The notes under the pieces were generated by a model. It saw nothing but the letters and a program-made list of their open reading frames with translations. It was not told where the DNA came from and did no database searches. DNA of 30,691 nt from a virus, in the IMG/VR virus record IMGVR_UViG_3300042466_000171, positions 1-30,691 of that record. One strand, 5' to 3'. Shown in pieces: positions 1 through 30,691 of the stretch. The translations under genes were made by a program, and so were the position numbers. How positions within the stretch are numbered: position 1 is the stretch's first letter; each line of letters starts with the position of its first letter.

Positions 1-127
1 AATAACTGGAGTTAAATTTGAGTCTGTTAAATTAGTAGCAATACCAGATACCTCATTAAATGCTACATAAACTGATTTAGCAGTACCTCCTGAAAAATAT
101 AATGAAACCCCGCCAAAATTAGTTCTT
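1..127. repeat. 127-bp direct repeat of the window end (circular overlap)
   Basis: Bases 1-127 match 30565-30691 exactly by eye. The repeat lies inside a single open reading frame that continues across the junction, so it marks a circular or circularly permuted molecule rather than a gene boundary. A length of 127 equals a common maximum assembly k-mer, so this is most simply the overlap left when a circular contig is linearised. The non-redundant length is then 30,564 bp. Confidence 0.93.
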
Positions 128-579
128 GTAGTTTCTTTTTTTACGAAAGTTGAAAATGTATAAGTGCTATTAGCAGAAACTGAAAAAGTTTGTGAAATAT
201 ATTTATAATTAGTTCCATCAGCAGACTGAATTGAATCAGCAGTTGTTGTTCCATCAGGTGCAACTACCACATTTGATACAATTGTAGGGGAATTTGTTTT
301 AGTCCAAGAAGCAGAACCAAGACCTTGGCTTTGTAAAATTAGGTTTGTCCGTTGTGGCTCAAGCAATAATTTTGGACAACCCCCACCTAAATAATCAATT
401 CTTGGAATGTTTGCTGCATCAACTTCAATCAATCCACTTGGATTAACTCTTGTGGCAGTATCTCCAGTGCGTGCAAATGTCATATCCCCAGTTCCATCCG
501 AAGGAATGATAGAGTAAAGTTTTGATGCTTTAAAGCCGTTAGGTGTAACAACCAGACTGGCAGTATCTAATAAATTCAT
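1..579 (-). CDS. Fibre / LamG-like virion protein, N-terminal 193 codons (continues at 30564)
   Basis: The ATG at 579 opens a frame that runs off the window start with no stop. Joined through the 127-bp overlap it continues in frame from 30564 to the stop at 29890, giving about 417 residues. This half starts MNLLDTASLVVTPNG and contains LLLEPQRTNLILQS followed by ASWTKTN. The RTNL..(S)..ASW signature is what I know from the carbohydrate-binding/LamG-like part of phage head-fibre and tail-fibre proteins. It lies just downstream of a Gly-Trp repeat protein and upstream of the lysis genes. I infer a virion surface protein that may bind host glycans; whether it sits on head or tail cannot be told from sequence. 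Confidence 0.85.
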   Translation of the reverse strand, partial: MNLLDTASLVVTPNGFKASKLYSIIPSDGTGDMTFARTGDTATRVNPSGLIEVDAANIPRIDYLGGGCPKLLLEPQRTNLILQSQGLGSASWTKTNSPTIVSNVVVAPDGTTTADSIQSADGTNYKYISQTFSVSANSTYTFSTFVKKETTRTNFGGVSLYFSGGTAKSVYVAFNEVSGIATNLTDSNLTPVI

Positions 580-585
580 ATTTTT

Positions 586-1041
586 TTAAGTTAAACTATT
601 TACAAAATTGACTAAACAAATATCAGCTTCAAAAACTCCACTATCTAACCCAACTCGACCTTTAAACGCTTGGCTTAACAATCCTCCATTTGAAATACTA
701 TCCCCAATGAAACCAAGTAAACAAGTATCTGCTTCCATTACACCGCCATCCGCTAACGTTCTTGCATTGAATGGAATATACAATAAGCCTGCATTTGTCA
801 ATTCTCCACGCAAACTATTGTATAAACAAGAACTTGCCTCAAATGTACCATTATCAGTTGCGATTCGAGTAGAAAAATTAGAAATAAAGCTATCAAGGTA
901 AGTCAAATCGCCAGTCAAATCAGTTTCCCCTGACCAACTAACATAGTGCGAATAACCCCAACCGATATTATTGATGGCTCCTTGCCCCCAACCGATTGCG
1001 TTATTATCAGCACCTTCTCCCCATCCTATATTATTTGCCAT
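586..1041 (-). CDS. Repeat protein: GWG/NN N-terminus plus three 35-residue EA..CL repeats
   Basis: A 151-residue protein made almost wholly of repeats. Residues 3-29 hold three copies of a NN-(A)-IGWG-x-G pattern. Residues 56-151 hold three tandem units of 35 residues starting at F56, F91 and F126. Each has the core F..R...D.G..EA..CL, and the first two end in an N.GLL segment. The same core occurs once each in the proteins at 3355-3789 and 13492-14610. I recognise no named domain. Its place between head connector and fibre genes suggests a virion decoration, fibre or fibre-attachment protein. The start at 1041 is the only ATG before the GWG repeats; the gene overlaps the small gene at 1031-1153 by 11 bases. 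Confidence 0.8.
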   Translation of the reverse strand: MANNIGWGEGADNNAIGWGQGAINNIGWGYSHYVSWSGETDLTGDLTYLDSFISNFSTRIATDNGTFEASSCLYNSLRGELTNAGLLYIPFNARTLADGGVMEADTCLLGFIGDSISNGGLLSQAFKGRVGLDSGVFEADICLVNFVNSLT

Positions 1042-1153
1042 TTTCTAACTTGTTTAAATAAACCTTTAATTTTTTAATGTTTTCATCCTTCGGTTTGTAA
1101 GTTCCCCTACAATTGCCAGCCGGAAAAGTCGCTTTGTTTATCTGGGTAGACAT
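1031..1153 (-). CDS. Small overlapping gene, 40 aa (GNCRGTYKP protein)
   Basis: Reading minus from ATG at 1153 to TAA at 1031 gives a 40-residue protein starting MSTQINKATFPAGNCRGTYK and ending with a Lys-rich amphipathic helix (KKLKVYLNKLENGK). It overlaps the 3' end of the connector gene (1107-1607) in another frame by 47 bases and the start of the repeat protein (1041) by 11. Without it there would be a 65-base gap in an otherwise seamless operon. The compact PAGNCRGTYKPK segment followed by a helix looks like a real small protein. Function is unknown; a small virion or assembly factor is possible. Confidence 0.62.
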   Translation of the reverse strand: MSTQINKATFPAGNCRGTYKPKDENIKKLKVYLNKLENGK

Positions 1154-1607
1154 CTGCGTTTGAATTAGTGTTATATTCAGGGAATAAACTATTATTAAAA
1201 CTCATGTAATCAATGAACCTTCTTGTGTAATTCTCAGCTATTGATCGTTCCTTTTCTACTAAGAAATCAACTTCTTCCTTGCTTACCGTGTCGCTATTCT
1301 CTGAATTATGCTTGTAAACTCCTTTGTTAGCAATCGTATAAGCTGCGAATGGAAGATATTCCACAAGGCTCCAGTGAATTAACATCGGCTTAACGTAAAC
1401 ATTAGTCAAAGACAAGTAATTACCAGCCAAAGTGCCAGCCACGATGTCATCATTAATCTTCTTAAATAACTTAGTCCCCAAGTAATTCTGAATGTGAATA
1501 TCTTGAGCAACCTTAACCCATTGCACAAAATTGTCCACGTCAATGTTGCCATTCAACGCAGTAAACTTTACAATCTCATCACGACTTACAAATAACGCTT
1601 GTGCCAT
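1107..1607 (-). CDS. Head-tail connector-like protein (DUF6712-type)
   Basis: A 166-residue, mostly helical protein. The N-terminal segment (DNFVQWVKVAQDIHIQNYLG, residues about 25-44) followed by TKLFKKIN is what I know from a Bacteroidota phage family placed next to the portal and probably equivalent to gp6-type head-completion (adaptor) proteins. It follows the portal gene by 3 bases, the usual position for a connector that docks under the portal and joins head to tail. The C-terminus (SDFSGWQL) is short and polar. The family name is from memory; the connector role rests on length, helical content and position. Confidence 0.66.
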   Translation of the reverse strand: MAQALFVSRDEIVKFTALNGNIDVDNFVQWVKVAQDIHIQNYLGTKLFKKINDDIVAGTLAGNYLSLTNVYVKPMLIHWSLVEYLPFAAYTIANKGVYKHNSENSDTVSKEEVDFLVEKERSIAENYTRRFIDYMSFNNSLFPEYNTNSNADVYPDKQSDFSGWQL

Positions 1608-1610
1608 ATT

Positions 1611-3362
1611 TTATTTTGGTAAAAATCCTTGATTTGGCATATTAATCGGCTTGGTGTAAACCAATTTATTATTAGTTGGCAAAATCTCGCCAGCCTTTCT
1701 TGCTTGTGCTGGAGTTATCTCAACCGCACCTTTTCTTCTTGGATCGGTAAATCTTCTATATGTTTCTCTAACCCAAAAATGATGGCAAGCTCCGCCGCCT
1801 TTGTACAAAAATATATCATAGGTATCAGCACCTCGTGGCCCCCAGCCCGGATTTGTACTTGCCTTTTGGCTCATTAATTCAATATCTTCCTTCCGATAAA
1901 TCTTATTCATCTGTGTCATCTTAACGCAGAAAGGTCGGCTATTTGCAGTTGTTTCTCCAGCGTACCGGTAACGGCTAATAAATAACTTACCATCTTGCTC
2001 AGACTTTAAATCAGGACGAGCCACTCCAGTAGTTACAAATTCATAAACCTTAGAAAGCAATGATTTTTTAGGATTGTTTAACGCTTCTAATTCAGCATCC
2101 AATCTTGCCTCCGCTTCCATATCTTCTACCACTCGTGAATCAATTAACTCCCATTCGTCCAAATCTATATCTTCGCCAAATTCTTCGAGTTCCATATCAT
2201 CTAAATGTGATGACAATTTAACTCCAGTTTCTTCCTCAGCCGTAGCCTTGTCAGCGATTGGGTTCAAATCAACAAACTCCAATGGCTGCAAGGTGCGGAA
2301 ATAAAGATTTAAGCTAATTCCATTAAATGATAAAACCTTTTCGATTCCATCGATGAATGTATCTTGAAAATAACGAATAACCATGTTGTCAAATAAGGTA
2401 ATCGCATTCTTTAATTCATCAGCATTTGAACTGAATCCACTTGCTGAAGGAATACCAAATTGCAACCCACTTACAACCCCATGACCTAAAAGAATCTTTG
2501 ACTTAGATTCCTCGCTTAAATACTCGTAATGCTTAGGCGCATCGTTCAACGGAATAGAATCAACCGTTGTCTTTTTTGTTTCATCATTATTGAATGAAAC
2601 GACTACTTTCTTTCCTTTTGATCCAGTTAAAGTCGCAGATACTTGACGGCTAATTAACTCACGTTTTTCTTCGTCAGGAATACCATTATTAAAATTAACC
2701 ACGCTTGTCGGACTGAATCCGTTCTGCACATCGTTAATTAAATAATCAGCAATTTCTTCTTCTAATTTGGCGTAAGGTATTGCACCAATATAATCAACAT
2801 TCGAGTAATACTTCTGACCAACGGTGTAATTGCCAATATAAAGTATCTCCAAAGTTTTATCCCCGAAACCAAAAGCCGGAATACGTTTAGGCGGAAACTT
2901 ATTAGTGTCCTCCCAATTGTCTGAATAATAATACGCTTCAATTTCTCCTTTTTTATTGCACTTCTCGGCTCTTAATAACTGAACTGGAATATGTTCAACA
3001 CGAATAATGGAATCTTTTGATTTGTTATAAATCAATTGATAGGCATATTGGCCAAGCATTTTTAAATCAGCAACACCTTTCTTCACAACATCCTTACGGA
3101 ATAGCATCATCATTTGAGCATATTCGTTAGGCTTCTTACTTGAATCGGTAGCATCTAAGCCACGACCATAAATTAACTTTACAATATTGTTAATTACTGC
3201 GTTATTGGTTGTCGATCCGTTGTATCTGTCAATCAAGAATTGAAAGAAATTGTTATCCTCTCCAAATCCTACCCAAGCATCCCGATTGTTTTCAGTCGTT
3301 TTCGGGGCTGAATACGCTTCTAACTGGACAAAGTGAATACCGCTTGAATTCTTCTTATTCAT
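1611..3362 (-). CDS. Portal protein with C-terminal Cys/His (MuF-like) extension
   Basis: At 583 residues this is a typical portal length with an extra C-terminal domain. The N-terminus (GFGEDNNFFQFLIDRYNGST, residues about 32-51, then NNAVINNIVKLIYGRG) is the pattern of Bacteroidota phage portals, and ATAEEETGVKLSS follows the central domain. From about residue 430 a second domain carries SRPFC (C479) and GGGACHHFW (residues 522-530). That spacing recalls the C-terminal Cys/His region of Mu gpF-type minor head proteins, so portal and MuF-like functions may be fused. The portal forms the dodecameric DNA channel at one capsid vertex. It overlaps the upstream gene by 8 bases. The portal call is firm; the MuF comparison is inference. 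Confidence 0.84.
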   Translation of the reverse strand: MNKKNSSGIHFVQLEAYSAPKTTENNRDAWVGFGEDNNFFQFLIDRYNGSTTNNAVINNIVKLIYGRGLDATDSSKKPNEYAQMMMLFRKDVVKKGVADLKMLGQYAYQLIYNKSKDSIIRVEHIPVQLLRAEKCNKKGEIEAYYYSDNWEDTNKFPPKRIPAFGFGDKTLEILYIGNYTVGQKYYSNVDYIGAIPYAKLEEEIADYLINDVQNGFSPTSVVNFNNGIPDEEKRELISRQVSATLTGSKGKKVVVSFNNDETKKTTVDSIPLNDAPKHYEYLSEESKSKILLGHGVVSGLQFGIPSASGFSSNADELKNAITLFDNMVIRYFQDTFIDGIEKVLSFNGISLNLYFRTLQPLEFVDLNPIADKATAEEETGVKLSSHLDDMELEEFGEDIDLDEWELIDSRVVEDMEAEARLDAELEALNNPKKSLLSKVYEFVTTGVARPDLKSEQDGKLFISRYRYAGETTANSRPFCVKMTQMNKIYRKEDIELMSQKASTNPGWGPRGADTYDIFLYKGGGACHHFWVRETYRRFTDPRRKGAVEITPAQARKAGEILPTNNKLVYTKPINMPNQGFLPK

Positions 3363-3789
3363 AGAAAATTATATTTTGCGAATGCTGAACGTACTCGTCT
3401 TTATTTACGCTATAAGAATCAATTTCTTGATTTGTTACAAATACCTTATCCCGATGGATTAAAGTGCTTGTATGGTCAAAGGATGAAAGGAAATCATATA
3501 AACACGACTCCGCTTCATACGTTCCTGAATCAGCCACCACTCTCGAAGCAAAATTATCAATTGCGGTCTTGTCTGAATTCTCGTTTATTGTCAAGGTATA
3601 AAAATGCCCTTCTTCTAAACTCAATACCTCTGAAAACTTTTTATAAAATGATTCCGTTGTACAATCAATATACTGATTTGTTTCAACGTTAGTAGTTTCG
3701 TTCCTTAAAAATAACTCATTTGGCACTCCCGTTCTTGTCGGAATGAACTTCACTTCTTGTGCCGTAGCTATCGCCTTCAATAGAATCAT
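3355..3789 (-). CDS. Virion protein carrying an inserted F..R...D.G..EA..CL module
   Basis: A 144-residue protein. The flanks (MILLKAIATAQEVKFIPTRT at the start; FVTNQEIDSYSVNKDEYV near the end) match a small structural protein I associate with Bacteroidota phage genomes. Between them, residues 80-101 (FASRVVADSGTYEAESCLYD and on) carry the module found in the proteins at 586-1041 and 13492-14610. The module interrupts what looks like a beta-rich domain. It is the first gene after a strong terminator (3822-3856), so it should have its own promoter or depend on read-through; I could not identify a promoter there. Exact role unknown; head-tail joining or tail-tube-associated function is plausible from position. 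Confidence 0.66.
   Translation of the reverse strand: MILLKAIATAQEVKFIPTRTGVPNELFLRNETTNVETNQYIDCTTESFYKKFSEVLSLEEGHFYTLTINENSDKTAIDNFASRVVADSGTYEAESCLYDFLSSFDHTSTLIHRDKVFVTNQEIDSYSVNKDEYVQHSQNIIFYE
3487..3552 (-). repeat. EA..CL module, single copy in the 3355-3789 protein
   Basis: Codes for residues 80-101 of the protein, with F80, R83, D87, G89, E92, A93, C96 and L97 in the shared positions. It shares the stretch GATTCAGGAAC with the copy at 14245-14310, but the rest of the DNA has diverged while the protein pattern is kept. Confidence 0.75.
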
Positions 3790-3821
3790 ATACTATAAAC
3801 CGAAAAAAACGATTTTGTTTT

Positions 3822-3856
3822 AAAAAGGAAAGACCGGTAACTCTGACCGGCCTTCC
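3822..3856 (-). terminator. Strong intrinsic terminator after the tail-tube-like gene
   Basis: On the minus strand a GGAAGGCCGGT arm pairs with ACCGGTCTTTCC across a 7-nt loop, with one G-U pair and one bulged base, followed by TTTTT. It starts 25 bases past the stop codon at 3881. It should end transcripts carrying the capsid and tail-tube-like genes and insulate the portal block. Confidence 0.82.
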
Positions 3857-3880
3857 AACTTCTTAACCCGAATTTAAAAA

Positions 3881-4405
3881 CTATGTTCCAGATACAACCG
3901 TTACACCGGCAGTAGTCAAAGAAACGATAATCATATTCGCTGGTACTGGCTCCTCGCCAACAACTGTCAAGGTAAATCCTGACAAATCTCCCATAGCGGC
4001 ACCAGTAACGATTGTGCCACCAGTAACTTCCATTCCGTTCTTTAATCCGGCATAGAATAATTTCCCATTATTATCTTCAACGATAACTTGTGGACGTCCG
4101 TAAGCCAATAACTTAATTTGCTTCAAGTCTTTAGCAGTAATCGACTTCAACGTTAAATTTAATGTTTGCGTAAAGAAAGTAGTTCCGTTCTCACGGCTTG
4201 AATTGATTGTTTGCTCAAATGATGAGTTTCCTTTCAAATCATATTTATATCCTGAAGGAGTTCCAGCAATTGCCGTGATTGCATCTGTATCAGTTGCATC
4301 ATAGGTAACACTAGTAGCATCTCCATTATTCATGAAATAAACCGCTTTCAATCCTCCAACACTTGTTTTGCAAGGCTCTAACCGACCTAAGCTAATATCG
4401 CACAT
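3881..4405 (-). CDS. Probable major tail tube protein
   Basis: A 174-residue beta-rich protein. The start (CDISLGRLEPCKTSVGGLKA) is what I know from abundant structural proteins of Bacteroidota phages, located next to the capsid gene. The central SFEQTINSSRENGTTFFTQT segment and the mixed beta C-terminus (GDLSGFTLTVVGEEPVP) fit tail-tube-like folds. It has its own strong terminator downstream and a weaker hairpin upstream, as expected for a gene expressed at high level. Two Cys near the N-terminus (C2, C12) are present. The alternative is a head decoration protein; gene order alone does not decide this. Confidence 0.6.
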   Translation of the reverse strand: MCDISLGRLEPCKTSVGGLKAVYFMNNGDATSVTYDATDTDAITAIAGTPSGYKYDLKGNSSFEQTINSSRENGTTFFTQTLNLTLKSITAKDLKQIKLLAYGRPQVIVEDNNGKLFYAGLKNGMEVTGGTIVTGAAMGDLSGFTLTVVGEEPVPANMIIVSLTTAGVTVVSGT

Positions 4406-4434
4406 AATTGTTGTTTTTTAGAGATTGAAAATAA

Positions 4435-4456
4435 GCGGAGCAAATTAATGCCCCGC
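4435..4456 (-). terminator. Weak hairpin after the major capsid gene
   Basis: On the minus strand GCGGGGC pairs with GCTCCGC (one G-U pair) across an 8-nt loop, followed by a broken T-rich tail (TTATTTTC). It lies between the capsid stop (4468) and the next ATG (4405). It could be a partial terminator or an RNA-stabilising hairpin that sets capsid versus tail-tube levels. Confidence 0.5.
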
Positions 4457-4467
4457 CCTTAACCTAA

Positions 4468-5421
4468 TTAGTTAGCTGAATTCGTGATACCGTAAGTAAC
4501 GATGTCAGAAGCGAATCCGTACTGAACACCAGCAGTCATACGCATTACAACACGAACGTTTTGTGATCCGTCGATGTCAGCCATGTCAATCACTTTAACT
4601 TCAGTCAAGTCAGAGATAAGACCAGTTCCGAAATATAAGTTAGACTTCTGAGCAGCGATTGCCTTAGTAGAAGCAAGACCATCAGCAACAAAGATTTTGA
4701 TGCCATCAAATGTCAAACTTCCGTTGCTATACCATTGAGTTCCTTGAGCGTTAGAACCATTAGCACCTAAGCCTGACGAACCGAATCCACCCAAAGCACG
4801 AACGTATGAACGAGCGATTGATTGAGAAACATAAATGTGAAGATCATCCTTAGTGTACAATGCAGAAGGAATTGCATCAGCAATTTTACCTAATTCAGTG
4901 ATTACGTTAGCAGCAGTAACAGTAGTTCCAGCAACTTCGTTAGCAGATGGCAAAGAAGCATCAGCAGCCAATAAAGTAGTTAAACCATCGAATTCTCCAG
5001 CGTTAGCAGTAACACCTTCCCAGATATTAGTTTCGTTCTTTGCAGCAACTTTAGCAGCAACGTGAGCAACTAAGAAATCTTGGAAAGTCTTAGGTAATAC
5101 TTTGAATGCAGAGTAACCTTGCTCAACTGATAACCAGTCAGAAACGAAATCTTTCTTACACAATTGTAAATTCACTTGGAATTCTTCTGGTTGTAAGATT
5201 TTCTCAGTCAAAGTAATTGTTGATGTAGCATCGAAATCGCAAGTTGCGTTTTTCAAGATTGCATCAGTAGCCAAACGCTTAATTACTTGCTTGTAACGAA
5301 CGTTAGGTTTTACTTCAATACCACCACGATCGATAGTAGGAGAAGATAATAAAGCGGCAGCGATGATTTTGTTTGCAAATTCACCAGCGTACGTTGTGGT
5401 AATACTTGTTGTAGTAGCCAT
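4468..5421 (-). CDS. Major capsid protein
   Basis: A 317-residue protein, the usual size for an HK97-fold capsid subunit. The N-terminus (MATTTSITTTYAGEFANKII) is followed by a segment on a conserved phage capsid theme (IDRGGIEVKPNVRYKQVIKR). It lies directly downstream of protease and scaffold genes, the canonical protease-scaffold-capsid order. Codons look more uniform and the protein is poor in Cys (C at about 62 and 108), as expected for an abundant product. It forms the icosahedral shell. There is no separate long delta domain, which fits with the dedicated scaffold upstream. The fold is inferred, not shown. Confidence 0.85.
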   Translation of the reverse strand: MATTTSITTTYAGEFANKIIAAALLSSPTIDRGGIEVKPNVRYKQVIKRLATDAILKNATCDFDATSTITLTEKILQPEEFQVNLQLCKKDFVSDWLSVEQGYSAFKVLPKTFQDFLVAHVAAKVAAKNETNIWEGVTANAGEFDGLTTLLAADASLPSANEVAGTTVTAANVITELGKIADAIPSALYTKDDLHIYVSQSIARSYVRALGGFGSSGLGANGSNAQGTQWYSNGSLTFDGIKIFVADGLASTKAIAAQKSNLYFGTGLISDLTEVKVIDMADIDGSQNVRVVMRMTAGVQYGFASDIVTYGITNSAN

Positions 5422-5444
5422 TTTTTAATTTAATTTGTTAATTG

Positions 5445-6044
5445 TTATGAAAAGATTTTTGAAAACACTGAATCTTGGATTGTTTCAGGACGATTTTGTC
5501 CGTAAGCAAATCCTTCTTGCTTTTGCTCAGGCTCTGGATTTTGAACGATTGGTTCTGCACCTTCCTCTTGAGCATTTAATTTAACTTCTAAAACTTCCTT
5601 CTCAGCTTTTAATGCTTCGTTCTCCGCTTTAACTTCGCTAATTTGTGCCGACAATTCAGTCCGCAACTTCTCAATTTCTGCAAAGAAAGTTTCCTTGCTA
5701 ACTGATTCCACGATACGCTTTGGAGATGGTGCTTGCGTTTCTGCTTCCACTTCAATCTCTACTTCTGGAGCTTCTTCCATTGGTGCTTCTTCTTCAGGCA
5801 TTGCATCTTTGATTTCAGCAATAATTCCTTCAAGAGCAACAACTAAGATTTTTCCATCTTCTAACTTGTACTCGCCTACTGGCATCGGTACAATTCCGTC
5901 AGCCGTAACGATTCCCACCGAAAATTCAGGCTCAAATGATTCAGCTTCGATGATGGTAATTCCATCCTCTAACTTCATTTGCGCTAAATTAACTTGGAAA
6001 CCCAAAGCGGCTTTAATCAAGTTTTTTTTGCTTTTGTATTCCAT
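5445..6044 (-). CDS. Capsid scaffold protein
   Basis: A 199-residue acidic protein. Residues 1-80 form a small beta-rich domain. Residues 83-104 are almost entirely Glu, Ala and Pro. A clear heptad-rich coiled coil covers about 115-160 (ETFFAEIEKLRTELSAQISE and on), and a disordered Gln/Pro tail with a short hydrophobic end (VFSKIFS) follows. Acidic linker, coiled coil and position between protease and capsid genes are the marks of a scaffold that guides prohead assembly and is then cut out. The C-terminal helix would be the capsid-binding end. There is no sequence match to a named family that I can claim. Confidence 0.82.
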   Translation of the reverse strand: MEYKSKKNLIKAALGFQVNLAQMKLEDGITIIEAESFEPEFSVGIVTADGIVPMPVGEYKLEDGKILVVALEGIIAEIKDAMPEEEAPMEEAPEVEIEVEAETQAPSPKRIVESVSKETFFAEIEKLRTELSAQISEVKAENEALKAEKEVLEVKLNAQEEGAEPIVQNPEPEQKQEGFAYGQNRPETIQDSVFSKIFS

Positions 6045-6055
6045 ATTTATTTTTG

Positions 6056-6244
6056 TTAATTACTCACATTTGTAATAACTCGTTCTTCGTTTACATTTGT
6101 AACCGCAGAAACTCCTTGCGATACTAATGCACCTACACCTTGAGAGATTAACTCTCCATCGCAACATTCACTTGAATACGTTCCGTCCTTGCAAAGACAT
6201 CCACGCTTTGCACCTTTCGGACTTGAATAACTATTTTTCGCCAT
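6056..6244 (-). CDS. Small Cys-rich protein (GCLCKDGTY), 62 aa
   Basis: A 62-residue protein with a basic N-terminus and four Cys in GCLCKDGTYSSECC (residues about 15-28), then a repeated SQGVGALVSQGVSAV segment (two copies of SQGV.A). It overlaps the protease gene by 14 bases and precedes the scaffold by 11 bases, so it belongs to the head operon. The GC.C.DGTY core recurs in the early lipoprotein at 20901-21107. The Cys cluster could bind zinc or form disulfides. Function is unknown; a minor head protein is possible. Confidence 0.7.
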   Translation of the reverse strand: MAKNSYSSPKGAKRGCLCKDGTYSSECCDGELISQGVGALVSQGVSAVTNVNEERVITNVSN

Positions 6245-6839
6245 CTTCTAATATGTTAATTAAATGTTCAACTAAATCTTCGTCTGAAATATCAGGTAAC
6301 AATTGTAAACTTAGCTTGTCAGCAAAATATCCTTCAATAGAAAAACCTTTTACTTCGCCACTTTTTGCCTTCTTCCACATCTCGTCATTATCTGCTTTCA
6401 TTGAAACCATCCAAGTTCCTTTAGGCAAATCAAACCCATAGGCTTTAGACTTGTCCATTTCAGGATTCGTAATGATCCACGATTCAACTAATGACATCCC
6501 ATCAACTTTTGTTTTGTGATGCAAAGTTGCGTTTGACTGATTGCCAGCCTTTAAATACATTTGACTTGCTTGCTCTACCGTTGCCTCTGAAAAGAATACG
6601 TTAAATTTATGCTCGCCTTCCTTTCTGAAAATCATTTTGTTTGGAATCAATGCTGGCCCCATCAAAATGCGCTTCTCAGTATCTACTTCGGCCAAGTTCA
6701 TTTCGTATTCCTTTGCCAATGTGATAAAATTGCTTTCAATCGCTGGTTTTTCAACCAATGAAATAGCTTCAATTCCATCTTGCTCGTTGTCAATAATTAG
6801 TTCAATAACACGCATATCCCTTAAACCTAAATTTCCCAT
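6231..6839 (-). CDS. Prohead serine protease (XkdF-like)
   Basis: A 202-residue protein that fits the XkdF-type phage serine protease family. The N-terminus (VIELIIDNEQDGIEAISLVE) is followed by the His region NATLHHKT (H107/H108), LVESWI (E119), DKSKAYGFDLPKGTWM, and the serine in GEVKGFSIEGYF (S167). These are the family landmarks in order, and S167 with one of the two His is the likely catalytic pair. The enzyme cleaves scaffold and possibly capsid N-termini during prohead maturation. The first ATG is at 6839; the in-frame ATG at 6815 (MRVIELII) is an equally good start. Confidence 0.85.
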   Translation of the reverse strand: MGNLGLRDMRVIELIIDNEQDGIEAISLVEKPAIESNFITLAKEYEMNLAEVDTEKRILMGPALIPNKMIFRKEGEHKFNVFFSEATVEQASQMYLKAGNQSNATLHHKTKVDGMSLVESWIITNPEMDKSKAYGFDLPKGTWMVSMKADNDEMWKKAKSGEVKGFSIEGYFADKLSLQLLPDISDEDLVEHLINILEDGEK

Positions 6840-6855
6840 TTTGTTATATTTTCGT

Positions 6856-8346
6856 TTATCCTAATGTTGCTGATACTATCTTATTTCTGTCTAATGCTTG
6901 AGCCGTTGTAACTTTACTCGAAACCACATAAGCCTCAATCGGTGCTTGATTTCCTACCACTTGAGCAATCTGATTAACTGGACTTGTACCTACCACGTTG
7001 AATCTTGGTGCAGTTTGGTAGCTTGGTGTCATCTGAGGATTACCGAATGACATTTGGCTTCCACTTGCATTTCCCGAATTAATATCTTGAATACCTTTTC
7101 TTGCTGCTGAAATGGCGGAGGCAACCCCTAAACCTCCAGCCACTAATTCAGCAATACCTAACGGAGTTAAATAACCATATTTAGCTGCGTTCTTTTGTGT
7201 ATTAATGGCAATTGAAGCAACCGCCGCCGCTTGTTCCAATACGATTCCGGCAATGGCTAATTCCTTATTCTCTCCAGCAATTTGTCTAAGTCCCTGACCT
7301 ATCCGCATCGTGTTAGAAATATAGGCTTCTTGCAAAGCTAATTTTGCATCATTCTCCGCCTTTACTAAATTCTTTCTTTCTTCTGCTTGTTCTTTTGCGT
7401 CTGCCGTAACATTTGCCTCATAAGTAGCTAAAGCCTTTTGTCTTGCATCGTATTCCTCAAATAATGCTTGACCTTGCTCTTGCATTCTAAGGTTTTCTTC
7501 TTCAGCTAATTTATCGAATGCTTTCATCTGCATTTCGCCTTCAATCTGAAGATTTTGGTTTTCTATTTCAACCAATCTTTTGCGTTCTTCTTCTCTTTGC
7601 GCTTGTAACTGCTTATAAGCCTCATCCCTTGCTTTTTTACGCTTATCAAATTCCTCTTTTTCTACTTTGGTTAATTCTTTTGAACCCTCTTGAAAACGCT
7701 TGATTGATTCATCGTAATTTTTGCCAAAATCTGTAACGGATGCCTTCGCTGATTTCCAAGCACCAGAAAAATCGCCCTTTACAAATTTAAAAACTGCATT
7801 ACCTAAACTACCTAATGATTGTATTACTGCCGTTACTGAACCATACACCGTTTGCATCGCTTTTGATACTAAAGGCAAAGCATTAATGGCAAAATCAACT
7901 AACGCATTAAATACGGGTTCAATTGCAGTAAATACTCCGTTGAATATCTTCTCTAATCCAATAAATAAAGGTTGTAATTTCTTAGTGGCTTTCTCTGAAT
8001 CATTAAACGCAGCAACCAAACCACCAACCAAAGAAACAAGCAATCCAATACCGGTAGCTTTTAAAGCACTCCCAAATGATTGCGTTGCTACCTTAGCTTT
8101 ATTAATTGACGAACCTAATTGACCTAATGGGCCACCAGCCATTTCCAAAGTATCTACCCAGTCAGATGACTGATTCTTAGCCGACTTAATCTTGTCCTCT
8201 AAGTCATCAATCTGATTGAATAAATTCTTAAACGCTTCCGTTCCTACCTCAGTATCCTTTAACTGCTTCTTTAATTGTTTTAATTCGGCAATCGATCCCT
8301 GAATATTGTTGTTTACGTTTAAATTTACTTCTACATCTTTCGCCAT
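6856..8346 (-). CDS. Tape-measure-like tail protein
   Basis: A 496-residue protein. It has an N-terminal coiled-coil segment (about 15-60), a Gly/Ala-rich hydrophobic segment near 95-115 and another near 130-180, a long charged helix at about 215-335 rich in Glu, Lys, Arg and Gln, and an Ala/Gly-rich hydrophobic region at about 345-420. Long coiled coils alternating with membrane-like helices are typical of tape measure proteins, which set tail length and help DNA entry. At roughly 0.15 nm per residue this length would give a tail near 75 nm. It lies next to the protease gene instead of directly after the tail chaperone, an unusual order. A large tail-tip scaffold protein is the alternative. 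Confidence 0.7.
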   Translation of the reverse strand: MAKDVEVNLNVNNNIQGSIAELKQLKKQLKDTEVGTEAFKNLFNQIDDLEDKIKSAKNQSSDWVDTLEMAGGPLGQLGSSINKAKVATQSFGSALKATGIGLLVSLVGGLVAAFNDSEKATKKLQPLFIGLEKIFNGVFTAIEPVFNALVDFAINALPLVSKAMQTVYGSVTAVIQSLGSLGNAVFKFVKGDFSGAWKSAKASVTDFGKNYDESIKRFQEGSKELTKVEKEEFDKRKKARDEAYKQLQAQREEERKRLVEIENQNLQIEGEMQMKAFDKLAEEENLRMQEQGQALFEEYDARQKALATYEANVTADAKEQAEERKNLVKAENDAKLALQEAYISNTMRIGQGLRQIAGENKELAIAGIVLEQAAAVASIAINTQKNAAKYGYLTPLGIAELVAGGLGVASAISAARKGIQDINSGNASGSQMSFGNPQMTPSYQTAPRFNVVGTSPVNQIAQVVGNQAPIEAYVVSSKVTTAQALDRNKIVSATLG

Positions 8347-8483
8347 CTTGAAATTCTTTTAATTTGTTTAATTCCTTTCTTTAAAGTAGTCGGTATTTCA
8401 TTCCTTCCCTTCGCTATCTCAATCAATTCAGACCGATTGTAATGATCGTGCGTCATTAATAAATTAATTACTTCCTTCATCAT
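8331..8483 (-). CDS. Small basic protein, 50 aa, upstream of the tape measure gene
   Basis: Reading minus from ATG ATG at 8483 to TAG at 8331 gives 50 residues. It starts MMKEVINLLMTHDHYNRSEL and ends with a Lys/Arg-rich tail (KKGIKQIKRISRWRKM). It starts one base after the stop of the adhesin gene (8485) and overlaps the tape-measure start (8346) by 16 bases, so it fills a 138-base gap in a packed operon. The first 30 residues look helical and might form a small helix-turn-helix. No function can be assigned. Confidence 0.6.
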   Translation of the reverse strand: MMKEVINLLMTHDHYNRSELIEIAKGRNEIPTTLKKGIKQIKRISRWRKM

Positions 8484-8484
8484 C

Positions 8485-10929
8485 TTATAAACCTTTTAAT
8501 CTTATTACCGTTGTGAAATTTCCCCAAGTATCGACATCAAACTGCTGATTCCCTTTTGTTGGAAGTCTAACCGTATGCGTTGCCTTTGTATATCCGTTAT
8601 TAAATGGATTTACAATAATTAACAACGCTTCCGTTCCATCTGTGGACAACTTATAAGCTGAGATAGGCTTTTGCTGATTGTAAAGCATTACTGGATAATT
8701 AGAATTGTTTGCATCTGTATCAGATGTCCAAGTTCCGCTAACTAATAACTGCGTTTTAGTCCATTCGGTGTTAGCCGCAACAATATCCCGATTCTGTTCA
8801 ACTTGCCAATAGCCAACATAAAGCCAATCGAAAACTCCGTTGTCTAATTGTTGCAAATTGCCAAAGCCATAGAAAAAATTACCAAAGTTAATATTATCAC
8901 ATGGCCCATGATTATATTCTCCCCCGTAAGCATTCGGATCGTCCCACATTGATAAACCATCGCAATAAGCAAAACCCCAAACCGCCAACGATTGGAAATG
9001 GCTTGCGCATTGTGCCGGATTATCGGCGATGTAAGTTCCGTATTCAAATCCTTTTCTTTCCCAGTTAAAGTCTGAGAAATAAGGCAATGGCTCCATGTAT
9101 CTCCACGAATATGGCGAAGCTCGTTTTATTTTAGCATCATCAACGCTATAAATTTGCCCTAATATCTTTTTTGTAATATCGTAGTTATGAACTAATGAAT
9201 AAAAATACCATTTAGTAACAATTGTATTTAAATAACCTGAACAGAAAAACAATCCCCAACCATTTTTTGCGCCTTCGTAAAACGCATTATAATTAAGCAT
9301 CGTGGTTCTGCTAACCGTTCCGTTTATATAGTAATTGTGATAATCGCTATATAAATCCGTAGTTTTTACCGTTGCAATTGATTCAGTAGGTGCAACATAA
9401 AGCCATCCACTTGTTCCAGTTCCAAAATAGCCTGATTGGTAAATCCCTTCTCCATAAATACTAAACTTAGGAATTACTGCGCCATTTGCTGCCCAGTTAT
9501 TAGCGATTGAATAAGCCTTGCAACTTGCAAAAAGACCATCCATAGCAAGACCGGTATTTAACCGCTTTCTGCCAACTCCAATAAACGCTTCTCCATCGTG
9601 TTCGATGATTGCAGCGTGCGTTACATTCATCGGATTATTAACATCGTTAGTTAATGGATTGAACATTGATAAATACTGATTCGCTGGACTTAAATCATAA
9701 TATCCAATACCTGAATTTATAGCAGTTGTCCACTCGTATGGATTAACTTCCGCATAGGTTTTATTGATTGTCCCATTGTTGAATGTCCAAGTATCACGAT
9801 CCGCAATTGGAACTAATAAAGATTCCAAAACTGCACAACACCATGATTGGTCTATTGTTGAATCCGTGATATAATTAGGATTTGATGTAGTTCCGCCTGA
9901 TTTAACCCAAGCCGTTCCAACACGAATAAATGTATCAGCGTGATGGTATAATCGGTCTGCAATAGGCACAACTTCAGTTATGTTGTTAGTTGCTACACCT
10001 CCTTCAATGGATGAAACATAATTTGCATTAACTCCTGAAACCTGACCATTTACAAAGTTTTTAAAATATGTCGGCTTGCGTTTTGTCAATCCTTTATTTT
10101 GTCTTCTTGGATTTCTAAACGTTCTGGTAACTGCTCCCGCACCTCCATTCGTAAAAGTTCCGCTATCCTTAACCACGCAGTCAAGCAATGGATTGATAAG
10201 CATTGCAAACTCTTTTTTAACCCCATTTTTATCAAAGATTGGCAAGGCATCAGGCATTCTTCTAAAGAATGTTGGATATTCTTCGGCTTGCTTTGGTATT
10301 AAATAATCAGGTCTAAAATAATAGTTTACTTTTCCTACTGTTAGCGTTCTGTTCGAATCGGCTGCAATATGGATAGTTGAACTTAATAAATAAGTATGTG
10401 TAAATCCTTGTATTTCAGTACCGCCCCACATATTGCCCCAAAGTCCATTACGAATGACTAAATCATAGCCTTTCATGTCAGATAAATTGATGTCAGTTAG
10501 CGGAACATTATTAATCGTGCCGTTCTCGACTAACCATCTTCTATCTGAACTCCAAGTTGTGTCAGTTAATAAATTTGTTGAAGAATTTAAGGAATAAGTA
10601 ATATCTAAATCGTTTGTTTTTTGTTCCCCTGAATCTGCGCTAAAGTTCATGATTGAACCATCCGCAAAAGAAACATCCATTCCAGCATTTACCAATTCCG
10701 TTTTACTTCCGACAATCTTGCCATCATTTCCAAGCGTAACGTAATAGCTTTTAAACTGCGTTGGAATAACATAATTTCCAGCACTTGCTAAAATCGTTTT
10801 GGCTTCATTCGTGTAAAATATGGTTGTTGAATCCAACAAGTTATTATTGGCATATAAGATTTGTGAATCTACATCCGTTGTCGTACTGCCTAACTTTGTG
10901 CGTGCATCGCTTATGCTTGAAAATGCCAT
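8485..10929 (-). CDS. Large tail protein with enzyme-like C-terminal half
   Basis: An 814-residue protein. The first 70 residues (LLDSTTIFYTNEAKTILASA) resemble the adhesin repeats at the end of the neighbouring 853-residue protein. The middle is rich in Trp, Tyr, Asn and Gly (VIRNGLWGNMWGGTEI near 160). From about residue 600 there are aromatic and acidic segments such as YSWRYMEPLPYFSDFNWERK and WGFAYCDGLSMWDDP, and a final beta-sandwich-like region (ALLIIVNPFNNGY). The pattern suggests a carbohydrate-active enzyme fold with a C-terminal beta domain, so a glycan-cleaving tail spike or receptor-binding protein is my inference. I could not identify a specific glycosidase family or catalytic pair. 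Confidence 0.6.
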   Translation of the reverse strand: MAFSSISDARTKLGSTTTDVDSQILYANNNLLDSTTIFYTNEAKTILASAGNYVIPTQFKSYYVTLGNDGKIVGSKTELVNAGMDVSFADGSIMNFSADSGEQKTNDLDITYSLNSSTNLLTDTTWSSDRRWLVENGTINNVPLTDINLSDMKGYDLVIRNGLWGNMWGGTEIQGFTHTYLLSSTIHIAADSNRTLTVGKVNYYFRPDYLIPKQAEEYPTFFRRMPDALPIFDKNGVKKEFAMLINPLLDCVVKDSGTFTNGGAGAVTRTFRNPRRQNKGLTKRKPTYFKNFVNGQVSGVNANYVSSIEGGVATNNITEVVPIADRLYHHADTFIRVGTAWVKSGGTTSNPNYITDSTIDQSWCCAVLESLLVPIADRDTWTFNNGTINKTYAEVNPYEWTTAINSGIGYYDLSPANQYLSMFNPLTNDVNNPMNVTHAAIIEHDGEAFIGVGRKRLNTGLAMDGLFASCKAYSIANNWAANGAVIPKFSIYGEGIYQSGYFGTGTSGWLYVAPTESIATVKTTDLYSDYHNYYINGTVSRTTMLNYNAFYEGAKNGWGLFFCSGYLNTIVTKWYFYSLVHNYDITKKILGQIYSVDDAKIKRASPYSWRYMEPLPYFSDFNWERKGFEYGTYIADNPAQCASHFQSLAVWGFAYCDGLSMWDDPNAYGGEYNHGPCDNINFGNFFYGFGNLQQLDNGVFDWLYVGYWQVEQNRDIVAANTEWTKTQLLVSGTWTSDTDANNSNYPVMLYNQQKPISAYKLSTDGTEALLIIVNPFNNGYTKATHTVRLPTKGNQQFDVDTWGNFTTVIRLKGL

Positions 10930-10930
10930 A

Positions 10931-13492
10931 TTATTTTAGTGTATAGAATGTAAATGTTTCAACTGCCGGAGGAATTACTGAACAAGTTCCCCAAGTCGTA
11001 ATGATACCGCTTGAACTGATTTGAACCCATGTACCATCGTTGCAATGATAAACGTATCCGTTACCAGCGTAAGGAACTAAGGTACCGGTATTGTTTCCGT
11101 AAACTACAACGTTAGTGTATAATGGTGTCGATTCTCCGTATAATGTCAAGGTATAATCCGTAATTGGACAAGCCTCAGTTGATGTCGCTGAGTTTGCATT
11201 TGTTACGCTAAAGGCATTCAAAGTCGGTGCTGGTGCTGAACCACATGAGCCAGTAGCCAAGACAACTCCAACTGAATTTATTTGAGCATAATTGTTTAAC
11301 GCAGTTTTAAAGTAATAGCTTCCGCCATTAAATAAAGCACCGGTATTTGTGTAGAATGTTGTGTTATCCTCAAACGTTGGATTCGTTCCGTAGATTGTCA
11401 ATGAATACGTTGTTAATGCACAAGCATCGCCACTCGTTGCCGAACTTCCGTTAGTTACTAAGAATGAATAGTAAGTTGTCGGGTCAGGTATCGCTGAAGC
11501 TACACGGAAATCATTTAACAATTCCAAATCTACTTCGCCAGTAGTCAAGTCCGTTGTAAATGAATTAATAATGTACCGCTTATCCCTAATAATCAACCGG
11601 TCATTTAGTTTTAAAGCATTTATCAAGCTAATCGGAAACATTGCCTTTAGCTTTAAGATTCTTGCCTTATCAGTGAAGATATTTGTCAGGTAATTAAGGT
11701 AGTAATTATTAAACAATGACCTTGTTTCAATCGCATCTGTAAACGTTGATTGTTGCGCCCCGAAATTGATTGTATTTACTTGGCCCGAGATGAGAGTATC
11801 TTGTCCAAAAAGATTATAGGTAGTAACGTTAGTAGTGCTACTCCCATCATTAAAATGAAAATGCTGACCTCCAGATAATGTCTGAATCGAATTGTAATCA
11901 TACAAAATTACGGGTTTAGGAATGTAGCTATTTAAGTCAAACTTTAAAGAATAACCAACTTGTAAATTCGTGTTGGTAAACTTCTGGAATGGCATATTCT
12001 CAAAAGGTAATGATACCTCAAACTCCTCGCCATCGTTGTCCAATGTATATTTCAAATCGCCGTAAGGTACTGCTGATCGTGAAAGGAATTCAGTCGCTAT
12101 AATATTCTCGCATTTTTCGTACATGAAATTAATCGCCTTGTATGGCTTTACTCTTTCAATGTCTATCTGCTCTGAAATAACGTACTTCGATACATCACGG
12201 ATTGTTCCCGCTGCATACCAATTTTCAATTTGCTCAACCTGATAAACATTGTCAGCCGTTGAAAAGCAAGTAAGATTAAACATCTTTAGAATTCCACTAA
12301 AGAAATCTTCCGCCTTCATATCAGGCATATAATCCGCAATGTTTAATGTCGTTGTCGTTGTCTGACTTGTTCCAGTACAAGTTACATCACTAACGACTGA
12401 TGTTGTGGTTGCGTTTCTTGTTTCAAACTCATAAACCGATGTGTAGGTAACGGCTGAGGCTGAGGAAATATAGAAAGCGTAAGTACCTGAATCTTCTAAT
12501 GGTGCTGACAAAGTCATCTGGCTTGTTTGCGTTAGATAACTCTGCTCGCTTAGTTTAACTCCATTCTTGTAAACGTATAAATAAAACTCCGTTCCCGATG
12601 TCGTAAATGTCAGCTTAATATTTGACTTGCTAAGGTAAACCGGAGAATCAGGCTTCACATAAGTTAAAAAACTTCCCGTTGGACTAACATTAAAGATTCC
12701 TTGCGTTCCAACCGTACTTGTATTTGTTTGGAATAAAATCTTTTGATGCGTCTGCTTCAAAGTAAATTCGTCCGTATTCTTTAGCCACAAAAAAGCATTT
12801 TTATACTTATCAGTCGCTAAGAAATTATCAGTCGGATTTCCTTGTATTGTAATGTCTAAGTCTGAAGCAATCGTTTCGATAATCTTACTAACTCGCATCG
12901 CTGGAAATAAATCGTGATGATGAATAGGTGAATTTTGATGCGAAATATCATAATTAGCTTGAACATGAACATTTGTTCCCCAAGTCCAATTATTAAAGGA
13001 TGTAATTAAAGGGAATTTAACGTCATTTGTAACGCCTCCGCTTACTCGATTCTTGACAACCGTTCCAGTATAAGCAAAGTTATAAGCCGAATAATCAAAG
13101 TCCCTTAAAAACTTACCACCAAATAAATCCTTTAATGAAAGTAAGCTACCAAAGAAGGTAATCTGATAATTATCAATTTCGTTATTCTTAAATTGTGCTT
13201 TTTCTAATTGAATCTTCCCAACCCTAAACGATGCTGAATTTATTTCGATGTATGCTGATTTTCTTGTCCGTGCATCAAAGCCCCCATCAATCGCATTTTC
13301 ATACCAATGCTTGAATATCTCGTTATTGTGCTTTGTTGCTGGCACCGTGAACGACTGAGAATAATCAGTAAAGACTTTCGAAATGTCATTTACGTTCTGA
13401 ATTGAAGATGTAACGCTAATTTTCTCATCGTTAAATAATTCTATTCGCTTGTAAAGTCCATCGCTAAGGATATAAATTGAAGCCGTTATCAT
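10931..13492 (-). CDS. Tail-tip / baseplate hub-like protein with duplicated C-terminal adhesin domain
   Basis: An 853-residue protein. The N-terminal half (YKRIELFNDEKISVTSSIQN, then SKVFTDYSQSFTVPATKHN) is a signature I associate with large tail proteins of Bacteroidota phages. RLIIRDKRYIINSFTTDLTT near 640 has the look of a hub beta domain. The C-terminus holds two tandem units (about 677-751 and 760-838). Each starts with a Cys after S/T-rich sequence (C691, C775), carries YSLTIYG or YTLTLYG, and ends with G.C (C750, C837). These look like surface binding domains, possibly closed by a disulfide. It joins the next gene upstream by TAATG. Receptor binding is inferred. Confidence 0.68.
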   Translation of the reverse strand: MITASIYILSDGLYKRIELFNDEKISVTSSIQNVNDISKVFTDYSQSFTVPATKHNNEIFKHWYENAIDGGFDARTRKSAYIEINSASFRVGKIQLEKAQFKNNEIDNYQITFFGSLLSLKDLFGGKFLRDFDYSAYNFAYTGTVVKNRVSGGVTNDVKFPLITSFNNWTWGTNVHVQANYDISHQNSPIHHHDLFPAMRVSKIIETIASDLDITIQGNPTDNFLATDKYKNAFLWLKNTDEFTLKQTHQKILFQTNTSTVGTQGIFNVSPTGSFLTYVKPDSPVYLSKSNIKLTFTTSGTEFYLYVYKNGVKLSEQSYLTQTSQMTLSAPLEDSGTYAFYISSASAVTYTSVYEFETRNATTTSVVSDVTCTGTSQTTTTTLNIADYMPDMKAEDFFSGILKMFNLTCFSTADNVYQVEQIENWYAAGTIRDVSKYVISEQIDIERVKPYKAINFMYEKCENIIATEFLSRSAVPYGDLKYTLDNDGEEFEVSLPFENMPFQKFTNTNLQVGYSLKFDLNSYIPKPVILYDYNSIQTLSGGQHFHFNDGSSTTNVTTYNLFGQDTLISGQVNTINFGAQQSTFTDAIETRSLFNNYYLNYLTNIFTDKARILKLKAMFPISLINALKLNDRLIIRDKRYIINSFTTDLTTGEVDLELLNDFRVASAIPDPTTYYSFLVTNGSSATSGDACALTTYSLTIYGTNPTFEDNTTFYTNTGALFNGGSYYFKTALNNYAQINSVGVVLATGSCGSAPAPTLNAFSVTNANSATSTEACPITDYTLTLYGESTPLYTNVVVYGNNTGTLVPYAGNGYVYHCNDGTWVQISSSGIITTWGTCSVIPPAVETFTFYTLK

Positions 13493-14610
13493 TAAATCAC
13501 GTTATTTTTAAGGTTATAAGCGTACTCAAATTCAATCTGGTAATTGATATTCTTATCTTTTAACGATGTTTTAATGTCGTTTTGGTTTGTCAATACTTGC
13601 ACTGGCTTACCATCTAATAAAACGGTATTGCTTAACATCAAATCCTGAATCAAATCTGAATAATTCTGATCCACAAAACCAGTATTTAACGAAATCTTTT
13701 GTGAACCATTGATATTGAACGACTTAAACTGCCCACGACTTACGTTATAATTAACATTATCAGGCAAAAGATTATGACGAGTTTTCTCAACGCTGATTGA
13801 ACTTGCTTGCGCTTTGAAGAAAGTAAGGAATTGCCAACCTCCGTAACGATTAATAAACTGACATAGAACCGGTGTATATTTTGTTTCGCAAATCGGTGCA
13901 ATGTTGTATGTGTAAAGCGTTGTTCCGTTGCTCTTAACTCGTAAGATACTCGATGTCGTAAAACCTACCAATTTCAATGGCACTTTCATGTTGTAAACTT
14001 GCTTCGTAGCAGTCGATGCCAAAATCGTTACCGTTGTCGTTCCAACCGATGTAACATAATCAGCCGTAACGCTGGTGCCGGTATGGTCGATTAAAACATT
14101 GACATACATATTATCCGTATTATTCAAATAGGTAATTGTCTTAGCCGTATCAGCTAAAGCCACGATATTGGCATTATTGCTTTGATTGTAGCCACCCGAA
14201 TAATTATTATAACCATCTACACCAACCCCAATAAGATAATCGCCCATAAACGTTCCTAAGCAGTTGTCCGCCTCGTAAGTTCCTGAATCTGCAATTACCC
14301 TTGTCTTAAATGCACTTGTTCTATTTGTTCCGTTGCTAAATGAAACCGCTTTAAAGTTTACAAAAGATGTCGATGATTCAGTCGCTGGTGTCGGATCGTA
14401 TGTCGGTGTAATATTTTCAATATACTCACGCAAGTAAGGTGCAATATCATAATTCGATTCAGTCTGGGAAACCGATGGTGCCGCCTTCGTGAATGAATAA
14501 GTATGTGATGCTGGCTCTGTTGCGCCATTCCAAACGTATAGCTTTAAAGTCGTATTTGTGCTTCCGGTAATCGAAATAAAATACGGACTTCTTGCGTTAA
14601 TCGTTATCAT
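13492..14610 (-). CDS. Tail-associated protein carrying an inserted EA..CL module
   Basis: A 372-residue beta-rich protein. The N-terminus (MITINARSPYFISITG, then LKLYVWNGATEPASHTYSFT) looks like a fibronectin/Ig-like domain. The later part has FINRYGGWQFLTFFKAQASS and NTVLLDGKPVQVLTNQNDI, which I know from tail proteins of Bacteroidota phages next to the hub. Residues 101-122 (FKTRVIADSGTYEADNCLGT and on) hold the module shared with the proteins at 586-1041 and 3355-3789. It is placed just before a VGVDGYNNYSGGYNQ segment, as if inserted in a loop. ATGA overlap with the upstream gene and TAATG with the next. A role at the tail tip is inferred. Confidence 0.65.
   Translation of the reverse strand: MITINARSPYFISITGSTNTTLKLYVWNGATEPASHTYSFTKAAPSVSQTESNYDIAPYLREYIENITPTYDPTPATESSTSFVNFKAVSFSNGTNRTSAFKTRVIADSGTYEADNCLGTFMGDYLIGVGVDGYNNYSGGYNQSNNANIVALADTAKTITYLNNTDNMYVNVLIDHTGTSVTADYVTSVGTTTVTILASTATKQVYNMKVPLKLVGFTTSSILRVKSNGTTLYTYNIAPICETKYTPVLCQFINRYGGWQFLTFFKAQASSISVEKTRHNLLPDNVNYNVSRGQFKSFNINGSQKISLNTGFVDQNYSDLIQDLMLSNTVLLDGKPVQVLTNQNDIKTSLKDKNINYQIEFEYAYNLKNNVI
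14245..14310 (-). repeat. EA..CL module, single copy in the 13492-14610 protein
   Basis: Codes for residues 101-122, with F101, R104, D108, G110, E113, A114, C117 and L118 in the shared positions. It is closest to the copy at 3487-3552 (RV.ADSGTYEA is common to both). Confidence 0.75.
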
Positions 14611-15143
14611 AAATCTTTTAAATTATAGTCAATAATTGTTTCAACATCTAAGCCAAATGCTTTTGCTAAATCCGTGTCAATATATTTCTTGTATCCAGCT
14701 TCAAATGGTTTTGTAAAAAATAAACTTGGCTTCATCCCAGTCATGTAAATACTTCGGCTAATCAAAAACGCAGTTGACTGATAAGAAATAAATCTACCCG
14801 TCTTTTTATCTTTGAACTGAATCCCTCTTGCCTTAACCCATTTCTCAATTCCATTTGTTAAACCGCCTTTCTTACCCGTGCCACTTCCAAACTTAAACGG
14901 ACTATTAGGTGCTTTGGCTGACTTAAATTTACCTTTTACACCTTGATCCTGATACTGCCCATATTCAGCCATCCTAAAGCCGACAATCGCATAATTATTC
15001 TCTTGGACTATCTCGCCTTTTAAGGAGTTGTAAAGTTCCTTAGAAACATTCTTGCGACCTTTACTAAGATTTGAACGTGATTGCTGAATCACATAATCTC
15101 TAAATCTTTTTATTACCGCATATGTTTCTCGTAAATCAGCCAT
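14607..15143 (-). CDS. Tail completion protein (HK97 gp10-like)
   Basis: A 178-residue basic protein. It has an N-terminal helical region, a central YGQYQDQGVKGKFKSAKAPN segment, a Gly/Lys-rich loop (GSGTGKKGG), and a C-terminal helical part (FEAGYKKYIDTDLAKAFG). An E-Y-G-x-x-x-x-x-G loop followed by a basic region and late helices is the pattern of HK97 gp10-like neck/tail completion proteins. It lies directly downstream of the 15143-15598 gene, which is tail-terminator-like, a normal pairing. It would help connect the tail to the head connector. Family assignment is by pattern and size only. Confidence 0.62.
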   Translation of the reverse strand: MADLRETYAVIKRFRDYVIQQSRSNLSKGRKNVSKELYNSLKGEIVQENNYAIVGFRMAEYGQYQDQGVKGKFKSAKAPNSPFKFGSGTGKKGGLTNGIEKWVKARGIQFKDKKTGRFISYQSTAFLISRSIYMTGMKPSLFFTKPFEAGYKKYIDTDLAKAFGLDVETIIDYNLKDL

Positions 15144-15598
15144 TAGCAGATTGTCATATCATTTGGTACTATCAAATCAAAAGTAACTGTCCACCCAGCG
15201 ACCTTATTCTCAAATCGGTCAGTAAATGGTTCGCATAACGGATCGCCATCAATCTGAACCAAATCAGAATACAAATCCCCTCTGCGTAAGTCCGTAACCA
15301 TCTTACTTGCAATTGCCAACTGACTATTTAATACATCAAGAAGATTATCATTGCCATCAAATACGTTTACGGATTCAGTCTTTGAAATATCAACGATGTC
15401 CATAAACAAAACCGATAAATTAAAGCCTAAGCTATTCTCTTTCGGTGTTGAATTGTTAACGATAATGTGAACGTATGGATAAATCGTTTGCTTGGCTAAA
15501 TCGACCTCAAATATATCGCCAGTTGAAACGGTGTTTACAAAACCTCCGTTCTTTAGGTAATCTCTTAATGTACTGACTGCGTAATAAAATCCGGTCAT
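15143..15598 (-). CDS. Tail terminator-like protein
   Basis: A 151-residue protein. The N-terminus (FYYAVSTLRDYLKNGGFVNT) is followed by GDIFEVDLAKQTIYPYVHII, an alternating alpha/beta pattern, and the C-terminal segment ends with WTVTFDLIVPND. This matches the size and layout of tail terminator/minor tail proteins that cap the tail tube (lambda gpU-like fold). The ATG at 15598 overlaps the stop of the frameshifted chaperone reading frame as ATGA, so translation of this gene appears coupled to the GT product. The role is inferred from size, fold pattern and neighbours. Confidence 0.6.
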   Translation of the reverse strand: MTGFYYAVSTLRDYLKNGGFVNTVSTGDIFEVDLAKQTIYPYVHIIVNNSTPKENSLGFNLSVLFMDIVDISKTESVNVFDGNDNLLDVLNSQLAIASKMVTDLRRGDLYSDLVQIDGDPLCEPFTDRFENKVAGWTVTFDLIVPNDMTIC

Positions 15599-16337
15599 TG
15601 TCTTTGTGATTTAATCATTTTCATTTCTAATTCGTTCTTTTGCTTCTCAAATGTTAGGAACGTTAGGCACTGGTTAATTGGTAATTTGGTAATTTCATTA
15701 AATCGTCTAACATCTCCCTGAGCAAGTGCATAGATTGAAGAATACCATCCCCACCGTTTTCCAAACTGGCTTTGTTCAGAATATCCATCTGCGGATTCTC
15801 CACTAAATAATCCATCGTACTTTTCAATAATTCTTTCCCTAAATGCCAAAAAAAAACCACCGCCCCAAGCGTTACGTTTAAAGGTGCATCTTTCATCAGT
15901 TCGCAATACCTTTCACTTCCATCGTACTCCTCAATCAAGTATCGTTCTCCCATTGTCTGTTTAATTGGTCGATAAAGCACCGCCATTGCTCTGTGCATCT
16001 CATCCCAATTTGTAATATAATTGTCCAAGTCCATGTATTCACCGCTTGACATATCATCCAAGTTAGGAATGAACCCAAAGGTCTTTCCGTTCATCTCAAA
16101 CTTTGTCGTTAGCGATGGCAACTGCTTAAACAATCCACCTATTATCTGCGTAGCATCTTCGACATCTTTTTGCCTCATTTGCCCGACGATATTCATGTCA
16201 ATCCCACAAAAGATTTGTATCATCTTGTGGTTTAAGAAATCACTTTCCTCATTCTCGCCTACAATCTTCAAAAACTTCTGATACTGATGTAGCTTTATTT
16301 CGCTTAAATCAGTAGGGATTGAAATCTTTACCTTCAT
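15595..16337 (-). CDS. Tail assembly chaperone GT-like fusion (-1 frameshift product)
   Basis: If ribosomes slip -1 at 15849-15855, residues 1-163 of the gene at 16337 join 84 residues of the overlapping frame, giving 247 residues ending at 15595. That second frame reads on as LAFRERIIEKYDGLFSGESA, then FGKRWGWYSSIYALAQGDVR and LTFLTFEKQKNELEMKMIK. The last segments look like a conserved helical domain, not random sequence, and have no good ATG of their own. The frame ends in ATGA with the next gene. The layout (short protein plus longer -1 fusion just before a tail terminator-like gene) mirrors lambda G/GT. The fusion would recruit the tape measure or tail tube proteins during tail assembly. 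Confidence 0.72.
15663..16337 (-). CDS. Tail assembly chaperone G-like protein (zero frame)
   Basis: The unshifted product is 224 residues. It has a compact N-terminal part (MKVKISIPTDLSEIKLHQYQ, then KTFGFIPNLDDMSSGEYMDL and MHRAMAVLYRPI), which I know from Bacteroidota phage tail modules. After residue 163 it continues as FFWHLGKELLKSTMDYLVEN and ends DDLMKLPNYQLTSA. Both zero-frame and -1-frame endings look protein-like, so the reading-frame overlap is probably functional rather than a sequencing error. It follows the large terminase gene by 31 bases. Assignment as a chaperone rests on the frameshift layout and position; direct homology is not shown here. Confidence 0.72.
   Translation of the reverse strand: MKVKISIPTDLSEIKLHQYQKFLKIVGENEESDFLNHKMIQIFCGIDMNIVGQMRQKDVEDATQIIGGLFKQLPSLTTKFEMNGKTFGFIPNLDDMSSGEYMDLDNYITNWDEMHRAMAVLYRPIKQTMGERYLIEEYDGSERYCELMKDAPLNVTLGAVVFFWHLGKELLKSTMDYLVENPQMDILNKASLENGGDGILQSMHLLREMLDDLMKLPNYQLTSA
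15849..15855 (-). promoter_or_regulatory. T TTT TTT slippery heptamer for -1 ribosomal frameshifting
   Basis: A run of nine T on the minus strand (15856-15848) places T TTT TTT exactly in the X XXY YYZ phase relative to the zero frame, with TTT codons at residues 162 and 163. A GC-rich stretch (GGGGCGGTGG) lies just upstream. I could not identify a pseudoknot downstream by eye. Confidence 0.75.
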
Positions 16338-16368
16338 AATGTATAAACAATTTTGTTAATATTCTGTC

Positions 16369-17571
16369 TTAATAAATATGGTAATTGCCCTGATTTGGAT
16401 TATCTAAATGGTAAATGATGTTATAACGTGCCGAATCAATTCCGTGATTCCAGTCATCTATGTATAGCTTACTTGCCTTATTTAAATAACAATAGTTGTT
16501 AAACTCCTTCGCTAAATTGGTCGATTGCGGATCAAGAATGATTTGGTAGTCTTGCATTCTTACGATTCCAGATTCAATCGTCCCTTTCTTTACTGGTTGA
16601 ATGTTTATTCCTTGATAACGTAAGTCATCAATTAGTCTTGGCTCTGCTGAATCTGCAATGATTAAACCACCGCCAACTTTATCTTTCATTAATTGAGCAA
16701 GAACGTGCGTCTTTAATCCACGTTCATAAATAACTTCTTTGATGTAGATTATCTTCTTAGTCTTGTCAATTGCCACTTCAGTCAACGCATCCGGATCGAT
16801 TGAGAATCCAAAGTCCATCCCGAATGATGTTTGTAAGCCATTAGGATTAAACGTTCCAAACTGCCAATTAGTGAAGACAACTCCTTCCGCTTTATCCAAC
16901 CATCCTCCAAGTATTGCGTGCTGATATTTTTTAGGATTGGTTTCCTTAATCCTTTGTACCTCATCTAAGAATGACTGATCTAAATGCTCAATATTATCTT
17001 CGTAGGTCGTATGGATATAAGTAACGTTTCCCTTTACGCCATTGAATCCACCTTCAACTCCAGCTTGTTCAAAGAATCGTTTATAAATCCAATGCTCTTT
17101 TGTTGTTGGATTAAAAATGATAATAATTCTGTTCTGAACTCCTTTTTGCCGAACTGATAAGTTAATCTTGTCAAATGTAGCCTCCTCCGTTAATTCCTCT
17201 GCCTCCTCAAGCACCCAATCGGTAACACCTTGCAATGACTTTAGATTTGCAGTTTGATCGCCTGACGATGTCTTTAAACCTCTAAAGATTATTTCGCTTC
17301 CTGATTGCTTATTTATTATATCGGTCTTTGTTACTTCAAATTTATCTTCCGATTCCAATAACTGAATTTTTTCTTGAAACTCAGGAATGATTGACAAGTG
17401 AGCCGATGTCATTGTCTGCCGAGTGAACAGAATCTTGTGGCCCTTCTCGAATGAAAGTAAACTTGTGAATGTTCCAACCCCAAATGACTTTGAGCTTCCC
17501 CGACCTCCCGAAATTATAAAGTATCGAGTATCATTGAATAAGGCTTTCCATTTATTGTTTAGGAGAATCAT
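16369..17571 (-). CDS. terL: Terminase large subunit
   Basis: A 400-residue two-domain motor. The ATPase domain has Walker A GGRGSSKS (residues 22-29), Walker B TDWVLEE (117-123, catalytic E122/E123) and the coupling motif FNPTT (153-157). The nuclease domain has GMDFGFSIDPDA (D253), IIADSAEPR (D307) and GIDSARY (D379) as the three metal-binding acids. The segment order is that of Terminase_3/T4 gp17-type proteins. It cuts the DNA concatemer and pumps it into the prohead through the portal. It overlaps the small subunit by 20 bases, so the pair should be translated together. The ATG at 17571 places Walker A close to the start, normal for this group. Confidence 0.96.
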   Translation of the reverse strand: MILLNNKWKALFNDTRYFIISGGRGSSKSFGVGTFTSLLSFEKGHKILFTRQTMTSAHLSIIPEFQEKIQLLESEDKFEVTKTDIINKQSGSEIIFRGLKTSSGDQTANLKSLQGVTDWVLEEAEELTEEATFDKINLSVRQKGVQNRIIIIFNPTTKEHWIYKRFFEQAGVEGGFNGVKGNVTYIHTTYEDNIEHLDQSFLDEVQRIKETNPKKYQHAILGGWLDKAEGVVFTNWQFGTFNPNGLQTSFGMDFGFSIDPDALTEVAIDKTKKIIYIKEVIYERGLKTHVLAQLMKDKVGGGLIIADSAEPRLIDDLRYQGINIQPVKKGTIESGIVRMQDYQIILDPQSTNLAKEFNNYCYLNKASKLYIDDWNHGIDSARYNIIYHLDNPNQGNYHIY

Positions 17572-17926
17572 CCTTGAATTTTACCAAATCACTAAGGTTA
17601 AAATCTTTTACTTCGTGCGTATTATTACTTTCGACGTGCGTCATTGCCAACTGCTTTAATTCGTCTGGCGATGCAATCAGCTTCATTAATCCCATTTGTA
17701 ACGTTGGATTCTCTGACTTGTACCACTTTGAACGCATAGAAACCTTTATTTCGGTTTTTACTTTTGTCAATGAATCTTTTATGGTGTCTAATTTTTCCAA
17801 TTCAAGATTGTAAAATGTTGCTCTTGAGCATGGAAGGTATGCGATGACATCGTCGATGAAGAATAATTTATTCTTTTCGATTGCCTCCAGTGCTTTCTTT
17901 TCTAATTCCTTTGGATTATATGCCAT
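17552..17926 (-). CDS. terS: Terminase small subunit
   Basis: A 124-residue protein directly before terL. The N-terminus (NPKELEKKALEAIEKNKLFF) is followed by a likely helix-turn-helix with AYLPCSRATFYNL, where the second helix would read the packaging site. Residues 55-95 (SLTKVKTEIKVSMRSKWYKS and on) form a basic helical oligomerisation region. The C-terminus is short, acidic and flexible. It selects the phage DNA and hands it to the large subunit. It overlaps the methyltransferase gene by 11 bases. Identification rests on HTH, size and adjacency to terL. Confidence 0.82.
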   Translation of the reverse strand: MAYNPKELEKKALEAIEKNKLFFIDDVIAYLPCSRATFYNLELEKLDTIKDSLTKVKTEIKVSMRSKWYKSENPTLQMGLMKLIASPDELKQLAMTHVESNNTHEVKDFNLSDLVKFKDDSPKQ

Positions 17927-19046
17927 ACGGTTGTCCGTTCTTTTTAATTACTAAGGTTGAATCTAATTTCTGCATTCGGTCAACTATTACTTGACAATAC
18001 CTTGGATCAAGTTCCATTCCATAGCATTTACGATTTAACTGATGTGATGCTACCATTGTAGAACCTGAGCCAAGAAAAGCATCATAAATATTTTTTTTAT
18101 CCGGATTATCTTTCATCGCCATTTCTATTAATGAAATTGGCTTCATTGTTGGATGAACGGTATTCCTTTCTCTTTTCGTTTGCCACACATCACCACGAAT
18201 TGTTTTTTGTCCTCCAAATTTTCCGTGATAGAGAATAATTTCGTGTTGCTTAAAATACTTATCTAAATGCTGAGCTGGATTTACTTTATCCCATACAATA
18301 AATGCTTTTACTGGCTTTTGTAAATCTTCCATAGCTTTTCTAAATAAATGAGAATATTGCCAAGAACAACAAACATAAAAGGTATCGCTATTAACATTTA
18401 AAGCATCGTAAATAAACTGAGTAAAATCTTCATCACTCATTTTATCATTTGCAATTTTATCTCTTTTATCTTTAACTCCTTGATAATCGATATTGTATGG
18501 AGGATCAGTAAAAACCATTTCAATTTTATTGCCACCTAAAACCTTAGCAACCGAATCGCTATCCGTCGAATCCCCACAAAGTAATCTATGCTCTCCAATC
18601 TCAAACAAATCCCCTAACACAATATCCGTTTCAATAGTATCAGGCACATCGTAATTATCTTCCTGTGCCGTTCCTTCGTCCTTAATATCAAATACCGGTA
18701 AATCTAATCCCCAAGCCTCTAATTCATCTGCATCCCATTCATTAGCAATCATATCCCAATCCCATTCTCCTCCGCTTGTATTATCCTTAATCAAAAACTC
18801 CCTTTGCTTGTCCTCTGATAAATCCGTAACGATAACCGGTATCTCTTTAATGCCAGCTTCTTTGCAAGCTCTGTACCGCATATTGCCCCCTAAGATAATC
18901 ATGTCTTTATTGACAACAATCGGACGAATGTCCAACATCTCAGGGAAATCCTTAATTGACTGAACTAACTTTTTAAATTTATCGTCCTTGATTAATCGAG
19001 GATTATTTGGATTTAGTTTAATATCGGTAATCTTTCTTAACTCCAT
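17916..19046 (-). CDS. ParB-domain DNA methyltransferase (N6-adenine type, DPPY)
   Basis: A 376-residue fusion. Residues 1-80 form a ParB/Srx-like domain with ILGGNMRYRACKEAG (51-65). After an acidic linker, a methyltransferase domain has the catalytic motif DPPYN (181-185) and the SAM-binding motif FLGSGST (324-330). The catalytic motif precedes the SAM motif, which is the beta-class order seen in CcrM-like N6-adenine enzymes. It would methylate phage DNA and so protect it from host restriction or mark it for packaging. It sits directly before terS. The ParB-like domain may bring the enzyme to a DNA site or act as a nuclease-like fold; its activity is not predictable here. Confidence 0.88.
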   Translation of the reverse strand: MELRKITDIKLNPNNPRLIKDDKFKKLVQSIKDFPEMLDIRPIVVNKDMIILGGNMRYRACKEAGIKEIPVIVTDLSEDKQREFLIKDNTSGGEWDWDMIANEWDADELEAWGLDLPVFDIKDEGTAQEDNYDVPDTIETDIVLGDLFEIGEHRLLCGDSTDSDSVAKVLGGNKIEMVFTDPPYNIDYQGVKDKRDKIANDKMSDEDFTQFIYDALNVNSDTFYVCCSWQYSHLFRKAMEDLQKPVKAFIVWDKVNPAQHLDKYFKQHEIILYHGKFGGQKTIRGDVWQTKRERNTVHPTMKPISLIEMAMKDNPDKKNIYDAFLGSGSTMVASHQLNRKCYGMELDPRYCQVIVDRMQKLDSTLVIKKNGQPYGI

Positions 19047-19049
19047 AGG

Positions 19050-19238
19050 TTAATTAATTTTATAAACTTCTTCGTGAACTAATTTCCAATAAATCTCGTC
19101 ATCAATCTTTAGCTTCAGCCTTGAAATAATGGTAACAATGTATAAAGTACATTCCTTTGCGAATAATTTGTTTCCACAAAAGTAAACGCAGTTATTAAAG
19201 ATATACCTTGCCATTTCATCTGGCTTCTTATTGTCCAT
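19050..19238 (-). CDS. Small conserved-looking phage protein, 62 aa
   Basis: I choose the ATG at 19238 (MDNKKPDEMARYIFNN), which overlaps the upstream stop by 11 bases, over an earlier in-frame ATG at 19334 that would lie deep in the upstream gene. The protein is helical, with three Cys (CVYFCG and AKEC) and YWKLVHEEV near the end. The pattern KP.E.A..I.N..., then AKE(C)..., then Y(W)..V..E(V) is one I associate with small proteins of Bacteroidota phages, where the middle normally carries Cys. Function is unknown. Confidence 0.68.
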   Translation of the reverse strand: MDNKKPDEMARYIFNNCVYFCGNKLFAKECTLYIVTIISRLKLKIDDEIYWKLVHEEVYKIN

Positions 19239-19605
19239 TCTCCTTATATTCAATGTAAACTTTACGGATTTGACTAATGTAATCTCTCCAGCATGAATCG
19301 CAACTTGTCTGCTCCAAGCGGATATTGAATACATTATAATAAACCTCCGTTAGTCTTCTTTGTTCCATGATGCTAACCGAATGACGATCCATACTGAACC
19401 ATCCTTGCAGATACTCATAATCTTCCTCAGTTAAACAATTAATTTTCTTATATGGAAACAATTGATTCAGCTTCTCCTTCCGTGCATCGCATCCACAATC
19501 CCAACCGATTGCTTGTGCTAACTTTTCAACACCGGCTTTGATTCCAGTTGCCTCTGTGAATTGCTCAATAGTGTCGCCTAATCCTTGTGGTTTTCTTTTT
19601 GCCAT
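19228..19605 (-). CDS. Zinc-site-like phage protein, 125 aa
   Basis: A 125-residue protein. It starts with a basic tail and GLGDTIEQFTEATGIKAGVE. The middle carries DCGCDARKEKLNQLFPY (C37 and C39) and the C-terminus SCDSCWRDYI, so two Cys pairs that could bind one metal ion. The first 60 residues match a small protein I associate with late-early regions of Bacteroidota phages (GLGDTIE and CGCD-RKEKLN). It overlaps the sigma-like gene by 28 bases. It may be a regulatory or DNA-associated factor; I claim no function. Confidence 0.7.
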   Translation of the reverse strand: MAKRKPQGLGDTIEQFTEATGIKAGVEKLAQAIGWDCGCDARKEKLNQLFPYKKINCLTEEDYEYLQGWFSMDRHSVSIMEQRRLTEVYYNVFNIRLEQTSCDSCWRDYISQIRKVYIEYKENGQ

Positions 19606-20048
19606 GTTATTAATTTTTTCTTGCAGTTCTTGATAGTATTGTAAATGCTTGTAAAACTTATGCCTGATTCTCTTGACATCTTACGCATACTAACCCCCTT
19701 ATTTACATAAACCATAAAAAGCATCCTTTCGTAATCTTCCCACGTTTGAATGTAGTCTATAAATGGCTGAGCAAGTTCTAAAACGATGTCATCTTCTTGT
19801 GAATCGAATAATAGGTGTTCAATATCCTTTGTAATTTCTACCTTAATGACTTTCTTATTGTGAAGGTTCATTGTTAATGATCTTAGCGTGAAATAAAAAT
19901 AAGCAAAGTTAGCATCCTTATTTGAATTGATAATCTTAATGTAAGCCTCTTGAACGATGTCCTCAGCGTAGGCAATTTCTCCGAAGCGTTTGACTACCGC
20001 TATCCAGTGCTTATGCTTATCTATCAAATGGTCGATGCTTACCATCAT
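19578..20048 (-). CDS. Sigma-70-like factor (ECF-type)
   Basis: A 156-residue protein. The N-terminal part has YAEDIVQEAYIKIIN (about 27-41), the hallmark of sigma region 2 (DIVQE..IK). The C-terminal part has KGVSMRKMSRESGISFTSIY, a region-4 type helix-turn-helix that would read the -35/-33 box. Size and domain order match ECF-like sigma factors. It lies at the end of the early block just before packaging and tail genes, so directing host RNA polymerase to late promoters is a reasonable inference. The alternative is an anti-sigma-like or HTH regulator. The start at 20048 overlaps the preceding microprotein as ATGA. Confidence 0.77.
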   Translation of the reverse strand: MMVSIDHLIDKHKHWIAVVKRFGEIAYAEDIVQEAYIKIINSNKDANFAYFYFTLRSLTMNLHNKKVIKVEITKDIEHLLFDSQEDDIVLELAQPFIDYIQTWEDYERMLFMVYVNKGVSMRKMSRESGISFTSIYNTIKNCKKKLITWQKENHKD

Positions 20049-20143
20049 TCTTTTCGTTGTGAATAGATTGCGAAAATCATTAATAAGATAAATGCTAATT
20101 CCAAGCCACCGATAATGATTCCCTCAAATACTAAATCATCCAT
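20045..20143 (-). CDS. One-helix membrane microprotein, 32 aa
   Basis: ATG at 20143 to TGA at 20045 gives 32 residues: a short acidic start (MDDLVFEG), one hydrophobic helix (about 9-27) and a polar, charged end (YSQRKE). It overlaps the end of the DUF3310 gene by 8 bases and the start of the sigma-like gene by four (ATGA). It fills the only gap between them. Function is unknown. Confidence 0.62.
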   Translation of the reverse strand: MDDLVFEGIIIGGLELAFILLMIFAIYSQRKE

Positions 20144-20339
20144 GAAATTTATCTATTTCTCTGTTCAAATACCAAACGGCTTTCTCCATGTCAACCTTCT
20201 TATTACCTTTTTTATCTGCTCTTAAGATATACTTAATTGCATTCCCAAGATTAAAATTCAATCCATAGGCATCTATAACATCAATGGCTTCGATTCCATT
20301 GGCTGAATAATGTTCAGGATGATTGACTTGCTCTTTCAT
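20136..20339 (-). CDS. DUF3310 protein, 67 aa
   Basis: A 67-residue protein. It has VNHPEHYSANGIEAIDVIDA near the start, then NFNLGNAIKYILRADKKGNK and KAVWYLNREI at the end. These are the landmarks of DUF3310 (NHP.HY, EAID, G...KYI.R...K, DL.KA.WYL.R.I). The family is common in phages and is sometimes labelled nucleotide kinase without support. Its function is not established. Length is normal for the small version of the family. Confidence 0.9.
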   Translation of the reverse strand: MKEQVNHPEHYSANGIEAIDVIDAYGLNFNLGNAIKYILRADKKGNKKVDMEKAVWYLNREIDKFHG

Positions 20340-20358
20340 TATTACAAAGTTTAGTTTT

Positions 20359-20706
20359 TTATTTTGTAAATTCCAAATCTAATTCGTATTTATTTAATAA
20401 GCTATTTAATTCAGTATTAAGACTTTGCGCCTCCGCATCCTCTAATTTTGTCATCTTAATTCCTAACTTAAAAAACTCAAGCATATTCTTTCCAGCACTA
20501 AAATAGTCATCGCTTACGGTTGTATCTGGATTGTTCTTGTAAAGTTGTTGCTCAATCTTTAGCAGTTCATCCAAAACCATATTTGACTTGTTCTTTAATG
20601 ATTGCTTATTAAATATCGATTGTCTAAAATCGCCTTCAATGTGATCGATTAATGAGTTTAATAAACCCAAGTAAATCATTACGGTTAATTCTTCATCTAA
20701 TTTCAT
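20359..20706 (-). CDS. Hypothetical helical protein, 115 aa
   Basis: A 115-residue, largely helical and rather acidic protein (MKLDEELTVMIYLGLLNSLI, then MLEFFKLGIKMTKLED). It has no Cys or His motifs, no signal peptide and no clear membrane helix, although residues 8-19 are hydrophobic. It overlaps the upstream gene by 14 bases. I do not recognise it. Its size and place among small early genes fit an accessory host-takeover factor, but nothing in the sequence shows that. Confidence 0.7.
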   Translation of the reverse strand: MKLDEELTVMIYLGLLNSLIDHIEGDFRQSIFNKQSLKNKSNMVLDELLKIEQQLYKNNPDTTVSDDYFSAGKNMLEFFKLGIKMTKLEDAEAQSLNTELNSLLNKYELDLEFTK

Positions 20707-20911
20707 TTAAATAGTCTTTTATACGTTTGGTTCTGCAAAATGCTGCGTAACTATAATTTCCTCTGTCTTCTAATATCTGATTCCGATTTAGCTTTAATGA
20801 ATAATGCAGATCGTGAATCGTTTCGCCTTTCATCTTTACTTCCTTTGTCGGCTTGGTCAGTTGCTCATCTATCCAATAGATTGCGTGCAAGTAATTAGTC
20901 TTAATACCCAT
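20693..20911 (-). CDS. Hypothetical protein, 72 aa
   Basis: A 72-residue basic protein (KTNYLHAIYWIDEQLTKPTK, later NRNQILEDRGNYSYAAFCRT). It looks helical with a single Cys. It overlaps its neighbours by 11 and 14 bases, as normal for this operon. I recognise no family. A small nucleic-acid-binding factor is possible from its charge, but this is weak. Confidence 0.68.
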   Translation of the reverse strand: MGIKTNYLHAIYWIDEQLTKPTKEVKMKGETIHDLHYSLKLNRNQILEDRGNYSYAAFCRTKRIKDYLNEIR

Positions 20912-21107
20912 AAGTAAATTCTCTTATGCCACCTTTATCCCAGCAAGGGTTTCCAGTAGTCCATCCGGTTTGGCGCATGATATTCTCATCCCACTTAACA
21001 TAAGTTCCATCGTTGCAATAGCATCCGGTCTTTTTCTTTTCAATTGGTTCAATGTCCATTTCCTCACATGACATTAATCCTAAACATAAAACTAAAATTC
21101 GTTTCAT
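20901..21107 (-). CDS. Small lipoprotein with GCYCNDGTY motif, 68 aa
   Basis: A 68-residue protein with a short lipoprotein signal peptide (MKRILVLCLGLMSC, lipidated C14) and a mature part of about 55 residues. The mature part starts acidic (EEMDIEPIE) and then has GCYCNDGTYVKWDE and a later C (NPCWDKGG). The GC.C.DGTY core is also in the head-operon protein at 6056-6244. In Bacteroidota, acidic residues after the lipid Cys can act as surface export signals, so surface exposure is conceivable. A phage lipoprotein in the early region could act in superinfection exclusion; this is inference. Confidence 0.66.
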   Translation of the reverse strand: MKRILVLCLGLMSCEEMDIEPIEKKKTGCYCNDGTYVKWDENIMRQTGWTTGNPCWDKGGIREFTYGY

Positions 21108-21349
21108 AAACTTAAATATTTATTGATTGCTTTAACTGATTCCTCTAATGTCTTTACCTCTTCAATCTTAAATTCAAAACCTTTCCAATTGTTAATCGGT
21201 AATTCATAGAATTTTAAAATCAAGTAATGATAGCCTCCGCTTGCTCTGAGGATCATGTAGTTTTCCGTATCCTGATATTTCATAAACGGAATGTTATTAT
21301 CGGTCAGGTGTTTTTTAACCTTTGCGATTTGGCTTATAATGTTTCTCAT
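21104..21349 (-). CDS. Hypothetical protein, 81 aa
   Basis: An 81-residue alpha/beta protein with a helical start (QIAKVKKHLTDNNIPFMKYQ), a central beta part with MILRASGGYHYLILKFYEL, and a C-terminal helix (TLEESVKAINKYLSL). It overlaps the lipoprotein gene by 4 bases (ATGA). I recognise no family. The pattern helix-strand-strand-helix suggests a small compact fold. Confidence 0.68.
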   Translation of the reverse strand: MRNIISQIAKVKKHLTDNNIPFMKYQDTENYMILRASGGYHYLILKFYELPINNWKGFEFKIEEVKTLEESVKAINKYLSL

Positions 21350-21539
21350 ATTTTCTTAAAATTAGGTATCCTAAATTTGTTTGTCGTAATCTCAATGTCT
21401 TTTTGCAATAATCGCAGATAACGTTTAACTCCGCTACGTTGCTTGTCATATTCCAAAGGTAATGGATGACCTCTGCCTTTTGCTCTTTCAAACAAAACGG
21501 ACAATTCAATTCGTCATTTCTTATCCACTTGTGGCCCAT
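21315..21539 (-). CDS. Zinc-ribbon protein, 74 aa
   Basis: A 74-residue protein with CPFC at residues 13-16 and CDYC at about 42-45, the two knuckles of a zinc ribbon about 25 residues apart. The end is strongly basic (RKYEKHYKPNRKG). A short one-ribbon protein of this type could bind nucleic acid or RNA polymerase. It overlaps the next gene by 35 bases and the previous gene by one. Function beyond zinc binding is not predictable. Confidence 0.72.
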   Translation of the reverse strand: MGHKWIRNDELNCPFCLKEQKAEVIHYLWNMTSNVAELNVICDYCKKTLRLRQTNLGYLILRKYEKHYKPNRKG

Positions 21540-21724
21540 TACTTTTTAAATCCGTAGTAAGTGCATCCGTAAACTTGCCAAGTAGAATCAAAATTATCAT
21601 CAAATATCTCGATTGTATCTTTTGCGATATAAGCCACTTTCTTTGTCTTCTTAGGGTAATCCATTGCGATTAACAAATAAATCATTCCTAAGCCATATAT
21701 GGCCGTTAAAATCTTCTTTATCAT
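21539..21724 (-). CDS. Small membrane-anchored protein, 61 aa
   Basis: A 61-residue protein. A basic start (MIKKI) and a hydrophobic helix (about 6-22, LTAIYGLGMIYLLIA) form an uncleaved anchor or signal, followed by a short polar domain (KDTIEIFDDNFDSTWQVYG) with one Cys. It would have its C-terminus outside the inner membrane. Unknown function, one of several small membrane proteins in the early block. Confidence 0.66.
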   Translation of the reverse strand: MIKKILTAIYGLGMIYLLIAMDYPKKTKKVAYIAKDTIEIFDDNFDSTWQVYGCTYYGFKK

Positions 21725-22062
21725 CTTATTTTCTTATAGGTTTCTAAACATTTAATTAAATCGTCTAAACTTCTGACAAGTTCGTAGCAATATCCTGAAT
21801 CAAAAGCCAATTTCTCAAAATCCTTTTGTGATTCTTGTTGTCTTCCAGTGCTAGTCTTTACCTCGATAAATAATCCGTTAAATATCTTATTTGGAATCAT
21901 TAAAAATAAATCAGCAACTCCGGCCTTAACTCCTTCGGCTTTCAGCTTCTTAGCGACTATTACATTGCGGAGGCCACCATTAGGGATTGCAAAGAAAGGA
22001 ACTTTAATTAAATCAAGATATTGGCAGATTGCCACTTGGATTGCGTGTTCTTGAGATTTCAT
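21721..22062 (-). CDS. VRR-NUC domain nuclease
   Basis: A 113-residue protein that covers a complete VRR-NUC domain. An N-terminal helix with E5 (SQEHAIQVAICQYL) is followed by the IPNGG turn, the segment GVKAGVADLFLMIP with the metal-binding Asp, IEVKTSTGRQQESQ with the Glu-x-Lys pair, and a final helix. These are the family landmarks. VRR-NUC proteins of phages are Holliday-junction-type or structure-specific endonucleases. It probably resolves branched DNA made by ERF-driven recombination before packaging. It overlaps the microprotein upstream as ATGA. Confidence 0.92.
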   Translation of the reverse strand: MKSQEHAIQVAICQYLDLIKVPFFAIPNGGLRNVIVAKKLKAEGVKAGVADLFLMIPNKIFNGLFIEVKTSTGRQQESQKDFEKLAFDSGYCYELVRSLDDLIKCLETYKKIR

Positions 22063-22178
22063 TGATTGAATAAGTTATAAATGATTGCTGAAATCATTAT
22101 TGTTCCCGATATTACTAAAATAATCAGTAATTCCCAAAAACTTTTTTTAGGATTTTTAAACTCCGTAGGTCTTGTCAT
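22059..22178 (-). CDS. One-helix membrane microprotein, 39 aa
   Basis: ATG at 22178 to TGA at 22059 gives 39 residues. A basic N-terminal part (MTRPTEFKNPKKSFWE) is followed by one hydrophobic helix (LLIILVISGTIMISAIIY) and a polar end (NLFNQ). It overlaps the upstream gene by 23 bases and the nuclease start by four (ATGA). Topology would put the N-terminus in the cytoplasm. Function is unknown. Confidence 0.63.
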   Translation of the reverse strand: MTRPTEFKNPKKSFWELLIILVISGTIMISAIIYNLFNQ

Positions 22179-22395
22179 AGTATGTGTCGGCTAATTCTTC
22201 TGTCATATAATGTCCTGATTTCCAGCATCCTTCTCTGAACGCTTGCTTAATAACTGCCTCCTCGTCATCGAGAAGAATAGTTAATTTGTCTTTGAATAGT
22301 TGGTAAACCATTCTGCGATTGACCTCTATGTGATCAATTCTTAAAACATCATCGACCTCGTCGATTAACTTTTGGATTGTTGTTTTGCTTTTCAT
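22156..22395 (-). CDS. Hypothetical protein, 79 aa
   Basis: I choose the ATG at 22395 (MKSKTTIQKLIDEVDD), which follows the methyltransferase stop by two bases, over an upstream ATG at 22446 inside that gene. The protein is 79 residues: two helices, then EEAVIKQAFREGCWKSGHYM and ADTYYDKTYGV. An A..EG......... YY..TYG ending is one I associate with small phage proteins of unknown function. No catalytic motif is seen. Confidence 0.68.
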   Translation of the reverse strand: MKSKTTIQKLIDEVDDVLRIDHIEVNRRMVYQLFKDKLTILLDDEEAVIKQAFREGCWKSGHYMTEELADTYYDKTYGV

Positions 22396-22397
22396 TG

Positions 22398-23360
22398 TTA
22401 AAAAAGTTCTGTTTGATTTATAATTGGACTCAATCTTTGATTGCAAATCTTTAAATATTTTTCACTCATTTCACTTCCAATAAATTTTCTTTGACTTCTT
22501 AGCGCTGCTTCAGCCGTGCTACCAGTACCCATAAATGGATCGTAAACAATACCATCTTTAGGGCATCCAGCTAATATTGGTTTTTTAATTAAAGAATCAT
22601 TGTAAGAAGCATAGTGTTCGTTTGAACTTGGCTTTGTAGGTATATCCCAAAAATCAGAAACATCACCGGGATTTTTACCTAATGGATTGCAAAATCTATC
22701 ACCCATTTTATCTGTGTCAATGCTACCAATTGAATCATGTTCAGACTTCCATCCATATTCTATTCTTTGTAACGAAGATTCTTTATGTTTATCTCTAATT
22801 GCATCTAAATCAAAAAAATATTTTTCTTGCTTAACCATAAAAAAGAAATATTCATGTTTTTTTGTAAATCTATCAGTTACTGGCTCAGGCATTCCATTTC
22901 TCTTTGCCCATATAACATCGTTTCTTAAAATCCAACCTCTATCAATGCACCCAATTGCAAATCTATGCGGAATTAACAAAAGACATTTATTTTTTATTTC
23001 ATCACATTTTTGTTGTTGAAATCCTTGACCTAAAATATTCTTTTTAGAAATTGATGCTTTAGAATTATTTTTTTTTGCTCTTTCTAATCCTCTTATTCCA
23101 CCTGAAATTGTATTATAAGTATCTCCTAAATTTATCCATACGGTTCCGCTTGGTTTTAAAACTCGATAAATCTCATCCATCATAGACCAAAGATTTTCTA
23201 AATATTGATTAAAAGTAGGTTCCAAACCCCATTGTCCTTCATATCCATAATCTCTTAATTGCCAGTACGGAGGCGATGTAATTACGCAATCAATAAATTC
23301 ATTTGGCATCTTTTTTAAAGTTTCCAAACAAGGCTCATTATAAATTTTATTTATTTCCAT
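22398..23360 (-). CDS. DNA methyltransferase, SPPY type (probably N4-cytosine)
   Basis: A 320-residue single-domain enzyme. The catalytic motif SPPYW is at 29-33 and the SAM-binding motif FMGTGST at 276-282. LKPSGTVWINLGDTY (about 67-81) is a conserved N6_N4_Mtase block. SPPY rather than DPPY points to N4-cytosine methylation. Motif order (catalytic first) is again beta class. With the enzyme at 17916-19046 the phage carries two methyltransferases of probably different base preference. The gene looks even more AT-rich than its neighbours, with many A/T runs, which may mean later acquisition. It splits the small-gene block and abuts the replication gene by a 1-base overlap. Confidence 0.9.
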   Translation of the reverse strand: MEINKIYNEPCLETLKKMPNEFIDCVITSPPYWQLRDYGYEGQWGLEPTFNQYLENLWSMMDEIYRVLKPSGTVWINLGDTYNTISGGIRGLERAKKNNSKASISKKNILGQGFQQQKCDEIKNKCLLLIPHRFAIGCIDRGWILRNDVIWAKRNGMPEPVTDRFTKKHEYFFFMVKQEKYFFDLDAIRDKHKESSLQRIEYGWKSEHDSIGSIDTDKMGDRFCNPLGKNPGDVSDFWDIPTKPSSNEHYASYNDSLIKKPILAGCPKDGIVYDPFMGTGSTAEAALRSQRKFIGSEMSEKYLKICNQRLSPIINQTELF

Positions 23361-24103
23361 TATATAATAGGTTTAATTTTTCCTTCTGAATCTAATCTAC
23401 ATTCAAAATCTACTAATTGATTGATAAATTTAATATATCCTTTAGTCTTGCAAATAAGTTTTAATTCTTCTTTGTCTTGAATGTTTGCATATTTATTCCA
23501 AATTTCAAGCCGTTCTTCAGTTGTAAGACATTGAATCTCAAACTTATTAAGATAGTCCCATAAAACTGATAAGCCTCCAGCGATGAACGTAAATTGCTTT
23601 CCTTCTTTGTTTGCTTTATCTAACTGGTCTGCATAAAAGTTAGCCGTTTCAATTGCTTGCTTTTTTAATTCTTGATTACTTGGAACTTCTTTCATAGGTT
23701 CTATTTCTTTAGGTAATCCCTTTACTTCGTTTCTTGAATAGTCAATGTATGCTTTCATAATTCGAGCAAAGTATTCGCAACTAAAATTCTCGTAGCATTT
23801 AACATCGGTTTCAAACTTGCCAGCGATTGCATATTCAAAAGCTAATCTGATTTCCTCAGGTGTTTGATTTCCAAAGTTTACTCTGATAAAATTAAGCAAG
23901 ACAAATTTTTCTTCATCTGTCGGCATATTTGCACCTCGTAAACCAACCAAGACCATCGCATAACGAATCGCTTCTTTAATGTCATCCTCTGACCTTTGTC
24001 TGATTGTTATGGTGCTTTGTGCTTGAACTATTGGCGATAAGCTACCACTTGCGTAAGGCTTCCATTCTTGCCGCACTGGTGCCAAGTTTTGGTTCGTTTC
24101 CAT
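23360..24103 (-). CDS. Replication-associated protein (putative helicase loader or replisome organiser)
   Basis: A 247-residue protein directly after the initiator gene. The N-terminal third is Gln/Ser/Ile-rich and flexible. Then come MPTDEEKFVLLNFIRVNFG, TPEEIRLAFEYAIAGKFETD and NFSCEYFARIMKAYIDYSRN (about 60-123), a helical block I associate with replication-module proteins of Bacteroidota phages. The C-terminal half is helical and charged. Position after a Lin1244-type initiator and overlap by 62 bases suggest it works with it, as lambda P works with O. I see no Walker motif, so it is not an ATPase helicase itself. The specific role is inference. Confidence 0.62.
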   Translation of the reverse strand: METNQNLAPVRQEWKPYASGSLSPIVQAQSTITIRQRSEDDIKEAIRYAMVLVGLRGANMPTDEEKFVLLNFIRVNFGNQTPEEIRLAFEYAIAGKFETDVKCYENFSCEYFARIMKAYIDYSRNEVKGLPKEIEPMKEVPSNQELKKQAIETANFYADQLDKANKEGKQFTFIAGGLSVLWDYLNKFEIQCLTTEERLEIWNKYANIQDKEELKLICKTKGYIKFINQLVDFECRLDSEGKIKPII

Positions 24104-24746
24104 TGTTATTGAATTTAGATTTGTTTTGCATCCAAGTGCTTATTCTTCTGCTAATATTAAAAAACTTTTCTAATTCCCATCTTTCTCTACCTTTTTTATC
24201 TTTCTCAGTCCAGTATTCATAAAAGTTATTATATTCAGAATTTAATTCGTTAATGAAAGGCGAAAGCATTTCGCTAAAACTTACTTTACTTTCTTTTTCT
24301 TTTATTTCATTTACTTTACTTTCATTTACTTTACTTTCCTTTGTTGAACGGTCGTTGAACGGTCGTTGAACATCCGTTGAACTGTCATTGAGCATCCGTT
24401 TAGCGGCACTCTTTAATCCAGCTGATTTGCGTTGTTCCTTCATTTTAAAGTAAGGCTCTAAATAAACCAACATCTTTGGACTGAAAAACTTTTGGTCTTC
24501 ATCAATTTCGAATAATTGATAATTGCAAACACATACACGAACCTTCGCTTCTGATACTTGAAATTCCTCAGCTAACAAATCCAAATCTTCCAATGGATAC
24601 ATCAGGTCTTGTTGCTCTCGTAAAGTTTCTAATAACATGAAATAAATTCCGTACCCCTCTGTCCCTAACTCCTTTCTTAATCTTCTAATCTTTCGATCGT
24701 GCCTCGCATTGCAGAAATGCGGAAAATAAAACGCTTCTTTTTCCAT
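24042..24746 (-). CDS. Replication initiator-like protein (Lin1244/Lin1753 N-terminal domain)
   Basis: I choose the ATG at 24746 (MEKEAFYFPHFCNARHDRKI). An upstream TTG at 24785 would start inside a terminator hairpin. The N-terminal 90 residues (FPHFCNARHDRKIRRLRKEL, GTEGYGIYFMLLETLREQ) are typical of the Lin1244/Lin1753-like domain, a winged-helix-like domain found in phage replication proteins. The middle (about 120-165) is low-complexity, with STDVQRPFNDRSTKES and the twofold ESKVN repeat. It is encoded by the iteron array and AT-rich repeats. The C-terminal part is helical, WTEKDKKGRERWELEKFF. It likely binds the iterons in its own gene and starts DNA replication. The final length is 234 residues. 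Confidence 0.8.
   Translation of the reverse strand: MEKEAFYFPHFCNARHDRKIRRLRKELGTEGYGIYFMLLETLREQQDLMYPLEDLDLLAEEFQVSEAKVRVCVCNYQLFEIDEDQKFFSPKMLVYLEPYFKMKEQRKSAGLKSAAKRMLNDSSTDVQRPFNDRSTKESKVNESKVNEIKEKESKVSFSEMLSPFINELNSEYNNFYEYWTEKDKKGRERWELEKFFNISRRISTWMQNKSKFNNNGNEPKLGTSAARMEALRKW
24309..24404. other. Candidate replication origin: iterons next to AT-rich direct repeats
   Basis: On the plus strand six 11-bp units lie end to end from 24339 to 24404: CTTTGTTGAAC, GGTCGTTGAAC twice, ATCCGTTGAAC, TGTCATTGAGC and ATCCGTTTAGC. The last two are degenerate. Beside them, 24309-24338 holds two perfect 15-bp repeats of ATTTACTTTACTTTC, with a partial third near 24280. Eleven bases is one helical turn and not a multiple of three, so the repeat is selected as DNA rather than protein. 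Iterons plus an AT-rich tract inside the initiator gene is the layout of the lambda origin. The function is inferred. Confidence 0.72.
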
Positions 24747-24756
24747 TTTGGTAAAT

Positions 24757-24795
24757 AAAAAAAGCCAGACTGCGTAGGAGTGCAAATCTGGCTTT
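24757..24795 (-). terminator. Intrinsic terminator (possibly bidirectional) upstream of the initiator gene
   Basis: A perfect 9-bp stem (AAAGCCAGA / TCTGGCTTT) with a 17-nt loop is followed on the minus strand by a run of T (24763-24757). On the plus strand the T run after the stem (GGTTTTTTT) also fits. It lies between the gene at 24863 and the initiator start at 24746. It should limit read-through from the early recombination genes into replication genes, or act as an attenuator. Confidence 0.8.
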
Positions 24796-24862
24796 GGTTT
24801 TTTAACCCTTTAAATCCTTTCAGAACTCCTACCCTCTGAAAAGATTATATCCAAATATAGAA

Positions 24863-25129
24863 CTAAATTTTGGATTTGCAAATTCTTTTTTCAAAATATC
24901 CAATCAAATACGGATGTTCTTCTTCAAATAATCTTGCATAATCTGATGTGTAAGAATTATTGATTTTATATCTATCATTTCCAGTAATCATCGTATTAAA
25001 TCTGATATATTCAATAATCTGTTTTGCACCAATATGTTTGTAGTTTCTACTAATTAACAAATTAGCCAAACTTTTAAACTCGTTGTATATGTGCGGATTT
25101 TCTGCGTGATACTTTTGAAAGTTTTTCAT
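24863..25129 (-). CDS. Conserved-looking phage protein, 88 aa
   Basis: An 88-residue protein. It starts with FQKYHAENPHIYNEFKSLAN and has AKQIIEYIRFNTMITGNDRY, INNSYTSDYARLFEEEHPYL and ends with a basic tail. FQ.YH..NPH.Y..F..., A..I.E.IR..T.....D..., NN....YAR.F...P is a pattern I know from a small phage family near replication genes. The family has no firm function; a DNA-binding role is possible from its helical, charged character. It overlaps the small gene at 25074-25214 by 56 bases in a different frame. Confidence 0.78.
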   Translation of the reverse strand: MKNFQKYHAENPHIYNEFKSLANLLISRNYKHIGAKQIIEYIRFNTMITGNDRYKINNSYTSDYARLFEEEHPYLIGYFEKRICKSKI

Positions 25130-25214
25130 CTTTTATAAGTTTTAATTTCCGATAATCAGATTCTAATTGCTTTGATAAATGGGATTGCCATTCGTTAAAC
25201 GTTAACTGCTTCAT
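25074..25214 (-). CDS. Small overlapping gene, 46 aa
   Basis: ATG at 25214 to TAA at 25074 gives 46 residues starting MKQLTFNEWQSHLSKQLESD, with a basic helical end (KLKLIKDEKLSKVSRRKS). It overlaps the 3' end of the 25195 gene by 20 bases and the 5' end of the 24863 gene by 56, and fills the 65-base gap between them. The N-terminal part reads like a genuine helix with alternating polarity, but the C-terminal part in the overlap is less convincing. Function unknown. Confidence 0.5.
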   Translation of the reverse strand: MKQLTFNEWQSHLSKQLESDYRKLKLIKDEKLSKVSRRKSAHIQRV

Positions 25215-25392
25215 TCTGCATTGCATTTAAAACGTTCTTAATCTCTTCCATAACTTCTGGATAGTTAATCTTTCCGTAGGCAACTGACTGAACCAGCGGA
25301 GTATTCCACGATCTTGCAGAGAATGGAAGGATTCCCTTGTTATTTAAGTTTTCAGCCACTTGGGCATATAACGACATCTTCTTGATTTTCAT
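25195..25392 (-). CDS. Small protein with recombinase-domain-like pattern, 65 aa
   Basis: A 65-residue protein. VAENLNNKGILPFSARSWNT (about 12-31) has the A..LN..GI.......W.. pattern of the Recombinase domain of large serine recombinases and of small DNA-binding phage proteins. The rest is helical (VMEEIKNVLNAMQNEAVNV). It is far too short to be a recombinase and has no catalytic part. A small DNA-binding regulator in the recombination block is a fair guess. The first ATG at 25392 follows the upstream stop by two bases. Confidence 0.65.
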   Translation of the reverse strand: MKIKKMSLYAQVAENLNNKGILPFSARSWNTPLVQSVAYGKINYPEVMEEIKNVLNAMQNEAVNV

Positions 25393-25394
25393 AA

Positions 25395-25655
25395 TTAAAA
25401 TGGTAAATCTGTTCCTGATGATTTTGCTTGCACTGGTGCTTGACCGTTAGGCTTCCAAGTATCAAGTTCAATGTAATAATTTCCTTGCTTACCTTGAACG
25501 ACATTTAAATTAACCCAGTCGTTTGCTTGATTCTGCGTTAGGAATGGCATTGCATCCTCTAGCTTGATTGATAACTTTCCAACCACCCATTCAGGTGCAT
25601 TCTCTGAACGTTTGAAATTGAATCCTTTTGCGAATACTTTGTCTTTCTTTTCCAT
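25395..25655 (-). CDS. SSB-like single-strand DNA binding protein, 86 aa
   Basis: An 86-residue protein. Residues 8-70 are beta-rich with aromatic residues (KGFNFKRSENAPEWVVGKLS, then NYYIELDTWKP), as in OB folds, followed by a flexible Gln/Ala/Ser linker. The last residues, GTDLPF, resemble the acidic D-x-P-F tip by which SSB recruits partner enzymes. It lies directly after the ERF gene with a 1-base overlap on that gene, a common pairing of annealase and SSB. It would coat single-stranded DNA during replication and recombination. It lacks the length of canonical SSB, so it is SSB-like by inference. Confidence 0.66.
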   Translation of the reverse strand: MEKKDKVFAKGFNFKRSENAPEWVVGKLSIKLEDAMPFLTQNQANDWVNLNVVQGKQGNYYIELDTWKPNGQAPVQAKSSGTDLPF

Positions 25656-26215
25656 TATTTTGTGAGTTGTTTTTTACGATTTGTGAATAATTCTTTAATG
25701 ATTGGCAAAACTTGGTATTGATCCTCGATGTCATCCCATATCTCTTTCAATGTGTCCATCGTTTGACATTCATCAAGTAATCTTTTGACCTCGCCTAATT
25801 CAGCCGCTGAGATTGAAACGCTTGGCTTTGGTGCTTCCTTTACTGGTGCCTGAACTCCAGCTGCATCGATGTCCTTGTCTGTAACTAAACCAAGCATCGA
25901 GCTGATTGCGTATCTTCTAAAGTAAGTAACACCTGAACCAAATGATTGATATTCATTCATGGCCCCAAGTTTAATCTTAGGAATCGGAGTAAAACTTTCT
26001 AACTGCTCTCCGCTTTCTACATGAAACAAAATTGTGCGGAGGCCATCGTTCTCAAGCAATTGGCTGAAACATAATCCGTGCTTCTTCATTAACGGATTGA
26101 TTGTGCTAAAGATTTGAGGAAGGTCGGCATAAGTATAATTATGTCCTTTCGTATCCTTGTGGATAATCGGGCATTCGTTCTGGAATGCACTAAGTGATTT
26201 AATCAAGTTTTTCAT
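25655..26215 (-). CDS. ERF-family single-strand annealing protein
   Basis: A 186-residue protein of the ERF family. Landmarks are HKDTKGHNYTYADLPQIFST near the start, MKKHGLCFSQ, and the family core FGSGVTYFRRYAISSMLGLV (about 93-112), where G.G..YA.RY.....LGL is the hallmark, then DKDIDAAG. The C-terminal third is a Pro/Ala linker plus a helical region. It anneals complementary single strands, supporting circularisation and recombination-driven replication of the phage genome. It overlaps the upstream gene by 17 bases. Works with the SSB-like protein and VRR-NUC nuclease. Confidence 0.92.
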   Translation of the reverse strand: MKNLIKSLSAFQNECPIIHKDTKGHNYTYADLPQIFSTINPLMKKHGLCFSQLLENDGLRTILFHVESGEQLESFTPIPKIKLGAMNEYQSFGSGVTYFRRYAISSMLGLVTDKDIDAAGVQAPVKEAPKPSVSISAAELGEVKRLLDECQTMDTLKEIWDDIEDQYQVLPIIKELFTNRKKQLTK

Positions 26216-26423
26216 TGCGAATTTGTTTAAATTGAGTTGGAGTATCTATTTCTGAATCTATTGTGAAATCATCGTAATCAATAATCTTAGTATTGTAAAA
26301 CGCTTGATTGTAAGTCCACTTGTCAAATTCTTCTTCGGTTTTGAATCCGTGAATCTCTGACCAATAGTTACGTCCATCAAATAACCGTAACTTTAAGACG
26401 CATGGATAATGTTGCTTTATCAT
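26199..26423 (-). CDS. Hypothetical protein, 74 aa
   Basis: A 74-residue acidic alpha/beta protein (YPCVLKLRLFDGRNYWSEIH, then GFKTEEEFDKWTYNQAFYNT). It begins with beta strands and ends with a polar acidic tail. It overlaps its upstream neighbour by 4 bases (ATGA) and ERF by 17. No recognised family. Its position suggests a role around recombination or early host takeover, without direct evidence. Confidence 0.68.
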   Translation of the reverse strand: MIKQHYPCVLKLRLFDGRNYWSEIHGFKTEEEFDKWTYNQAFYNTKIIDYDDFTIDSEIDTPTQFKQIRNEKLD

Positions 26424-26569
26424 AATTGTTGATAGTTTAAAAATTCTGAATTTTCTGATTGTTCTTCTTTTTTAATGTAACGATTTGCTTCTCTTATGTC
26501 TGCAAATGTCATGGTAACATAATACGTTCCAGTTTCATGATACCTAAATTTCATTCTCCAAGTCATCAT
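26420..26569 (-). CDS. Hypothetical small protein, 49 aa
   Basis: I choose the ATG at 26569 (MMTWRMKFRYHETGTYYVTM) because it overlaps the stop of the upstream microprotein as ATGA. A longer frame opens at 26644 but would lie wholly inside that microprotein. The 49-residue product is a beta start followed by an amphipathic helix (FADIREANRYIKKEEQSE). Unknown function. Confidence 0.6.
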   Translation of the reverse strand: MMTWRMKFRYHETGTYYVTMTFADIREANRYIKKEEQSENSEFLNYQQL

Positions 26570-26694
26570 GATAAGATTATAGCTGCGAATACGATGAACC
26601 CGATAAAACCCATTGCTAAGATGCCGATGGCTAAAGGTATGCACTCAGGGTCTTGCTTGTGCATTTCTGTGATGTAATTAATTAAGTTTTTCAT
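26566..26694 (-). CDS. One-helix membrane microprotein, 42 aa (first gene of the early operon)
   Basis: ATG at 26694 to TGA at 26566 gives 42 residues: a soluble start (MKNLINYITEMHKQDPEC) and one long hydrophobic helix (AIGILAMGFIGFIVFAAI). It is the first gene after a promoter-like TATATTTG at 26736-26743 and couples to the next gene by ATGA. It would be the first product of that transcript. Function unknown; an early membrane-acting factor (for example against superinfection) is possible. Confidence 0.66.
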   Translation of the reverse strand: MKNLINYITEMHKQDPECIPLAIGILAMGFIGFIVFAAIILS

Positions 26695-26711
26695 TTTGAT
26701 AAGGTTTATTA

Positions 26712-26729
26712 AATAGCTTTGTTGCTATT
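26712..26729. promoter_or_regulatory. 18-bp dyad next to the early promoter (candidate operator)
   Basis: AATAGC and GCTATT are perfect inverted arms around a 6-nt centre. The dyad starts about seven bases downstream of the -7-like box on the minus strand, so it would cover the first transcribed bases. This is where an operator or an RNA 5' stem would lie. Confidence 0.4.
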
Positions 26730-26735
26730 GTGATA

Positions 26736-26743
26736 CAAATATA
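26736..26743 (-). promoter_or_regulatory. Bacteroidota-type -7 box (TATATTTG)
   Basis: The minus strand reads TATATTTG, an exact match to the Bacteroidota -7 consensus TAnnTTTG, about 42 bases upstream of the ATG at 26694. I do not see a clear TTTG -33 box at the right spacing, so only the -7 part is supported. Confidence 0.5.
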
Positions 26744-26784
26744 AAAGGAAGATTTGTAATAAAAAAATAATTTTAAACTTTTTT

Positions 26785-27060
26785 TTAATATAAATTTAAA
26801 ATATGTTCAACTACTTTTTTGTGTGAATCATTAAATTTTACTCCAGTTTTATTGCAAACAAATTGTAAACTACTATTTGATTTATTTGTATTACTCATTA
26901 CCGTTAATGCTTTATCAAAACAAATGTTATCAATAAAAATCGTAACTGGCATTTTCCAAAAATCTAATGAAATTATACGTTCTTCTGTATGGTAAGAAAA
27001 AGCAATATTTACTTTAATTGATTTACCATTTAACTTAATAGTTTTGTTATAATTTTCCAT
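26785..27060 (-). CDS. Hypothetical early protein, 91 aa
   Basis: A 91-residue beta-rich basic protein (TIKLNGKSIKVNIAFSYHTE, ISLDFWKMPVTIFIDN) with a helical end (DSHKKVVEHILNLY) and two Cys. It is very AT-rich, standing between two non-coding AT-rich stretches. It is the first gene on its own transcript. I recognise no family. A short gene at the head of the early region is typical of host-takeover or anti-defence factors, but this is only context. Confidence 0.66.
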   Translation of the reverse strand: MENYNKTIKLNGKSIKVNIAFSYHTEERIISLDFWKMPVTIFIDNICFDKALTVMSNTNKSNSSLQFVCNKTGVKFNDSHKKVVEHILNLY

Positions 27061-27238
27061 TTTTTTTGTTGTTTAAGTTTATTTCCTTGTTTGATGTTGT
27101 AAATGTACATCTTTAATTTTAATAAAAAAAATATTTTTAATTATTTTTTTAATTTATTTTTAAACAAAAATCCCCACCAGTAAAACCAATGGGGAAATTA
27201 AGGAATAAACCTATTCAACTATGAAAAACTTTACAATA
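27061..27238 (-). promoter_or_regulatory. AT-rich intergenic region: early promoter and 19-bp dyad
   Basis: This 178-base gap between early and late transcripts is almost pure A/T at 27112-27170. It holds the terminator at 27166-27195. At 27093-27111 GATGT and ACATC arms form a 19-bp dyad. Its centre overlaps TACATTTA (27107-27100, minus strand), which matches 7 of 8 positions of the -7 consensus TAnnTTTG. A repressor or activator bound there would control the early promoter of the gene at 27060. I identify no repressor gene. Confidence 0.45.
27166..27195 (-). terminator. Intrinsic terminator at the end of the late transcript
   Basis: On the minus strand TCCCCA pairs with TGGGGA across a 13-nt loop, followed by TTTTTG and further T-rich sequence. 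It lies 44 bases past the phosphoesterase stop (27239) and marks the end of the late/lysis transcript before the early promoter. Confidence 0.82.
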
Positions 27239-28234
27239 TTACAAAACTTTTCCTTCTTTAATCTGATAATTAGTAACTTTTGATTTGCCATCATTAATCT
27301 CTACTAAAGCAAAACCATGATTATGTGATGAGAATGGCATGTACTTCGGCGATAATACGGTAAGGCATCCGGTAGTATAAGTATTGATATATTCTTTAAA
27401 TGCACTTTTCTTTTGCGTTGTCGATGTCCTATGAACATGACCCATTAAAGTATTGCATAAGGTTTTATTCATTAGGTTCTGCGAAGGATTAATTCCTCCG
27501 GCTCCGTAAAGCTCATGTCCATGAACGACAAGCAAATCCCCCATCTCCATACCTTGCCAATCGTTTACCATTGTGAACTGGAGTTTATCCAAGTTAAAAA
27601 ATATCTCAAATTGTAGATCATGCAATTGAGCAAACTCATCCGCTTGCATCTGTAATGATCTTGCCCAGCGTTGTTCATGGTTTCCTAACTTATAATAGAT
27701 TGGAATCGTTGGGAATAAATCACGCAACTTCTTTAGGAAATCTCTTGACATATCAACTTCCCTTTTAAAGTCCCTTAAATCCTTATCCTTCTCGTGTCGG
27801 CTAATTGAATAAAAGTCCATGATGTCCCCATTCAGATAAAGACAATCAATAGCCAAACTTTTTAGATGTCTAATGGCAATCGTCAAAGCCTCCAGTGAAT
27901 GATAAGGAAAGTGAATGTCAGATAAGATTCCAATCTTCCTTAAATGACTTGGCAACTTCATCGATTCGTATTCCTTCGATAATGAATCAGCAATACCAAA
28001 GTTATCCAACATATCAAGACTGTATTCTATTTTGTCCCCTACCTTAATAGATTCTTCTTTATTTATTTTAGAACGATCATGTAAGGTAATTCCATTATTC
28101 AGCATGAACTTCTTTAGCTGAAACCAAGATGCGTAACCATATTGATTATGGTATATTTCGCAAAACTCCTTTACACCTAACTTTGAACCATAAAAATGAT
28201 TCTTAACGGCTTGCGCCTTGTGTGTCATATCCAT
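27239..28234 (-). CDS. Calcineurin-like metallophosphoesterase
   Basis: I choose the ATG at 28234, which overlaps the spanin-like stop as TAATG; this gives 331 residues. Residues 1-60 are a helical, HTH-like segment (AQAVKNHFYGSKLGVKEFCE). From residue 101 the five metal-binding blocks follow in order: SDIH (D106, H108), LNGDIMD (D137), LGNHE (N185, H186), VVHGHE (H238) and GHVHR (H266, H268). This is a complete active site. Family members hydrolyse phosphodiester or phosphomonoester bonds of nucleic acids, nucleotides or proteins. A gene of this kind next to a lysis cassette is unusual in general but is the last gene before the late terminator here. The substrate is unknown; the N-terminal part may bind DNA. 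Confidence 0.9.
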   Translation of the reverse strand: MDMTHKAQAVKNHFYGSKLGVKEFCEIYHNQYGYASWFQLKKFMLNNGITLHDRSKINKEESIKVGDKIEYSLDMLDNFGIADSLSKEYESMKLPSHLRKIGILSDIHFPYHSLEALTIAIRHLKSLAIDCLYLNGDIMDFYSISRHEKDKDLRDFKREVDMSRDFLKKLRDLFPTIPIYYKLGNHEQRWARSLQMQADEFAQLHDLQFEIFFNLDKLQFTMVNDWQGMEMGDLLVVHGHELYGAGGINPSQNLMNKTLCNTLMGHVHRTSTTQKKSAFKEYINTYTTGCLTVLSPKYMPFSSHNHGFALVEINDGKSKVTNYQIKEGKVL

Positions 28235-28686
28235 TATTTGAATGGGTTTATAAACCGGAAATAAATGTATCCGATTATGATGAGTGATTCCAAAAAGATA
28301 GTTACAATGGCCCAAGTAGGAACGACATTTTTAATTACTATCTTTTCAAAAAACTTTACTTCAGAACTATATTTTGATTTATATTTTGAATCGTAAACAT
28401 TTGCCACGCTATCTAAGTCGATTGTGGCTTTGATATTTCCATTCTCTGACCTTATTATGACCTTGCCTTGTGGAATGGTTATCTTAGAGTAAAATCGTGT
28501 CAGAAATCCAAGAGAATCGCAAGGGTTCTCAATAATTAATGTATCATGAATGGCTTTGAATTTTTCAACTGTTCTTATATTGTGAACAGTATCAACTCGA
28601 ATCTTTTCAACCACGCTTGTAGATTGTGTGGATTTACAACTTGCGAAGATAATTAACGCAAAAATAAGGAGTTTAATACTTCTCAT
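28234..28686 (-). CDS. Candidate unimolecular spanin (lipobox plus C-terminal membrane helix)
   Basis: A 150-residue protein with a lipoprotein signal peptide at the start (MRSIKLLIFALIIFASC, lipidated C17) and a single strong membrane helix at the end (about 121-143, VVPTWAIVTIFLESLIIIGY), then a short basic tail. About 100 residues in between are beta-rich and would span the periplasm. An outer-membrane lipid anchor plus inner-membrane helix in one chain is the definition of a u-spanin such as T1 gp11, which fuses the two membranes in the last step of lysis. It lies directly after the M15 endolysin with a 14-base overlap. No sequence match is claimed; the call rests on topology and position. 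Confidence 0.74.
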   Translation of the reverse strand: MRSIKLLIFALIIFASCKSTQSTSVVEKIRVDTVHNIRTVEKFKAIHDTLIIENPCDSLGFLTRFYSKITIPQGKVIIRSENGNIKATIDLDSVANVYDSKYKSKYSSEVKFFEKIVIKNVVPTWAIVTIFLESLIIIGYIYFRFINPFK

Positions 28687-29137
28687 AAGTTGTTTTGCCT
28701 CCGTGCTTGATGGCTCTTAAGATTTGATTCCGATTCTTGTTGCCACTAACGTATGAAACGTGAACCCAGTCCGGATTATCCTTAGTCCCGAATTCGAAGA
28801 TTGCTTGATCAAACTGAAGATTTTTAATAATAAAGTCAAATATCATTCGATTGCTTACCACATTAGCCGACAAATCATGGTCAATGTCAACAGCTTCGCC
28901 AGTAGTGTGCTGGCTATTCTTTGCCCCACCGATTGCCGTATTTAATTCCTTGCTTCTAAATCCTGATGAAATCAAGATAGGGATTTGAAAATGCTTACGG
29001 ATTGGCTCTAAAACATTAATGCAAAGCTCACGAAGATTATCGGTCTGCTCTGCATTTGGAAGGTTATTGATGCCGTTTCTTTTAGCGTAATCGCTTCGAG
29101 TAAACTCGTTTAAATCAAAATGTTCACTTAGTTTCAT
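28673..29137 (-). CDS. Endolysin, peptidase M15 family
   Basis: A 154-residue enzyme of the M15 (D,D-carboxypeptidase/endopeptidase) family. After EHFDLNEFTRSDYAKRNGIN comes SSGFRS, then SQHTTGEAVDID with H77 and D84 and DWVHVSY with H126. These are the three zinc ligands, and E120-type acid/base residues lie in between (FEFG region). It cuts peptide cross-links of the cell wall. It lacks a signal peptide, so it needs a holin to reach the wall. Two holin candidates lie just upstream and the spanin candidate just downstream, a complete lysis cassette. Confidence 0.92.
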   Translation of the reverse strand: MKLSEHFDLNEFTRSDYAKRNGINNLPNAEQTDNLRELCINVLEPIRKHFQIPILISSGFRSKELNTAIGGAKNSQHTTGEAVDIDHDLSANVVSNRMIFDFIIKNLQFDQAIFEFGTKDNPDWVHVSYVSGNKNRNQILRAIKHGGKTTYEKY

Positions 29138-29348
29138 CAGTCTTATTGTTTGAAAACTTGGACAAAGTTATTGAAGCTGACGAATATCCAAGCACCGCAA
29201 TCATTATATTTTGAACTCCGCTATCCTTGTGGTCATAAATGTATATGCCAAACACGATAAGCGAACCGATTATGAAGATTAAACGACCGCTTGAATATTC
29301 CCCATTCGCCTGAAAGAATTCCTTAATGCTATTTGTTAGTTTCGGCAT
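29124..29348 (-). CDS. Small membrane protein, holin candidate, 74 aa
   Basis: A 74-residue protein with two hydrophobic helices (about 23-39 RLIFIIGSLIVFGIYIY, and about 46-62 NIMIAVLGYSSASITLS) joined by a short charged turn (DHKDSG). The N-terminal region is amphipathic, the C-terminus charged. This matches class II holins (two helices, charged tail). It overlaps the endolysin gene by 14 bases, the best position for a holin. The gene at 29329 is a second candidate; one may be an antiholin. Confidence 0.62.
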   Translation of the reverse strand: MPKLTNSIKEFFQANGEYSSGRLIFIIGSLIVFGIYIYDHKDSGVQNIMIAVLGYSSASITLSKFSNNKTDETK

Positions 29349-29526
29349 CTTTATTTAGCTTAACAATCTGCTTGTAATAGTAAACCATCGCAAAGCTACA
29401 CGATCCAATGGCAAATAAACCGGACACAATCCCAACGATATAACTTAGTGATGTGTAAGAAATGATTGCCGTTACCCCTCCGATAATTAGTGAAAGTACG
29501 CCAGCTGGATGCGAATGGTTTTCCAT
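29329..29526 (-). CDS. Small membrane protein, second holin or antiholin candidate, 65 aa
   Basis: A 65-residue protein with two hydrophobic helices (about 9-28 and 31-51: VLSLIIGGVTAIISYTSLSY then VGIVSGLFAIGSCSFAMVYY) and a charged C-terminus (KQIVKLNKDAETNK). The start MENHSHPAG is followed at once by the first helix. It overlaps the next membrane protein by 20 bases. Two small membrane genes before an endolysin often form holin plus antiholin. Which is which cannot be told. Confidence 0.58.
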   Translation of the reverse strand: MENHSHPAGVLSLIIGGVTAIISYTSLSYIVGIVSGLFAIGSCSFAMVYYYKQIVKLNKDAETNK

Positions 29527-29531
29527 TAGTA

Positions 29532-29888
29532 TTAGTTAGCTAATTGTTCTAAGTATGCTAATTCGTAATCGTAATCGATTGATGCACCGAATGAATGGAT
29601 TCCTACCGGAGTACACCAAATTTTGTAAGATGCAAAAGAAGGTAATTCATCGTTTTTCCAAAGGATGTCTACTGAATATTTATCAGATAAAACTGCTTCA
29701 GTAACTACATTCATTTCAGCATCCAATACCGGCGGAGTAATCATAATATGACCAATCTCCACAACTGATTCGATGATGTCGTGATTGTAAGACAAAAGCG
29801 TTTCTTCTCCTAATGTTACGCTTACTTGCAAATCTGCTTGTAATTCTGCCCATTTAGATGGGACGAACTCGTATTTTCTAAATTTCAT
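29532..29888 (-). CDS. Hypothetical beta-rich protein, 118 aa
   Basis: A 118-residue acidic, beta-rich protein (MKFRKYEFVPSKWAELQADL, later SDKYSVDILWKNDELPSFAS and SFGASIDYDYELAYLEQLAN). It follows the fibre gene directly with one base between, so it could be a fibre chaperone, cap or small virion protein. It has no signal peptide or membrane helix. I recognise a family resemblance to small proteins after fibre genes in Bacteroidota phages but no function. Confidence 0.7.
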   Translation of the reverse strand: MKFRKYEFVPSKWAELQADLQVSVTLGEETLLSYNHDIIESVVEIGHIMITPPVLDAEMNVVTEAVLSDKYSVDILWKNDELPSFASYKIWCTPVGIHSFGASIDYDYELAYLEQLAN

Positions 29889-29889
29889 A

Positions 29890-30691
29890 TTATAAAGTCG
29901 TTAAAGTAACTAATTCTTGATTTGTTAAACGTGTTTTCCAAAGAATTTGTGAATTTAATTTAACCAAATTATCAGGTTCAGTAGCTATTTTATCTGCTGC
30001 AAATACTGTTCCACTTGTATCTGTTCCAATTTGAACACCGTTAATATAAAGTACAAAATCATTCTCTTTGTATGCAACGGCAATTTTATACCTATTACCT
30101 AATACATAAAAATTAGTACCAGTTTGAATTAATGCTTGAGTACTGCCATTATATTCAAGAAATTGAATTCGACTGCTTGTAGATATAGATAAATATCGAT
30201 ATTGATTAGCATTTGAAGAATTCCTTAATGACATAAGAACTACTATACTAGGAATAGTACCATTTATTGTTCCATCCCAAAACATCGTGCCTTCTGTCTG
30301 ACCAATTAATGCAGTTACTGATGTCTTTTCGTAAGTATCCGCATTCCTTGTAACGCTTGCCGTAGTCGTAGGAATGTATGATGTTGCGTAGGCACCGGCT
30401 TCTAATTGTAATCCCCAAATAGTACGGGCAGAACCGGCAGCAGCTCCTAAACTTGTTCCATTAGTAGAAATTGTTGCATAAAAATATGCTATTAATGATG
30501 TATTTGAACCAGTATCTGTGGCAGTAATACTTAATCTCCAATAAGTTCCATAATCATCTACTTTAATAACTGGAGTTAAATTTGAGTCTGTTAAATTAGT
30601 AGCAATACCAGATACCTCATTAAATGCTACATAAACTGATTTAGCAGTACCTCCTGAAAAATATAATGAAACCCCGCCAAAATTAGTTCTT
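29890..30691 (-). CDS. Fibre / LamG-like virion protein, C-terminal part (continues at 579)
   Basis: The frame is open at the right edge of the window. Through the 127-bp overlap it is the same gene as 1-579, so the complete protein (about 417 residues) ends at the stop at 29890. This half has GLQLEAGAYATSYIPTTTA, the usual hinge of fibre-type carbohydrate-binding repeats, then a LamG/concanavalin-like domain (TMFWDGTINGTIPSIVVLMS, then YKENDFVLYINGVQIGTDTS, ending with a LTNQELVTLTTL segment). LamG-like domains of this type bind glycans or proteins at the host surface. An ATG at 30285 is internal and not the start. Confidence 0.85.
   Translation of the reverse strand, partial: RTNFGGVSLYFSGGTAKSVYVAFNEVSGIATNLTDSNLTPVIKVDDYGTYWRLSITATDTGSNTSLIAYFYATISTNGTSLGAAAGSARTIWGLQLEAGAYATSYIPTTTASVTRNADTYEKTSVTALIGQTEGTMFWDGTINGTIPSIVVLMSLRNSSNANQYRYLSISTSSRIQFLEYNGSTQALIQTGTNFYVLGNRYKIAVAYKENDFVLYINGVQIGTDTSGTVFAADKIATEPDNLVKLNSQILWKTRLTNQELVTLTTL
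30565..30691. repeat. 127-bp direct repeat of the window start (circular overlap)
   Basis: Identical to bases 1-127 as read by eye. It continues the fibre gene across the junction and so is redundant sequence, not a second copy in the genome. Confidence 0.93.

Follow-up and report, generated by a model that had tools for sequence, protein, structure and literature searches.

A short module in several phage proteins is inserted in frame and exchanged together with one type of fibre gene

Genes and features of the locus

The stretch of DNA analyzed here, called the window throughout, is a virus record of 30,691 bases. It ends in an exact 127-base direct repeat (positions 1-127 equal 30565-30691), and thus the window is probably the whole genome. 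Its gene-like long open reading frames (ORFs) lie on the minus strand. The closest isolate we found is Nonlabens phage P12024S (Inhavirus), with a portal protein 34.8% identical over 99% and a counterpart of the window's protein C 28.6% identical over 78%. A PHROG match identifies the window's 583-aa protein as the portal, and Pfam matches reveal a Peptidase_S78_2 protease and a DUF6712 protein. The portal gene is flanked by the genes for proteins A and D, and roughly 10 kb separate A from B. The features that matter here are the following.

1..579, minus strand: start of the fibre gene (MNLLDTASLVVTPNGFKASKLYSIIPSDG...), NCBIfam NF048003 at E 3.5e-21; continues across the record ends
586..1041, minus strand: protein D, 151 aa, the candidate adaptor; IGWGQGxxNN repeats at the N-terminus and three module copies at the C-terminus; its gene immediately precedes the fibre gene
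601..666, minus strand: module copy D3, FKGRVGLDSGVFEADICLVNFV (translation, profile)
706..771, minus strand: module copy D2, FNARTLADGGVMEADTCLLGFI (translation, profile)
811..876, minus strand: module copy D1, FSTRIATDNGTFEASSCLYNSL (translation, profile)
3355..3789, minus strand: protein A, 144 aa, between a 174-aa gene and the portal gene
3487..3552, minus strand: module copy in A, FASRVVADSGTYEAESCLYDFL, between ...HFYTLTI and DKVFVTNQ..., which are contiguous in module-free homologues
10931..13492, minus strand: protein C, 853 aa, without the module in the window
13492..14610, minus strand: protein B, 372 aa; the C-terminal part of its model resembles a tail-tube fold
14245..14310, minus strand: module copy in B, FKTRVIADSGTYEADNCLGTFM, modeled as a low-confidence loop (98-123) between strands 83-92 and 126-131
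29532..29888, minus strand: 118-aa gene after the fibre gene, exchanged along with the fibre in relatives
29890..30690, minus strand: rest of the fibre gene, NF048003 at E 6.3e-16; open at the record end, overlapping the first part by the terminal repeat

The fibre gene thus spans the record ends, and its two pieces were scanned separately for NF048003. Elsewhere in the window, a TTG-start frame at 15595-15906 overlaps a 224-aa gene (15663-16337) upstream of the tail genes; the two could be a frameshift pair. The C-terminus of protein C (approximately 10931-11420) contains two segments that look similar by eye, and many C homologues are only 640-710 aa long. Relatives are designated below by L and G numbers.

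A recurring module confined to phages in the collections searched

Five in-frame copies of the module exist in the window, all on the minus strand. Translation and a six-frame scan place them exactly where an earlier note, made from the sequence, had put them, and the pattern scan finds no sixth. The residues that the note called invariant (F, R, D, G, E, A, C, and L) are present in all five. Profiles built with one copy left out recover the omitted copy at E 6e-5 to 8e-11; with these profiles, the best non-module stretch of the window scores E 2.9. Among reversed and shuffled versions of 17,556 ORFs, no match falls below E 1 (the best are 1.8 and 4.3). The leave-one-out recovery and the decoys rule out a chance origin of the five copies.

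The recurrence of the module holds, and its reported length of 22 residues can be refined. Specifically, the tandem copies in D have a period of 35 residues, so the repeat unit must be longer than 22. We describe a core of 18-22 residues within a unit of 35-38. In D, the copies make up the C-terminal part of the protein, with no insertion; flanks that close up in homologues are found only for the 144-aa and 372-aa proteins. All three module-bearing proteins of the window are presumably virion proteins.

Profile searches yield hundreds of relatives and no decoys, rather than the chance matches that the note had named as one result that would undo its claim. In the IMG/VR collection, the five-copy profile finds 131 places by pattern, 86 of them confirmed, and a broader profile finds 283, of which 250 are confirmed. 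Among bacteria and archaea (84,980 species genomes), that broader profile gives 25 pattern places and three confirmed ones, located in metagenome assemblies named Psychroflexus, Lutibacter, and Flavobacteriales. Within these searches, the module is phage-specific. The viral scans retained the best 80 loci of 86, 250, 272, and 493 confirmed; many loci are near-copies, and the records are often fragments.

Altogether, 305 loci plus the window supply 173 module copies in 142 non-redundant ORFs. All 173 have glycine 10 and cysteine 17, 171 have E13, 170 have R4, and 168 have D8; because the copies were gathered with a profile, these counts lean towards the motif. At the DNA level, codon-position entropy is 1.39 at third positions versus 0.79 and 0.61 at the others, so third positions are the most variable. 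All 288 DNA-profile matches are read in the module frame.

In the proteins that we scanned, the module goes unmatched by Pfam and NCBIfam models, and four module peptides have no match in a full-text literature search. Judged by the peptide search and by scans of Pfam, NCBIfam, and PHROG, the module has, we claim, gone undescribed. Among isolates, a 26-residue consensus matches P12024S/L and, at E 2, a stretch of a Serratia phage. A partial module also occurs in giant ORFs of 2270 and 2427 aa from virus records of 69 and 67 kb (G032 62657-62713 and G033 47409-47465; E approximately 1e-4).

In-frame insertion in three protein families

The earlier note had remarked that the flanks of two copies look continuous without the module, and these flanks are indeed adjacent in module-free homologues of A and B. 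Searches with the module masked show how common such homologues are. The module is present in 23 and absent from 57 of 80 matches in the A family (window 3355), present in 20 and absent from 91 of 111 in the B family (window 13492), and present as one or two copies near the N-terminus in 27 of 128 in the C family, all three counts including fragments that may not cover the insertion site. Homologues that always contain the segment, which would have refuted the reading of the note, are therefore not what these families display. The same masked searches keep the B and C families separate from each other and from A.

The sites of insertion differ within families. B has three: that of the window (18 ORFs), a second in L067, relatives of which (e.g., L181) do not have the module stretch, and a third in L088. 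A likewise has three: the window type (21 ORFs), that of L107, and that of gp05 of P12024S, which is encoded directly before the portal gene and in which the module is weak by score (E 0.003). In C, the module typically lies between VALYIY and RIELFNDEKIS; the window's C has no module and forms a short turn at this site. Module-free homologues, three sites per family, and the mosaic gene described below establish that the module is an in-frame inserted cassette in A and B.

An AlphaFold model of B (pLDDT 73) places the module in the 98-123 loop, where pLDDT is below 50. Residues 241-366 resemble phage hub and baseplate chains at Z 6.4-6.9, scores tied with those of antibody chains elsewhere in the model, and the best Foldseek match of B in the PDB is at E 2.9e-3. 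The model suggests that B could be a distal tail protein.

Linkage of the module to one type of fibre gene

The main result of this analysis, absent from the earlier note, is the link between the module and a fibre gene. Specifically, gene D is the last gene before the fibre gene, which encodes the NCBIfam spike-fibre domain NF048003. The domain is also found in the fibres of relatives (E 2.2e-70 in L126, 8.9e-69 in L039, and 3.1e-13 in L065). D proteins have very different N-termini and the module at the end; the IGWGQGxxNN repeats of the window's D (877-1041) are common to many relatives. Of 72 module ORFs outside A, B, and C, on contigs of approximately 4 to 100 kb, 56 are followed within 900 nt by a fibre start according to the pattern, three more are so by eye (L077, L080, and P12024S), and three are module-fibre fusions (L039, L047, and L054). 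Six others end at a contig edge. The remaining four either have a portal-like gene next (L064 and L128) or come from bacterial assemblies (L089 and L090).

The converse scan, which used the fibre N-terminus alone, confirmed 493 places; the best 80 loci were kept, and 76 of them have upstream sequence. In these 76, the ORF upstream of the fibre ends in the module in 47 cases, in a look-alike in 27, and in neither in two. Look-alikes, nearly all from one 67-aa lineage, were called on position plus the residues R, GG, E, and C. Their E values are 0.03 to 0.81 in the set of 76 sequences, and the 19 that were checked against the full ORF set give E 11 to 34 or no match, and so are not significant by score. 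In all 74 module or look-alike loci, the upstream ORF shares 4 nt with the start of the fibre gene, an overlap suggestive of translational coupling between D and the fibre; in the window, the two genes lie six bases apart. XXXYYYN heptamers, candidate frameshift sites leading from D into the fibre, are present in 20 of 37 distinct junctions.

The fibre domain has matches in 429 phage records and, among the matches listed, these concern largely the C-terminal domain; the N-terminal part of the fibre finds 17 phage records. D itself has no significant match in Pfam, NCBIfam, or PDB sequences, and its model is poor (151 aa, pLDDT 41), with the module region all-helical at low confidence. A resemblance of the D profile to lambda Cro in the PDB sequence search reached only E 0.74 and 0.87 and was taken as chance. 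Extra ORFs lie between the portal and the next gene or between the adaptor and the fibre in L291 (9737 onwards), L283 (9805 onwards), and L140 (10075 onwards); by eye, these resemble homing endonucleases.

Joint presence and absence

The module is gained and lost jointly across genes. Among 33 module-bearing records, it is present in two or more genes in 22 and in one gene in 11. Thus, tail copies are not obligatory; in the 32-kb L077 record, for instance, D has the module and no other gene does. Conversely, 28 relatives selected because their A or B has no module contain no copy anywhere at E 0.01, with the scans of the 33 records and of 38 portal-set records serving as positive controls. The latter set, eight of whose records overlap the other two scans, comprises 15 records with the module and 23 without, and the 23 are those with no module in A and D. 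When the portal set is de-duplicated to 49, A and D both have the module in 14 cases, D only in seven, neither in 28, and A only in none. Outside the 49 are 19 rows with a D-linked fibre, no D module, and no A gene in view, all of which are look-alike loci of the fibre N-terminus scan.

In the module-free relatives that we inspected, D and its fibre are usually replaced by a 112-aa protein (MSLNFSHIKADTFDQVNFELKI or similar; e.g., L264 10307-10645) and a different fibre, which can reach 1542 aa; several of these fibres are cut by contig ends. The 112-aa protein has no NCBIfam match; by eye, we presume it to resemble the N-terminus of a baseplate upper protein. L305 combines a D-like GWG N-terminus with a different C-terminus and a different fibre, and has no module.

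Exchange as a set between near-identical backbones

On a portal tree of 49 tips, the module label needs five changes, at least four of them on supported branches, and L261 and L013 fall inside module-free groups. This is a quick tree in which two long end branches are flagged. It contains four independent switch pairs, too few for significance in a sign test (p 0.125-0.25).

Two of the switches can be followed gene by gene. Relative to the module-free L264/L226, L261 is 96% identical in the portal, 92% in the next gene, 95% in the 174-aa protein, 97% in the protease, and 96% in an 814-aa protein, and most genes around the terminase are 94-99% identical; the major-capsid- and scaffold-like genes are at 88-89% and the tape-measure-like gene at 82%. 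Against this background, A of L261 is 45% identical to that of L264/L226 on ungapped columns and 72% to that of the window, the N-terminal piece of B is at 54%, and D, the fibre (assigned to the D-linked type by eye; the script label was "None"), and the 118-aa gene have no counterpart. Other differences exist as well: C is at 78%, the C-terminal piece of B at 77%, and a 90-aa gene near the terminase at 48%, and two L261 ORFs have no match. A second comparison, of L263 (the record of L013) with L262, gives 96% for the portal and 95% for the next gene and for the 101-aa and 148-aa genes versus 48% for A, with D, the fibre, and the 118-aa gene again lacking a counterpart.

The B gene of L261 is a mosaic. 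A stretch of approximately 60 residues that includes the module is window-like in 13 of 17 informative columns, whereas its flanks are L226-like in 34 of 42 (13:4 versus 8:34, p=6e-5, with the stretch bounds set after viewing the alignment). The C-terminal piece is L226-like in 66 of 77 columns. Thus, the exchange enters the gene and takes the module along with its surroundings. The data do not support recent copying of the module from gene to gene within a genome: D and tail copies from the same genome are no more alike than those from different genomes (p=0.30), as judged from 17 genomes with both copies of 27 listed by hand, most genomes with C copies having been dropped since their D copy was absent from the stored ORFs.

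A putative mount for the fibre and its rivals

We favor, with moderate confidence, the view that the module is a small phage domain serving as a putative mount for one kind of receptor-type fibre. Its fold is probably a helix-turn-helix hairpin. The home of the module would be the C-terminus of the small adaptor D, whose gene appears to be translationally coupled to that of the fibre. Recombination would have placed further copies, in frame, in loops of tail and near-portal proteins (according to lineage, A, B, or C), where they would offer the fibre apparatus additional or alternative points of attachment. The module-bearing proteins would sit in the virion, where we infer physical binding of the module to the fibre N-terminus or to the adaptor; as its putative partner, we rank the fibre N-terminus before another module or the host surface. 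A precedent for the fibre-mount reading is the head spike of RcGTA, whose fibre is held to a base protein by N-terminal residues (PMC10218006); the window fibre carries NF048003. Of the meanings that the earlier note had proposed, a common docking peptide for one virion partner is the best supported, albeit putatively, because one fibre type accompanies the gain and loss of copies. For the disulfide-forming or metal-binding patch of that note, the relevant observation is the cysteine found in all 173 profile-detected copies.

Other explanations account for parts of the data. The module could be a weak host-surface adhesion domain, spread over several virion proteins so as to raise avidity; module and fibre would then travel together since the two are suited to the same hosts. 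The occurrence of inserted copies in several structural proteins, reminiscent of the phage Ig-like domains discussed in a review (PMC8718954), agrees with this idea, as does co-exchange with a receptor-type fibre. Nonetheless, adhesion leaves unexplained why the fibre-coupled protein ends in the module or a look-alike in 74 of 76 fibre loci (from the best 80 of 493) and why fusions place the module directly before the fibre N-terminus, and we regard it as unlikely. Still less probable, in our estimation, is homotypic docking, perhaps through a cysteine disulfide, in which the fibre-side D would snap onto A, B, or C of the tail. In its favor are a cysteine in all 173 profile-detected copies and the 22 of 33 records with the module in more than one gene; however, 11 of the 33 have it in a single gene, the D and tail copies of one genome are unmatched in sequence, and each copy has one conserved cysteine.

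Two further explanations were considered. An ordinary conserved domain of related proteins, inherited by common descent and lost in some, would fit the likeness of copies within each insertion site, which look inherited. Yet in module-masked searches B and C stay distinct from each other and from A, the insertion site varies inside a family, and the mosaic B gene reflects horizontal exchange of the segment, so we give common descent very little credence. A selfish in-frame DNA insertion would explain arrivals at several sites in unrelated genes. We reject it as scarcely conceivable: none of the 288 DNA-profile matches is off frame, third codon positions are the most variable, and presence depends on fibre type. 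The mobile protein-coding repeat of the earlier note therefore survives as a recombining protein cassette and not as selfish DNA.

The fibre-mount reading can be extended. The notion, tentative and in our judgment somewhat short of an even chance, is of a portable fibre socket: a putative domain of approximately 20-40 residues, grafted in frame onto the virion proteins meant to carry a given fibre. If so, a change of fibre would be the swap of a dispersed, co-adapted set within a little-changed backbone, the set consisting of the adaptor, the fibre, the companion gene, and, from at least two tail proteins, the segments that bear the module.

Tailed phages swap receptor-binding proteins by recombination, and a new fibre must still fit its mount. 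The family described here displays natural, repeated exchange of a dispersed gene set, and of a within-gene segment, around one short module, and thereby offers a direct test of fibre-mount co-evolution. Should the module prove to be the mount, it would amount to an attachment tag that can be transferred and that is small enough for work with peptides. The phages that carry it recur in public environmental virus collections.

Comparison with known systems

Ig-like domains on the structural proteins of tailed phages were reportedly described by Fraser et al. in 2006. A phage Ig-like domain is a beta-sandwich of approximately 80-100 residues. Like these domains, the module is a small accessory domain in several proteins, presumably of the virion, and is absent from homologues; it recurs in families A, B, C, and D and in fibre fusions. 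It differs in its core of 18-22 residues (unit 35-38) with predicted helices and no beta-sandwich, in being tied to one fibre cassette, and in occupying loops as well as ends. D, A, and B have no Pfam match above cut-off. Failing on both size and fold, the module is not filed among Ig-like domains. For the latter, weak carbohydrate binding has been proposed, and is left unverified in that review (PMC8718954).

Rickettsia palindromic elements are in-frame inserts in unrelated genes that are conserved as DNA. The module likewise lies in frame in unrelated genes. In contrast, its conservation is at the protein level, and no off-frame copy was found among the DNA-profile matches.

The RcGTA head spike consists of a base protein pentamer and a fibre, and the window fibre likewise has NF048003, a "phage head spike fiber domain." No known base protein matches D in Pfam, NCBIfam, or PDB sequences, and the model of D is poor. 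The window's system also differs in having module copies in tail proteins.

A wider form of the module may exist in Serratia, Pseudomonas, and Acinetobacter phage proteins that have an N-terminal F.xYKxRVxADGG and a possible second helix (L392 2402-3307, L393 2435-3355, and L394 around 2501-2665). In the Serratia phage, the stretch F.xYKARVIADGG lies close to the start of a "virion-associated protein." Two of the three proteins, those of Serratia and Pseudomonas phages, were tested for membership of PHROG 28256 and belong to it; in Pseudomonas phage VW-6B, the gene follows a tail fibre gene. In these proteins, only the first half matches the module profile (E 2.8e-6 to 1.6e-4 in a three-sequence set), EA is missing, and the cysteine is missing in two of the three, so that these proteins may be remote kin.

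Another comparison is with PHROG 31097, unassigned in function, which matches the module region of D (E 1.3e-5) and of A (E 0.023). It differs in being a whole-protein family with no description of a shared module; its length, 125, is that of gp05 of P12024S. This isolated relative carries the module in gp05, upstream of the portal and at another site, and again near the C-terminus of gp09, which the fibre gp10 follows; the proteins are annotated as hypothetical.

Follow-up and report, generated by a model that had tools for sequence, protein, structure and literature searches.

The Locus

The window (by which we mean the whole stretch of DNA that was analyzed, a 30.7-kb virus record of 30,691 nucleotides) carries on its minus strand a gene for a protein of 234 residues that matches a known family of replication initiation proteins, and inside that gene lie the repeats that are our subject. 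The genes and features at this place are as follows, in order of position.

23360..24103, minus strand: the next gene, 247 aa, of no known family or fold (no Pfam match, and no PDB homologue by fold search), a candidate helicase loader; DnaB replaces it in some relatives
24042..24746, minus strand: the initiator gene, 234 aa, with a Lin1244_N domain (PF14297, E 6.7e-15; PHROG 2562, "replication initiation protein," E 6.8e-23)
24108..24278, minus strand: codons of a C-terminal helical domain (residues 157-213, from the model), exchanged among relatives and a candidate partner-binding part
24281..24342, plus strand: a tract rich in T, or in A when read on the coding strand, that includes the two 15-bp repeats (24309 and 24324); by its composition and stability, a candidate unwinding element
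24343..24386, plus strand: four 11-bp iterons (7-bp dyad core GTTGAAC and 4-bp spacer), seen in the sequence and kept in relatives
24387..24408, plus strand: two degenerate iterons (ATTGAGC, GTTTAGC) over helix-tip codons, from lag-11 and sequence analysis
24390..24479, minus strand: codons of one long helix (residues 90-119) in the AlphaFold2 model
24396-24422, minus strand: the class motif AGLKSAAKR at the helix tip (residues 109-117), whose class co-varies with the iteron core
24483..24716, minus strand: codons of a winged-helix-like N-terminal domain (residues 11-88; AlphaFold2 model, core pLDDT about 90-96)

The protein belongs to the Lin1244_N family, scoring 56 bits against a cutoff of 25. 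The profile of DUF1376 (PF07120) does not match it, and its ties to that family are related architecture and shared iterons only; searches of Pfam and PHROG gave no sequence match to a lambda O-like family. Nor does it qualify as a Rep_3-type plasmid initiator, the Rep3_N profile giving just a weak match over helix and linker that, at 17.4 bits, stays below the cutoff of 22.4. In the AlphaFold2 model (mean pLDDT 74.6), a compact domain of helices and one short strand comes first, then the long helix, and finally the C-terminal helical domain. A PDB fold search with this model found no confident homologue, only weak winged-helix matches (best E 0.2). Between the DNA-binding and C-terminal domains, residues 123-154 are disordered in the model, and they are coded by the end of the array together with the tract. 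Among relatives, the C-terminal part comes in three exchangeable types, and the N-domain and array stay constant.

In most of the cases checked, the gene after the initiator is a DnaC-like loader (L137, L151, L157, and E. coli YdaV), a DnaB (L144, L079, L082), or a member of the 247-aa family; it is a methylase in L099, and in L030 and L071, we found no family for it. Among 78 relatives of the window, the 247-aa family fills this place in 73 and DnaB in 5, and the two never occur together. The 247-aa protein could thus be a helicase loader of a new type. The window also has two DNA methyltransferase genes, at 17916-19046 and 22398-23360, the first of which matches methyltransferase and ParB-like families.

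An Array of 11-bp Units

The original prediction, made without database searches, described six 11-bp units built on a core GTTGAAC, the last two degenerate, and all six are real. Exact GTTGAAC units start on the plus strand at 24343, 24354, 24365, and 24376; ATTGAGC at 24387 and GTTTAGC at 24398 follow on the same strand in register with the four exact ones, and the spacing is exactly 11 from one end of the array to the other. Two details need amending. The array had been given an end at 24404, and the sixth unit reaches slightly further, to 24408. The two perfect 15-bp repeats (ATTTACTTTACTTTC) do exist, at 24309 and 24324, but they had been said to flank the array, and they instead stand in tandem on a single side of it. 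The degeneracy of the last two units may come from their overlap with conserved codons of the helix tip (residues about 114-120, AAKRMLN), although this is inference.

Chance does not readily produce such a pattern: the best lag-11 score of the initiator gene is 20, and the maximum was 11 in 2000 codon shuffles and 15 in 2000 synonymous recodings of the same protein. Elsewhere in the window, a search for GTTGAACGGTC at no more than two mismatches gave just scattered weak matches.

Kept as DNA

Is the array a property of one phage, or is it shared more widely? By protein similarity, we found 80 relatives of the window initiator, and all 80 carry the array at the same place, as judged from linker DNA for L002-L069 and from linker peptides and pattern counts for L070-L081. 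Every one of the linker DNAs L002-L069 has GTTSAAC-like units with a period of 11. Under a stricter count, which took in both relatives and genes found by pattern, only L005 and L047 are without two exact cores at a distance of 11, each through single changes. Related phages with the same gene and no repeats there, if they replicated from another site, were to have refuted the original prediction; no relatives lacking the repeats turned up in this set.

The cores occupy all three codon phases in homologous genes (42, 43, and 28 counts), so that the core is translated as VQQ, RST, or PFN depending on phase, and the consensus GTTCAACGACC is identical in each phase. We note that the set used for consensus and conservation was partly picked by the core pattern; the phase result holds also in the sets chosen by protein. 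Conservation is concentrated in the 7-bp core and not in the 4-bp spacer. The core itself is a dyad, GTT-N-AAC (3-N-3), with a variable center base. Distances from core to core are 11, 22, 33, or 44, with few exceptions, and thus the register survives where a single unit has decayed. It had been argued from the period alone, eleven not being a multiple of three, that the repeat is selected as DNA and is not the by-product of a protein repeat; the three codon phases, the gaps in multiples of 11, and a noncoding copy (described below) now give that claim stronger backing.

One might still imagine that the thing conserved is a repetitive linker peptide, RSTTVQRPFND, since the linkers are of low complexity and a 33-bp unit would yield an 11-aa repeat. 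However, in homologous genes one and the same core is translated in three frames to give different peptides, noncoding copies exist, and the linker is disordered in the model. One might also imagine that there is no function at all, and that short tandem repeats, which expand easily, have merely slipped neutrally in a tolerant linker (the disorder in the model would suit this). Against that, the register is kept over degenerate gaps of 22, 33, and 44, conservation holds for the core but not for the spacer, the units are common to proteins of about 20% identity, and they correlate with the helix tip, as we describe below. We give either reading next to no credence and reject both on the evidence of frame, register, and co-variation.

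Arrays Found from DNA and from Protein

The question can be asked from the DNA side, with no reference to any protein. We scanned viral contigs for three spaced cores; among the matches listed, 111 of the 118 array places in ORFs fall in ORFs that match DUF1376 or Lin1244 models (by Pfam alone, among those same listed matches, 92 of the 118 scanned ORFs are DUF1376 and 19 are Lin1244, window included). Taking all of the loci collected, these matches included, 175 of 183 arrays of at least three units lie in initiator ORFs. The other eight are a mixed lot: five (L095, L119, L132, L146, and L183) resemble distant members by eye but were not significant with the models used, one (L113) is cut by the end of its contig, one (L127) is apparently noncoding, and one (L082) is noncoding. 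The proteins that have these units in common are distantly related (about 20% identity).

From the protein side, four sets were gathered by similarity: Lin1244 relatives of the window, DUF1376 from viral contigs, DUF1376 from bacterial genomes, and Lin1244 of the Lactobacillus/Enterococcus type. The last three were found with the N-domain only as query; the first was found with six search peptides drawn from the whole protein, of which one (KVNEIKEK) falls in the linker. Each set was filtered for redundancy, and periodicity in the stretch after the DNA-binding domain was compared with a codon-shuffle null. In all four sets, lag 11 comes out strongest (z 20.2, 32.0, 14.3, and 13.6, in the order given), with lags 22 and 33 raised in all four and lag 44 in three. 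In the N-domain, which served as the control stretch, two sets show nothing at lag 11, a third shows a weak signal, and the DUF1376 viral genes show a clear one (z 10). This last signal apparently arises from extra GTTCAAC-like units coding PLNxCSTxVAR, which form another run in that set (L206-L285).

The original prediction was framed around the initiator of this phage. That scope is too narrow, the feature belonging to the whole DUF1376/Lin1244 superfamily.

Core Letters and the Helix Tip

The letters of the core go with the residues at the tip of the long helix. Among nonredundant genes, at least two GTTNAAC cores occur in 58 of the 70 with AGKASAxKR (KR) tips and in 1 of the 82 others, this single exception (L211) looking misclassified. 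With xxRW tips, the core is often GCANTGC (30/68 vs. 1/84 of the others), and with GGRPKK tips, it is in some genes CCANTGG (5/14 vs. 2/138), a link that is suggestive only. Within the RW class, we noticed by eye a sub-class with ATCNGAT dyads (L237, L248, L252, L253, and L268, mostly with ANQIRW tips), which suggests finer steps in the correspondence of tip and core. Dyads of the same letters stand 11, 22, or 33 bp apart in 111 pairs in the KR class and 26 pairs in the RW class, where null means are about 0.1; in the GGR class, the spacing is marginal.

How much weight can this bear? Fisher values (1e-28 for KR, 8e-12 for RW, and 6e-5 for GGRPKK) are descriptive only, because the tip classes were spotted in part of these same data before anything was counted. 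On a tree built without the motif columns, we count about 9 changes of the KR class; supported branches offer four independent pairs, of which two to four agree, depending on the pairing chosen, and none oppose (p 0.125). The association of tip and core is strong, then, but it is confounded by descent, and its independence from descent is only suggested.

The same results bear on whether the array might be a partition site, occupied by a centromere-binding protein as parC is by ParR, or a packaging site, occupied by terminase. Plasmid parC sites are also arrays of about 11 bp, and this similarity of period is the attraction of the idea. A ParR/parC system should have genes for a partner ATPase and a centromere-binding protein beside the array, and here, the immediate neighbors are the initiator and the 247-aa family, with no partition gene recognized among them; no parM- or parA-like gene was recognized among the families searched either, in the part of the window that was covered. 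The small-terminase candidate is about 6 kb away from the array. Moreover, 175 of the 183 arrays are tied to the initiator gene, and their letters track the initiator's own helix tip. We hold a partition or packaging site to be very improbable.

The A-Rich Tract and a Second Copy

Next to the array is the other half of the arrangement. The tract at 24281-24342 has no G in 60 nt, its excess of T over A is at the 99.97th percentile of the window, and its duplex instability is at the 98.4th. Read on the coding strand, an A-rich, T-poor tract comes after the array, and relatives have it on the same side and the same strand. An origin lodged inside an initiator gene should have, among other things, tandem direct repeats within the gene that are kept as DNA and an AT-rich tract directly beside them. 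The repeats are there, and so is the tract, which is strongly strand-asymmetric and of low stability; that it unwinds is inferred. A helicase or its loader should also be encoded beside the initiator; several relatives have one there (DnaC-like or DnaB), and the window has the 247-aa family of unknown function in that position.

One relative (L082) has the arrangement twice. Its Lin1244 gene, at 907-1614, contains a short array of its own, and a second array with an A-rich tract lies in intergenic DNA at 9138-9210, 7.5 kb from that gene. In another contig (L127:4196-4246), at least five iterons are followed by an A/C-rich tract on the reading strand, with no recognizable initiator domain around them, apparently a second noncoding case.

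The most serious competitor of an origin is an operator. The initiator, as the likely binder, could sit on the array in its own gene, within a transcribed early operon, and block transcription, thereby holding down its own amount or that of the products of genes downstream, with the origin somewhere else. Such autoregulation fails to predict a conserved A-rich tract on one side and one strand, and it fails to predict the intergenic copy of array and tract 7.5 kb away. In lambda and SPP1, moreover, sites within genes with this sort of layout are origins (PMC7466680, PMC6316719). We regard autoregulation as unlikely, if less so than partition.

Discussion

We think it very probable, although not certain, that the phage keeps a theta-type origin inside its own initiator gene, with the array as the part that is bound. 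What we observed is the array and its place, its conservation at the DNA level, the way it co-varies with the helix tip, and the tract and genes beside it; that the protein binds there, that the DNA melts, that helicase is loaded, and that the site acts as an origin are inferences. That the initiator binds the repeats has a sole support, the co-variation of helix tip and core, and there are no binding or replication data for any member of the family. GC skew is of no help: third-position skew goes from 0.14 to 0.06 across the site, which cannot be interpreted from one genome, and skew is uninformative because nearly all of the genes are co-oriented.

An origin of this kind might work as follows. 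Copies of the Lin1244 protein would bind the 11-bp units, about one helical turn apart, with recognition probably involving the winged-helix domain and the long helix that closes it, at its basic tip. With the N-domains lined up on the iterons, the bound row could destabilize the adjacent strand-asymmetric A-rich tract and so open it, after which the C-terminal domain would recruit the replicative helicase. The route for the helicase could differ from phage to phage: here, the candidate is the 247-aa protein, loading the host helicase, and in relatives, it would be a DnaC-like loader or the phage's own DnaB.

With rather less assurance, we also lean toward a broader claim, that DUF1376 and Lin1244 make up one initiator superfamily with an origin written into the gene by a common rule (11-bp units, each a 3-N-3 dyad and a 4-bp spacer, and then an A-rich tract), the letters of the core being set by a few residues at one helix tip. 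If this is true, the origins of thousands of phages and prophages, in several bacterial phyla, and perhaps their specificity code, could be read straight from the sequence. DUF1376 is annotated as being of "unknown function," and such genes are often "hypothetical" in phage records; the result gives the family a probable function, and it makes the likely replication origin of many phages obtainable from sequence alone. It also explains some odd linker peptides (RSTTVQRPFND and AMRTQCERNAN) as translated binding sites, binding itself being inferred, and it proposes a code for protein-DNA recognition that can be tested.

The open literature, as far as we searched it, describes no origin or iterons for DUF1376/Lin1244: we found nothing for Lin1244/Lin1753, nothing useful for DUF1376 or YdaU, and no phage iterons of 11 bp of this kind. 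Subscription journals were outside the scope, and this is weak evidence.

Comparison with Known Systems

The Rac prophage of E. coli has an active origin, oriJ (PMC3945230). Its YdaU is like the proteins considered here, a DUF1376 member with an AGKASVQARR tip and a DnaC-like YdaV next to it. As a positive control, the cryptic ydaU gene of E. coli K-12 failed, having no exact or clean 11-bp array; its linker (L200:10512-10590) has degenerate GTTNNAA-like boxes only, roughly 11-13 bp apart.

The Rep protein of the lactococcal phage TP901-1 (L481), a replication protein whose record is marked "experimental," also has tandem repeats where its gene codes for the linker. It differs in family (HTH_36 and DnaB_2) and in a period of 15 bp rather than 11, and on both counts, we rejected it as a relative.

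The arrangement is found in SPP1, in which oriL lies inside gene 38, the gene of gp38, and oriR lies elsewhere (PMC6316719). There too, direct repeats and an AT-rich unwinding element are found within the initiator gene, and the system includes loader and helicase genes. The initiator family is a different one, and the repeat unit in the window is of 11 bp. The pair of SPP1 origins, one in the gene and one at a distance, parallels the second, distant copy in L082.

The layout is also that of lambda, where ori-lambda lies in the middle of the O gene, with iterons and then an AT-rich tract (PMC7466680). In both systems, the origin (here, a proposed one) is in mid-gene, the order runs from iterons to AT-rich tract to the C-terminal part of the initiator, and a loader gene (in our case, a candidate) comes next. 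The initiators are of different families, and the four iterons of lambda are longer, about 18-20 bp each, than the 11-bp units of the window with their 7-bp dyad core. The original prediction spoke of a layout like that of lambda O with a Lin1244-type initiator, and this holds: the stretch that codes for the disordered linker, which joins the DNA-binding domain to the C-terminal one, has iterons and then an A-rich tract. As an arrangement, the site resembles a lambda-type in-gene origin, yet by its sequence the initiator stands outside the O family.
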